From: Accumulibacter sp.
GTDB taxonomy: Bacteria > Pseudomonadota > Gammaproteobacteria > Burkholderiales > Rhodocyclaceae
Length of the DNA: 50,013 nucleotides
NCBI RefSeq assembly: GCF_023806625.1
Contig: NZ_JAMTDX010000004.1
Coordinates: 1-50,013, forward strand
Direction: 5' to 3'
The notes below the pieces were generated by a model. That model was not told the DNA's origin. It was given only the letters and a program-made list of their open reading frames with translations, and did not search any database. Both the position numbers and the translations under genes were made by a program. Positions 1-50,013 of this stretch are shown here, in pieces; within the stretch, counting starts at the first letter, position 1, and each line of letters begins with the position of its first letter.

Positions 1-1
1 G

Positions 2-3000
2 CAGGGCTCCACTTATCGAAGAGCCTTTGCTGTCCAAACAAACGGGGCCACCTCTAACCACAAGGCGGATGCTACGGTGCTTTCGCGCTTCGACTACAGC
101 TACGACAGTCGCGGCCGGCGCATCGGCATGGGCACCCTCGACGGTGCCTGGACCTACACCTACGACGACATCGGGCAACTCACCCATGGCGTCTTCGCCT
201 CGACCAACCCGGCGATCCCGGACCAGGATCTGCTGTATGTCTATGACGCGATGGGCAACCGCATCCGCACCGTCGAGAACGGCGTCACCACGGCGTACAC
301 GACCAACAACCTCAACCAGTACACGCAGGTGGGCAATACGACCTATGCCTTCGACGCCGACGGCAACCTGATTTCGGAGACCTCGCCGTCCGGGACCGTG
401 CTTTACAGCTATGACGACGAGAACCGGCTGATTGCCGTGCAGCAGGGTGCGGATGCGTGGGCATACAGCTACGACGCGTTCAGCCAGCGGGTTGCGACCA
501 GTCACAACGGGGTTGTTACACGATACACGATCGATCCCGTTGGGTTGGGCAATGTGGTCGGTGAATACGATGCAGTGGGAAGTCTCATCGCAGGCTACGA
601 CTACGGATTCGGCTTGTTGTCACAGAATACCAGCGGGACGACGGCGTGGTATACGTTTGATGCGATCGGCAGTTCGGATGCTCTGACTGGGTCGATCGGC
701 AACGTATTGGGCACGTATTCATATACCCCGTTCGGAAGCATTGCATATCAGTCTGGCGCGATCCAAAACCCCTTCCGTTTTGTAGCTGAGTTTGGTGTTA
801 GGAGCGAGGCAGGCGGGTCGATCTACATGAGAGCAAGATACTATCAAACGGAAACCGGAAGATTCACGCAAGCAGACCCCATTGGAATACTAAGCGGCAG
901 CGTAAACTCATACAGTTACGCCGAGAATGGTCCTACAGACGCCATTGATCCTCTTGGGTTGGAGAAGAGCTACGTTACTGGAATTCCCGGCATTCCAAGG
1001 AAGTATTTTCGTATCAATTACGATTTTTTCAGCGACAAGAGACTTGGACTTGGTTCGCAGATGGGGAGGATACTTCGGGTTGACTTTGGCAAATTTCACT
1101 TACTGGCAGAACGTAAACTCATTGGAAAGGTTGCTGCGAGGTGGGTTCCGATAATTGCTCCAATAACTGCCGGTTGGGGAATTGGAGAAACGGCTGGAAA
1201 TCTAATGTACGATTTACTTAACCCCGAGGACGCTGGGAATTGGGTGGATTGGTTAGGTGGGCCGATGTTCCCAGGGATACCGAAACCACCCGATGTCCCG
1301 GGCCCTGGGGGCGGATGGGGAATTCCAGGCTCAGTTGACCCCAACCAAAAACTCGGCCCCGCCGGTTTCGGCACTGCGTCCTACATCAGCTCATCCATCA
1401 CGCTTCCCTACCGAATCGACTTCGAGAACGACCCCACCGCCACCGCCCCCGCCCAGATCGTCACCATCACCGACCAACTCGACCCCGACCTCGACTGGTC
1501 CACCTTCGCGCTGACCGAAATCGGCTTCGGCGACCACCTGATCGCCATCCCCGCCAGCGCCCCGCACTTCGAGACCACCGTCCCGGTGCACTACAACGGC
1601 CAGGACTTCGACGTCCAGATCGAGGCCGGCATCAACCTCGCCACCGGCCAGGTCTATGCCCACTTCTACTCGATCGACCCGGACACCAGCCTGCCGCCCG
1701 ATGTGCTCACCGGCTTCCTGCCGCCCGAAGACGGCACCGGTCGCGGCATGGGCCATGTTTCCTACCTCATCGACCCGAAACCCGGCCTCGCCACCGGTAC
1801 CCAGATCAGGAACATCGCCCTGATCTCCTTCGACGGCCAGCCGTGGATCGCCACCAACCAGATCGACCCGCACAACCCGGCCGCCGGCACCGACCCGGCC
1901 AAGGACGCCCTCAACACCATCGACGCCGGCGCCCCGACCAGCGCCGTGCAACCGCTGCCGCCGACGCGCACGCGCCCCGACTTCCTCGTCCAGTGGACCG
2001 CCGCCGACGACGCCGGCGGCTCCGGCGTCGCCAGCCACGACATCTACGTCGCCACCGACGGCGGCAGCTATGTCCTCTGGAAGGACGACATCACCGCCAC
2101 CTCCGCCACCTTCACCGGTCAGGCCGGCCACAGCTACGCCTTCTACAGCGTCGCGCAGGACCACGTCGGCAACACCGAAGTCGCGCCGGCGACGCCCGAC
2201 GCCACCACCCAGGTCGTTGACGGCCTCGCCGTCACCGCCGTTGCCACCGATGCAAGTGGCGCCGCGATCCGCTTCAACCGCCCGTTCGACCCCGTCACCC
2301 TCAACCTCTACGCCACCGAAACCGGTGGCCAGGGCCCGGCCGACGTCACGCTCGTCGGCGCCACCACCGGCGCCGTCACCGGCTCGCTCGTACTCGACGA
2401 CGACCTCCAGGGTTTCCGTTTCGTCAGGACCGGCGGCCCGCTGGCGCCTGATACCTACACGCTCACACTGCGCAGCGCCGCCAACGGCGTCATCGACACC
2501 CTCGGCCGCCTCCTCGACGGCGACGACGACGGCACCCCCGGTGGCGACTCCGTTACGACCCTCACGGTCGCCGGGCCATTGCCGCGCGTGCTCTCGCTGC
2601 CCGACGTCGTGCGCGGCCCGGGGCAGCCGGTCAACATCCCGGCCACCGTCAGCGGCATCCCGATCCGTCTCAGCGACGGCAGCGGCGTCGAGTCGCTCGA
2701 GTTCACCCTGAACTACGACCCGACCCTGCTCACGATCAGCGACTCCACGCTCGCGGCCGGCCTTCCCGCCGGCAGCACCCTCGTCGCCAACCTCACCGTC
2801 GCCGGCCAACTGCGCGTCGCGATGTCCTTCCCGACGCCTCTCGCCGCCGGTGCACAGGATCTGCTCACCCTCACCGCCGCCGTCCCGGCGACGGCCCCCT
2901 ACCGGGCCAAGCAGGTCCTCGACCTCGCCGACGTCTCGATCAACGAAGGCGCCTTGGCGGCGGTTGCCGACGACGCCGTGCACCTCGTCGCCCATTTCGG

Positions 3001-6000
3001 CGACACCACCGGCAACGGTTCCTACAGCTCGCTCGACGGTCAGCGCGTGCTGCGTCAGGCCGTCGGACTCGACAGCGGCTTTGCCGCCTACCCGCTCGCC
3101 GACCCGGTGCTGGTCGCCGACATCACCGGCAACGGCGCCGTCAGTTCGCTCGACGCCACCCGCATCATCCAGGAAGCGGTTGGCATCGACCGGCCCGAGA
3201 TCCCGCCGCTGCCGGTTCCGGCGCTTCCCATCACCCCGGCCGGGGCCGACCCCTACGTGCACATCCCGACCAACCTCAGCGGCATTCCGGGCAGCGTCAT
3301 CACCGTCCCGGTACTGATCGATGACGCCGTCGGACTCGAAGCGGCCGACCTGCGGCTCGTCTACGACCCGGCACTGCTCGAAGTCGTCGCCGTGCGTGCC
3401 GGCTTGGTGACCACCGGTGCAACGATCGTCACCAACCCGACCCCGGCCGACAGCGCCACCGGAGCGCTCACCGTTGGCCTGGCGCTCACCACCCCGCGCC
3501 CGGCGGGCGGTGGCAGCCTGCTCGAGATTGATTTCCGGATCAGGCCCACGGCAACCTCGGGTGCCACGGCGCTGAACCTGACCAGGGTCAGCCTCAACGA
3601 GGACGGGCTGGTCCTGACGCCGCAGCCGGTGCCGGGGCCCGATGGCAGCGATGGCCTGCTGACCATCCTGGGGGCCGGCAACCGCGCGCCGATCGCCGCG
3701 CCCGACGACTACGCGACCGACGAGGACACCCCGCTGACCATCGTCGCCCCCGGCGTGCTCGGTAACGACAGCGACGTCGACGGCGATCCGCTGACCGCCT
3801 CGCTGGTCAACGGGCCCGCGCACGGGACGCTCAGCCTCGACCCCGACGGCAGCTTCGTCTATCGTCCTTCCGCTGACTACTCCGGGCCGGACAGTTTCCG
3901 TTACCAGTCGTTCGGCGGGGTCGAGCCGAGCACGATCGCCGTCGTGAGCCTGAACGTCAACCCGGTCAACGACGCCCCGACGCTCGATCCGCCGGCGTCG
4001 CTGATCGTCGACGAGGGCACGCTTCTCGAATTCCGCATCCTCGCCAGCGATGTCGAGAACGACGCGCTGACCTTCAGCCTCGACGCCGCTCCGGTCGGTG
4101 CGACGATCGACGCCGATACGGGTCTCTTTGCGTGGACGGCGGCCGACGGGCCGGCGACCAGCCAGGTTGTCGTTCGCGTCACCGACGCGCTGGGGGCCTT
4201 CAGCACCGGCGCGTTCGAGATCCTCGTCCGCGACGTCGCTCCGACGCTGCTGCTGAGTGGAGAGGCCAGCGTCGCGGCCGGTCAGCCCTACACGCTGGGC
4301 CTCTCGGTCAGCGACCCGGGGGCCGACAGCGTGACCGAATGGCGGGTCAACTGGGGCGACGGCAACGCCGAACGGATTTCCGGGGATCGCTCGGTGGCGA
4401 CGCACACCTATGCCGCCACCGGCGCCTTCACCGTCACCGCCGTGGCCTCCGACGAGGACGGCAGCTATCCGGCCAACGCACTCGATGTGTGGGTCACCGA
4501 ACCGGAGACGCTTCGGGTCAGCGCGTTCACCCCGACGGCCAGCGGCTTCCACGCGCGTTTCAACCGGGCGATCGATGCGCCGGCGCTCAACCTTTACGAC
4601 AGCGAGAACGCCGGGCTCGGTGCTCCCGACGTCACGCTCGTCGGGACGGCGACCGGTGCCGTCCGCGGTTCGCTGATCGTCGACGCCGACGGCGCGGGGA
4701 TCAGCCTGATCCGTAGCGGCGGGCCGCTGCCCGCGGACGATTACACGGTGCGTCTGGGCAGCGGCGCGATGGCTGTTCATGACCTCGCCGGGCGAGCCCT
4801 CGACGGCGACGCGGACGGACTCGCCGGAGACGCCTTCGAGTCCTCCTTCACCGCGGCCGACGCGGGCCTGACGGTGAGCCTGCCCGACGTCGTTCGCGGG
4901 CCGGGCCAGCCGGCTGATCTCGGCGCGCCGTCGCTGGGCGGCGCGCTGCCGGTCTGGCTGTCCGACGGGAGCGGAGTGACCGAGGTCGAGTTCAGCCTCC
5001 GCTACGACCCGGCGATTCTCGACGTTCAAGGCGTTTCGGCTGGCGCGCAACTGCCGGCCGGAACGACGATCGAGCGGCTCGCCGCTCCTGCCGGGCTGCT
5101 GTCGGTGCGCCTCACCAGCCCGACCGAACTCGCTGCCGGCCGCCTCCGGCTGCTCGACATCGCGGCCCGCGTTCCGGACAGCGCAGCCTACGGCGCCAAG
5201 CAGGTTCTCGACCTCGAAGACGTCCGGGTCAATGGGCGGAGCGGGACCGGCGACGACGCGCTGCAACTCGTCGCCTATCTCGGCGATACCAGCGGCGACG
5301 CCAGCTACGGCACGCTCGACGCGCAGAAAGTGCAGCGCGTCCTCGTCAGGCTCGACAGCGGCTTCGCGGCGTACCCGAACGTCGATCCGCTGCTCGTCGC
5401 CGACGTCAACGCCAGCGGCACGCTGACCTCGATCGACGCCAGCCGGTTGCTCCAGGAAGTCGGCTACCTCTCCGGCGCGAGCTCCACGGACCGCCTCGAG
5501 ATTCCGCCGATTCCGGCCGGAGTCGGTCCGCTGCAGTTCGCCGGTCCCGATCCGCTGGTCGACATCGCGGTCCAGGCCAGCGGCGAACCCGGCGAGGTGG
5601 TCACGGTTCCGGTGCGCATCGACACCGCGGCGGGCCTCGAAAGCGTCCAGCTCACCGTCGCCTACGACGCCAGCCGCTTCGAGCTCGTCGGCGTTCGTCG
5701 CGGTTCGCTGGCCGGCGACTTCGCGTGGTTCGTCGCCGGCAGCGAAGCCGGGCGGATCACCGTCGACATGGCCCGGCTCGACGCGCTCGCGGGCGGTTCG
5801 GGCAACCTGCTCGAGATCGACCTGCGCATCCGCGACGACGCGGCTCCGGGAATCGCGGCGATCGACCTGCAGTACGCTCGGCTCAACGACGGCCACCTGA
5901 CGCTCGGCGTCTCGCCGCAGGCCGGCCTCGACGCGACCGACGGTCAGGTGACGGTCGGGTCGGCCCGGGCCGAGCGATTCCCGGCGATCGGGTCAGGGGA

Positions 6001-6391
6001 TGCCGCGCTCTCGGCGAGTCGCTCCGGACCGGCGAGCGCGACGGTCGCTGCGGGCGCTGCGGCGAGTGCGCGGAAGACACCGACGCTGGGCGGGGCGGCG
6101 CTGCCTGGCGCGGTATGGCCCGCGCCGGCCGCGCTGGCCGAGGTTCCGGCGATTCCGTCGGGCGACGACGGCAGGATGGCCGTCTCGCCGGTGGTCGACC
6201 TGGCCGGTCACTTCGATGCGCCGGCGGCGGTCAGCGCGTCGATCGCCGACGAGGTGCGAAACAAGCCGTGGCTCAGGGACTATCTCGGCAACGGCGGCGA
6301 GACGGGCAAGGGCGCAGCGAAGCCCGCTTTTCGGGTCAAGCTGCCGGTCGTTCCGGTGACCAGGCCGCCGGTGACGACGGCGATCCTCTGA
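2..6391 (+). CDS. Giant RHS / cohesin-dockerin / cadherin-like mosaic surface protein (5' partial)
   Basis: The frame is open to the first base, so the true start lies outside the window; 2129 residues are visible. From 5' to 3' it shows RHS/YD repeats and the RHS core end (MRARYYQTETGRF...DPIG, then DPLGLE near nt 946-963). An AT-richer stretch with a possible membrane helix follows to about nt 1330. Next come a domain opening DPNQKLGPAGFG (nt 1335-1900), cohesin-like folds near 2590-2990, 3240-3670, 4870-5270 and 5545-5970, and dockerin-like calcium-loop pairs near 2998-3200 and 5278-5470 (GDTTGNGSYSSLD, GDTSGDASYGTLD). Cadherin-like repeats (3684-4240) and a PKD-like repeat (4245-4500) lie between. 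The last 140 residues are Ala/Pro-rich with no sorting signal I recognise. RHS proteins usually end in a short toxin; a 1.7-kilo-residue adhesin-like extension is unusual. A role in adhesion or surface display is inferred. Domain calls are by eye. Confidence 0.85.
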   Translation, partial: QGSTYRRAFAVQTNGATSNHKADATVLSRFDYSYDSRGRRIGMGTLDGAWTYTYDDIGQLTHGVFASTNPAIPDQDLLYVYDAMGNRIRTVENGVTTAYTTNNLNQYTQVGNTTYAFDADGNLISETSPSGTVLYSYDDENRLIAVQQGADAWAYSYDAFSQRVATSHNGVVTRYTIDPVGLGNVVGEYDAVGSLIAGYDYGFGLLSQNTSGTTAWYTFDAIGSSDALTGSIGNVLGTYSYTPFGSIAYQSGAIQNPFRFVAEFGVRSEAGGSIYMRARYYQTETGRFTQADPIGILSGSVNSYSYAENGPTDAIDPLGLEKSYVTGIPGIPRKYFRINYDFFSDKRLGLGSQMGRILRVDFGKFHLLAERKLIGKVAARWVPIIAPITAGWGIGETAGNLMYDLLNPEDAGNWVDWLGGPMFPGIPKPPDVPGPGGGWGIPGSVDPNQKLGPAGFGTASYISSSITLPYRIDFENDPTATAPAQIVTITDQLDPDLDWSTFALTEIGFGDHLIAIPASAPHFETTVPVHYNGQDFDVQIEAGINLATGQVYAHFYSIDPDTSLPPDVLTGFLPPEDGTGRGMGHVSYLIDPKPGLATGTQIRNIALISFDGQPWIATNQIDPHNPAAGTDPAKDALNTIDAGAPTSAVQPLPPTRTRPDFLVQWTAADDAGGSGVASHDIYVATDGGSYVLWKDDITATSATFTGQAGHSYAFYSVAQDHVGNTEVAPATPDATTQVVDGLAVTAVATDASGAAIRFNRPFDPVTLNLYATETGGQGPADVTLVGATTGAVTGSLVLDDDLQGFRFVRTGGPLAPDTYTLTLRSAANGVIDTLGRLLDGDDDGTPGGDSVTTLTVAGPLPRVLSLPDVVRGPGQPVNIPATVSGIPIRLSDGSGVESLEFTLNYDPTLLTISDSTLAAGLPAGSTLVANLTVAGQLRVAMSFPTPLAAGAQDLLTLTAAVPATAPYRAKQVLDLADVSINEGALAAVADDAVHLVAHFGDTTGNGSYSSLDGQRVLRQAVGLDSGFAAYPLADPVLVADITGNGAVSSLDATRIIQEAVGIDRPEIPPLPVPALPITPAGADPYVHIPTNLSGIPGSVITVPVLIDDAVGLEAADLRLVYDPALLEVVAVRAGLVTTGATIVTNPTPADSATGALTVGLALTTPRPAGGGSLLEIDFRIRPTATSGATALNLTRVSLNEDGLVLTPQPVPGPDGSDGLLTILGAGNRAPIAAPDDYATDEDTPLTIVAPGVLGNDSDVDGDPLTASLVNGPAHGTLSLDPDGSFVYRPSADYSGPDSFRYQSFGGVEPSTIAVVSLNVNPVNDAPTLDPPASLIVDEGTLLEFRILASDVENDALTFSLDAAPVGATIDADTGLFAWTAADGPATSQVVVRVTDALGAFSTGAFEILVRDVAPTLLLSGEASVAAGQPYTLGLSVSDPGADSVTEWRVNWGDGNAERISGDRSVATHTYAATGAFTVTAVASDEDGSYPANALDVWVTEPETLRVSAFTPTASGFHARFNRAIDAPALNLYDSENAGLGAPDVTLVGTATGAVRGSLIVDADGAGISLIRSGGPLPADDYTVRLGSGAMAVHDLAGRALDGDADGLAGDAFESSFTAADAGLTVSLPDVVRGPGQPADLGAPSLGGALPVWLSDGSGVTEVEFSLRYDPAILDVQGVSAGAQLPAGTTIERLAAPAGLLSVRLTSPTELAAGRLRLLDIAARVPDSAAYGAKQVLDLEDVRVNGRSGTGDDALQLVAYLGDTSGDASYGTLDAQKVQRVLVRLDSGFAAYPNVDPLLVADVNASGTLTSIDASRLLQEVGYLSGASSTDRLEIPPIPAGVGPLQFAGPDPLVDIAVQASGEPGEVVTVPVRIDTAAGLESVQLTVAYDASRFELVGVRRGSLAGDFAWFVAGSEAGRITVDMARLDALAGGSGNLLEIDLRIRDDAAPGIAAIDLQYARLNDGHLTLGVSPQAGLDATDGQVTVGSARAERFPAIGSGDAALSASRSGPASATVAAGAAASARKTPTLGGAALPGAVWPAPAALAEVPAIPSGDDGRMAVSPVVDLAGHFDAPAAVSASIADEVRNKPWLRDYLGNGGETGKGAAKPAFRVKLPVVPVTRPPVTTAIL
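965..1330 (+). other. AT-richer variable segment directly after the RHS core
   Basis: Base composition falls visibly here, to about half G+C by eye, against very G+C-rich sequence from nt 1380 onward. It encodes about 120 residues after DPLGLE, including a hydrophobic stretch (WVPIIAPITAGWGIG). In RHS proteins this is where exchangeable C-terminal toxin tips begin. The reading frame continues without a stop into the cohesin-rich part, so the tip is either an internal toxin-like module or a scar of tip replacement. No toxin family is recognisable. Confidence 0.5.
2220..5960 (+). repeat. Duplicated multi-domain unit inside the giant gene (about 2220-3680 and 4500-5960)
   Basis: Two blocks of about 1.46 kb encode the same domain order: a 120-residue module (RFNRPFDPVTLNLY / RFNRAIDAPALNLY), a cohesin introduced by LPDVVRGPGQP, a dockerin-like pair and a second cohesin. 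The cadherin- and PKD-like repeats sit between the copies. The copies have diverged in sequence, so the duplication is not recent. Confidence 0.75.
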
Positions 6392-6477
6392 GCGAAAGCA
6401 ACGATATCCGGGCGAACGGTCATTACTCTCGAGACACCCCTGATCATGAAAGTCATGACCGTTTCCCTCACCCCCGA

Positions 6478-6503
6478 CCCCTCTCCCACGTCCGGGAGAG
6501 GGG
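6478..6503. repeat. REP-like palindrome (10-bp perfect stem)
   Basis: CCCCTCTCCC and GGGAGAGGGG form a perfect 10-bp stem around a 6-base loop, 87 bases after the giant gene. The stretch before it (TTTCCCTCACCCCCGA) matches a palindromic repeat family widespread in proteobacterial intergenic regions, recognisable by spurious translations such as PLSHVRERG. AATTT rather than a T-run follows, so it may act as a transcription barrier, but mainly it looks like a dispersed repeat. Confidence 0.65.
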
Positions 6504-6508
6504 AATTT

Positions 6509-6534
6509 CGTGAGTCGCTGACGCGACTTTCACG
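6509..6534. repeat. Hairpin upstream of the cohesin/PEP-CTERM gene
   Basis: CGTGAGTCGC pairs with GCGAC and TCACG around a TGAC loop, with a TT bulge on the 3' arm. It lies 33 bases before the next start codon, right after the REP-like palindrome. It may be part of the same repeat or a leader structure. Confidence 0.4.
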
Positions 6535-6567
6535 GTAAAGCCACGATCTCACAGGAAAGGACGAGAC

Positions 6568-7131
6568 ATGAACCTGGCTGGCAATGCGTGCGCATTGTCG
6601 CTGTGCGCACTTCTCTTAGGCTACATTCCCGCCGGCGCGGAGGCGGCGCTGTCGATCGATGCTCCGGCGAGCGCAGCCCAGGGCACCCGGGCGATGACCG
6701 TGTCGCTGTTCGAATCGGACACGCAGGGGCTGATCGCTGCGGACCTGTTGTTCCGCTTCGATCCGGCTGCGTTCAGCTATGTGGGGACGACGCTCGGCAC
6801 GGCGACCGGTGGGTTTTCGCTCGTCGCCAACAAAACGGCGGCCGGCGAAGTGGCGATCAGTCTGGCGTCCGGGGACGGTTCGCCGGTGCCTTCAGGGACG
6901 CTGGTCGACGTCGAGCTCGATATCGGGGACAATGCCGGGGTTTTCGGTCTGAGCTTCGAGGCGATCCTCGACGAGCAGGGAGCGGAGGTCGTGACGCACA
7001 GCCTGACCGTCGTGCCTGCCGGCGAAATCCCCGAGCCGCGGGGGTCGTGGCTGTTCGCGGCGGCCGCGCTGGCGCTGCTCGCGTCGCGCTGTCACGCGCT
7101 GGCCTCGGAGCGGTGTCGGGCAGGGGCGTGA
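6568..7131 (+). CDS. Small cohesin-domain protein with PEP-CTERM-like anchor
   Basis: 187 residues. The first 27 form a signal peptide (NACALSLCALLLGYIPAGAEA). Residues 28-150 read as a single type I cohesin-like beta-sandwich (LSIDAPASAAQGTRAMTVSL, DLLFRFDPAAFSYVG). The C-terminus has IPEPRGSW, a hydrophobic Ala/Leu helix and a basic end, the layout of PEP-CTERM proteins processed by exosortase. AGGAAAGG about 8 bases before the ATG supports the start. Its fold is shared with the cohesins of the giant neighbour, which also carries dockerin-like repeats, so it could be a cell-bound docking partner; that pairing is inference. The gene lies 65 bases before the DUF3467 gene and may be cotranscribed with the export cluster. 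The PEP motif and basic tail are somewhat atypical. Confidence 0.75.
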   Translation: MNLAGNACALSLCALLLGYIPAGAEAALSIDAPASAAQGTRAMTVSLFESDTQGLIAADLLFRFDPAAFSYVGTTLGTATGGFSLVANKTAAGEVAISLASGDGSPVPSGTLVDVELDIGDNAGVFGLSFEAILDEQGAEVVTHSLTVVPAGEIPEPRGSWLFAAAALALLASRCHALASERCRAGA

Positions 7132-7196
7132 TCCGCCGCCCAGGGGTGACGGCGGGAGCGCGGGAGTGGGTCAATGCTCAGGGGAGGCAATCGGGA

Positions 7197-7508
7197 ATGA
7201 ACCGGAGCGACAAGCAGGAAAACGCCGTACCGGCGCCGGCCGAGGGCGCCGCGCCGCAGATGCCGAGAATCCGTTGGGACACCGAGGGGTTGAAGAGCTC
7301 CTACGCCAACTTCGCCAACGCCAACAGCACGCGCGAGGAAGTCGTCCTCAACTTCGGCGTGAACAACAGCTGGGATCGCGCACAGTCGGAAATCACGATC
7401 GAACTGTCGCACCGGATCATGCTCAGCCCGTTCGCTGCGAAGCGCCTGTCGACGATGCTCGCGCAGCTGATCGCCGAGTACGAGCAGCGCTACGGCGAAC
7501 TTACGTAG
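7197..7508 (+). CDS. DUF3467 family protein
   Basis: 103 residues, small and soluble. WDTEGLKSSYANFANANST, EEVVLNFGVNN and the ILSPFAAKRL-like run (MLSPFAAKRLSTML) are the conserved core of DUF3467, a short family of unknown function. The start is fixed by GGGGAGG at 7181-7187, nine bases before the ATG. It opens a run of five same-strand genes that continues with HlyD-type, M50-type and SecA-like proteins. Its position suggests an accessory or chaperone-like role in that system, but this is inference. The family call is strong; the function is unknown. Confidence 0.85.
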   Translation: MNRSDKQENAVPAPAEGAAPQMPRIRWDTEGLKSSYANFANANSTREEVVLNFGVNNSWDRAQSEITIELSHRIMLSPFAAKRLSTMLAQLIAEYEQRYGELT

Positions 7509-7592
7509 CGCGGGCAGTCGTCGCGGGGAGGGTGCCGCGCCAGGCGTGTGTCGCGCTCGCGACGCTGCGCCCGCAGCGGCCGCGCGGCGTAA

Positions 7593-9479
7593 ATGTTGGG
7601 AGGCAGTCCATTGCAGTCGGCTGCGCAGCGTTCCGCTGAGACTTCGTCGGGCGAGGCGTCGGGCGGCGCCGAGGGTTCAGCTCACGCTGGACGCCAGCGC
7701 GACGACTCCGCATGGAGCGCCTTTGCCTCTTCGCGGAACGCGGCCGAGTTCTGTATCCACTGGCTGGAAGTGCAGTGTCTGCAGATCGGCGACGTCCGGG
7801 CGGCGCTGCTGCTCCTCGAGCAGGGCGGTGGCACTTTCGTCCCGGCGGCGATCTGGCCATCGATGGACAGCAACGTCGGCCATCTGGCGCCGGCCGCCGA
7901 GCAGTGCCTCGGCGAGCGGCGCGGGCTCGTGCTGCGTGGTCAGGCCGGGGCACTGGTCGTCGTCGCGTATCCGGTCGATGTCGAAGGCGAGCTGCACGGC
8001 GCGGTCGTTCTCGACGTCGCCGATCGCGCGGATGGGTCGCTGCAGCAGGTGCTGCGCCAACTGCACTGGGGAATCGGCTGGCTGGCGACGCTGTTCCTGC
8101 GCACGCGCAGGCTCGCCGACGCTCTGGCGCTCGAACGGGCGCGCAGCGCGCTCGATGTGCTCGCGGTCGCCGGCGAGCATCACCGGCTCGGGCCGATGGC
8201 GTTGGCGCTGGTCAACGACCTGGCCAGTCGCTTCGCCTGCGAGCGCGTCGCGCTCGGCATCGATCGTCGCGGCCGCGCACGGCTGCAGGCGCTGTCGCAC
8301 TCGGCGTTCTTCGAGAAGAAAAGCCAGTTCGTCGCCGCGCTCGAGAACGCGATGGACGAGGCGCTCGACCAGCGGTGCAGCGTCGCGTATCCGCCGCTCG
8401 GCGAAGGCGGCGGAGGAATCGCCATCGCGCACCGTGACTTCGCGGGGTCGCGGGCGGTCTGCTCGGTGGTGCTGGCGAGCCGCGGCGCCGGCATCGGCGT
8501 ACTGAGCTTCGAGCGCCAGGAGCCGTTCACGGCCGACGATCTCTGCGCCTTCGAGGCCGTCGCCGCGCTGCTCGGGCCGCTGCTCGACAGCCGGCTCGAA
8601 GTGCACCGCTGGTTCGCCGGCCGGCTGGCCGACAAGCTGCGCGGCACCTGGGCGCATCTGCGCAACCCGCGGCGGCCGGGGCTGCGCGTCGCGCTGGTCG
8701 TCGCCACGGTGTTGCTCCTCGGCGTCTTCTTCCTCGAAGGCGAGTACCGGGTCAGCGCCAGGGCGGTCGTCGAGGGCGAGGTGCAGCGCGCGGCGGTCGC
8801 ACCGTTCGACGGCTTCCTGCGCGAGGCGCCAGTGCGCGCCGGCTTCGTCGTCCGCCAGGGACAGGTGCTGGCCAGGCTCGACGACCGGGACCTGCTCGTC
8901 GAGCGCCAGCGCCATCTTTCCGAGCGCGAGCAGCACGGCGCGCGCTATCGCGATGCGCTGGCCAGGCACGAGCGGGCCAACGCCAACGTCGCGCTGGCCC
9001 AGATGCAGCAGGCCGAGGCGCAACTCGTGCTTGTCGAGGAGAAACTCGCCCGCGCCGAGGTCGTCGCGCCATTCGACGGCATCGTCGTCTCGGGCGACCT
9101 GAGCCAGCTGCTCGGTTCCCCGGTCGAACAGGGCAAGCTGCTCTTCGAGATCGCTCCGCTCGACGCGTACCGGGTGATCCTCAAGGTCGAGGATCGCGAC
9201 ATCCGCGATGTGCGCGCGGGGCAGACGGGCAAGCTCGTGCTCGCCGGTCTGGCTGGCGAAGTGCTCGACTTCGAGGTGCACAACATCGCCGTCGCCGAGC
9301 CCGAGGACGGCAAGAACGTCTTCCGCGTCGAGGCCCGGCTCGCGCGCAGCGACCTCGAGCTGCGTCCGGGAATGGAAGGGGTCGGCAAGATCAGCGCCGG
9401 CGAGCAGAGCTACGCGTGGATCTGGACGCACCGACTGACCGACTGGCTGCGCCTCCAGGCGTGGACCTGGCTGCCGTAG
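7593..9479 (+). CDS. GAF domain-HlyD family membrane-fusion protein
   Basis: 628 residues. Residues about 50-180 are a cytoplasmic region with no clear family, and about 190-335 resemble a GAF fold. One membrane helix follows near residues 365-382 (VALVVATVLLLGVFF). Residues 385-628 form an HlyD/MFP adaptor: a first lipoyl half (VAPFDGFLREAPVRAG), a short coiled-coil hairpin, and a second half (VVAPFDGIVVSGD). An in-frame TAA directly precedes the ATG, so the protein cannot start earlier; no good ribosome site is visible. HlyD adaptors bridge an inner-membrane exporter and an outer-membrane channel. A cytoplasmic sensor-like head on the adaptor is unusual and could couple export to a signal. 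The next gene starts 22 bases downstream. Confidence 0.8.
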   Translation: MLGGSPLQSAAQRSAETSSGEASGGAEGSAHAGRQRDDSAWSAFASSRNAAEFCIHWLEVQCLQIGDVRAALLLLEQGGGTFVPAAIWPSMDSNVGHLAPAAEQCLGERRGLVLRGQAGALVVVAYPVDVEGELHGAVVLDVADRADGSLQQVLRQLHWGIGWLATLFLRTRRLADALALERARSALDVLAVAGEHHRLGPMALALVNDLASRFACERVALGIDRRGRARLQALSHSAFFEKKSQFVAALENAMDEALDQRCSVAYPPLGEGGGGIAIAHRDFAGSRAVCSVVLASRGAGIGVLSFERQEPFTADDLCAFEAVAALLGPLLDSRLEVHRWFAGRLADKLRGTWAHLRNPRRPGLRVALVVATVLLLGVFFLEGEYRVSARAVVEGEVQRAAVAPFDGFLREAPVRAGFVVRQGQVLARLDDRDLLVERQRHLSEREQHGARYRDALARHERANANVALAQMQQAEAQLVLVEEKLARAEVVAPFDGIVVSGDLSQLLGSPVEQGKLLFEIAPLDAYRVILKVEDRDIRDVRAGQTGKLVLAGLAGEVLDFEVHNIAVAEPEDGKNVFRVEARLARSDLELRPGMEGVGKISAGEQSYAWIWTHRLTDWLRLQAWTWLP

Positions 9480-9501
9480 GGCGCCGCGCCGGTCGCCGAT
9501 C

Positions 9502-11649
9502 ATGGCCGCCCCGTTCCTCAGTGCTTCGTGGTATCGCGTCGCCGGGCTGCGTCCCGAGCTGCGCGCGCATGCACGAATCCAGCGCCAGCGTTTCCGCGGC
9601 CAGGCCTGGTACGTGGTGCACGACCGTGCTTCGGGCAAGCTGCACCGCTTCAGCCCGGCAGCGTACGGCGTGATCCAGCTGCTCGACGGCCGGCGGACCG
9701 TCGACGAGGTCTGGCGCGAGGTCGCCGCCCGCTCGGGTAGCGAAGCGCCGACCCAGGACGAGGTGATCCGCCTGCTCGCGCAGCTGCACGCCGCTGACCT
9801 GCTGCAGGCCGATCTGCCACCCGACGTCGACGAACTCGCCGAGCGCGGCAGTCAGCAGAAACGGCGCAAGCTTCTGCAGAGTTTCATCAACCCGATGTCG
9901 ATGCGCATCCCGCTCTGGGACCCCGACGACTTCCTGAGCCGGACCTGGCCGCTGGTGAGGCCGCTGGCCGGCTGGCTCGGGCTGGTCGTCTGGCTGCTCG
10001 CCGTTCTGCCGGGGATCGTCCTCGCCGGCGTGCACTGGCCGGAGCTGACCGCGAACCTCAGCGACCAGGTTCTGGCGACGAAGAACCTGTTGCTGCTCTG
10101 GCTGATCTACCCGCTGATCAAGGCGCTGCACGAGCTCGCCCACGGCTACGCGGTGAAGTCGGGCGACGGCGAGGTGCACGAGATGGGCCTGATGCTGCTC
10201 GTCCTGGCCCCGGTACCCTACGTCGATGCGACGGCTTCGGGGGCCTTCCGGAGCAAGTGGCGGCGGGCCTTCGTCGGCGCCGCGGGGATGCTCGTCGAGC
10301 TCTTCCTCGCCGGAATCGCGATGATCGTCTGGGCGCTCGTCGAACCGGGGCTCGTCCGCTCGATCGCCTTCAACGTCGTGCTCGTCGGCGGCGCTTCGAC
10401 GCTGCTGTTCAACGGCAATCCGCTGCTCCGCTACGACGGCTATTACGTGCTCTCCGACCTGATCGAAATCCCGAATCTCGGCGGTCGCTCGAACCAGTAC
10501 TGGCAGTGGCTGGCCAAGCGCCACCTGTTCGGCGTGACCGCGGTCGAGCGGCCGGTGGCCACGGCCGGAGAGCGGCGCTGGTTCTCGTTCTACGGCGCGG
10601 CGTCGTTCGTCTACCGCACGCTGGTGATGATCGCGATCGCCCTGTTCATCGCCGGCGAATTCTTCTTCGTCGGCGTCGTCCTGGCGATCTGGGCGGCGAT
10701 CACGATGTTCGTCGTACCGCTCGTCAAAGCGATCGCCTACATCCAGTCGAGCCCCGAACTGCAGCGCACGCGAACGCGCGCCAGGCTCGTCGCCTACGGA
10801 GGCCTCGCCGCGCTGGCGCTGTTCGTGTTGCTCGTGCCGCTGCCGCTGCGCACGCACGCCGAGGGCGTCGTCTGGGTGCCCGAGAACGCCGAGGTGCGCA
10901 CGGGCGCCGACGGCTTCGTCGAGCAGCTGTTCGTCGCTCCCGACGCGCAGGTCGCCGCCGGCGAGGTGCTGGTCGTCACCGCCGCGCCTGAACTGAGCGC
11001 CGAAGTCGCGGAGGGTCAGGCGCGCGTCCGGCAGTTCGCCGTGCAGTACACAGCGTTGATGTTCGACGAGCGCGTGCAGGCCGCGGCGGTCCTCGAGGAC
11101 CTCCAGCGCGAGCGCGTCGCACTGGCTCGCGCCGAGGAGAAGCTCGCCTCGCTGGCCGTCGTCGCCGGCGTTCCCGGGGCGATCAAGCTGGCCCGGGCGC
11201 AGGACCTGCCCGGGCGCTACGTGAAGAAGGGCGAGTTGCTCGGTTACATCGTCTCCGGACCGCCGCGGCTCGTCCGGGCAGTCGTCAGGCAGGACGACAT
11301 CGCGCTGGTTCGCGAGCGGCGAACGGCGGTCGAAGTGAAGATCACCGACCGACTCGCGCACACCTACCCGGCGCGCGTGCTGCGCGAAGTTCCCGGCGGC
11401 CACGATCGCCTGCCGCACAAGGCGCTGGCGCTCGCTGGCGGCGGCCCGCACGGTACCGATCCGCGCGATCCGGACGGGCTCAGGTCGCTGCAGCGGCTGT
11501 TCCAGTTCGACCTCGAGTTGCCCGAAGACGTCGGCGCCGTGGACATCGGCACGCGCGTCTATGTGCGCTTTCATCACCACGCCGAGCCGCTGGCCGCGCA
11601 GTGGGGAAGGCGCCTGCGGCAACTCTTCCTGGCGCGCTTCAATGTCTAG
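9502..11649 (+). CDS. PqqD-like / M50 metallopeptidase / HlyD-like membrane protein
   Basis: 715 residues. Residues about 40-115 resemble a PqqD/RiPP-recognition winged helix (GKLHRFSPAAYGVIQLL...DEVIRLLAQLHAADLL). Residues about 150-430 form a polytopic M50 (site-2-protease-like) domain. HELAHG at 210-215 supplies the zinc-binding HExxH motif, and NGNPLLRYDGYY near 304-315 has the position and form of the conserved Asp motif. Further helices follow, then a HlyD-like periplasmic part from about residue 450 (VPENAEVRTGADGFVEQLF). Proteins of this layout are annotated as putative peptide zinc metalloproteases and accompany peptide export or maturation. Its last 8 bases overlap the SecA-like gene (ATGTCTAG), implying translational coupling. 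Substrate unknown; the PqqD-like head suggests it binds a leader peptide (inference). Confidence 0.82.
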   Translation: MAAPFLSASWYRVAGLRPELRAHARIQRQRFRGQAWYVVHDRASGKLHRFSPAAYGVIQLLDGRRTVDEVWREVAARSGSEAPTQDEVIRLLAQLHAADLLQADLPPDVDELAERGSQQKRRKLLQSFINPMSMRIPLWDPDDFLSRTWPLVRPLAGWLGLVVWLLAVLPGIVLAGVHWPELTANLSDQVLATKNLLLLWLIYPLIKALHELAHGYAVKSGDGEVHEMGLMLLVLAPVPYVDATASGAFRSKWRRAFVGAAGMLVELFLAGIAMIVWALVEPGLVRSIAFNVVLVGGASTLLFNGNPLLRYDGYYVLSDLIEIPNLGGRSNQYWQWLAKRHLFGVTAVERPVATAGERRWFSFYGAASFVYRTLVMIAIALFIAGEFFFVGVVLAIWAAITMFVVPLVKAIAYIQSSPELQRTRTRARLVAYGGLAALALFVLLVPLPLRTHAEGVVWVPENAEVRTGADGFVEQLFVAPDAQVAAGEVLVVTAAPELSAEVAEGQARVRQFAVQYTALMFDERVQAAAVLEDLQRERVALARAEEKLASLAVVAGVPGAIKLARAQDLPGRYVKKGELLGYIVSGPPRLVRAVVRQDDIALVRERRTAVEVKITDRLAHTYPARVLREVPGGHDRLPHKALALAGGGPHGTDPRDPDGLRSLQRLFQFDLELPEDVGAVDIGTRVYVRFHHHAEPLAAQWGRRLRQLFLARFNV

Positions 11650-13651
11650 GGCGCTGCTCGCCAGCTGGCGGATCGACGAGTTCGCGCACGCAGCCCATGC
11701 CGAGCGCCGCGATGTCGACGACGACCGGTTCGACCGCCTGATCGCCGGTTTGCTCGGCCGCTGGGCACAGCGCGGGTCGACGCTGCGCGTGCGTCGGCTC
11801 TGGAAGTTCGCCGAACGAGTCGAGGCGCTCGGCGACCAACTCGCGGCGCTCGACAGCGCCGGTCTGCGCGGGCGCATCGCCGCCGTCCGCGGCATTCTGG
11901 CCAGCGAGGGGCCGGTCGAGGCCCACGTCGTCGAGTGCTTCGCGCTGGTCCGCGAGGTGTGCTCGCGGCTCGTCGGCCAGCGCCACTATCCGGTGCAGCT
12001 GATTGGTGGCTACGCGCTGCTGCGCGGGTCGCTGGCCGAGATGCACACCGGCGAGGGCAAGACGCTGACCGCGGTCCTGCCGGCGGTGACCGTCGCGCTG
12101 GCCGGCGCGCCGGTGCACGTGATCACGGTCAACGAGTATCTGGCCCGCCGCGACGCCGAGCACCTCGGTCCGGTGTACGAATTCTTCGGGCTGCGCGTCG
12201 GGCTGGTCGTTCCCGGGCAGGACAACGCGCAGCGCGCCGCGGCCTACGCCTGCGCGGTGACGTATTGCGTCAACAAGGATCTCGTCTTCGATTATCTGCG
12301 CGACCGGATCAGCCAGAAGCGCGGTCCGGGCGGTCCGCGCGCGGCGATCGAGCGCTGGCTCGCCGGGACAGGCCGGCGCACCGGCCAGCCTGCGCTGCTT
12401 CGCGGTCTGTTCTACGCAATCGTCGACGAAGCCGACAGCGTGCTGATCGACGAAGCGCGAACGCCGCTGATCATTTCCAGCGACGTCGAGGATCCGCACG
12501 GGCGGGGACTCTACGAGCAGGCGCTGGCGCTCGCGGCCAGCCTGAACGAGCCAGAGCACTATGTGCTGCGGCCGAATGAGCGCAGCGTCGAGCTGACCGA
12601 CGCCGGGCGCGCGGCGGTCGCCGGGTTCGCCTGCGGGCAGACCGGGTTGTGGACGATCGCTCGCGCGCGCGAGGAACTCGTCGAGCAGGCGCTGTCGGCG
12701 CGGCACCTCTTCCATCGCGACCGGCAGTACCTGGTCAGCGACGGCAAGGTGCAGATCGTCGACGAATATACCGGCCGGGTGATGGCCGACCGTTCGTGGG
12801 AGCGAGGGCTGCACCAGATGATCGAAGTCAAGGAGGGGCTCGATCCTTCGCAGCGCCGCGAGACGATTTCGCGGATCACCTACCAGCGCTTCTTCAGGCG
12901 CTACCTGTGCCTGGCCGGGATGAGCGGCACGGCGACCGAGGTGGCGCCCGAGCTGCGCTCCATCTACGCGCTCGACGTGCTGCGCATTCCGCCGAACCGG
13001 CCGGTGATCCGGCGCGACCTCGGCCAGCGCGTGTTCGCCGATGGCGATCGGCGCTGGGCCGCGGTCGTCGAGCGGGCGGCGGCGATGCGCGCTGCCGGTC
13101 GCGCCGTGCTGATCGGGACGCGTTCGGTCGCCGCCTCCGAAGTGGCCAGCCGTTCGCTGGCCGCGGCGGGCCTCGCGCACGAGGTGCTCAACGCGCGCCA
13201 GGATGCGGACGAGGCGGCGATCATCGCGCAGGCCGGGCAGGCCGGGCGGATCACCGTGGCGACGAACATGGCCGGCCGCGGGACCGACATCGTCCTCGGT
13301 CCGGCGGTTCGCGAGGCCGGCGGGCTGCACGTGATCCTCACCGAGTACCACGACTCGGCGCGGATCGACCGCCAGCTGTTCGGTCGTGCCGGCCGCCAGG
13401 GCGACCCCGGATCGTGCGAGGCGATCGTCGCGCTCGACGACGAGCTGTTCGTCGCCCACGCCTCGCGGCTGCTTGGCTGGCTGCGCAGGCGGGTGTCGCC
13501 CGATGGACTGCTGCCGGCGCAGCTCGCCTGGCTGCTCAGGCGTCTGGCGCAGGGCGCGGCGGAAAGGCAGAATTCACGGATACGACGGCAGACGGTGGAG
13601 ATCGACAAGCGGGTGGCCAAGTCTCTGGCCTTTGCCGGGAGAGGGGAGTAG
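11642..13651 (+). CDS. Shortened SecA-like translocase ATPase
   Basis: 669 residues against about 900 for housekeeping SecA. The motor is intact: Walker A MHTGEGKT at residues 134-141, DEAD at 262-265 followed by SVLIDEARTPLIIS, GMSGTA, TNMAGRGTDIVLG and QLFGRAGRQGDPG. A preprotein-cross-linking-like region (HLFHRDRQYLVSDGKVQIVDE, EVKEGLDPS) is present. The chain ends at the start of the helical scaffold (ERQNSRIRRQTVEIDKRVAKSL), so the helical wing, C-terminal linker and zinc-binding tail are missing. The start is the ATG overlapping the M50 stop; a start at 11561 would lie inside that gene. It is therefore not the housekeeping SecA. It is probably the ATPase of the local export machine; whether it works with SecYEG is unknown. 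Confidence 0.85.
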   Translation: MSRALLASWRIDEFAHAAHAERRDVDDDRFDRLIAGLLGRWAQRGSTLRVRRLWKFAERVEALGDQLAALDSAGLRGRIAAVRGILASEGPVEAHVVECFALVREVCSRLVGQRHYPVQLIGGYALLRGSLAEMHTGEGKTLTAVLPAVTVALAGAPVHVITVNEYLARRDAEHLGPVYEFFGLRVGLVVPGQDNAQRAAAYACAVTYCVNKDLVFDYLRDRISQKRGPGGPRAAIERWLAGTGRRTGQPALLRGLFYAIVDEADSVLIDEARTPLIISSDVEDPHGRGLYEQALALAASLNEPEHYVLRPNERSVELTDAGRAAVAGFACGQTGLWTIARAREELVEQALSARHLFHRDRQYLVSDGKVQIVDEYTGRVMADRSWERGLHQMIEVKEGLDPSQRRETISRITYQRFFRRYLCLAGMSGTATEVAPELRSIYALDVLRIPPNRPVIRRDLGQRVFADGDRRWAAVVERAAAMRAAGRAVLIGTRSVAASEVASRSLAAAGLAHEVLNARQDADEAAIIAQAGQAGRITVATNMAGRGTDIVLGPAVREAGGLHVILTEYHDSARIDRQLFGRAGRQGDPGSCEAIVALDDELFVAHASRLLGWLRRRVSPDGLLPAQLAWLLRRLAQGAAERQNSRIRRQTVEIDKRVAKSLAFAGRGE

Positions 13652-13653
13652 GG

Positions 13654-14556
13654 ATGGCCAGTGACGGTACCCGGCGGTGGCGCCTGACGGTTCTCGCGCT
13701 GCTCGCCGCGGGCGGGGCCGGTGCCGGCGAGTTCGACTGCATCATCGAGCCGAGCAAGACGCTCGAGGTGCGTGCGGCGAGCGAGGGGCTGATCGAGAAG
13801 ATCTGGGTCGACCGCGGCGACCTGGTCAAGGCCGGCCAGGTGCTGGTGACCATCGACTCGGGAGTCGAGCGCGCCGCCGCCGACGCGGCGCGCTACCGGG
13901 CGACGATGCAGGGGCGAATCCGCAGCAGCGAGAGCCGCGTCGAGTTCTCGTCGGCCAAGTACCAGCGCCGCGAGAAGCTCGCCGGACAGTCGTTCATCTC
14001 GCTGCACGACCGCGACGAGGCGCTGACCGAGAAGAAGCTCGCCGAGGCCGAGCTGATCGAGGCGCGCGACGACCGCAAGCTCGCCGAGATCGAGTACCGC
14101 CGGCTTTCCGAGCAGTTGCGCCTGCGCACGATCAAGAGCCCGGTCGACGGCGTCGTCGTCGACCGCCTGCTCAACGCCGGCGAACTGGCCGACAACCGCG
14201 ATCTGCGCAAGCCGATCCTGCGTCTCGCCGACATCGGCACGCTCTACGTCGAGGTGCTGATGCCCAATGAGGCGTTCGGCCGGGTCACGCCGGGGCAGAG
14301 TGTCGAGGTCCTGCCCGAGGCTCCGGTCGGCGGGCGCCACAAGGCGACCGTCAAGGTCATCGACCGCGTCCATGACGCGGCCAGCGGGACCTTCGGCGTG
14401 CGCCTCGAACTGCCCAACCCCGGCCTCAAACTCCCCGCGGGAATCAAGTGCAAGGCGAGTTTTCCGGGCGTCGCCGGGCGCTCGTTCGCCAGCCCGGGGA
14501 GTGCGCCGCGCCCCGAAGCGAAGCCGAACGCCGTGCCCGCAGGCAGGCCGTCGTAG
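13654..14556 (+). CDS. Periplasmic adaptor (RND/HlyD-type membrane-fusion) protein
   Basis: 300 residues. A signal peptide covers about 1-25 (LTVLALLAAGGAGAG). A barrel-sandwich (lipoyl-like) domain follows (VRAASEGLIEKIWVDRGDLVKAGQVL), then a charged coiled-coil hairpin of about 90 residues, the second lipoyl half (IKSPVDGVVVDRLLNAGEL) and a beta-barrel region. GGGGAG lies just before the ATG, overlapping the end of the SecA-like gene; the ATG is 2 bases after that stop. It is the third HlyD-type module in the cluster and the only wholly periplasmic one. No TolC-type channel or ABC transporter is encoded nearby, so the outer-membrane exit must be elsewhere or not exist. Confidence 0.82.
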   Translation: MASDGTRRWRLTVLALLAAGGAGAGEFDCIIEPSKTLEVRAASEGLIEKIWVDRGDLVKAGQVLVTIDSGVERAAADAARYRATMQGRIRSSESRVEFSSAKYQRREKLAGQSFISLHDRDEALTEKKLAEAELIEARDDRKLAEIEYRRLSEQLRLRTIKSPVDGVVVDRLLNAGELADNRDLRKPILRLADIGTLYVEVLMPNEAFGRVTPGQSVEVLPEAPVGGRHKATVKVIDRVHDAASGTFGVRLELPNPGLKLPAGIKCKASFPGVAGRSFASPGSAPRPEAKPNAVPAGRPS

Positions 14557-14738
14557 TGCGGCCGGCGGGAAGTTCTCGTCCGCTTTCCAAGCCCATCCCG
14601 CGCATCCACGCGGCCACTGGCTTGGAGGTCAGGCCGTTGCGTGGCATTCACTTGACGGTTTCGGCGCCCCGGGTCTCGCTCGCACCACTGTCCAGGCCGC
14701 CGCGGATCTCGCCGCACAGCAGCTCCAGCTTGGCAGCT

Positions 14739-14846
14739 CGCAAAGGTGAAGGTGATGCGCCGGTTGCCATTCACCGACACCGGATGGAGACCGACCGGAT
14801 TGGCGGCAAGGCCATGCAGCCGCCAGCCCGGGAGGTCTGGGTCCTC
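14739..14846 (-). pseudogene. HigB-type toxin remnant
   Basis: The minus strand encodes DPDLPGWRLHGLAANPVG, then LHPVSVNGNRRITFTF. This matches the core of RelE/HigB toxins (LPG-RLH-L, then VNGN-RITF). The reading is broken on both sides and no start or antitoxin adjoins it. The rest of the 378-base gap (14557-14934) shows nothing recognisable. Confidence 0.45.
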
Positions 14847-14934
14847 CGGTCACCGCGAACATCCAGTCGCGCCAGCCGGCGCAGCTCTTGTGAGTGATGC
14901 GCTCGATGCCGATGCGGCGCGCTGGCCCGCCGAC

Positions 14935-15930
14935 TCACCGGCCGGGCGGAGTTTCCCGGTAGTGGGTCAGCGCCGCGGCCATCTCGTCCGCCACGCGCTG
15001 ACGCAGCGCGTCGGGTTCGACCACGGTGCACTCGCTACCGTACTTCATGATGTCCATGATCAGCTCGCGGTCGTCGGCGTAGGGCACGCGCAGTTCGCAG
15101 CCGCCGTCGGGCAGCGTCTTCCGCTTCTGCTTCGGGTGCCAGCGTTCCGCGGCGACCCAGCGCGCCCGTTCCGGCGTGAAGCGCAGCACGGCCCAGGTCA
15201 CCTGGTCGCCGGAGAAGATTCCGTAACCGGCGCCGAGCACCTCGTCGAGGCGCCTGTCGGAGACGTCCTTCGCGCGCTTGTCGAGGATCTCCACGGATTC
15301 GATCGCGTCCACCGAGAAGGCCCGCAGGCCGTCGCGCAGGTGGCACCAGGCGTCGAGGTACCAGTTGTCGCGGTAGTGGTTCAGGCGCTGCGGCGAGACT
15401 TCACGATCGGTGACCTCGTCGGTGCCGCGCGCGTGGTAGCGGATGATCAGCCGCTTGCGCCGCAGCAGCGCGGAGCCGACCGCCTGGAAGTGGTCGAGGT
15501 GAAATTCGCGCGCGCCGACGGTCTGGATGCGGATGCGCCGCTGGACTTCCTCGGCGGGGTTGTCGGCGCTGCCGAGCAGCCCGGTCAGGCGGGCCAGCAG
15601 CGGCCGGATCTGCGGGCCGAGGAGGCCGCCGCTGTCGAGGCTGGAGATGAGGTGCTGCATGGTGAGCAGCGCATGGATTTCCTCGGCGGAGAACCAGAGA
15701 CCGGGCAGCTCGTACTGCGGGCCGACGCGCGGTCCGGCCTTCTCGAAGCGGTAGCCGCCGAGGTGGCGGTCGTAGGTGATCGGCGCATTCAGGCGGTCCT
15801 TCATGTAGGCGAGATCGCGTTTCAAGGTCGCCCAGGAAATGCCGAGCCGTTCCTGGAGTTCGGCGCGGCTGACGAAGGGCCGGTTGCCGAGCATCTGGTC
15901 GATCTGGTAGATACGTTCCATGCCGCTCAT
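14935..15930 (-). CDS. WYL-domain transcriptional regulator
   Basis: 331 residues. The N-terminus (MERIYQIDQML...RAELQERLGISWATLKRDL) is a winged helix-turn-helix at about residues 4-60. The central and C-terminal parts form a WYL domain with its signature in DNWYLDAWCHLRDGLRAFS. The start at 15930 is set by GGAGG seven bases upstream; the open frame extends further but into a composition without family similarity. WYL regulators sense ligands, possibly nucleic acids or nucleotides, and often control defence genes. Here the divergent neighbour is a broken helicase, so the regulator may be a survivor of a decayed defence island. The 193-base gap to that remnant would hold a divergent promoter. 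Confidence 0.88.
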   Translation of the reverse strand: MSGMERIYQIDQMLGNRPFVSRAELQERLGISWATLKRDLAYMKDRLNAPITYDRHLGGYRFEKAGPRVGPQYELPGLWFSAEEIHALLTMQHLISSLDSGGLLGPQIRPLLARLTGLLGSADNPAEEVQRRIRIQTVGAREFHLDHFQAVGSALLRRKRLIIRYHARGTDEVTDREVSPQRLNHYRDNWYLDAWCHLRDGLRAFSVDAIESVEILDKRAKDVSDRRLDEVLGAGYGIFSGDQVTWAVLRFTPERARWVAAERWHPKQKRKTLPDGGCELRVPYADDRELIMDIMKYGSECTVVEPDALRQRVADEMAAALTHYRETPPGR

Positions 15931-16123
15931 CGACCTGCCTCCGATGGTTGTCGTGGTTTCCTGCCTGGCTCTCGAATTGAGCCCGGCGGATGGTATCCTG
16001 ATTTCGCTCCGAACGCTGGCCGGCGATTCCCGGTAGCATGTCGGCGTCGGGCCGGGGTCGCGGCTGGTCGGCGGCGTTGGGGGAACGACGGCAACAGGCC
16101 TGGCGCGGGATTGGCGCGCCACC

Positions 16124-16735
16124 GTGGAGCGGGAAGCGATCGACGTATTCGAGTTCGGGGAAAAGCTGGTCGGTGACTATCGCCAGTTCATGCGCAGCTT
16201 CACCCGGATCCGGAGCGAAGACATCGCACGCTTCGTCGAGTCGGCGTACGACTCGCAGCGCTACTGGCCGGAACCGCTGATCCCGATCAATCCCAATTTC
16301 GAGGCGGGGCACACGGTCGACGAGCTGGCCGCGGCCGGAGCGCTGCATCCCGAGTGTGGCCGGATTTTCCGAGCTGGCAAGAGCGCCAGTTCGGCCGGCG
16401 TTTCGCTGCGCCTGTTCAAGCACCAGGAAGAAGCGATCGGCTTTGCCCGGTCCGGCGCCAGCTACATTCTGACCACCGGCACCGGGTCCGGCAAGTCGCT
16501 CGCCTGCTTCATCCCGATCGTCGATGCCGTGCTCGAGGCCAGGGCAGCGGACAGGACGCCGCGGACGCGCGATCGTCATCTACCCGATGAACGCGCTGGC
16601 CAACAGCCAGCTCGATGAACTCGGCAAGTTCCTGGGCGACTACGGCGCCACGCCGCCGGCCAGCTTCGGGCGCCATACCGGGCAGGAGGAAGACCAGGAG
16701 CGCCAGCGCCTGGCGGCCAATCCCCCCGACATCGA
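16124..16735 (+). pseudogene. N-terminal remnant of a DEAD/DEAH-type helicase (frameshifted, deleted)
   Basis: The first part reads MEREAIDVFEFGEKLVGDY and reaches a Walker A site, TTGTGSGKSLACF. Near 16550-16570 the frame shifts and the similarity resumes one frame over as IVIYPMNALANSQL...FGRHTGQEEDQER...ANPPDI. This is the order found at the N-terminus of large helicases of defence and R-M loci. At ANPPDI, where the next motif should follow, the sequence changes abruptly to an unrelated ATPase. At least one frameshift and one large deletion have therefore removed most of the helicase. Confidence 0.75.
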
Positions 16736-17100
16736 CGGCCTCAACGGCGAATTCCTCAATTGGCTGAACTTCGGCGGCTTCCCCGAGGCGGTCACCAGCC
16801 CGGCCGTGCGTGCCAACGCGGGGCGCGATTCCCGCGCCAGGAGATCATCGACAAGGTGCTGCTCAACGACCTGCCCAGTCCCTGCGGCATCTCGGACACC
16901 CAGGAGCTCAACCGCTTCTTCAACGTGCTGGCCTTCAACACCGGCGACGAAGCGAGCCTGGAGGCGCTTTCCAGACAGGCCAACATCGGCAGGCAACGGC
17001 TCTCCGGATACCTCGAATGTCTGGAAGCATCCTTCCTGATCCGCTGCGTCCCTCGCAGCGACGAGAACGCGCTGCGGCTCCAGCGCGCTCGCCAACCGGC
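16736..17100 (+). pseudogene. C-terminal remnant of an AAA ATPase (DUF4143)
   Basis: NWLNFGGFPEAV in one frame, then after a frameshift near 16830 EIIDKVLLNDLPSPCGI, FFNVLAFNTGDEASLEALS and LECLEASFLIRCVPR in another, follow the order of the DUF4143 domain of prokaryotic AAA ATPases. The N-terminal nucleotide-binding part is absent, replaced at the 5' side by the helicase remnant in the same frame. Similarity stops near 17095. The following 180 bases to the slipin gene contain a short open stretch (WTGTASLEGVSVEFAPAALH) that I do not recognise. Confidence 0.75.
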
Positions 17101-17281
17101 ATCCCCTGGCCCGCCACCCTCTGGTGGCCAGCCGGACCTGGACCGGCACGGCCAGCCTCGAGGGCGTGTCCGTCGAGTTCGCGCCGGCGGCGCTGCATTG
17201 CCACACCATCGCCGGCAACCCGCTCCGCTTCCGCAGCCGACCCGCCCCGAATGCACTTCGAACGATCCGGCAAGAACCCGC

Positions 17282-18070
17282 TTACGAATGGGCGGATGGG
17301 TTTTCCGATGTTCGTTCGCGCACATATTCGCCGAGGCTTTTTGCCAGCGAGACAAACTCCGACGGGATCATCATCACGGTCGTGCTGTTGTTCTCCGCCC
17401 CGACCTCGGTGACCATCTGCATGCGGCGCAGCTCGACTGCCACCGGATTGTTCGCCATCTGCTGAGCGGCGTCGGCGAGCTTCCGGGACGCCTCGAGTTC
17501 TGCTTCAGCCTTGATGATTCGCGCGCGCTTTTCGCGGATGGCCTGCGCCTGCATGGCCATGACTTCCTGCATTCCGACAGGCAACTCCACGTCCTTCATT
17601 TCGAACCGCTCGACTTCGACGCCCCAGGCGACCGTCGACTCGGCCATGTTCCTGCGCAGCAGCTCGTTGATCTTGTCCCGCTCCTGCAACACTTCGTCGA
17701 GATCATGCTGTCCGATCGAATTGCGCAGACTCGTCAAAGCCAGCTGATAGACGGCCGCCGGCGCATCGGCGACGGCGATGACCGACCTGGCGGCGTCGGT
17801 GATCCGGTACCAGAGGACGGCGTTGAGCTTCACCGTCACGCTGTCGCGCGTGATCGTCTCCTGCTGTTCGGCAGACACCGTTCGCGTACGGATGTCGATC
17901 GTCACCGCTCTCTCGATTCCCAGCGGAATGATCCAGTACAAGCCCGGTCCGCGCAGAGCCAGATAGCGGCCGAGTCGGAATACCACCCCGCGTTGATACT
18001 CCTGCGCGATGCGCAGCCCGGTCAGCAGGACGATTGCGATGGCAACCGCGACAATCTCCAGAGTGGTCAT
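17282..18070 (-). CDS. Slipin / stomatin-like SPFH membrane protein
   Basis: 262 residues. One N-terminal membrane helix (IVAVAIAIVLLTGLRI) is followed by the SPFH/Band 7 start EYQRGVVFRLGRY and RGPGLYWIIP. Residues 45-170 form the SPFH domain, and the C-terminal part is an Ala/Glu-rich helix (REKRARIIKAEAELEASRKL). GGAGG seven bases before the ATG at 18070 decides the start; the frame is open further upstream but shows no similarity. Slipins form oligomeric membrane microdomains and often pair with an NfeD protease partner. No NfeD gene adjoins it here, so it stands alone. Confidence 0.9.
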   Translation of the reverse strand: MTTLEIVAVAIAIVLLTGLRIAQEYQRGVVFRLGRYLALRGPGLYWIIPLGIERAVTIDIRTRTVSAEQQETITRDSVTVKLNAVLWYRITDAARSVIAVADAPAAVYQLALTSLRNSIGQHDLDEVLQERDKINELLRRNMAESTVAWGVEVERFEMKDVELPVGMQEVMAMQAQAIREKRARIIKAEAELEASRKLADAAQQMANNPVAVELRRMQMVTEVGAENNSTTVMMIPSEFVSLAKSLGEYVRERTSENPSAHS

Positions 18071-18754
18071 CGAAGGCCTCCGAAAGTCAATTCCGTCAGG
18101 CCTCCATCTTATACCGTCGAATCGACGGGACGACTTCCGGCCTGCGAGTGCGCAGCCCGATCCCTGGTTGCTGCGAAATGCGCGCGCGTCTCTGGCTGCC
18201 GTTCCGCCATATCGGCCCGCAGCACTCGACGATGCGCGCAAGCCTGGTGTTGGGGGGTCTGGTCGGACAGCTTGCCGATGGCCTGCACCTGATCTCGATG
18301 GCAGCGCTGCCGAATCGGTCAGCACCCACCCGCGCGCAGCCAGGAAGAAGACGCGGGCGAGGATTCTGCGGAAGGCGGCAGCGGGCTGCCCAGACCAAGA
18401 GATCCTCGAGATGTCGGGAGTCTGGACCACGACGGCCGGGAAGATCCGGTGCTTCGAGGAAGCGATCGATGCGCCGCTGGAGGACAGGCCGGGGGCAGCG
18501 CGGAAGCCGACGGAAAGGCAGCGCGCGCATCGGATCGCGGTGGCGTGTCCGCCTGCGCGATGGGTCGCCACGGTGGCTCACGAGGCCGCCGCGGCGACCC
18601 ATGGCCACCCTCGCGCTACGCTTCTGGCCGGGTCTTCAGGCTCCGTCCGTCGGCACGGATTCCCCGAATCACGACGGCTGTCAGGGCCGCTCAGGGCCTG
18701 GAACCCTTGCGGAAGTGGCGTCGGATCTCCTTTCCTCGGACTGGAGAATGGGCG
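18071..18754. other. 684-base gap without a recognisable gene
   Basis: Open frames exist on both strands, but they overlap each other and show no family motifs. The stretch separates the slipin gene from the enzyme I gene, both on the minus strand. The 3' side must contain the slipin promoter. I see no terminator with a T-run. Confidence 0.5.
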
Positions 18755-20884
18755 TTAACCCGGCGCGCCGCGTACGGCTCCGACAACGATCTGCTCCACC
18801 TCGTCCGGCGTTGCCGCCGCGAGCGCGTCCCTGGCCACGGCTTCCATTTGCGCAACGGTCGTCTGGCGCAGGAAATTGCGCAGGCGAGGCGCGCGTAGCG
18901 GGTTGATGCTCAGGCTTCGCACACCCATTCCCAGCAGCACGCAGACGCCCGCCGGATCTGCCGCTGCCTCGCCGCAAACGGAAATGGCGGTTCCCTGTCG
19001 GATCGCCGTCTGAACGACGTGTTCCGTCGCGCGCAGCACGCTGGGGTGAAGAAAGCCGGCCACGCCCGAAGCATCGTGCGCGCGCCGGTCGGTGGCGAGA
19101 ATGAATTGCGCCAGATCGTTGGTTCCGATCGACACGAAATCGACCATGCGGACGATCTCGTGAATCTTGATCACGGCTGCCGGGGTTTCGATCATTGCGC
19201 CAACAGGCAGACGATCGCCGAGCCCCGCGTCGGCAAGCACTTCGCCAAGCAGTTTGCGCGCTGCAGCAAGATCGGCGACGCCGGTGACCATCGGAAACAT
19301 CACGCGCACCTCGCCGGCTGGCGCGGATCGCGCGAGAGCCAGCAACTGCGTGCGGAGCATCGTTTCCTCGCTCAGTGAAAAGGCCAGCCCCCGCTTGCCC
19401 GCGCGGAAGGCGAGATCAGTCTCGGGAGAATGGAACTGGGGGACCTTGTCTCCGCCAAAGTCCATCGTCCGGAAGACGACAGGCAATGGCCTGACCTCTG
19501 CCGCGACCGCCGAGTAGGCGGCAATCTGTTCCTCCACGGCAGGCGGCTGGGAAACGTCGAGAAACTGGAACTCCGAGCGGAAGAGTCCGACGCCGTCGAG
19601 ACCGTACTCCGCAACCAGGCGTGCTTCGTCGGGTCTGCAAATGTTCGCGTAGAGGACGATCGGAACACCGTCCCGGGTTCGCGATTCGGCCGCCTTCTCG
19701 TCGGGAGCCACCGGGCTGTGTCCCGTATGTCGCATCCGGCGCTCGGCGAAAAGTTCGCTTTGTGCCCGCGTCGGCGCGACGACCACCGTGCCGGCTTCCG
19801 CATCGACCAGGAGCTGGTCCCCGGTTTCGAGCAGCAGGGTAACGTCGCGGACGTCGCTGACCGCCGGAATGTTTCGTGATCTCGCGAGAATCGCGACATG
19901 CGAGGACGGACTGTTGTCCTCGGTCACCAGACCGGCCAGATGCCGGTGATCGATCTGCAGCATGTCCGAAGGAAGAAGTTCCCTGGCGATCACGATCGTA
20001 TTTTCGGGAAGCGATGCGAGAGGATTTGCCGCGCAATCGCTGGTCGAAACGAGGTGGCGCAGGACCCGTCGCCCGACGTCACGGATGTCCGCGCCCCGCT
20101 GGCGCATCACTTCGTTCGTCGATCCTTCGAGCATTTCGGCCATCCCCCGGATTTCCTGGGCAACCGCGCTCTCCGCGCAGATCATCTCGTCGACCACTCG
20201 TCTGCGGCAGACCTCCCAGAAATCGACGTCATTGAGCATCGCCAGCTGGACACCAAGGAGACCACTCTCTTCCGGCGCCAACTCCCTCTGCGAATGGCGC
20301 TGCACCTGCTCCAGGTCGCGGCCCGCTACCGCCAGAGCGCCGTCGAGACGCGCCACCTCGCGCCGCACCTCGCCCGCCGGGATCGGGTCGCTGCGCGTCG
20401 TCCATTCGCTCTCGGGAGGCAGGTGCAGCCACGCGCGACCGTCGGCCATACCCGGCGAAAGTCCGCGTCCCTTCAACGTCGCACTCGACATCCGTACATA
20501 CGCGCGCAACTGGGCCACCTCCGACTCCCTGGTCCTCACCGCTGCCTGCAGACCGGTCGTGCGCGCGCGAATCGCGCCGATCAGGACGATGTAGAGCCAC
20601 ATCGCGGCGATTTCCATCAGCACGTTGAGGCCGGCGACGGCCATCGATGGCTCGGCTTCCCACGGAATCTCGAAGCCAATCCTCAGTAGCGGCAGCACGA
20701 CTCCGAGGAGGCTGGCGAACAGGCGTTCGCCTCGCCATGCGGCGAGTGCCACCGGAAGGACATAGACGAGCGGGAACTGGACGTCCCGTCCGGTGACGAT
20801 GTCGATCCACAGGGCCAGCGCCGCAAGGAACAGGCTCGATCCCCGCGGGTACCTGCTGCCGATCGATGCAATGGTCACCTTCAT
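18755..20884 (-). CDS. Membrane-anchored PTS enzyme I-like PEP phosphotransferase
   Basis: 709 residues. The first 110 contain three to four membrane helices (SLFLAALALWIDIV, FPLVYVLPVALAAW, LNVLMEIAAMWLYIVLIG), then a short coiled coil. From about residue 140 it is a full enzyme I. The swivelling domain carries the phospho-acceptor His329 in SPSSHVAILARS. The TIM barrel carries VGLFRSEFQFL, MIETPAAV, SIGTNDLAQF and the acid/base Cys637 in VCGEAAADP. GAGGAG eight bases before the ATG fixes the start. Classical EI has TSH rather than SSH around the histidine and is soluble. No HPr or EII gene is nearby, so the phosphate acceptor is unknown; a regulatory PTS role at the membrane is inference. 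Confidence 0.85.
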   Translation of the reverse strand: MKVTIASIGSRYPRGSSLFLAALALWIDIVTGRDVQFPLVYVLPVALAAWRGERLFASLLGVVLPLLRIGFEIPWEAEPSMAVAGLNVLMEIAAMWLYIVLIGAIRARTTGLQAAVRTRESEVAQLRAYVRMSSATLKGRGLSPGMADGRAWLHLPPESEWTTRSDPIPAGEVRREVARLDGALAVAGRDLEQVQRHSQRELAPEESGLLGVQLAMLNDVDFWEVCRRRVVDEMICAESAVAQEIRGMAEMLEGSTNEVMRQRGADIRDVGRRVLRHLVSTSDCAANPLASLPENTIVIARELLPSDMLQIDHRHLAGLVTEDNSPSSHVAILARSRNIPAVSDVRDVTLLLETGDQLLVDAEAGTVVVAPTRAQSELFAERRMRHTGHSPVAPDEKAAESRTRDGVPIVLYANICRPDEARLVAEYGLDGVGLFRSEFQFLDVSQPPAVEEQIAAYSAVAAEVRPLPVVFRTMDFGGDKVPQFHSPETDLAFRAGKRGLAFSLSEETMLRTQLLALARSAPAGEVRVMFPMVTGVADLAAARKLLGEVLADAGLGDRLPVGAMIETPAAVIKIHEIVRMVDFVSIGTNDLAQFILATDRRAHDASGVAGFLHPSVLRATEHVVQTAIRQGTAISVCGEAAADPAGVCVLLGMGVRSLSINPLRAPRLRNFLRQTTVAQMEAVARDALAAATPDEVEQIVVGAVRGAPG

Positions 20885-21030
20885 GCGATGACTCCTCTGC
20901 CGAGAACGTTTCCTTGCCGCTGACGTCGGTCCAGGGTGACCTGGCTTCGGGTAATTGTGCCGCGCGTCGCCCGCGAGATCGTTAGACCGTGTAACAAGTT
21001 GTTGCCGACGGTTTCACGGTCGGCACCAGC

Positions 21031-21579
21031 GTGGCGAGAGCCAGTCGTCCCCGGGCGGTCGCTGGCGGGAGGGAGCCTCGACCCGCTGCGCTGCCGCCTG
21101 CCGGTGTCAGGAACGATGGCTGGCCAGGCGCGAAAGGTGGTGCTTCGGCGTTGTCGGCCAGGGCAGAAGGCGCCGACCGCGACCCGTTCCAGGCGACCGC
21201 GCACGATTTGTTCGAACCCTTCTGCCGCCAGGTCCTCGGCTCCGGCGACATCCGCTGCGCCGGCACGGTCGAGGTCGGCGCCTCCCCCAAGGCGCTGGCG
21301 CCGCTGCTCGGGCACAGCACAGCGGAGATCGCCACCTGGGTCGCCGGGCAGGCGGCGCGGACGGGGTGCCAGCGGGTGGTCTCCGGCCCGCGCGGCAGCT
21401 TTCCGGGGTTGGCGCTGGGCAGCGGTCAGGAACTGAAGGCCTTCCTCGACGCGTGGCGGGAATTTGCCCGGCCAGCGGCGTCGACCGCGATCCTCGAGAG
21501 GAGGCGGATCGAAAAAGCCGCCGAGGACGCCGGCTTCGACCTGACACCCGACCGCGACGGGGCCTGTCGGGATCCTTGA
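21031..21579 (+). pseudogene. Unrecognised coding remnant
   Basis: From about 21180 to 21579 the plus strand encodes a protein-like stretch (DLFEPFCRQVLGSGDIRC, SFPGLALGSGQELKAFL, EKAAEDAGFDLTPDRDG) whose residue mix differs from shadow frames. The 5' part is not protein-like, no ribosome site is visible, and it stops shortly after a motif that looks mid-protein. It may be the middle of a lost gene. I cannot name a family. It faces the VWA gene and lies in the 784-base gap after the enzyme I start, which otherwise holds only a 7-bp hairpin at 21003-21025. Confidence 0.35.
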
Positions 21580-21668
21580 GCGCCTGGCCCGGGCTGTCAG
21601 CTTCCTCTCTGTGCGGACCACTCCCGGGCGGCCGCGACCCGATGGCCGCGGTCGACCTCGCCAGACGT

Positions 21669-23030
21669 CTATTTCTGCGGCTCGTCCGGTTGCTTCCTGA
21701 ACTGCGCCTTGCCCTGCGCGACCTTGCGCCGGACGAAGCTCGGGACGGCGGCTTCCGCCGCGAGGCTCCCGAGCAGCTCGGCCTTGGCGGAGAGGCGGCC
21801 ATCCATCTTCCTCGAGGTGTACAGCGCCTCCTTGCGGAAACGGGCGGAGTCCATCGAGCGGGCAATGTCGACCATGCTTTCCAGCACCTGGATCACCCAG
21901 GGCTGGCTGGCGAAGCGCTGCCGGGCCTCGGCGAGCATCTGCTCGACGGCACCCCAGTCGCCGTATTCGGCCGCCTGGCGGGCGCGGGCGAGCAGCTTGC
22001 CGGCCTCGATCTCGGCCCGGCGGGCGACGACCAGCGGATCCTCCAGCAGCGTCTCCCAGACGGCGGCTGCTACCACATCGACGGCCAGCGTCGCATCGGC
22101 GAAGGCGAGCGGCAGGCCTTCCGGCGTCGCGGCGGTGACGGCTGCCTGCAGCAGCGGCGCGGCGCCCGCCCGGGCAAGGGTTGCCGGCACTTCCAGTTCG
22201 ACCAGCGCCCACGCCTCGGCGCCGAAGGCAATGTCCGGCAGGCGGACCACCGGCATCACGCCGTCGCCATCGACCGGGTAGTCGTTGAGGAGGCGGATCG
22301 TGACGCCCTGGGGCGCGGCGAGCGACAGGCGCACGTGGCGGGCGCACAGGCTGGAGATGAAGTCGAACTCCTCGGCGAAGGGCTCGAAGAGGTCGGCCGC
22401 GGTGTCGCCGTAATAGTGGTTGCCACCGCCGCGCTCGGCCATGGCGACCATCAGGTCCTCGTTGAAATTGCGGCCGAGGCCGTAGGTCGAGGTGGTCACG
22501 CCGGCCTCGGCGGCTCTGGCGCAGCAGGCGGCGATGCCGTCGCTGTCGGTCAGCGCGCCGACGTTGGCGTTGCCGTCGGACAGCAGGATGACGCGGGCGA
22601 TCGCGGCCCCGGCTGAGTCCGGCAGCAGCGCGTCGGCGCCGGCCTGCCAGCCGCCGTGCAGGTTGGTCGAGCCGCCCGGCTGGATGGTGGCCAACGCCGT
22701 GTGCAGCGCCTTGCGGTCGCCGACCGGGGCGGCCGGGGCGACGATGCGGACGCGGTCGTCGAAGACGACGAGGGCGGCGGTGTCGCTCGGCTCGAGCCGG
22801 TCGACGATGTGGCGGGCGCAGCGCACGGCCTCGACCAGCGGCTCGCCGGCCATCGAGCCGGAGCGGTCGACGACCAGGGCGAAGCAGTAGGGCTGGCGCG
22901 CCTTCTTCTCCTCGCTTGGCGAATCGGGCGCCTGGATGCGGACGAGGACCGGCAGCTTCTGGGGCAGGGCCGCGATCAGCGCGGGCTTGAGCGGGTGGAT
23001 GAGGATGCGGGGGGTGTTGGCGTCGGGCAT
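21669..23030 (-). CDS. VWA-domain protein
   Basis: 453 residues. Residues about 48-215 form a von Willebrand A domain with a complete MIDAS: DRSGSM at 55-60, a Thr/Gly loop (PGGSTNLHGG) and LLSDGNAN. The rest contains a beta-rich domain (RLSLAAPQGVTIRLL) and a helical C-terminus rich in Ala, Glu and Arg. AGGAG nine bases before the ATG at 23030 decides the start. There is no signal peptide, so it is predicted to be cytoplasmic. Proteins with this arrangement resemble YfbK/TerF-like VWA proteins that serve as metal-dependent scaffolds, sometimes with MoxR ATPases or kinases. None adjoins it here, so its partner is unknown. Confidence 0.85.
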   Translation of the reverse strand: MPDANTPRILIHPLKPALIAALPQKLPVLVRIQAPDSPSEEKKARQPYCFALVVDRSGSMAGEPLVEAVRCARHIVDRLEPSDTAALVVFDDRVRIVAPAAPVGDRKALHTALATIQPGGSTNLHGGWQAGADALLPDSAGAAIARVILLSDGNANVGALTDSDGIAACCARAAEAGVTTSTYGLGRNFNEDLMVAMAERGGGNHYYGDTAADLFEPFAEEFDFISSLCARHVRLSLAAPQGVTIRLLNDYPVDGDGVMPVVRLPDIAFGAEAWALVELEVPATLARAGAAPLLQAAVTAATPEGLPLAFADATLAVDVVAAAVWETLLEDPLVVARRAEIEAGKLLARARQAAEYGDWGAVEQMLAEARQRFASQPWVIQVLESMVDIARSMDSARFRKEALYTSRKMDGRLSAKAELLGSLAAEAAVPSFVRRKVAQGKAQFRKQPDEPQK

Positions 23031-23271
23031 CGCAGTCTCCTGTACTTCCGGCACCATTGCCGGCGGGTGATCGCAGGATAGCCGGCCGCAGGCTCACCGG
23101 CTGCGCCAATGCCCCCGATTTCTGGCGGCCGCGCACAGGCATGACCAGGCTCTCCGGGGGCAGAACGTGCTCGGCGGACTCGCGGCTGCTGCGGCGGGAC
23201 GGCGCCCGGGAGCGAGCGCTCATGCTCCGGGCAGCCTGCCGGCCAGGAGGGATTGCCTGGCCCTCCGGCCG

Positions 23272-23547
23272 TCAGGCGACTGCCCGGCTGGCGCGCAGAC
23301 GGGCGATGACCTCGGAGGCGGATCTGACCTTGCCCGCCGCCACTTCCTGGCTGCCGACCGCGAGGATCTTCAACAGCGCCAGCGTCTCCTGGGTTTCCTC
23401 GAAAGAAACGACATCCTGCAGTACCGCCCTGGCTTCTCCGTTCTGGGTGATGAACCGCGGCTCGCGCTGCTCCGCGAGATTCGCCAGCACCTCGGCTGCG
23501 TTCGCGTCGAGGTCGCTGATGGGCTTGACTTGCGAGGAGCAGCGCAT
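23272..23547 (-). CDS. Orphan Phd/YefM-type antitoxin
   Basis: 91 residues. VKPISDLDANAAEVLANL, EPRFITQNGEARAVLQDV and SFEETQETLALLKIL are the typical Phd/YefM pattern: a DNA-binding N-terminus and a C-terminal helix that neutralises a RelE-type toxin. The ATG at 23547 is the most plausible start, with a weak AGGAT upstream. The toxin gene expected just downstream on the same strand is missing; 23058-23271 holds no RelE-like frame. Upstream lies a truncated transposase fragment, which may have cut the operon's 5' region. The protein itself looks intact. Confidence 0.72.
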   Translation of the reverse strand: MRCSSQVKPISDLDANAAEVLANLAEQREPRFITQNGEARAVLQDVVSFEETQETLALLKILAVGSQEVAAGKVRSASEVIARLRASRAVA

Positions 23548-23593
23548 GACCGGGATCCTGATGTTCGATGAGGACCGAACATCATCTCCATGG

Positions 23594-23771
23594 GGTCTCG
23601 TGGCAATGCTTGCGATCCCCGCCCCGCGTACTGCCGCGTCAGCTTCGACAGATCGAGCGGGTCGACCACCTCGACGATGAATCGCGCCCGGTGATCCTGG
23701 TTCAGCCAATCGTCGAGCGACGGCGGCAGCAGCTAGCCGGCCTTGCGCTCGGCGCCGACGAAGTGCGACAT
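23594..23771 (-). mobile_element. IS1182-type transposase remnant with internal stop
   Basis: Minus-strand reading from ATG 23771 gives MSHFVGAERKAG, an in-frame TAG, then LLPPSLDDWLNQDHRARF, IVEVVDPLDLSKLTRQYAG and RGSQAL. This is the N-terminus of IS1182/IS1182-like transposases. Similarity ends near 23600, so about 60 codons of a protein of more than 400 residues remain. No inverted repeats are seen. It lies between the antitoxin and the PEP-CTERM gene. Confidence 0.75.
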
Positions 23772-23891
23772 GCCCGACCTCGGGCGCTTCAATGGTCATG
23801 ATTTAAGGATGTTCGGCAGGCGGCTAGCCGAAAGTCCGACAGGCTGCTAGAATTTCCCTATTGACAATCCGGTCAGCAAGGAGCAGCCAGG

Positions 23892-24698
23892 ATGAAGAAG
23901 ACCGTGTGGCAGGGCCTTGGATGCATTCTCTCACTCGCTGCTCCGGCGCTCACGTCGGCGGCGCAATTCACTCTGACGGTCGCCGGAGTCGATCCGCTCA
24001 CCGTTCCGGTCGCGCCGCTCAGCTCGCCCGCACCCGGCATGTTCGTCGGGCTGGGTGACTGCAGCGCCGATCCGCTTGCTGGAAACGCGTGCAACGGCAC
24101 GGGTTCGGTGGGCACGAACCCTCTCCGCACAGCTCAGGACGTGCTGGATACGAACCGTCTCAACGGCACGGATTTTTCCAACGCGGCGACCTACGGGTAT
24201 GGCTTTGCGCTCGACCAGGTGATCTTTCACCAGATCTCGGTGGCTTTCGATGTGGTCAACGGTGTCGTCATTCCCGTCGGCGCTGGCACGCTCGACCAAG
24301 GTTTCGACTTCATCGTCGGACAGACCGGCGGCGGGTCGAACGGAGGCGGTCCAAGCAGTTTCTTCCAGACCTCGCTTGATCTGGCCCGTCGGGTGACGAT
24401 CGCCGACCAGTCCAAGGTTTACTTCGACGCTCTGGTGCCCCAGCCGGCGCTTCTGACCATCGGCTACTACGAGGATACGCTGAGCATATCCGCGAGCGAC
24501 CCGGTGGTCGTCGACCTCGGTGACCGGGGAAAGATGACCTTCCAACTCGCCGGTCTGGACCAGCCGATTACCCAGGGTGATCCGGGGGTGCCGATCCTGT
24601 TCAGCGCGCCCCTTCCATCGTCGTTCGCCCTGCTGGGTCTCGGCCTCGGCCTGCTTGCGCTGGCCAGTCGGCGCGGCGCCCGTTCGCCGGTCGGTTAG
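23892..24698 (+). CDS. PEP-CTERM-like exported protein
   Basis: 268 residues. The signal peptide is about 1-24 (MKKTVWQGLGCILSLAAPAL, cut near TSAAQ). The mature part is beta-rich and Gly/Asp-rich with no family I recognise (AQFTLTVAGVDPLTVPV, FALDQVIFHQISVAFDVV). The C-terminus reads APLPSSFALLGLGLGLLALASRRGAR: a Pro-rich motif, a Leu/Gly helix and a basic tail, as in PEP-CTERM proteins sorted by exosortase (VPLP variant). AAGGAG about eight bases before the ATG supports the start. Probably a cell-surface or exopolysaccharide-associated protein. No exosortase gene is in the window. Confidence 0.78.
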   Translation: MKKTVWQGLGCILSLAAPALTSAAQFTLTVAGVDPLTVPVAPLSSPAPGMFVGLGDCSADPLAGNACNGTGSVGTNPLRTAQDVLDTNRLNGTDFSNAATYGYGFALDQVIFHQISVAFDVVNGVVIPVGAGTLDQGFDFIVGQTGGGSNGGGPSSFFQTSLDLARRVTIADQSKVYFDALVPQPALLTIGYYEDTLSISASDPVVVDLGDRGKMTFQLAGLDQPITQGDPGVPILFSAPLPSSFALLGLGLGLLALASRRGARSPVG

Positions 24699-25073
24699 AT
24701 TTCCCGTCTTGGTTGGCCGGGGGAGCGGGCGGCACCCGCTGAGCGAATCCGGGTTGCCGCGGTCGGTGGCCGCCGCTGCGGGCCGATTGGCCTGAGCCCG
24801 GGAGGCCCCGCGGGCTGACGCTCGGCTCGTTCGCCGGAAGGACACACCGCACACCGGTCGTCGATCGCCGCTTGCGGTCGGGGGGCCACGACGTCCCGGC
24901 CGATCGCCTCCTGCCGGGTAGCGACGGCTATCCTCGAGGCGGTTTCCCGGTGATGATTGCTGCGCTGCGGTACCGCTCGGCGCGGCAAGTTGTTACGCTT
25001 CGCGCTCGCCTCGACCACGGCCCACGGCCGAGTCCTCTAGATTCCACGATTCTGCAGACCAGGAGATCAAGCC
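24699..25073. other. Intergenic region ahead of the pyruvate dehydrogenase operon
   Basis: 375 bases without a supported gene. A short inverted repeat (AGCGGG, then CCCGCT) lies about 25 bases after the PEP-CTERM stop and could help termination, though no T-run follows. The aceE promoter must lie in the right half. I cannot place its -35/-10 boxes with confidence. Confidence 0.45.
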
Positions 25074-27767
25074 ATGGCATCTCTGCCCGAAAACCCGCTG
25101 TCAGCCGACCTTGGCGACCCGGATCCACAGGAAACCCAGGAGTGGCGAGACGCGCTGAGCGGCGTGATCGACCAGGAGGGACCCGAGCGGGCGCACTTCC
25201 TGATCCAGGAAATGATTGCCCAGGCCCGGCACGAAGGAATCAACATCCCCTACAGCGCGACGACCGAGTACATCAACACGATTCCGGTCGATCAGCAGCC
25301 GAAGTACCCGGGGAACGCGGACATGGAAATCCGCATCCACAACTACATTCGCTGGAATGCGATGGCGATGGTCGTGCGCGCCAACCGGCGGAGCAACGTC
25401 GGTGGGCACATCGCCTCGTTCGCCTCGGCCGCGGCGCTCTACGACGTTGGCTTCTCGTGGTTCTGGCGCGCACCGACCGAGAGCCACGGCGGCGACCTGA
25501 TCTTCTTCCAGGGGCATTCGGTTCCCGGCGTCTATGCGCGCGCGCACCTGCTCGGGCGCCTGACTGACGAGCAGATGGACCGCTTCCGTCACGAGGTCGA
25601 CGGCCAGGGCGTCTCGTCGTATCCGCACCCCTGGCTGATGCCCGAGTTCTGGCAGTTCCCGACCGTGTCGATGGGCCTTGGACCGATCCAGGCGATCTAC
25701 CAGGCGCGGTTCATGAAGTACCTCGACAGCCGCGGCTTCATCAAAGCCGGCGACCGGAAGGTCTGGGCGTTCCTCGGCGACGGCGAAACCGACGAGGTCG
25801 AATCGCTCGGGGCGATCGGCCTGGCTGCGCGCGACCGGCTCGACAACCTGATCTTCGTGATCAACTGCAATCTGCAGCGTCTCGACGGGCCGGTCCGTGG
25901 CAACGGCAAGATCATCCAGGAACTCGAAGGCGTGTTCCGCGGCGCCGGCTGGAACGTCCTCAAGGTGATCTGGGGAACGAACTGGGACGCGCTGTTCCTC
26001 CGCGACAAGAAGGGATTGCTCAAGAAGCGGATGATGGAGATCGTCGATGGCGAGTACCAGACCTTCAAGGCCAAGAACGGCGCTTATGTCCGTGAGCACT
26101 TCTTCAACACCCCGGAACTCAGGGAACTCGTCGCCGACTGGACCGACGACCAGGTTTGGTCGCTGAATCGCGGCGGCCACGACATCTTCAAGATCTTCAG
26201 CGCGTACAAGAGCGCCTTCGAGCACAAGGGGCAGCCGACGCTCGTCCTCGCCAAGACGATCAAGGGCTACGGGATGGGCCAGGCCGGCGAGGCGATGAAC
26301 ATCTCGCATCAGCAGAAGAAGCTCGACTACGACGCGATCCGGCGTTTCCGCGATCGCTTCAGCCTGCCGGTGCGCGACGATCAGCTCGACGAGCTTCCCT
26401 ATCTCAAGTTCGCCGAGGGATCGCCCGAGCTGACCTATATGCGCCAGCGGCGGATGGACCTCGGCGGCTACCTGCCGAAGCGCCGACGGACGGCTGCGCC
26501 GCTCGAAATCCCCGAGCTGTCGGCGTTCGACGCGCTGCTCAGGGCTTCTGGCGAGGGTCGCGAGATCTCGACGACGATGGCCATCGTGCGTTTCCTGAAC
26601 ATCCTGCTCAAGGACCGCAAGGTCGGCCGGCACGTCGTGCCGATCGTTCCCGACGAATCGCGGACTTTCGGGATGGAGGGCCTGTTCCGCCAGATCGGTA
26701 TCTGGAACCCCGAGGGGCAGAAGTACGTTCCCGAGGACCATGATCAGCTGATGTTCTACAAGGAGTCGAAGGACGGGCAGGTGCTCCAGGAAGGGATCAA
26801 CGAAGCCGGCGCGATGAGCGACTGGATCGCCGCGGCGACTTCGTACTCGGTTCACGGCGTGCAGATGATCCCCTTTTACATTTTCTACTCGATGTTCGGG
26901 CTGCAGCGGACGATGGACCTCTGCTGGGCGGCGGCCGACCAGCGCGCGCGCGGCTTCCTGATCGGCGGGACGGCCGGCAGGACGACGCTCAACGGCGAGG
27001 GCCTGCAGCACGAGGACGGACATTCGCTGGTCCTCTCGAGCGTGATTCCGAACTGCCTGAGCTACGATCCGACCTTCGCCTTCGAGATCGCCGTGATCAT
27101 GCGCGAGGGGATGCGCCGGATGTACCAGGAGCAGGAGGACATCTTCTACTACGTCACGGTGATGAACGAGAACTACGAGCATCCCGAGATGCCCGCGGGT
27201 GCCGAGGCGGACATTCTCAGGGGGATGTACCTGTTCCGCCGCGGCCAGTCGTCGGATACCAATCCGGTCGCGCCGAGGGTCCAGCTGCTCGGCTCGGGGA
27301 CGATCTTCCGCGAGGTCATCGCCGCAGCCGAAATGCTCAAGAAGGACTGGGGAGTCGACGCCGACCTCTGGGGCTGCCCGAGCTTCACCGAGCTGGCGCG
27401 TGACGGCTACGCGGCGCAGCGCTGGAACCTGCTCAATCCGACGGCCAGGGCGAAGCTCTCGCACGTCGAGAACTGTCTCGACGACACGCGTGGCCCGATC
27501 GTCGCGGCCAGCGACTACGTCCGCCTGTTCGCCGAGCAGATTCGCCCCTTCGTCCACCGGCGCTATGTCGTTCTCGGTACCGACGGCTTCGGGCGGTCGG
27601 ACACTCGCGAGAAGCTCAGGCACTTCTTCGAGGTCGATCGTTACTGGGTGACGCTGGCAGCGCTCAAGGCGCTGGCCGACGACGGCGAGATCGATCGCGG
27701 CAGGGCTGCCGAAGCGATCGCCCGCTACGGCATCGACGTCAACAAGCCGAATCCGGTTACCGTCTAG
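25074..27767 (+). CDS. aceE: Pyruvate dehydrogenase E1 component, homodimeric type
   Basis: 897 residues, close to the 887 of the E. coli enzyme. It decarboxylates pyruvate with thiamine diphosphate and acetylates the lipoyl group of E2. The N-terminus (QETQEWRDALSGVIDQEG, TTEYINTIPVDQQPKYPG) and the TPP-binding segment starting GDGETDEVESLGAIGLA and ending in VINCN are typical. So are IKGYGMGQAGE and the conserved central segments (VPIVPDESRTFGMEGLFRQ). AGGAGATC upstream of ATG 25074 sets the start. It is the first gene of an aceE-aceF-lpdA operon, with 12 bases to aceF, and supplies acetyl-CoA. The protein is full length, with no sign of damage. Confidence 0.97.
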   Translation: MASLPENPLSADLGDPDPQETQEWRDALSGVIDQEGPERAHFLIQEMIAQARHEGINIPYSATTEYINTIPVDQQPKYPGNADMEIRIHNYIRWNAMAMVVRANRRSNVGGHIASFASAAALYDVGFSWFWRAPTESHGGDLIFFQGHSVPGVYARAHLLGRLTDEQMDRFRHEVDGQGVSSYPHPWLMPEFWQFPTVSMGLGPIQAIYQARFMKYLDSRGFIKAGDRKVWAFLGDGETDEVESLGAIGLAARDRLDNLIFVINCNLQRLDGPVRGNGKIIQELEGVFRGAGWNVLKVIWGTNWDALFLRDKKGLLKKRMMEIVDGEYQTFKAKNGAYVREHFFNTPELRELVADWTDDQVWSLNRGGHDIFKIFSAYKSAFEHKGQPTLVLAKTIKGYGMGQAGEAMNISHQQKKLDYDAIRRFRDRFSLPVRDDQLDELPYLKFAEGSPELTYMRQRRMDLGGYLPKRRRTAAPLEIPELSAFDALLRASGEGREISTTMAIVRFLNILLKDRKVGRHVVPIVPDESRTFGMEGLFRQIGIWNPEGQKYVPEDHDQLMFYKESKDGQVLQEGINEAGAMSDWIAAATSYSVHGVQMIPFYIFYSMFGLQRTMDLCWAAADQRARGFLIGGTAGRTTLNGEGLQHEDGHSLVLSSVIPNCLSYDPTFAFEIAVIMREGMRRMYQEQEDIFYYVTVMNENYEHPEMPAGAEADILRGMYLFRRGQSSDTNPVAPRVQLLGSGTIFREVIAAAEMLKKDWGVDADLWGCPSFTELARDGYAAQRWNLLNPTARAKLSHVENCLDDTRGPIVAASDYVRLFAEQIRPFVHRRYVVLGTDGFGRSDTREKLRHFFEVDRYWVTLAALKALADDGEIDRGRAAEAIARYGIDVNKPNPVTV

Positions 27768-27779
27768 GGGAGTTGCACG

Positions 27780-29108
27780 ATGAGCCAACTGATCGAAGTG
27801 AAGGTTCCCGACATCGGTGATTTCCACGACGTGCCGGTCATCGACATCTGCGTGCGCGTCGGCGACGCGGTCAAGATCGATGACCCGCTGGTCACCCTCG
27901 AATCGGACAAGGCGACGATGGACGTTCCCTCCTCGGCCTCGGGGGTGGTCCGCGAGATCCGCGTCGCGCTCGGCGACAAGGTGTCGCAGGGAAGAGTCGT
28001 CGTCGTCCTCGACGGGGACACGGCGGCCGCCGCGAGCGGGACGGCGGCAGCAGCGCAGTCCGAGTCGCTCGCCTCTCCGGCGGCTGCCCCCGCGGCGACG
28101 GTCGTCGAGCCGGTGCGCGTCGCGTCACCAGCTCCGGCGGTTCCGGCAGCGCCGCTGGTCGCTGCGCCTGCCGCGCCGGCTCTGCCGTCCGGATCGCGGA
28201 CGCACGCCAGCCCGTCGGTACGCCTGTTCGCCCGCGAGCTCGGCGTCGACCTGACCAAGGTTCCGGCGAGTGGCGCGAAGGGCAGGATCCTCAAGGAGGA
28301 CGTCAGCGCCTACGTCAAGGGCGTGCTGACCACGCCGCAGGTGCGAGCCGCCGAGGCGCCTGCGCTTGGCGGCGGCCTCGATCTGCTGCCCTGGCCGAAG
28401 GTCGATTACGCGAAATTCGGTCCGGTCGAGGTCCGCCCGCTGGCGCGGATCCGCAAGATTTCGGCGCAGAACCTCGCCCGCAACTGGGTGATGATCCCCG
28501 CGGTCACCTATCACGAAGACGCCGACATCACCGATCTCGAGGCCTTCCGCGTCGAGGTCAACCGTGAGAACGAGAAGTCGGGACTGAAGATCACCATGCT
28601 CGCCTTCCTGATCAAGGCTTGCGCCGTCGCGCTGAGGAAGTTCCCCGAGTTCAACAGCTCGCTCGATGGCGACGATTTGATCCTCAAGCAGTATTGCCAC
28701 ATCGCTTTCGCCGCCGATACCCCACAGGGTCTGGTCGTTCCGGTGATCCGCGATGCCGACCGGAAGTCGGTCGGCGAACTGGCCAGGGAGACCGGCCAGC
28801 TGGCGGCGAAGGCGCGCGACGGCAAGCTGACGCCCGGCGAAATGACCGGCGCGTGCTTCACGATTTCCAGCGTCGGCGGGATCGGCGGGACGAGCTTCTC
28901 GCCGATCATCAACGCGCCCGAAGTGGCCATCCTCGGGGTCAGCAAGTCGCTGATCAAGCCGGTGTGGAACGGCCGTGAGTTCGCGCCCCGGCTGATCCTG
29001 CCGCTTTCGCTGACCGCCGATCACCGGGTCATCGACGGGGCTGCGGCGACGCGCTTCAATGTTTACCTCGCCCAGTTGCTCGCCGACCTGCGGCGCGTGC
29101 TGCTCTGA
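27780..29108 (+). CDS. aceF: Dihydrolipoamide acetyltransferase (E2) of pyruvate dehydrogenase
   Basis: 442 residues. One lipoyl domain (1-75) carries the lipoylated Lys44 in ESDKATMDVP. An Ala/Pro/Val-rich linker, a peripheral-subunit-binding domain (residues about 140-180, SPSVRLFARELGVDL) and the acyltransferase core follow. The core ends in TADHRVIDG with catalytic His415 and Asp419. GGGGAG eight bases before the ATG fixes the start. E. coli AceF has three lipoyl domains; a single one here is shorter but common in other bacteria. A second copy of the lipoyl domain sits on the following Lpd protein, with long nucleotide identity. It forms the complex core with AceE and Lpd. Confidence 0.96.
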   Translation: MSQLIEVKVPDIGDFHDVPVIDICVRVGDAVKIDDPLVTLESDKATMDVPSSASGVVREIRVALGDKVSQGRVVVVLDGDTAAAASGTAAAAQSESLASPAAAPAATVVEPVRVASPAPAVPAAPLVAAPAAPALPSGSRTHASPSVRLFARELGVDLTKVPASGAKGRILKEDVSAYVKGVLTTPQVRAAEAPALGGGLDLLPWPKVDYAKFGPVEVRPLARIRKISAQNLARNWVMIPAVTYHEDADITDLEAFRVEVNRENEKSGLKITMLAFLIKACAVALRKFPEFNSSLDGDDLILKQYCHIAFAADTPQGLVVPVIRDADRKSVGELARETGQLAAKARDGKLTPGEMTGACFTISSVGGIGGTSFSPIINAPEVAILGVSKSLIKPVWNGREFAPRLILPLSLTADHRVIDGAAATRFNVYLAQLLADLRRVLL

Positions 29109-29123
29109 TCGGGAGAAGGCATC

Positions 29124-30875
29124 ATGAGCCAGATCGTTGAAGCGAAGGTTCCGGACATCGGCGACTTCCACGACGTGCCGGTGATCGACGTCTGCGTCGC
29201 CGCAGGCGACCGCGTGGCAATCGACGACGCGCTGGTCACCCTCGAATCGGACAAGGCGACGATGGACGTGCCGAGCAGCGCCGCCGGTGTCGTCCGCGAA
29301 GTCCGGGTCCGCGTCGGTGACAAGGTTTCCGAAGGATCGGTCATCGCGCTGATCGAGGTCGCCGCTCAGGGCGCCGAGAGTGCGGCTCCGGTGCCGGACG
29401 CTGCCCACGCGCCCGAATCCGGCGCTGCGCCGGCGGCGCCGGAGCAGGGTGGGTCGGCGTTCTCGGGACAGGCCGACCTCGAGTGCGAAATGCTCGTCCT
29501 CGGCGCCGGCCCCGGGGGGTACTCGGCGGCGTTCCGCAGCGCCGACCTCGGCATGAGGACGGTACTCGTCGAACGCTATCCGACTCTCGGCGGAGTCTGC
29601 CTGAACGTCGGCTGCATTCCCTCGAAGGCGCTGCTGCACGTCGCCGCGGTGCTCGAGGAGGCGCAGCATCTGGCCGAGTGCGGGGTCAGCTTCGCTTCGC
29701 CGGGTGTCGACCTCGACCGCCTGCGTGCGCACAAGGACAAGGTCGTCGGCAAGCTGACCGGCGGCCTGGCGGGAATGGCCCGCGGACGTAAGGTCGAGGT
29801 CGTCCAGGGCGTCGGCCGCTTCGTCGACGCCAACCATCTCGAAGTCACCCTTCCGGCTGGCGGGACGACGCTGATCCGCTTCGCGAAGGCGATCATCGCC
29901 GCCGGTTCGCAGCCGGTCGCGTTGCCGTTCATGCCCGATGATCCGCGGGTCGTCGATTCGACGGGAGCGCTCGAGCTGCGCCAGATCCCGAAGCGCATGC
30001 TGGTCATCGGCGGCGGCATCATCGGGCTCGAAATGGCCACCGTTTACTCGGCGCTCGGCGCGCGGATCACCGTCGCCGAACTTGCCGACAGGCTGATGCT
30101 CGGCGCCGACCGCGACCTCGTCAAGGTCTGGGAGAAAAAGAACGCGCAGCGCTTCGAGCGAGTCCTGCTGAACACCGGTGTCGTCGCGGCCAGTGCCGGG
30201 GACGAAGGCATCGAAGTGAGTTACGGCAGCGGCGAGAAGGACTGTTTCGACCTCGTCCTGGTCGCCGTCGGCCGCACGCCGAACGGCCGACGGATCGGCG
30301 CCGAGTCGGCCGGCGTGGTGGTCGACGAACGCGGATTCATTCGTGTCGATCGGCAGATGCGCACGAGTGTGCCGCACATCTTTGCCATCGGTGACCTCGT
30401 CGGACAGCCGATGCTCGCGCACAAGGCCGTGCACGAGGCCCACGTCGCTGCCGAGGCGGCGAACGGCAGCAAGCGTTGCTTCGACGCGCTGCAGATTCCC
30501 TCGGTCGCCTACACCGACCCCGAGGTCGCCTGGGCCGGCAGGACCGAAGACCAGTGCCGGGCCGAGGGGATTCGCTTCGGCAAGAGCGTCTTCCCGTGGG
30601 CGGCGTCCGGACGCGCGCTGGCCAACGGTCGTGACGAGGGCTTCACCAAGTTGATCTTCGACGAGGAGACGCATCGGGTGATCGGTGGCGGCATCGTCGG
30701 CACGCACGCCGGCGACCTGATCGGCGAGGTCTGCCTGGCGATCGAGATGGGCTGCGACGCGGCCGACATCGGTCACACGATTCACCCGCACCCAACCCTG
30801 GGCGAATCGATCGGCCTGGCCGCCGAGGTCTACGAGGGCGTGTGTACCGACCTGCCGGCAGCGAAAAGGAAGTAG
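29124..30875 (+). CDS. lpdA: Dihydrolipoyl dehydrogenase (E3) with N-terminal lipoyl domain
   Basis: 583 residues. Residues 1-77 are a lipoyl domain (DIGDFHDVPVIDVCVAAG, ESDKATMDVPSS) joined by an Ala/Pro linker to a flavoprotein disulfide reductase. The reductase has the FAD motif GAGPGGYSAAFRSADLG, redox cysteines 159 and 164 (GVCLNVGCIPSK), an NAD-binding GGGIIGLEMA and the C-terminal active-site HPHPTLGESIG. GGGAGAAGG upstream of the ATG supports the start, 15 bases after aceF. It reoxidises the dihydrolipoyl group of E2. Lipoyl-E3 fusions are known in Neisseria, related betaproteobacteria and some others, which fits the proposed placement. It ends the operon. Confidence 0.96.
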   Translation: MSQIVEAKVPDIGDFHDVPVIDVCVAAGDRVAIDDALVTLESDKATMDVPSSAAGVVREVRVRVGDKVSEGSVIALIEVAAQGAESAAPVPDAAHAPESGAAPAAPEQGGSAFSGQADLECEMLVLGAGPGGYSAAFRSADLGMRTVLVERYPTLGGVCLNVGCIPSKALLHVAAVLEEAQHLAECGVSFASPGVDLDRLRAHKDKVVGKLTGGLAGMARGRKVEVVQGVGRFVDANHLEVTLPAGGTTLIRFAKAIIAAGSQPVALPFMPDDPRVVDSTGALELRQIPKRMLVIGGGIIGLEMATVYSALGARITVAELADRLMLGADRDLVKVWEKKNAQRFERVLLNTGVVAASAGDEGIEVSYGSGEKDCFDLVLVAVGRTPNGRRIGAESAGVVVDERGFIRVDRQMRTSVPHIFAIGDLVGQPMLAHKAVHEAHVAAEAANGSKRCFDALQIPSVAYTDPEVAWAGRTEDQCRAEGIRFGKSVFPWAASGRALANGRDEGFTKLIFDEETHRVIGGGIVGTHAGDLIGEVCLAIEMGCDAADIGHTIHPHPTLGESIGLAAEVYEGVCTDLPAAKRK

Positions 30876-31042
30876 CCGGAGAGGCACTCGTGCGGCGCCC
30901 GATCCCGAGCCGATCGGGGAGGTGGCCGGGCACCGGTCGGTGGTCGCCGCGTTGACCTTTGGCCGACGATCGCCTATCGTGGGATCAGTCGCGTCAACCG
31001 GGTTCGCAGCCTGCTGTGGGCCCTGATCCGGAGGAAAGGCCG

Positions 31043-32266
31043 ATGCTTCCGCTGATTCCGCTGGTTTCGCTTGCGGCGAGCGTGGTTCCCGAACTGATCG
31101 GCCTTTTCGCCGGCCAGCGGGCGGGCGAGGTGGCCACCAAGGTCGCCGAAGTGGTCCGCGAGGTGACCGGGACCGACGACCCGCAAGCGGCTGCCGAGGC
31201 GATCAAGCTCGACCCGGCGAAGGCCGCCGAGCTGCAGGTCCGACTGGCCGAGATCAACCAGCGCTACGTCGAGCTGCAACTCGCCGATGCGAAGAGCGAG
31301 CGCGAGGCGATGGTCGCCACGCTGGCCCAGCAGGTCGCCGACCGGACCCGCGCGTCGCAGACGATGCTCGAGGCGCTGCACGAGAAGGATTGGGCCGGGC
31401 GTCTGGTCGGCCTCGCGCCAGTCGGCGTGTCGATCGTCGTCCTCGTCGGCTTCTTCGTGTTTACGATCTGGCTGGTCAAGTCTCCGCCGACCGGCGATCA
31501 GGCGATCACCCTGCTCAACGTCCTGATCGGTGCGCTCGTCGCCGGCTTCACCGCGGTGATCAACTTCTGGCTGGGTTCGAGTCAGGGTTCGCGCGAGAAG
31601 GACCGTGCGGTCGTCGCCCTGCAGCGTACGCAGGCCGAACAGGCCGCCGATACGCTCAAGGAGGTGCGCGCCGCGTCGACGGCCCAGATCGACGCGCTGA
31701 TCAAGGCCTCCCCCGCCACGTCGGCTGCGCTCGCCCAGCCGCTCCCGGGGATGCCGAGCCGCTTCGATCTCTGTGTCGACCTCGTTCTCGGCAAGGAAGG
31801 CGGTTTCTCCAATCACCCCGAAGACCCTGGTGGCCCGACGATGATGGGCATCACCCAGGCGACGCTCGCCGCGTGGCGTGGCCACCCGGTTTCGGCCGAC
31901 GACGTCCGCACTCTCGGAAGAACCGAGGCGCTGGACATCTACCGCGCCAACTACTGGAACGCGATGCGCTGTGACGACCTGCCGAAAGGCGTCGACCTGA
32001 TGGTCTTCGACTTCGGCGTCAATGCCGGCATCACGCGCTCGGTGCGCCTGTTGCAGAAGGTCGCCGGTGCCGAGCAGGACGGATCGATCGGCAACCTGAC
32101 GCTGCGCGCGGTGCGCGCGAGCAACCCGGCGGCACTCGTCGAGGCGCTGGCCAGCGGACGGCTCGATTTCTATCGCTCGCTGGATACCTACCCGACTTTC
32201 GGCAGAGGCTGGGAGAATCGCGTCGCCGACATCCGCAAGCAGGCGCTGCTGATGGTCGCCGCCTGA
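31043..32266 (+). CDS. Holin-like domain fused to a GH108 muramidase
   Basis: 407 residues. Residues 1-200 match the three-helix holin family of gene-transfer-agent type: an N-terminal hydrophobic helix (LPLIPLVSLAASVVPELIG), two central helices (VGVSIVVLVGFFVFTIWLV, NVLIGALVAGFTAVINFWL) and the tail GSSQGSREKD. Residues about 240-405 are a GH108 lysozyme with catalytic Glu252 in KEGGFSNHPEDPGGPTMMGIT, followed by the peptidoglycan-binding part (DFGVNAGITRSVRLLQKV). GGAGGAAAG before ATG 31043 decides the start; the frame is open upstream but without similarity. Holin and endolysin are normally separate proteins. No phage structural genes adjoin it, so it may serve in cell-wall-dependent export (type 10 secretion) rather than lysis; that is inference. 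Confidence 0.85.
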   Translation: MLPLIPLVSLAASVVPELIGLFAGQRAGEVATKVAEVVREVTGTDDPQAAAEAIKLDPAKAAELQVRLAEINQRYVELQLADAKSEREAMVATLAQQVADRTRASQTMLEALHEKDWAGRLVGLAPVGVSIVVLVGFFVFTIWLVKSPPTGDQAITLLNVLIGALVAGFTAVINFWLGSSQGSREKDRAVVALQRTQAEQAADTLKEVRAASTAQIDALIKASPATSAALAQPLPGMPSRFDLCVDLVLGKEGGFSNHPEDPGGPTMMGITQATLAAWRGHPVSADDVRTLGRTEALDIYRANYWNAMRCDDLPKGVDLMVFDFGVNAGITRSVRLLQKVAGAEQDGSIGNLTLRAVRASNPAALVEALASGRLDFYRSLDTYPTFGRGWENRVADIRKQALLMVAA

Positions 32267-32275
32267 CCGGTCGCC

Positions 32276-33004
32276 GTGGTCTGCCGTCCTTCTGCAGGGT
32301 TCCGCGGGGTGGTCTGCGCGGTGCTCTGCGCAGCCTGTTGCTGGTGTGCACCGCTGTTCGCCGGCGAGAGGGCCGATCCGTCGGTGCAGGCGACGATCCG
32401 TGCTGCGAAAATGGGTGATCCGGCGGCCCAGTTGAGGCTCGGCGACATGTACGACCTGGGGCAGGGAGTTGCCCAGGACCAGCGGGAGGCGGTCAGATGG
32501 TACGCGCTTTCCGCGAGGCAGGGCAACGCGCAGGCCCAGTTCGCCCTCGCCGAGATGTACAAGAACGGCGACGGGGTGAATCGCGACCTGCAGGAGGCGC
32601 TCAAGTGGTATCGCAAGGCCGCCGATCAGGGACACCCCGGCGCGCAGCTGCTGCTCGGCGTGATCTACGAGAGCGGTACGGGCGTCACCCCCGACCTGCG
32701 CGAGGCGGCTCGCTGGTACAGGCTGGCGGCGAACGGTGGCGATGCGCGGGCGCAACTGCTCCTCGGCAATTTCTACAACACGGGTCAGGGGGTGGCGCGC
32801 AACGCCGTCGCCGCGTATGCGCTGTACACGGTGTCGGCCGGGCGTGTGGCGCAGAACAATCCGGCGCTGACCCATCGCGCCAACCTGGCCAAGGGAATGA
32901 GCACCGCCGAAGTCGACCGGGCGACGGCGCTTGCCCGGGAGATGGACGCGCCCGGCAAGCTGCTCGAGGCGCTCGATCGCCATCTGGCGAAGCCTGCTCG
33001 GTAA
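32276..33004 (+). CDS. Exported Sel1-repeat (TPR-like) protein
   Basis: 242 residues, starting at GTG. The first 30 form a signal peptide (VVCAVLCAACCWCAPLFAG). Four Sel1 repeats follow, each with the A-x-x-G-D/N-x-x-A-Q pattern and G-x-G-V (AKMGDPAAQLRLGDMYDLGQ, ARQGNAQAQFALAEMYKNG, ADQGHPGAQLLLGVIYESG, ANGGDARAQLLLGNFYNTG). Sel1 repeats are alpha-solenoid protein-binding scaffolds. The gene starts nine bases after the holin-muramidase gene, so it is probably cotranscribed and may act in the periplasm with it. No strong ribosome site is visible, so it may depend on coupling. Confidence 0.85.
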   Translation: MVCRPSAGFRGVVCAVLCAACCWCAPLFAGERADPSVQATIRAAKMGDPAAQLRLGDMYDLGQGVAQDQREAVRWYALSARQGNAQAQFALAEMYKNGDGVNRDLQEALKWYRKAADQGHPGAQLLLGVIYESGTGVTPDLREAARWYRLAANGGDARAQLLLGNFYNTGQGVARNAVAAYALYTVSAGRVAQNNPALTHRANLAKGMSTAEVDRATALAREMDAPGKLLEALDRHLAKPAR

Positions 33005-33006
33005 GC

Positions 33007-34122
33007 CTACCGCGACGCCGCCTTCGACGCATGGGCGGCGCCTGAGGTCGCTGCCGATCGCTCGGTGGCGCCGGGCAGCAGACTGGCCAGCGCCGCGTGA
33101 CGAGCCTCTGCAGGCAGCGCCGCGAGTTCGCGGACGCGCGCGTAGAATTGCGGCAGATCGTGCTGCTGTTCGGCCAGCAGCGCCTCGAAGGCGGGCACCA
33201 GGTCGCCATAGAGCGCAAGCGAAGCGAGGGTCGCGTTGTTCGGCACCCGGGCGAAGACCGGGCCGGCAGCGGTCCCGTCCGATGGGCCGGCGCCAAGGCC
33301 CGCGGCATCGTTGCGCAGGCCGGCGAACAGCCGGGCCTTGGCTTCGCGCTTCGCGTCGATGGGCAACGGTTCGGCGTAGAGCGTTTCGAGCATCGACCGG
33401 TAGTCGCCGACCAGCCGGGCCAGAGCGGTCTCGCGGGCACGCCGTCTGGCCACCGCCGCCTGCTCGGCGGGCGTGCCGTTCTTCTCTATCCAGCGGCGCA
33501 GCCCCTCGTCGCCGACCACCGTGGCGAACGACTCGCTGAACACCGGATCGCCAGCCACATACACGACCTGGTGGGCGAGTTCGTGAAACACGACCCCCGC
33601 GACCTCGACCGTCCCGAGGCGCAGGAAGCTGCTCAGCACCGGGTCGGCGAAGTGGCCGAGAGTCGAGTAGGCGGCGACTCCGCCGACGAAGGTGTCGTCT
33701 CCCTGGTCGCGCAGGCCCTCGGCCAATCGCTCGGCGGCCTGATGGTCGTAGTAACCGCGATAGCTGACGCAGCCGACGATCCACAGACACCAGCGCCGGG
33801 GCTCGAGCGAGAACTCCGGCGCCGCGAACACGTTCCAGACGACGTACGGACGGCCGATGTCGGCGTAGCTGCGATAACTGCCGTTGTCGGGAAGGGCCAG
33901 TTCGCGGCTCGCGAAATCGCGGATCGCAAGCACCTCCTCGAGTCTCTGGCGCAGTCGGGGATCGCTGGCCGGGTCGGCGAGGACCACCTCGATCGGCACT
34001 GCCGAGCGCATCACCGTCAAGTGTCCGCCGATCGCCTGGGTGTAGTAGCCGAGGTTGCCGCAGCCGGCGAGCAGCGCGGCGACGAGCAGAGCCAGCGAGC
34101 AGCGCTCAACCCGGCCGCTCAT
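33007..34122 (-). CDS. Lipoprotein zinc peptidase (DUF2265 aminopeptidase)
   Basis: 371 residues. The N-terminus is a lipoprotein signal with lipobox LLAGC (Cys21). GYYTQAIGGHLTVM is the conserved start of the DUF2265 putative aminopeptidase family. The zinc site HELAHQ at residues 180-185 and the downstream SESFATVVGDEG motif, with a likely third ligand, match it. The chosen ATG overlaps the upstream hydrolase by 17 bases. The long frame beyond it lies inside that gene and has no similarity. It converges on the Sel1 gene with 2 bases between. The protein is predicted to be membrane-anchored in the periplasm; its substrate is unknown. Confidence 0.85.
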   Translation of the reverse strand: MSGRVERCSLALLVAALLAGCGNLGYYTQAIGGHLTVMRSAVPIEVVLADPASDPRLRQRLEEVLAIRDFASRELALPDNGSYRSYADIGRPYVVWNVFAAPEFSLEPRRWCLWIVGCVSYRGYYDHQAAERLAEGLRDQGDDTFVGGVAAYSTLGHFADPVLSSFLRLGTVEVAGVVFHELAHQVVYVAGDPVFSESFATVVGDEGLRRWIEKNGTPAEQAAVARRRARETALARLVGDYRSMLETLYAEPLPIDAKREAKARLFAGLRNDAAGLGAGPSDGTAAGPVFARVPNNATLASLALYGDLVPAFEALLAEQQHDLPQFYARVRELAALPAEARHAALASLLPGATERSAATSGAAHASKAASR

Positions 34123-34786
34123 CGGTGAACCGGCCAGTTTCGAGGAACGAGGCGATCTCGGCGGCGCAGCGCCGCGAGACCAGCATCGCGGAGTGCGCGA
34201 CCGGCAAGGCCACGGAGTCCTTCGCGCCGGGCAGGCGCGTCTCGGCGAGCGCAACCACGCCGTCGTTCGGCCGGGGTAGGCCGGGAACGACCCGGCCGAG
34301 GCCGACACTGCGCGTTCCGGCGACGACGCCGACTTCGATTCCGCTGGGCGCGCGGATGCCGGTTGCCTGGGCGCGCGACAGCCACTCGATGATCGAGCGT
34401 CCGAGGATCGTCGTCATTCCGGGGACGCCGGCCAGACGGCGTGCGCAATGGCTGTCGAGACACGGCGTGCCGAGCAGCACCGCACGGCGAAAACGCGGAT
34501 CGGCCGGGCCGGCGAGCATTTCGAGGATGATCAGGCCACCGAGGCTGTGCCCGACGAAGTCGATCCGTGCTGCGCCGGTCGTCGCCACGAAGCCGCGCAA
34601 GGCTTGCGCGTTCTCCGACAGAGTCGCGCGCACGCTGGGGTAGGCGAAGTATCGGACCTGGTGGCCGCGGCGCCGCAGCCAGCGGCCGTGCGGGGTGCAG
34701 ACGAGGGCCGGTGTCCACAGGCCGTGCACCAGGATGACCGTGTCGGCCGGCGGGCCGCCGGCGATGCTAGCGTCGTCTTTGGACAT
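34106..34786 (-). CDS. Alpha/beta hydrolase (triacylglycerol lipase-like)
   Basis: 226 residues. The strand and oxyanion motif VILVHGLW begins at residue 17. The nucleophile elbow is GHSLGG with Ser81. A late acidic segment (RPNDGVVALAE) and His in PVAHSAML complete a plausible catalytic triad. There is no signal peptide. The start at 34786 (MSKDDAS) is chosen because similarity begins just after it. It is a short PGAP1/lipase-type hydrolase. Its stop overlaps the start of the lipoprotein peptidase gene, so the two are probably cotranscribed. Substrate unknown. Confidence 0.82.
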   Translation of the reverse strand: MSKDDASIAGGPPADTVILVHGLWTPALVCTPHGRWLRRRGHQVRYFAYPSVRATLSENAQALRGFVATTGAARIDFVGHSLGGLIILEMLAGPADPRFRRAVLLGTPCLDSHCARRLAGVPGMTTILGRSIIEWLSRAQATGIRAPSGIEVGVVAGTRSVGLGRVVPGLPRPNDGVVALAETRLPGAKDSVALPVAHSAMLVSRRCAAEIASFLETGRFTDERPG

Positions 34787-35106
34787 TCGTCGATCCGTTG
34801 TCGCGGGCCAGGCCCGCCGGCCGGTTCGCCTATTGCCGGGGGCCGGATGGTGGACGACCGGTTCCGGCACCAGGGAAGACGAATGCTAGCACCGCCGGTG
34901 GCGTCGTGCTCGGTCTGCCCGGCTGCTCGTCGGCCGCGGCCGAGGCCCCACGTGCGGCCCGACCTGGCGGATACCGATTCGTGATAGCCTTTCCGTGAGA
35001 GCGCTCCACGCTGCGATCGGCATCCGGAGAAATCGCCCGGGCAGCGCCGGGGTGTCGGTGCCAGGGGCGATCGTCTTGCCAGAGGCGACGAGCGGGGAAA
35101 CAGGCG
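34787..35106. other. Divergent intergenic region (320 bases)
   Basis: It lies between the hydrolase (minus) and the aldo/keto reductase (plus) and must hold both promoters. G+C falls slightly near 34970-34995 (ATACCGATTCGTGATAGCC), which is the best place for a -10 region, but I cannot confirm it. No gene or repeat is seen. Confidence 0.4.
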
Positions 35107-36051
35107 ATGAAGGCTGAAGAGCACAGGCCGGTCCGGGGCGAGCGGCGCAGGCTGCTGAAGACGATGGCTGCCGGCGGCATCGCTCTGGCCGGAAGTGCGC
35201 TTGGCGCGAAGGCCCGTCCAGCACCGGACGGGTTGCTCAGGCGGATCATTCCGTCGTCGGGCGAGGCGATCGCTGCCGTCGGGCTGGGCACCTTCGATAC
35301 CTTCGACGTTGCGCCGCCGCTCGCGCCAATGCTCGAGCCGGTCGTCGAACGCTTCGTGGCCCTTGGCGGGCAGGTGGTCGACAGCTCCCCGATGTACGGC
35401 CGCTCGGAAGCGATCGTCGGCGAACTGTCGGCCAGGCTGGGCTTGCGCAGTCACCTCTTCCTGGCGACCAAGGTGTGGACTCGCGGGCGTCGCGAAGGCC
35501 TTCGGCAGATGGAAGAGTCGCTGCGCCTGTTACGGACGGAGTGCCTCGATCTGCTCCAGGTGCACAATCTCGTCGACTGGGAGGCACACCTTCCGACCCT
35601 GCGCGACTGGAAGCAGCAGGGACGCATCCGCTACCTCGGCGTCACGCACTATCACGAAGGCGCCTACCGGGAACTCGAGACGGTGCTGCGGGCCACGCGG
35701 CCCGATTTCGTGCAACTCAATTACAGCATGGCCGAACGCGAAGCCGAATTGCGCCTGCTGCCGCTGGCGCAGGAACTGGGCATCGCGGTGCTCGTCAACC
35801 GCCCGTTCGCCAAGGCCGCGCTGTTCTCACGGGTCCGCGGCAAGCCGCTGCCCGACTGGGCCGCCGACTTCGATTGCGCGAGCTGGGCGCAGTTCTTCCT
35901 GAAGTTCATCCTCGCCAGGCCGGCAGTGACCTGCGTCATCCCGGCGACCGGCAAGCCGGAGCATGTCGAGGACAACCTGGCGGCCGCTCGCGGCCGTCTG
36001 CCCGATGTCCGTGAGCAGGCCCGGATGGTCGACCATCTGGCGCGTGTCTGA
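35107..36051 (+). CDS. Tat-exported aldo/keto reductase
   Basis: 314 residues. The N-terminus has a twin-arginine signal (GERRRLLKTMAAGGIALAGS) cut near residue 38. The remainder is an aldo/keto reductase barrel with the tetrad in view: Asp and Tyr in VDSSPMYGRS, Lys in LATKVW and His in LLQVHNL. TKVWTRGRREGLRQMEES and IRYLGVTHYHEG match bacterial secreted members. Tat export implies folding in the cytoplasm with bound NADP(H) before reaching the periplasm. The gene stands alone between a divergent hydrolase and decayed DNA. Substrate unknown. The start is the only one giving a complete Tat signal. Confidence 0.88.
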   Translation: MKAEEHRPVRGERRRLLKTMAAGGIALAGSALGAKARPAPDGLLRRIIPSSGEAIAAVGLGTFDTFDVAPPLAPMLEPVVERFVALGGQVVDSSPMYGRSEAIVGELSARLGLRSHLFLATKVWTRGRREGLRQMEESLRLLRTECLDLLQVHNLVDWEAHLPTLRDWKQQGRIRYLGVTHYHEGAYRELETVLRATRPDFVQLNYSMAEREAELRLLPLAQELGIAVLVNRPFAKAALFSRVRGKPLPDWAADFDCASWAQFFLKFILARPAVTCVIPATGKPEHVEDNLAAARGRLPDVREQARMVDHLARV

Positions 36052-36351
36052 GCCAGCGAGAAGGTGAGCAGGCGCCCCGACCATGTTGCCCGCCGAAGGA
36101 TGAGTGCGCCGTCGGATCTGGGCTGTGTGCGTAGTGCGGGCGAGCGCCTGCAAGTCCGGCAGAACTGCACGAGGAAGCACATTGGCGTCCGGGCGATGCT
36201 GCTCGAGGGCATCCTGCAGGTCCAATGCGCCGACGCTCCGCACGGAACCGAATAACGGGCACGCGAAGATCGGGCGCGGCGTCCGTCAAGAAGGGGGTTG
36301 CCGATGCCTCGACCCTGATCAAGTGAGTTCCCCCTGGGGCCGATGAGCACT
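36052..36351. other. Non-coding or decayed stretch after the reductase gene
   Basis: No frame shows recognisable similarity. Near 36325-36348 the run GAGTTCCCC, CTGGGG, CCGATGAGC looks like a shortened version of the CRISPR-type repeat that starts at 36352. Otherwise I see nothing. Confidence 0.4.
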
Positions 36352-36380
36352 GTGTTCCCCGCGCTCACGGGGATGGAGCG
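36352..36380. repeat. Single type I-E-like CRISPR repeat (29 bases)
   Basis: The 29-base unit begins GTGTTCCCCGCG, has a CTCA loop and continues CGGGGATGGAGCG. Its length, GTGTTCCCCGCG start and CGGGGAT second arm match the well-known type I-E repeat consensus. The flanking 32-base windows are not followed by another full repeat, and no cas genes are present, so it is an orphan unit, not an array. It sits exactly where the xdhC remnant loses its similarity. Confidence 0.6.
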
Positions 36381-36903
36381 GCATGAACGCATCGGCGCCG
36401 ATGATCAGCAGGCGCCGCGCGGGCCCATGCACGGTGCGCAGCAGCTTGCCGTCCCAGCGCGTGTCCTCGTCCGGGGTCGCTTCGTCGACGCTGCAGCGCC
36501 CGCTGGCGACTTCGAGCGTACGCGCGACGAGTCGGCCCGCGGCGACAGACTGCTCGATCTGCGCGAGCAGAGACAGGTCCGGGCGTGGCTCGATGACCAG
36601 TTCGAGCGTTCCACCGCAGGGCAAGCCGAAGCGCGCGGCCTGCGCCCTGCGGACGCCGTAGACGAGGGTCGACGGACGATCGCCAGCGAACTCGCCAGCG
36701 CGCATCCGGCTGATCAGATCGTCCTCGATGCAGCCGCCGGAAACCGAGCCGGCGACGACCCCGTCATCGCGTAGGGCCATCCACGCGCCAGCGGGACGCG
36801 GTGCCGATCCTCAGGTGCGCGCAAGGATGATCAGGGCGACGCGGTGTCCGCTGCTGCTCCAGCGCGTCAGCGCTGCGAGGGCCTGCCGATCGGTGCTGTC
36901 CAT
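36381..36903 (-). pseudogene. xdhC: XdhC/CoxI-family remnant with internal stop and lost C-terminus
   Basis: Minus-strand reading from ATG 36903 gives MDSTDRQALAALTRWSSSGH and RVALIILART. An in-frame TGA at 36811-36813 follows, where the family has a Trp of TWGS, then GSAPRPAG, VAGSVSGGCIEDDLI, RFGLPCGGTLELVIEP and RRLLIIGA. These are the XdhC N-terminal domain and the first strand of its Rossmann domain. Similarity ends at GADAF, directly beside the CRISPR-like repeat. XdhC inserts sulfurated molybdenum cofactor into xanthine dehydrogenase-type enzymes. No partner subunit gene is recognisable here. With a nonsense codon and a missing C-terminal half it is almost certainly inactive. Confidence 0.82.
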
Positions 36904-37308
36904 CGGTGCGGTGCGGGTTCAGGCGAGCAGGTCGTTGGCGCGCAGCGGCCGATTCTCCGCGAGACCCATGGTCGGGGACTGGTCACTGACTTTGCTGGAG
37001 ATCATCGGCAGGATCCTGAGACGGATTGGACAGGCGATCAGCGGTGGTAGCCGGACATATTCGACTCTGCGTCCACTTCGCCGTTCCGCTACAGCCGGCC
37101 CCGACACGCTGCTGCCGTTGGTCCGCTGCGCCCATCGGTCGGCTCCCGCGTCACTCCCGCCGCTCGACTCTCAGGCTTCCAATGGCCGGTTCCGTAGTCG
37201 ACCGGCCGCTCTTGATAACCACTCGCCGTGGAGAAAAGCAGGCCACGGATTGATTGCCAGGCTGTGGTCATCGGAGGGCATTTCCGCATGCCGACTCCGT
37301 GCATTCTG
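36904..37308. other. 405-base gap without a supported gene
   Basis: A short minus-strand frame ending GLAENRPLRANDLLA has the look of a protein C-terminus and could be the tail of a lost gene preceding xdhC, but I cannot assign a family. Nothing else is recognisable. Confidence 0.4.
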
Positions 37309-38034
37309 CTAGGGGGCAAAGTCGACCAACTCGTCGCGCCACTGGTCCGAGATTGCGCCGTTCGCGCGCGTGTCGGCGTAATCGTGGCGCACCGCGCGGG
37401 AAACCGCTGGCACATACCAGTAGCTCTCCTTCACAGTGCCACTCCAGTTGTAGCCGCCCTCGCTAGCGTAGTATCGCCCCGCATGGTCCACGCGCAGGGC
37501 CATGAACTGTCCGGCCGGAACGTTGACGCTTTCCCAGCCAACGACATGCGCGGTCTGCTCGATACGCGTGTTGCGGCCGTTGGCGGTCACTTCGAAGTCA
37601 AGTTTCCAGGTCTTGCCGATGCTCAGCGGAAAGCTCAGCGGTGCGTACTCGCCCTTCACGCGCGCGTCGGCGAAGCCGTGGTGGCGGGGATCGAACCGTT
37701 CGCCGGTAATGCTGCCGCGTCGCACGGCATCATCGGAATCAAGGATGGTCCAGCGCACCATCCAGCGGCCGGACTCCTCGAACAACAAGCTCTGGCGAAA
37801 GCGTTCGGTTTCCTCGTTACGCCAGAGGTCGATGCGACGATAGGTCCAGGACTGACCGACCTTCAGTTCAGGTGACTTGACGGCCTCGTCTTTCGTCGGT
37901 GAAGGGGTCGCGGTTACCGGCTTGTCAGCGTTGATGGATCCCGGCGGATATACGCTGGTAACCTTGGCCGGGCGTGTTTCGAGGCAAGTGCAAGCAGTGA
38001 GGCACGCCAGCAGAAGCAGCGCGGCGGGCTTCAT
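37309..38034 (-). CDS. Exported lipoprotein of unknown function
   Basis: 241 residues. MKPAALLLLACLTAC is a lipoprotein signal with lipobox LTAC. The mature protein has a Pro/Thr/Lys linker, then a beta-rich domain (LKVGQSWTYRRIDLW, SFPLSIGKTWKLDFEV, VNVPAGQFMALRVDHAG, ESYWYVPAVSRAVRHDYAD). The pattern is that of small secreted beta-sandwich proteins of unknown role. Its ATG overlaps the DUF1566 stop by four bases (ATGA), so the two are translationally coupled and share the divergent promoter at 39276-39444. Confidence 0.8.
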   Translation of the reverse strand: MKPAALLLLACLTACTCLETRPAKVTSVYPPGSINADKPVTATPSPTKDEAVKSPELKVGQSWTYRRIDLWRNEETERFRQSLLFEESGRWMVRWTILDSDDAVRRGSITGERFDPRHHGFADARVKGEYAPLSFPLSIGKTWKLDFEVTANGRNTRIEQTAHVVGWESVNVPAGQFMALRVDHAGRYYASEGGYNWSGTVKESYWYVPAVSRAVRHDYADTRANGAISDQWRDELVDFAP

Positions 38035-39275
38035 TTGCGATACACCGCAGCGGGCGCGACATCGCGCACCAATCGCACCAGGTTGTAGATGCGGCGCACG
38101 TCGCCCTGCGGCCCCATGCCTTCGGGGTAGTCTTCTGGATTGCCTTGCTTGGGATCACTGCGTTGCGCACCGGCGCCATGAACATCGAGCAAAGTGACAT
38201 CGTTGCCGGACATCGGGAAGCGCATGAAGCCGAGCGCTTCGCCGAAGGCGATGTAGACGGCTGTGCTGCCCGGCAGGTGTCCATCGAGGTGGCTGGTACT
38301 GGTCCAGTAGAAGCCGTAGTTGGTCTTGCCACCCTCGTCGATGATCGGTGTACTCGTGAAGACCGGATCGATCGCAGGCCCTCCGGTTGCCTGCGGCGAT
38401 CGGCGGTAGTCGACAATGCTTTGCAGTTCTTTTGCGTTCGGCATGCGCCAGTCGCTGTAACCCGCATAGGTCAGCTGTGCCGACCAGGCCAATGCCTGCG
38501 GCCAGTCCATGCGACCGGTGCCGCTGGGGCCGGCCTTCAGCGTGCCGCTGTCCGCCTGCATCCACATCAGCCCGGTGGCGCGATCCGTCACCGTGCCGTT
38601 GCCGTTGTCCTTGAAGTCGTTGATGCCGTAGCTCGGGTTGCCTCTCACGTAACGCACGAACATCCTGGCCTCGCCACGCGGCCCCTGCAGCTTGGGATAG
38701 CCCTTGATCCTGCCATCGGCGAAGTTAACCCCGAAAACGGTCATATTGCGCCCCATGGTGCGTCCGTGGTACTCGTCGGCGCTCCAGAACTGCGCATCGA
38801 TCGGACGCTCGCCGGCCGACGTATCGCCGTAGCGGAATGCGAAGATGGCATCGAGGAACGGCTTGCCCCAGCGGCCCGGCATGGGCGAGGTGCCGGAGAA
38901 GTCCATCAGCGAGAACAACTCCTTGATGCTCGGCAACCGCCAGTCGGATCGGCCCCCCAGGCGCAAGGCGGCAGCGCCTTCCTTCGCCTCACTCCAGCGA
39001 ACCTTGGCGCCAAGCGCCTGTTGCCAGGTCAGGCCAGTGTTGAGGTCCGTCACCGTTCCGTCGCGATTGTCGCGATAGCGCAATGCCGTCCTGGCGAAAT
39101 ATGCATCCTGTCCGCCCAGGGCAGAATTGGGGCCGGTGCAGGAGATTGCCCTGCCGGCATTGTCGTAGCAGGCGCGCTGTCCGGTCGGAGCGATCGGGTA
39201 ACTGCCCGCGGCCGCATGGCTGGCCGCAACCGCAGCCAGCCATGCAGTTGCAAGCATGGGTTTGAGCGGTCTCAC
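38031..39275 (-). CDS. Exported DUF1566 protein with two repeats
   Basis: 414 residues. A signal peptide ends near SHAAAG. Two DUF1566 (Lcl C-terminal-like) units follow. One has GTVTDLNTGLTWQQALG and SDWRLPSIKELFSLMD; the other has GTVTDRATGLMWMQADSG and SDWRMPNAKELQSIVDY. The C-type-lectin-like fold of this family often acts in carbohydrate or peptide binding. The GTG at 39275 is chosen because AAAGGA lies seven bases upstream; the frame is open further but without similarity. It faces the PqqD-like operon across a 169-base divergent region holding a direct repeat. It may be the sensor-side or surface partner of that system (inference). Confidence 0.86.
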   Translation of the reverse strand: MRPLKPMLATAWLAAVAASHAAAGSYPIAPTGQRACYDNAGRAISCTGPNSALGGQDAYFARTALRYRDNRDGTVTDLNTGLTWQQALGAKVRWSEAKEGAAALRLGGRSDWRLPSIKELFSLMDFSGTSPMPGRWGKPFLDAIFAFRYGDTSAGERPIDAQFWSADEYHGRTMGRNMTVFGVNFADGRIKGYPKLQGPRGEARMFVRYVRGNPSYGINDFKDNGNGTVTDRATGLMWMQADSGTLKAGPSGTGRMDWPQALAWSAQLTYAGYSDWRMPNAKELQSIVDYRRSPQATGGPAIDPVFTSTPIIDEGGKTNYGFYWTSTSHLDGHLPGSTAVYIAFGEALGFMRFPMSGNDVTLLDVHGAGAQRSDPKQGNPEDYPEGMGPQGDVRRIYNLVRLVRDVAPAAVYRK

Positions 39276-39355
39276 GGGAATTCCTTTCTCTGTCGACGAT
39301 GGTGCAAAGTGTGCGCCGCAATATCGGAGGAAGATTGGCAGCCTCGCCACGATTC

Positions 39356-39370
39356 CTCCCAGATTCCTCC
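39356..39370 (+). promoter_or_regulatory. Predicted response-regulator operator (11-bp direct repeat)
   Basis: CTCCCAGATTCCTCC is the middle of an array with 11-base period (GATTCCTCCCAGATTCCTCC), in the divergent region 81 bases before the DUF1566 start and 75 before the PqqD-like start. A matching element, CTCCAAGATGCCTCC, with 13 of 15 bases the same, precedes the LTxxQ gene at 48391-48405 on the other strand, again pointing towards its gene. OmpR/PhoB-type regulators bind direct repeats with this period, and one is encoded at 45933-46619. Confidence 0.55.
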
Positions 39371-39444
39371 CTGTTCAGTGCCAGATCGGTTTCCAGAATC
39401 CGTCCCAGGGATGACGCAGGGCGTCATCGACACAGGAGACGGAA

Positions 39445-39699
39445 ATGCAAACCCACACAATCAATTCGCTGCGCTTGAAGGCGATCGTCCTGAACGGCGG
39501 CGCCCATGCTTTCGATACCCGCACCGGTCGCAGCTACAGCGTCAACGCCACCGCGCAGGTTGCCCTGCTGATGCTGCAGGACGGCGCTTCACGGGATGAA
39601 CTGATCGAACGCCTGGCGGGGCTGTGCGCTCAGCCGGAATCGGTGGTGGCCGCGGGCATCGACGGCTTCATCGAGCAGTTGGGGAGGTACGCATCATGA
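39445..39699 (+). CDS. PqqD-like peptide-binding protein
   Basis: 84 residues. GGAHAFDTRTGRSYSVNATA, VALLMLQDGASRDELI and GFIEQLGRY have the PqqD (RiPP recognition element) pattern: a beta-turn segment followed by three helices. Such proteins hold a leader peptide for a modifying enzyme. AGGAGACGG lies just before the ATG. It heads an operon in which every following gene overlaps or nearly touches its neighbour; its stop overlaps the ATP-grasp ATG (ATGA). No obvious precursor peptide is visible next to it, so it may act on a protein encoded elsewhere or on a small amino-acid-like substrate. Confidence 0.75.
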   Translation: MQTHTINSLRLKAIVLNGGAHAFDTRTGRSYSVNATAQVALLMLQDGASRDELIERLAGLCAQPESVVAAGIDGFIEQLGRYAS

Positions 39700-40808
39700 T
39701 CCATCATGCCGAGCTGCAACACTGGACACGCTGGAACATCGCCGTTACCGGCATGAACGCCAAGCCCGACAACCCCGGCCCCGGTGTTGCCGTGGCACGT
39801 TGCCTGCGCGAGGAAGGAAGCTTTCGCGGGCGCATCGTCGGTCTTGGCTACGAGACGCTCGACCCCGGGCTCCACCAGCGCGAGACCTGCGACAGCGGGC
39901 ATCTGCTGCCTTACCCGGCGGCCGGCGCCGCCGCTCTGCTGGAACGGCTCGACGAGGTGCTCGAGGTGGAGCCGGTGGATGCGCTGATTCCCTGCCTAGA
40001 CGCCGAATTGCCCAATTTCATCGCTATCGAAGCCGAGCTACGGCGGCGCGGCGTGCGCATGATGATTCCCGGACGTGAACAACTGCGCCGGCGCGACAAG
40101 GATCGCTTGCCGGAACTGTGCGCCGCCGCCGGCGTCGCCACGCCCGACGTGCGCCGTCTTCCCGGCGCCGACTTTTTCGATACCTGCGCGGTGGAGGGCT
40201 GGGCCTATCCGCTGGTGGTCAAGAGCGTGTTCTACGATGCCTACGTCGTCAACTCCCCCGCCGAAGCCAAGCTGCGCTTCCAGCAAATGGCAGCCAGCTG
40301 GGGCTATCCGGTGCTGGTGCAGCGATACGTGGAGGGAGACGAAGTCAACCTCACCGCCCTTGGCGATGGTCGCGGCGCCATGGTCGGCGAGGTGATGATG
40401 AAGAAGCAGGCACTGACCGACAAGGGCAAGGCCTGGGCGGGCGTTGCCATCGACGATCCGGACCTTCGCGAGGTTGGCCGGAAAGTGCTTTCGGAACTGC
40501 GTTGGTGCGGACCGCTGGAACTGGAAATGCTGCGCGACGAGAGCGGCACCCTGCACCTGATCGAGATCAATCCGCGCTTCCCGGCGTGGATCTACCTGAG
40601 CCACGGCGTCGGCCGCAACCTGCCGGCTGCCCTGCTGGCGCTACTGCACGGAACGAAGCCCGAGCGCCTGCCGCTGGCGCCGCCGCGCCCAGGCACCACC
40701 TTTATCCGCCATGCCCGCGAAACCATCGTCCCGATCGTGGACATCGCCAACCTCACGCTCACTGGCAGCACCCTGCCGGCAATCGGCATGCTTGCCCACG
40801 CCGCCTGA
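39696..40808 (+). CDS. ATP-grasp ligase (carbamoyl-phosphate-synthase-like)
   Basis: 370 residues. Residues about 16-110 form a pre-ATP-grasp Rossmann part (NIAVTGMNAKPDNPGPGVAV, CLDAELPNFIAIEAELRRRG). The ATP-grasp domain follows, with KDRLPELCAAAGVATPD, YPLVVKSVF, YVEGDEVNLTAL and the magnesium-binding end GPLELEMLRDESG...LIEINPRFPAW. These enzymes join a carboxylate to an amine or thiol through an acyl phosphate. GGGGAGG before the ATG and the four-base overlap with the PqqD-like gene fix the start. Together with the following decarboxylase it suggests synthesis or tailoring of an amino-acid-derived compound. The substrate is not predictable from sequence. Confidence 0.85.
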   Translation: MIHHAELQHWTRWNIAVTGMNAKPDNPGPGVAVARCLREEGSFRGRIVGLGYETLDPGLHQRETCDSGHLLPYPAAGAAALLERLDEVLEVEPVDALIPCLDAELPNFIAIEAELRRRGVRMMIPGREQLRRRDKDRLPELCAAAGVATPDVRRLPGADFFDTCAVEGWAYPLVVKSVFYDAYVVNSPAEAKLRFQQMAASWGYPVLVQRYVEGDEVNLTALGDGRGAMVGEVMMKKQALTDKGKAWAGVAIDDPDLREVGRKVLSELRWCGPLELEMLRDESGTLHLIEINPRFPAWIYLSHGVGRNLPAALLALLHGTKPERLPLAPPRPGTTFIRHARETIVPIVDIANLTLTGSTLPAIGMLAHAA

Positions 40809-40827
40809 TTCGTTAAAGGAATTCGCC

Positions 40828-42237
40828 ATGACTGATTTGACCTGGGAAGTCCCCCGCATCATGCCGTTGGAGTTCCAATCACTCAACAAGTTCGGCCATC
40901 GCCGTGTGCGCACCGACGCGCAGGCGACTATCGACGGCGTCGCCATCGACGGCCTGGTCGAGCGTTTCGGCTCGCCGCTGTACGTCACGTCCGAGCAGCG
41001 CCTGCGGGCCAACATCCGGCGCATCCGACAAGCCTTCGCCGAGCGGGTCCCGAATGTCATCCATGGCTGGTCGTACAAGACCAATTACAACGGTGCGGTC
41101 TGCACCATCCTCCACCAGGAAGGCTCCTGGGCGGAAGTCGTGTCGCGTTTCGAGTACGAGAAGGCTCGTGCGCTGGGTGTGCCCGGCGAACACATCCTGT
41201 TCAACGGCCCGAACAAGTCTCGGGCGATTCTGGAACGGGCGATCGCCGACGGCGCACTGATCCATGTCGATCATCTCGACGAACTGGAGTTCATCGAACG
41301 CATCGGCCGGGAGCGCAGCGCCTGCGTGCCGGTGACGCTGCGGCTCAACCTCAATACGGGCTATACCGAATCGTGGAGCCGCTTCGGTTTCAACCTCGAA
41401 TCCGGCGCGGCGCGCGCAGCGATAGCCAGGGTCAAGAGCAGTCCTCACCTGCGCATGAACGGCCTGCATTGCCACATCGGCACCTTCATTCTCGATCCGC
41501 GCGCCTATGCCGCCGAGGTAGCCGCGCTGTGTACTCTGGCCAGGGAAGTCGAAGCTGACGGGACGCGCCTGGGCTATATCGACATCGGCGGCGGCCTGCC
41601 CTCCCGGAATGCCTTGCAAGGCATCTACCTGCCGCCTGAACAGGCGGTGCCGGATATCGAAGAGTACGCCGAGGCGATCGGCAGCGCCTTCCTCGTCGGT
41701 ACCGCGTATCGGGTGGAGAACGGCGAAGATCGGCCGGCCCTCGTGTTCGAGAGCGGCCGAGCGGTGATCGACGATGCACAGTCGCTGATCACCTCGGTGG
41801 TGGGCCGCAAGGAACTGGCCGATGGCCGCCCTGCCGCAATCCTCGATGCCGGCCTGAACGCGCTGTTCACCGCGCTGTGGTATGACCACCCGGTGCGCCT
41901 GGCGTCGCCAGCCCGCGGCGAGCCGCGTGACACGGTGCTGTACGGACCGCTGTGCATGAACATCGACGTGGTGCGCCGCTCAGTGCAGCTGCCGCCGCTT
42001 GCCGTCGGAGATCGTCTGGTGGTGAATCCGGTCGGCGCCTACAACACCACCCAGTCCATGCAGTTCATCGAGTACCGTCCGGCCACGGTGTTGATCCATG
42101 GCGAAAGGGAGGTCAGCGTGATTCGGGAAGCCGAAAGTCTCGAGGTGGTGTGCGGCCCGGAACGAATTCCGCCGCATCTGTCGCGCGTCGGCGGCGAGAC
42201 CGCGCGCATCGTTCCGCTCCGAACCACCGGAGGCTGA
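40828..42237 (+). CDS. Fold-III PLP decarboxylase (diaminopimelate/ornithine decarboxylase-like)
   Basis: 469 residues. WSYKTNYNGAV carries the PLP-lysine. GLHCHIGTFI, YIDIGGGLPS, FESGRAVIDDAQSLIT and a late YNTTQSMQF are the conserved barrel and C-terminal motifs of the family. Where biosynthetic LysA has a CESxD motif, this protein has CMNIDVV, so the active-site Cys and Asp appear kept but the surroundings differ. AAAGGA seven bases before ATG 40828 sets the start. The housekeeping LysA normally lies elsewhere; here the gene sits between an ATP-grasp ligase and a transporter, so it probably makes a specialised amine. It ends one base before the next ATG. Confidence 0.85.
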   Translation: MTDLTWEVPRIMPLEFQSLNKFGHRRVRTDAQATIDGVAIDGLVERFGSPLYVTSEQRLRANIRRIRQAFAERVPNVIHGWSYKTNYNGAVCTILHQEGSWAEVVSRFEYEKARALGVPGEHILFNGPNKSRAILERAIADGALIHVDHLDELEFIERIGRERSACVPVTLRLNLNTGYTESWSRFGFNLESGAARAAIARVKSSPHLRMNGLHCHIGTFILDPRAYAAEVAALCTLAREVEADGTRLGYIDIGGGLPSRNALQGIYLPPEQAVPDIEEYAEAIGSAFLVGTAYRVENGEDRPALVFESGRAVIDDAQSLITSVVGRKELADGRPAAILDAGLNALFTALWYDHPVRLASPARGEPRDTVLYGPLCMNIDVVRRSVQLPPLAVGDRLVVNPVGAYNTTQSMQFIEYRPATVLIHGEREVSVIREAESLEVVCGPERIPPHLSRVGGETARIVPLRTTGG

Positions 42238-42238
42238 C

Positions 42239-44389
42239 ATGAGGATCCTGCTTTCGCTTGCAGCAAAGCTGCTTGACGCCTACGGTGCCTTGTTCCTGGC
42301 AAAGCGACGGCTGATCGGCACATTGGTGCTTGCCGCCACCCTGTGCGATCCCGCCACGGGCAGTGCCGGTCTGATCGCCGGACTCGCTGCCATGCTGGCG
42401 CGCGCTGTCCTGCGCCTGCCCGCGCTGCCGGGCGAGGCCGATGTGCTGAACGCCATCTACGCCGGCCTGGCGCTGGGGGCTTTCTATGCCGGCGAGCCGC
42501 GTGTCCTGCTCCTCGCGGCATTGGGTGGCGCCCTGGCGATCCCGCTTGGATCGGCCTTGCGCCAGATATTTGCCGGCCCGCTGGGCGCGCGTGGGTTGCC
42601 GCTGCTGGGCGCGCCCTTCCTGGTCACGGCATGGACTTTGCTCGCCGTGGCGAAAGGCTTGTCCATACCGATGCGTTGGCAGTGGGCAAGCTGGCCGGAA
42701 GGAATTCCGCTGGCAATGGCATCCGCCCTGTCAAATGTCGGCGCGCTGTTTTACGTCGCGCATCCGGTGGCCGGCGCGCTGGTGCTGATTGCCCTGCTGA
42801 TGGCGTCACGGGCGCTGGCCCTGCTCGCGCTGGGCGGCAGCGTATTGGCCCACGTGCTGATCGTCCTGGCCGTCGATGTGCCGCCCGACGGGCTGCTCCT
42901 GCTGGCGGCGTTCAACGGCGCGCTGGTCGCGATCTTCCTCGGCGGCGTCCTGTCGGCGCCGACGTTGCGCACGCTGCTGGTCGCCGGTTCAGGCGTCGTG
43001 GTGGCGTCGGCGCTGTCCGCCGCGATGCTCGCACTGACTGCTCCCTTTGGCATCCCTGCGCTTTCCGCCCCCTTCCTGCTCACGGTCTGGCTCGCGCATG
43101 CTGCCTTGCGACCCGACACCAGTGCCTGGTGGTCACGGCATTGGTTGCCGACTCCGGCAAGGCCCGAAGACAGCCTGGTGGCCGGACGGCTCGCGGCTTC
43201 TCGCGGGCTGGCCGCGGGCAGCGTCGGCCTGCTGCCGCCGTTCGCCGGGGAAATGAGCCTGGCCCAGGGCTTCGATGGCGAACTGACCCATCAGGGGCCG
43301 TGGCGCTACGGCATGGACTTCATCCGTACCGAAAACGGCTACAGCTATCGCAGCGATGGCGGATCGCTGCAGGATTTCCTGGCCTTCGACACCCCGGTCC
43401 TGGCGCCCGCCTGGGGCACGGTGGTCGCTTGCCGGGACGACATTGCCGACAATGCCCCGGGTGCCATGAACATGACCGAGAACTGGGGCAACTACCTCCT
43501 GATCGACATCGGCGGCGGCCTCTGCGTCATGCTGGGCCATCTCCGTCAGGGCAGCCTGACGGTCGCTCCCGGCGCCAGCGTGGTACCGGGCATGCCGCTC
43601 GCGCGTTGCGGCAACTCCGGACGCTCGGCGCAGCCACACCTGCACCTGCATGTTCAGCGCGGATTCTGGCTGGGGGCCGCGACCGTGCCCTTCCACCTGA
43701 GCCATGCGCTGGTCGATGGCCATGCCTATACCCTCGATGCCTGTCCAGCGCCCGATCATTCCGTCGAACTGGCCGTTGGCTCCGCGTGCCTCGCCGCTGC
43801 CTGTGCGCCGCGGCATGGCCGTGTCTGGAACTTCGCCCAACGCGGCGACCCCTGGCAGCTGAGTGCGGAGACCGGCTTGCTCGGCATTACGACCTTGATC
43901 TCGCAGAGCGGGGCTCGCCTCGACGCGGTGAGCGGTCCCGGCCTCTTGGCATTGCATGGCCGCAGCGGCGCCCCGGACGTCGTTCTCGATGCCTTCGCGC
44001 TGGCCTGGGGCCTGACGCCGTTCAGTCCGCGCGCGGAGGGCTGGCGCGATGCGCCCGACGCGGCCTTGCTGCCCCTGCCGCCCTGGCTCCGCATCGGTGT
44101 CTTGTTGCGCCATCCCTTCGGTGCCAATCTTGAAAGCCGTTATGCGCGTCAGTGGGATGCGGCGAAGGGACTGTGGCGGCAGACGGGGCGGCATCGCATC
44201 GACAGCCTGTTCGGAGTGATCCTCGCGGAGAGCATCGGCTGGCTGTCGGAGGACCACGGCCCGGTGGCATTTGCTCTCTGGGTCGATGACCGGTTGCTGG
44301 TCGATGCGACGCTTGCCGGATATGGCAATCGCGGGGATCATGGTGTCCCGGCCTGGTCGGTTAGCTGTTCCTCGTTGGCACTGTCATGA
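42239..44389 (+). CDS. Urea-transporter-family membrane domain fused to an M23 peptidase
   Basis: 716 residues. Residues about 1-295 are ten or so membrane helices with urea transporter (UT) motifs: VLNAIYAGLALGAFY, LLGAPFLVTAWTLL, LAAFNGALVAIFLGG and FGIPALSAPFLLTVWL, that is, two related halves. Residues about 320-500 are an M23 LytM-type metallopeptidase with His351 (THQGPW), Asp360 (GMDF) and the HLHLH cluster at 467-471, so the zinc ligands are all present. The last 200 residues are beta-rich with no family I recognise. UT proteins carry urea or similar small amides. Joining one to a peptidoglycan peptidase is uncommon. Its stop overlaps the kinase start by four bases. Confidence 0.87.
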   Translation: MRILLSLAAKLLDAYGALFLAKRRLIGTLVLAATLCDPATGSAGLIAGLAAMLARAVLRLPALPGEADVLNAIYAGLALGAFYAGEPRVLLLAALGGALAIPLGSALRQIFAGPLGARGLPLLGAPFLVTAWTLLAVAKGLSIPMRWQWASWPEGIPLAMASALSNVGALFYVAHPVAGALVLIALLMASRALALLALGGSVLAHVLIVLAVDVPPDGLLLLAAFNGALVAIFLGGVLSAPTLRTLLVAGSGVVVASALSAAMLALTAPFGIPALSAPFLLTVWLAHAALRPDTSAWWSRHWLPTPARPEDSLVAGRLAASRGLAAGSVGLLPPFAGEMSLAQGFDGELTHQGPWRYGMDFIRTENGYSYRSDGGSLQDFLAFDTPVLAPAWGTVVACRDDIADNAPGAMNMTENWGNYLLIDIGGGLCVMLGHLRQGSLTVAPGASVVPGMPLARCGNSGRSAQPHLHLHVQRGFWLGAATVPFHLSHALVDGHAYTLDACPAPDHSVELAVGSACLAAACAPRHGRVWNFAQRGDPWQLSAETGLLGITTLISQSGARLDAVSGPGLLALHGRSGAPDVVLDAFALAWGLTPFSPRAEGWRDAPDAALLPLPPWLRIGVLLRHPFGANLESRYARQWDAAKGLWRQTGRHRIDSLFGVILAESIGWLSEDHGPVAFALWVDDRLLVDATLAGYGNRGDHGVPAWSVSCSSLALS

Positions 44390-45936
44390 TTCGCCTGACC
44401 ATCCAGCGCAAGGTTTTCATTGCCATTTTTGCCCTTGCCACAGCCCTGGTCCTGCTGCTGGCGCTCGCCATGCGCTGGAATCTCGGCCAAGGCTTCGAGC
44501 GCTACACGACGGCAGCGGAATTCGCAAGGCTCGATTGGCTGATCGCGAATGTCGAAGGGGAATATGCGGCGAACGGCAGCTGGGATTTCCTGCGCGCCGA
44601 TCCGGAACGCACTTGGCGACGCCTTTCCCGGCCGAACCCGCCCGGCGGGTCGAACGCGGAGCCTTCGGGGCGTCCGCCGGGGTTCGCCCAAGAACGCGGC
44701 GAACCACCTCCTCGACCCGCCGGGGATGACCATCCACCCCCGCCGACATGGAACGATACGCCGCCACGACCGGGGCCGGAGGCTGCTCCCCCGCCCGGAC
44801 GACCTGACCCGCAAAGCGATCGTCCGCCCCCTCCCCACGATACCCTGCGGATCGGGCCACGCCTGGCCCTGCTCGACGCCGATGGCAAGCGACTGGCCGG
44901 CAATCCCCATGGAGAGCGTGTCGGCGCCGAAAGGCCGATCCTGCACCAGGGAAAGCTCGTCGGTCGGCTGACGCTCGAGGCCTCGCCGACGTCGGTGCAG
45001 GAACTGGACAAGGCGTTTCTCGCCAGCCAGAACCGGAACCTGATGCTGGCCGGTTTCGCTGCGCTCGGATTGTCGTTGCTCGCCGCGTGGCTGCTGGCAC
45101 GCCACCTCCTGGCGCCGATTCGCGATGTCACCGATGGCGCCCGCCGCATTGCCGAGGGTTGGCTGGATGCCCGGATTCCGGTGCGACGGGACGATGAGTT
45201 GGGCGAACTTGCAGGCAGTTTCAACACGATGGCCGAGCGCCTGGCCAAGGTCGAGGAATCGCGCCGCGCCTGGATTTCGGATGCCTCCCATGAACTGCGC
45301 ACTCCACTGGCGGTATTGCGTGCCGAAATTGAAGCGCTTCAGGACGGCGTTCGCATCGCGGACGCAGCGACCTTGACTCGACTGCACAAGCAGGTGCAAC
45401 AACTGTCTGCTCTGGTCGACGATTTGCGCCTGACGGTTGACCAAGCCCCTGGTGCCGGCGCAATGGAGCATCGGCCGTTTTCGCCCCTGGCCGTGCTCGA
45501 CGAAGCCATCGAATCCTTCCGCGAGCGTTTCGCGGCCGCAAACATTGCCATGGAGGTCTCCGGCATGCTGGACACCCAGGGGCAAGTACGCGGCGATGCC
45601 GGAAGACTGGCCCAGGTCTTCGCCAACCTGCTGGAGAACACCTTGCGCTACACGGATGCCGGCGGCCGCCTGCGTATCACCGTCGGCATCAATGCAGAGC
45701 GCCTGGCCCTGCAGTTCGACGACAGCGCACCCGCGCCACCGCGTTCGGCGTTGCCCCATCTGTTCGAGCGCTTTTATCGCACCGAACCCTCGCGCAGCCG
45801 GGCGCTGGGCGGCTCCGGCCTGGGCCTCGCCATCTGCAAGGCCTTGGTCGAAGCGCACGGGGGCTGTGTCAGCGCAAGCCTCTCCGAATTGGGCGGGCTG
45901 GCGATCCGCATCGAACTTCCGCTGGAGAATGCATGA
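44386..45936 (+). CDS. Sensor histidine kinase (BaeS-like)
   Basis: 516 residues. One helix at about 8-27 (VFIAIFALATALVLLLAL) is followed by a periplasmic loop of about 190 residues with a long Pro-rich stretch (residues 80-150). A second helix lies near 220-240, then HAMP (LLAPIRDVTDGARRIAEG) and HisKA with His302 in DASHELRTPLAVL. HATPase_c shows FANLLENTLRYTD and GSGLGLAI. The sequence is closest in layout to BaeS, an envelope-stress kinase. The proline-rich loop is longer than usual and may bind cell-wall or periplasmic protein ligands. It overlaps genes on both sides by four bases, tying its expression to the biosynthetic and UT-M23 genes. Confidence 0.88.
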   Translation: MIRLTIQRKVFIAIFALATALVLLLALAMRWNLGQGFERYTTAAEFARLDWLIANVEGEYAANGSWDFLRADPERTWRRLSRPNPPGGSNAEPSGRPPGFAQERGEPPPRPAGDDHPPPPTWNDTPPRPGPEAAPPPGRPDPQSDRPPPPHDTLRIGPRLALLDADGKRLAGNPHGERVGAERPILHQGKLVGRLTLEASPTSVQELDKAFLASQNRNLMLAGFAALGLSLLAAWLLARHLLAPIRDVTDGARRIAEGWLDARIPVRRDDELGELAGSFNTMAERLAKVEESRRAWISDASHELRTPLAVLRAEIEALQDGVRIADAATLTRLHKQVQQLSALVDDLRLTVDQAPGAGAMEHRPFSPLAVLDEAIESFRERFAAANIAMEVSGMLDTQGQVRGDAGRLAQVFANLLENTLRYTDAGGRLRITVGINAERLALQFDDSAPAPPRSALPHLFERFYRTEPSRSRALGGSGLGLAICKALVEAHGGCVSASLSELGGLAIRIELPLENA

Positions 45937-46619
45937 GCACACGGATTCTCGTTGTCGAAGACCAAACCGATCTCGCCGAGATCCTCGTTGATTACCTCAA
46001 GCGCGAGGGATTTGCCGCGACGACCATCGCCGATGGCGATCAGGCCATGAGTGAGCTGCGGCGTTCTCCGCCCGACTTGCTCTTGCTGGATCTGATGCTG
46101 CCGGGCATGGATGGCCTCTCCATCCTGCGCGAGTTGCGCAAGACGTCGACGCTGCCGGTGATTCTCGTCACGGCCAAGGTCGAGGAAGTTGACCGCCTGA
46201 TCGGTCTCGAGCTCGGTGCCGACGACTACGTGTGCAAGCCCTATTCGCCGCGGGAGGTGGTGGCGCGCGTGAAGACGGTTCTGCGTCGCAGTCGCCCAGT
46301 AGCCGACACGGGCGCCGTCCTGCCGGCGCCGACATCCGGACTGGACATTGATCCCGCCGGCTGGCAGGCCAGCATCAACGGCAAGCGGCTCGACCTCACT
46401 CCCAAGGAGTTCCAGCTGTTGCAGGCGTTGGCGGCAAAGCCCGGCCGGGTGTTTTCGCGGGGCCAGTTGCTCGACGCCATTTATGAGGACAACCTCGACG
46501 TGAGCGAGCGCGCAGTCGACAGCCACATGAAGAACCTGCGCAAGAAGCTGGCGCAGGCCATGCCCGACGCCGAACCGATCCGTTCGATCTACGGCGTAGG
46601 TTTTGTCTTCGAACGGTGA
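45933..46619 (+). CDS. OmpR-family response regulator (BaeR-like)
   Basis: 228 residues. The receiver domain has the acidic pair VEDQTDLAE, the phospho-acceptor Asp53 in LLLLDLMLPGMDG, the conserved Thr/Lys (VTAKVEEVD, KPYSPRE) and a C-terminal winged helix (LDLTPKEFQLLQALAAKPG). It continues with SRGQLLDAIYEDNLDVSERAVD and ends MKNLRKKLAQ...SIYGVGFVFE. The start overlaps the kinase stop by four bases. BaeR-type regulators activate periplasmic chaperone (spy) and export genes. It is likely to bind the 11-bp-period direct repeats at 39356 and 48391. It converges with the LTxxQ gene, 91 bases apart. Confidence 0.92.
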   Translation: MSTRILVVEDQTDLAEILVDYLKREGFAATTIADGDQAMSELRRSPPDLLLLDLMLPGMDGLSILRELRKTSTLPVILVTAKVEEVDRLIGLELGADDYVCKPYSPREVVARVKTVLRRSRPVADTGAVLPAPTSGLDIDPAGWQASINGKRLDLTPKEFQLLQALAAKPGRVFSRGQLLDAIYEDNLDVSERAVDSHMKNLRKKLAQAMPDAEPIRSIYGVGFVFER

Positions 46620-46710
46620 GCAAGCTGGCAACCGAAGGCCACCTCGCCGTCGGGATGATCTCGCATGATGCCTTCACAAGTTGATGAAGTGAATTGCACG
46701 AGAATCCGAC

Positions 46711-48249
46711 CTATCGCCGCCCGCCGAAGAACATGTCCGTGTTCCCGACATTGGGTGTACTGATCGGCGCCGAGTAGAGGAACGGTCCCTTGGGATCGTT
46801 CGGGTTGGATACGCGCATTGAGCTCAGCGTCTGCTTCTGCTGTGGCGTCAGCGTCTGTCCGACCTTGGCGAAGGCGGTGGCATAGAGGTAGGACAGGTTG
46901 CCGTCCAGTTCGCCGTAGCGCCTCGAAAGCGCCAGCACCTTGTTCTGGTCGGCGGTCTCGCCCTTCAGGAAGCGGCGCAACTCGGCGGAGATTTCGCGGC
47001 GCACGCGGACGATCTCGTTGAGATCCTGTCTCTGGAGGTCGGGCAACGCGGTGATGTGGCGGCGTTGTGACTCGTTCAGCGTAGCGATGAAGTTCTCCCC
47101 GCTGTTGCCGGTCAGCGTGGTGCTGATCGAGTAATCCCGCTTGCCCATCGCCGGGGCAGTCTTCATGCCGAAGCCGCCGAAGTACATGCCATGCCGTTCG
47201 GGGCAGAAGTAGGTGTCGGCCTCCAGCGAACCGGCTACCCAGGAGAACATTTCGCTGGCGTAGGTCATCACGGCGACATGGTTCTCGTGCGACAGGCTGC
47301 GGCGGTCCAGCGGCTCGGCCACTTCCGGCCAGGTGCCCGAGTCGCCGAACTTGAGCCGTGCCAGGGCGGCCTTCTGCGCATCGGTGAAGCTGCGATAGAC
47401 CCTGGCCATCCCCCGGGCACGCTCGTAGGAGAGCTTGCCGTCGAGGGCATAGAGGTCGGCCGAGTATCTCATGACCGCCTGCTTGTCGAGGCCACTGCTG
47501 CCGGCGGGTAGCTTGCCTTCGAGGTTGAGGCGGAAGGCCTTGATCAGCGGCAGGCGCATTTCGGCGAAGCGGTGGATGTCGCTTTCCTGATCCTTGGCCA
47601 GGGCGATCAGTTGCGCTTTCTGGCTGTCGTTCATGATTGCCAGCATGTTGTGGGCGATCCTGGTCAGGAAGTTGGTGTTGTGCCCGCCTTCACGCGCGTC
47701 GATGTCGCGCATGTACTGGAAACCGAAGTAGTCGGATACTTTGCCGGGGGGCAGGAAGGTGTCGTAGCCGAAGTCACCGGTGAGGAAGGCCAGCCCATCG
47801 AAGGCGATGGTGTTGAGCTGGGCACGGTTGGAGATGGCCTGCTCCAGGGAGTATTTGCTGCCGCCACGGTTTCCTCCGTCACTGCGGCGATCCTGACCGG
47901 CGTTGCGCTGCATTTCCTCGCGCTGCAAGCCACCGCCATAGCCCGGGGAGTCGTCGCGGTCCTCGTTACGCCCCTCCGGGCGATTTCCACCACCACGCGG
48001 CTGACTGGGTCTGGCCACCAGGCCATTCGGCGATTCGACACAAGTGGCGGCCACGGCCCCTTCCCTCGTCTCGTGTTGTACCGTCTCCCCGGCTTTCTTG
48101 CCGCGGCAATCGGCGTAAGCATTGGGCGGCGGTTCGCGTCTCCCGGCAGACGCGTCTCTCGATGGCGACGGTGGCATTGAGCTCTGGGCTGCCGCCAAGG
48201 ACGTCATCAGTCCAATGGCCAGGAAAACTGCGGTCGGTTGCGATTTCAT
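46711..48249 (-). CDS. Exported protein with CpxP/Spy-like repeats
   Basis: 512 residues. Signal peptide residues 1-21 (AVFLAIGLMTSLAAAQ). A Pro/Arg/Gly-rich N-terminal part (residues 25-130) includes a Cys-containing segment (YADCRGKKAGETVQHETREG). The rest is helical, with four L/F-x-x-x-Q-type motifs resembling the LTxxQ signature of CpxP/Spy: LTPQQKQTL, FTDAQKAAL, LNESQRRHI and MNDSQKAQL. Spy is the best-known BaeSR target in E. coli. This protein is longer and only loosely similar, but its placement beside a BaeSR-like pair fits. GAAGGG before the ATG at 48249 gives the start. Confidence 0.72.
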   Translation of the reverse strand: MKSQPTAVFLAIGLMTSLAAAQSSMPPSPSRDASAGRREPPPNAYADCRGKKAGETVQHETREGAVAATCVESPNGLVARPSQPRGGGNRPEGRNEDRDDSPGYGGGLQREEMQRNAGQDRRSDGGNRGGSKYSLEQAISNRAQLNTIAFDGLAFLTGDFGYDTFLPPGKVSDYFGFQYMRDIDAREGGHNTNFLTRIAHNMLAIMNDSQKAQLIALAKDQESDIHRFAEMRLPLIKAFRLNLEGKLPAGSSGLDKQAVMRYSADLYALDGKLSYERARGMARVYRSFTDAQKAALARLKFGDSGTWPEVAEPLDRRSLSHENHVAVMTYASEMFSWVAGSLEADTYFCPERHGMYFGGFGMKTAPAMGKRDYSISTTLTGNSGENFIATLNESQRRHITALPDLQRQDLNEIVRVRREISAELRRFLKGETADQNKVLALSRRYGELDGNLSYLYATAFAKVGQTLTPQQKQTLSSMRVSNPNDPKGPFLYSAPISTPNVGNTDMFFGGRR

Positions 48250-48390
48250 TGCAGAACGCCCTTCAAAGGTTCGCGTTTACTCGGCCTGCGGGGCAGTCAA
48301 GCCCAATCAATGACTGTGAGGATCCCCTAACTTCCCGCGTGCTCAATCGCATTGTTGCGATGGACTGCGCAGAGGCTGCGGAGACATCTT

Positions 48391-48405
48391 GGAGGCATCT
48401 TGGAG
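48391..48405 (-). promoter_or_regulatory. Predicted response-regulator operator upstream of the LTxxQ gene
   Basis: On the minus strand CTCCAAGATGCCTCC begins an 11-base-period array (CTCCAAGATGC, CTCCAAGATGT, CTCC), 142 bases before the start of the exported LTxxQ gene and pointing towards it. It shares 13 of 15 bases with the element at 39356-39370. The remaining 48250-48552 region holds no gene I can support. Confidence 0.55.
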
Positions 48406-48556
48406 TCTTGCGACGAAGCGTAACCGAAGGACTGCTGACCGATCGTGGCCGCAACCCCTATCACCGCTCGGGCCGGATCCATCCGTAGTCCGTCCGGCGG
48501 ATCCAGAGATGAGCAGACGTCCGGGCGCCAACAATCTTGGAGAGCGCGGTTTGGGT

Positions 48557-49810
48557 TTACTCCGTCTTGTGTGGAACGGTGGCCATCTGGGCGAAAGGCG
48601 GGGTGGGCAAGTGAGTGAGTTTTCCGGCGACGAGATAGGCCATGGCGATGAAGTTTTCGATGCGGCGGTAGCCACGAGCACGGGCTCGCGCTTCCTGGAG
48701 TGCGCGGTTCATGGCCTCGACGCGGCCGTTGTGCTTGCCGGCTTCGAAGCCGTTGAGGATGCCGGTGAGGTGGGTGGTGAGCGTTCGGGCCAGGCGCTTG
48801 AAGGGATCGAGTCGACAGCGCCTGGCCCAGCTAAGCCAGCGGTGGAAGAGGGGCCGGGCTTCGTCAGGCGATCGGGCCGTTGCGTAAATGGCTCGCAAGG
48901 CCTGCTTGATGCGCCAAGCCCGCGCGGTCTTGAGGTTGGAGCGCTGCAGCCAGTGCATGGTCTGGAGTTGCGGGATCGTCCAGGCGGATGGATTCTTGAG
49001 CAGACTCCAGCGCGTACCCTTGAGTTCGGGCTGGCTCTTGACCTCGGCGCGTCGCACCTCGTCGAGCGCCTTGCTGCCGAGTGCGACGACATGAAAGCGG
49101 TCAAAGCAGACGGTGGCTTGCGGGAAGTGCTCGGCGGCGCCGGCCTGAAACGAACGGCTCATGTCCATGCTGACATGCGTGACCACTTGCGGTTGCCCGC
49201 CATGTACGGTCAGGTCCTCGGCGAACCGCTGCAGGCAGGACTTGTCCCGGCCGGGCGTGGCAAAGATCAGACGCTGCGCATTCAGGTCATAGAAAACAGA
49301 GAGATACTGCTGGCCCCTCCGGCAGGCCGTCTCATCGATTCCGACCGCGCGCACCTCGGCATGCGACTCTCTGGCACGGGCCTTGCCGACATGGTGCTCA
49401 ATGACCCGCCACAGCCGACGGGGCGGTACACGAACCAGGCGGCCAGCCGCGAGCACCGACATGGTCGGTGCGAGCATCAGCGTCAAGGCTTCGAACAGGA
49501 GCGTGAAGCGACTCCCCTCACGGGCCCACGGCACGGGAATCTGGGTCACCTTCCCGCAGCCCGAGCACGCCACTCGCGGCACTTCGGCGTGCAGGTACGC
49601 CTCGTACTGGAAGAAGTCGAGATGTCGCCAGGAGCGCGCCAGTCGATCATGGAAAGGTTGCGCCGCCGCTCCACAGGCCGGGCAGACGTGCCGGCTGCCG
49701 CCAAACGTCACTTGAAAGTCAATCCGGCCGGCCTCCCGGTTGAAGTCGACCTGCTTGACCTGCCACGGAGCAACCAGGCCCAGCGCCTGGGTGAAGAGCA
49801 TCTCGATCAT
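48557..49810 (-). CDS. ISL3-family transposase
   Basis: 417 residues. The N-terminus has paired zinc-finger cysteines (VCPACGAAAQPF, ACSGCGKVTQIP). A helix-turn-helix and a DDE catalytic region follow, with VGIDETACRRG, THVSMDMSRSF and FDRFHVV, and a C-terminal EAMNRALQEARARARGYRR containing the likely catalytic Glu. The start at 49810 is preferred because family similarity begins with MLFTQALG. The stop lies inside the left terminal repeat (48553-48576), as is usual for compact ISL3 elements. No frameshift is visible, so it may still be active. Confidence 0.93.
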   Translation of the reverse strand: MIEMLFTQALGLVAPWQVKQVDFNREAGRIDFQVTFGGSRHVCPACGAAAQPFHDRLARSWRHLDFFQYEAYLHAEVPRVACSGCGKVTQIPVPWAREGSRFTLLFEALTLMLAPTMSVLAAGRLVRVPPRRLWRVIEHHVGKARARESHAEVRAVGIDETACRRGQQYLSVFYDLNAQRLIFATPGRDKSCLQRFAEDLTVHGGQPQVVTHVSMDMSRSFQAGAAEHFPQATVCFDRFHVVALGSKALDEVRRAEVKSQPELKGTRWSLLKNPSAWTIPQLQTMHWLQRSNLKTARAWRIKQALRAIYATARSPDEARPLFHRWLSWARRCRLDPFKRLARTLTTHLTGILNGFEAGKHNGRVEAMNRALQEARARARGYRRIENFIAMAYLVAGKLTHLPTPPFAQMATVPHKTE

Positions 49811-49897
49811 GACCCACCCCGACACAAGCGAAAGGCCGCGATTGTCCTCCAGGCCGATGGCGGCTGTCTGCCACCATCGGCCTTGCGGAAGCGTTGG

Positions 49898-49968
49898 CGA
49901 GGGTATGGCGATGTCAAGGGTTCGGCTTCGCCCGGACTTCGTCCGCCCTTGACATCGCCGTACCCTCG
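49898..49968. repeat. Long subterminal inverted repeat in the insertion sequence
   Basis: The arms CGAGGGTATGGCGATGTC plus AAGGG (49898-49920) and CCCTTGACATCGCC plus GTACCCTCG (49946-49968) are 23 bases long with one mismatch. The loop contains a second small hairpin (CGGAC-TTC-GTCCG, 49933-49945). It lies between the right terminus and the transposase start at 49810, where the transposase promoter would be. It could act as a transcription barrier against outside promoters or as a binding site. Confidence 0.75.
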
Positions 49969-50013
49969 ATGCCCCTCCGCATACGCCGTTTCCACACGAA
50001 ACGACATAGACCC

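What the first reader, a model, noticed from the sequence alone, without database searches (positions are those of the whole stretch)
7197..14556. Candidate undescribed export system: truncated SecA-like ATPase with M50/PqqD-HlyD and two HlyD adaptors
Five tightly spaced genes (gaps of 84, 22, -8 and 2 bases) encode a DUF3467 protein, a GAF-HlyD adaptor, a PqqD-like/M50/HlyD protein, a SecA-like ATPase lacking the helical wing and C-terminal tail, and a periplasmic adaptor. No ABC ATPase or TolC channel is present, so the SecA-like motor may be the energy source. SecA and HlyD/M50 modules are known separately; their linkage here is unfamiliar to me. A giant cohesin-rich protein and a cohesin/PEP-CTERM protein lie just upstream as possible cargo.
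Basis: partly seen in the sequence, partly recalled or inferred. Interest (0 to 1): 0.85.

Follow-up and report, generated by a model that had tools for sequence, protein, structure and literature searches.

The report
Exporter locus for giant surface proteins
A group of neighbouring genes already noticed in 2015, built around a shortened version of the cell's protein-export motor, is found beside and together with giant surface proteins that share a distinctive starting tag, which suggests what this unstudied machinery exports.

Summary
The locus recurs across many bacteria, so it is no degraded SecA copy. But it is not undescribed: Kamneva, Poudel and Ward (2015, PMC4452313) reported the same module (wing-less SecA, M50, GAF-HlyD, HlyD) and the same idea that SecA replaces the ABC motor; its role was 'completely unknown'.

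What I add is a probable cargo. Giant proteins with the N-terminal LEPR-XLL motif (NCBIfam NF012209, frames up to 14,768 codons) co-occur with the SecA-like gene: 16 of 22 positive against 14 of 347 other genomes in a class sample; 38 of 50 named positive genomes. In 19 of those 38 a LEPR giant lies directly beside the operon, often a few bases upstream. A type I secretion ATPase shows no such association. The giants begin with a basic leader without a hydrophobic stretch; the M50 protein has a PqqD/RRE-like domain, a natural leader binder.

Operons lacking SecA-like but keeping M50-HlyD and LEPR giants show that M50-HlyD is the core and the SecA-like part dispensable. The window's own giant has lost its N-terminus at a contig end, so its leader is unchecked. 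Cargo is well supported by genomics; mechanism is inferred; nothing is shown experimentally.

The parts
2..6391 (+). C-terminal part of a giant repetitive protein (RHS, DUF7619, Big_9/cadherin, PKD, cohesin, dockerin); probable cargo, N-terminus lost at the contig end
   Evidence: Pfam; contig start; similar to the giant upstream of the operon in L061 (46% over 667 aa), which is in phase with a LEPR-XLL frame of 7824 codons
7197..7508 (+). DUF3467 protein, optional member of the locus (24 of 80 loci)
   Evidence: PF11950 72.9 bits
7593..9479 (+). GAF-HlyD adaptor
   Evidence: HlyD_3 and HlyD_D23; GAF in 18 of 20 relatives; upstream in 71 of 80 loci
9502..11649 (+). PqqD/RRE-like domain + M50 membrane metallopeptidase + HlyD periplasmic part
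   Evidence: PF05402 (10 of 20 relatives), Peptidase_M50 in 19 of 20 relatives (not in the window protein itself), HExxH and D312 invariant, model pLDDT 83 with MexA/MacA-like C-terminal part
11642..13651 (+). SecA-like ATPase: NBD1, PPXD, NBD2 and one scaffold helix; no wing, two-helix finger or tail
   Evidence: model pLDDT 84, TM 0.80-0.81 (query-normalised) to SecY-bound SecA 5eul and 6itc; profile aligns to residues 7-605 of B. subtilis SecA chains
13654..14556 (+). periplasmic adaptor of the HlyD / RND membrane-fusion type
   Evidence: HlyD_D23 70.7 bits, TIGR01730 129 bits above cut-off; downstream on the same strand in 64 of 80 loci

Best explanation
The locus encodes an envelope-spanning export system whose cargo is a class of giant repetitive surface proteins with an N-terminal LEPR-XLL leader. 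Proposed working: the PqqD-like domain of the M50 protein binds the basic, non-hydrophobic leader in the cytoplasm (inferred); the wing-less SecA, where present, grips and feeds the chain using ATP (inferred); the M50 membrane part receives it and may clip the leader (inferred from the intact zinc site); the HlyD parts of three proteins form the periplasmic conduit to a TolC-type outer-membrane channel (inferred from HlyD homology and from TolC-family genes beside some relatives). Shown by genomics: conserved operon, truncated SecA, co-occurrence and adjacency with LEPR giants. Not shown: any transport, binding or cleavage step.
For: Conserved operon: M50 upstream 74, GAF-HlyD upstream 71, HlyD downstream 64, all four in order 56 of 80 loci. 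LEPR-XLL co-occurrence: 61 relatives, 22 of 22 SecA-like-positive genomes over the curated LEPR cut-off against 9 of 39 negative (22 of 22 against 2 of 39 at 21.8 bits, a threshold I set after seeing the data); class sample of 369, 16 of 22 against 14 of 347, and for M50 23 of 30 against 7 of 339; 38 of 50 named positive genomes, including 11 of 11 alphaproteobacterial ones, against 3 of 289 in an alphaproteobacterial sample, one of the three being the centre genome itself. Adjacency: of the 38, 26 have a LEPR hit on the operon's contig (lengths matched) and in 19 an in-phase giant ORF lies beside the operon (gaps -220 to 1517 bp). G113 has HlyD, LEPR giant, GAF-HlyD, M50, SecA-like in one run. 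Control: type I secretion ATPase TIGR03375 over cut-off in 6 of 24 LEPR-positive and 11 of 37 LEPR-negative genomes, p 0.78. Leader: 18 of 20 fetched N-termini read, highest 19-residue hydropathy 0.63-1.31. G010 has a SecA-like remnant with two stop codons and no LEPR match over the cut-off.
Against: 12 of 50 named SecA-like-positive genomes have no LEPR match at E 0.01; two of these have a neighbouring giant with a variant motif (L099, L106), but L099 gets no NF012209 match and L106 only 10.8 bits, and five or more show no giant nearby in the stretch held. In the class sample 14 LEPR-positive genomes were SecA-like-negative (12 after recheck). Five have M50-HlyD and LEPR without SecA-like, so SecA-like cannot be essential everywhere. 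G136 and G273 have LEPR without M50. G012 and G019 have LEPR without SecA-like or M50. The RRE reading rests on modest PqqD scores (10 of 20 members; PDB PqqD E 0.034). The Fisher p-values ignore shared ancestry. The window's own giant cannot be checked for the leader, and no LEPR motif is in the window.
Confidence: 0.62

Rival explanations
1. The SecA-like protein works with SecYEG like SecA2: it moves LEPR giants through the ordinary channel, and the M50/HlyD proteins act only afterwards in the periplasm and outer membrane.
For: The model superposes best on SecY-bound SecA (TM 0.80-0.81); PPXD and nucleotide-binding domains are retained in 20 of 20; accessory SecA2 proteins are a precedent (PMC7503281, passages seen).
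Against: It lacks the wing, two-helix finger and tail; the wing contacts SecY in solved complexes according to PMC7503281. The leader has no hydrophobic core. The M50 part has its own multi-helix membrane region.
Confidence: 0.25
2. The SecA-like protein is not the motor but a targeting or holding factor; the M50-HlyD core exports LEPR giants by another energy source (housekeeping SecA or the proton gradient).
For: SecA-less operons with GAF-HlyD, M50, HlyD and a LEPR giant (L136, L137, L138, L140) in genomes where only housekeeping SecA was found; also G284 with LEPR giant, TolC-family gene, two HlyD genes and M50.
Against: All 24 class-sample genomes with SecA-like also carry the M50 core, and the nucleotide-binding motifs are invariant in the alignment (GEGKT, DEAD-like), as expected of a working ATPase.
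Confidence: 0.3
3. LEPR giants are ordinary type I secretion substrates and the SecA/M50/HlyD locus does something else (for example small-molecule or peptide export), the association being shared ecology or large genomes.
For: HlyD modules are typical of type I secretion and efflux; some giants carry RTX repeats (L059, L098).
Against: TIGR03375 is not associated with LEPR (6 of 24 against 11 of 37) and not found in the window's own genome at E 1e-150 (15 of 79 candidates scored). Only that one type I family was tested. Direct adjacency in 19 of 38 genomes is hard to explain by ecology.
Confidence: 0.12
4. The SecA-like gene is a degraded housekeeping copy.
For: It is truncated relative to housekeeping SecA.
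Against: Conserved length, invariant motifs and gene order over several phyla, one side of a fully supported branch against nine housekeeping SecAs; the 2015 paper reached the same view (PMC4452313).
Confidence: 0.01

Closest known systems
Secondary SecA_DEAD / type I secretion-related module (Kamneva, Poudel and Ward 2015, PMC4452313)
   Same: Secondary SecA lacking SecA_SW, with GAF-HlyD, Peptidase_M50 and HlyD neighbours; same proposal that SecA_DEAD supplies the ATPase and M50 the pore.
   Different: The paper names no cargo and does not mention LEPR, PqqD, giant proteins, cohesin or DUF3467 in its main text; it calls the biological role completely unknown.
LEPR-XLL domain proteins (NCBIfam NF012209, LEPR-8K)
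   Same: The N-terminal motif found here on the giants next to the operon.
   Different: A sequence model only; I saw its name and cut-off, not its notes. No exporter is linked to it in the two papers that mention it (one passage each seen).
Accessory SecA2 systems
   Same: A second SecA dedicated to special cargo; reduced wing domain and no tail in many SecA2 (PMC7503281 passages).
   Different: Here the whole wing/scaffold module incl. two-helix finger is missing and the partners are M50 and HlyD proteins.
Type I secretion (HlyB-HlyD-TolC)
   Same: HlyD-type adaptors; TolC-family (OEP) genes adjacent in some relatives (L067, L048, L091).
   Different: No ABC ATPase among the 16 window proteins scanned; N-terminal rather than C-terminal signal proposed.
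Daptide / PqqD-associated intramembrane metalloproteases (NF041824)
   Same: The M50 protein's best NCBIfam hit (150 bits), PqqD-like plus HExxH membrane peptidase.
   Different: Far below the family cut-off of 300 bits; extra HlyD part; no peptide-modification genes seen here.

Membership tests
Kamneva 2015 secondary SecA_DEAD module | Second SecA_DEAD protein lacking most of SecA_SW | tested here: met
Kamneva 2015 secondary SecA_DEAD module | Linked GAF-HlyD, Peptidase_M50 and HlyD genes | tested here: met
Preprotein translocase SecA (housekeeping) | Full-length with wing/scaffold domain; over NCBIfam SecA cut-offs | tested here: not met
   591 bits against cut-off 814 (PRK12904) and all other SecA models below cut-off; SecA_SW absent
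SecA2 (accessory) | Over a SecA2 model's cut-off | tested here: not met
   four SecA2 models at 396-554 bits, cut-offs 725-1100; no SecA2 was in my tree, so phylogenetic placement against SecA2 was not tested
Type I secretion system | ABC ATPase partner | tested here: not met
   none among 16 window proteins scanned; not every window ORF was scanned
LEPR-XLL protein (the window's giant) | N-terminal LEPR-XLL motif | not testable with these tools
   N-terminus lies beyond the contig start; no LEPR motif in the window; own genome has two strong LEPR frames elsewhere (C68, C108)
PqqD / RRE | PqqD profile match and RRE-like fold | tested here: inconclusive
   window 28.7 bits above cut-off; 10 of 20 members; 3 strands + 3 helices in the model; PDB PqqD E 0.034; leader binding not tested
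Active M50 metallopeptidase | HExxH and downstream Asp | tested here: met
   H210, E211, H214, D312 invariant in 20 of 20; activity not tested. A cruder pattern over 74 ORFs found HExxH in 68 (fixed search window, fragments included)

The most novel reading that the evidence does not exclude
A distinct secretion pathway, neither type I nor Sec: an N-terminal, non-hydrophobic LEPR-XLL leader on giant surface proteins is read by a PqqD/RRE-type domain fused to a membrane M50 peptidase and HlyD conduit, as RiPP leaders are read, and a finger-less, wing-less SecA threads chains of up to some 15,000 residues through it; M50-HlyD is the core, SecA-like an add-on motor.
Probability: 0.35. Interest if true: 0.87.

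Novelty: new member of a known kind. Interest (0 to 1): 0.6.

Why it matters
The module has been known since 2015 without a cargo. If LEPR-XLL giants are its cargo, a widespread class of very large surface proteins gains an export route, an orphan motif gains a meaning as an export leader, and SecA gains a role outside the usual wing- and finger-dependent mechanism. It becomes testable in cultivable carriers (Thioclava, Methylobacterium, Mesorhizobium) with one gene deletion and one blot.

Tried and rejected
Rejected: degraded SecA (conserved over several phyla); cohesin/PEP-CTERM protein as conserved cargo (no hit in 80 loci); a link of LEPR giants to type I ATPase TIGR03375; a universal C-terminal signal on the giants (tails differ). 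Tried without use: looking for LEPR in the window (none); a tree of 30 rows in which two housekeeping rows were wrong antisense ORFs (L026, L030) and the careful search did not finish; repeated as a quick tree of 29 rows with these two corrected and the distant G113 row left out. An adjacency tally on 15 loci chosen by eye as probably on the same contig was biased, so I matched contig lengths for the remaining LEPR hits and recounted over all 38 genomes. G404 (664.9 bits, 901-codon frame) was counted as housekeeping and G318 (644.8 bits, 741 codons) as SecA-like, by frame length. Nitrospirota, Planctomycetota and Myxococcota background rates were not measured.
Full report
WHAT IS THERE. The window lies in a Candidatus Accumulibacter genome (named relatives; own contig G000:C4). 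The SecA-like protein (669 aa) has SecA_DEAD, PPXD and P-loop domains but no SecA_SW; over 20 relatives SecA_SW is matched weakly in 2, while the housekeeping SecA of the same genome has it at 247.7 bits. A profile of the family aligns to residues 7-605 of B. subtilis SecA chains of 778-844 residues, so wing, two-helix finger and tail are missing (domain borders recalled and, for C. difficile SecA2, seen in PMC7503281 passages). The model (pLDDT 84) fits SecY-bound SecA best by TM-score (0.80-0.81).

THE LOCUS IS CONSERVED. One scan of genome contigs gave 80 loci in alpha-, beta- and gammaproteobacteria, Nitrospira, Myxococcota and Desulfocapsa. M50 lies upstream on the same strand in 74 of 80, GAF-HlyD in 71, HlyD downstream in 64, all four in order in 56. 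Of the six without a full M50, five begin within 217 bases of SecA-like at a contig edge and L034 holds a fragment. DUF3467 is in 24 of 80; the cohesin/PEP-CTERM protein in none. A quick tree puts 20 SecA-like proteins and nine housekeeping SecAs on two sides of a branch with SH-aLRT 100.

IT IS KNOWN. Kamneva, Poudel and Ward (PMC4452313; parts 1-4 of 7 read) described secondary SecA_DEAD proteins without SecA_SW in loci with GAF-HlyD, M50 and HlyD proteins, an operon in Methylobacterium extorquens AM1, and proposed SecA_DEAD as ATPase and M50 as pore. They call the role completely unknown, and their main text holds no mention of LEPR, PqqD, giant proteins, cohesin or DUF3467. Nine of ten paper searches showed no follow-up in the listings I saw; subscription journals and preprints are not held.

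THE CARGO. Relatives carry giant ORFs with the motif LEPRxLL near the N-terminus beside the operon, recognised by NCBIfam NF012209. In the 61 relatives, 22 of 22 SecA-like-positive and 9 of 39 negative genomes are over the curated cut-off of 17 bits; at 21.8 bits (chosen afterwards) 22 of 22 and 2 of 39; by genus at that threshold 5 of 5 and 0 of 29. In a class sample of 369 genomes, LEPR (E 0.003) is in 16 of 22 SecA-like-positive and 14 of 347 other genomes, and in 23 of 30 genomes with the M50 core against 7 of 339. Of 50 named SecA-like-positive genomes 38 have LEPR. In an alphaproteobacterial sample LEPR is in 3 of 289 and SecA-like in 1 of 289, the centre genome, which is one of the three; the 11 alphaproteobacterial genomes among the 50 all have LEPR (class by genus name, my knowledge). 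Type I ATPase TIGR03375 shows no association (6 of 24 against 11 of 37, p 0.78).

ADJACENCY. In three more (L079, L081, L108) the giant is divergent some 7 kb away. In L069, L090, L094 and L109 it is farther off, and 12 genomes have no LEPR hit on the operon's contig. In G113 the giant lies inside the run HlyD, giant, GAF-HlyD, M50, SecA-like. The window's giant resembles the one upstream of the operon in L061 (46% over 667 aa; shared DUF7619, cohesin and PKD), which is in phase with a LEPR frame of 7824 codons. So the window's giant is probably the end of such a protein; its start is lost.

THE LEADER. I fetched 20 LEPR N-termini; my pattern found the motif in 18. It follows a basic stretch, typically ...f-e-a-LEPRLLLSADP, and the most hydrophobic 19 residues score 0.63-1.31 (Kyte-Doolittle), below what I recall as usual for signal or membrane segments. 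No signal-peptide predictor was available and start codons are uncertain. The M50 protein begins with a PqqD-like domain, a fold that binds leader peptides in RiPP pathways (established knowledge); here this is a guess.

SECA-LIKE IS NOT UNIVERSAL. Five class-sample genomes with M50 core and LEPR have only housekeeping SecA (G112, G250, G266, G350, G409). In G266, G409 and G350 the order is GAF-HlyD, M50, HlyD, LEPR giant; in G250 one GGDEF/EAL gene lies between; in G112 M50 is at a contig end. G284 has LEPR giant, TolC-family gene, two HlyD genes and a distant M50. No alternative ATPase was seen among nine neighbouring proteins of three of these loci plus L138. TolC-family genes also lie beside the operon in L067, L048 and L091.

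AGAINST. 12 of 50 positive genomes lack LEPR at E 0.01; L099 and L106 have giants with variant motifs next door that NF012209 does not recognise over its cut-off, and others show no giant in the stretch held. G136 and G273 have LEPR without M50; G012 and G019 have LEPR without SecA-like or M50. Statistics ignore ancestry. All functional steps are inferred.

VERDICT. A real, conserved, previously described but functionally unknown module; the new content is a well-supported cargo class and a testable leader hypothesis.

Noticed in passing
G010:C1:2223591-2224145: A SecA-like remnant with two TAG stops in a genome of the same genus; that genome has no M50 match and no LEPR match over the cut-off, consistent with joint loss.
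   Followed up: partly
L099:12965-15964 and L106:13014-21833: Giants directly downstream of the operon with variant leaders (LEERRLFS, LEPRVLFS), so the leader family is probably wider than NF012209; I recall similar starts in planctomycete surface proteins, not checked.
   Followed up: partly
L037, L061, L088, L107 and window giant tails: Several giants end with a loosely similar W..(F/Y)..(L).. then (L/F)(R/K)(V/L) motif, others with a short hydrophobic stretch and basic tail; no common C-terminal signal.
   Followed up: no
G300, G436, G451: Some genomes carry 5 to 10 LEPR hits, several in frames of 8,000-14,000 codons, with one or two operons: one exporter may serve many giants.
   Followed up: no
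window 25074-30875: Pyruvate dehydrogenase complex genes E1, E2, E3; ordinary.
   Followed up: no
window 42239-44389: A protein fusing a urea-transporter domain to a Peptidase_M23 domain.
   Followed up: no
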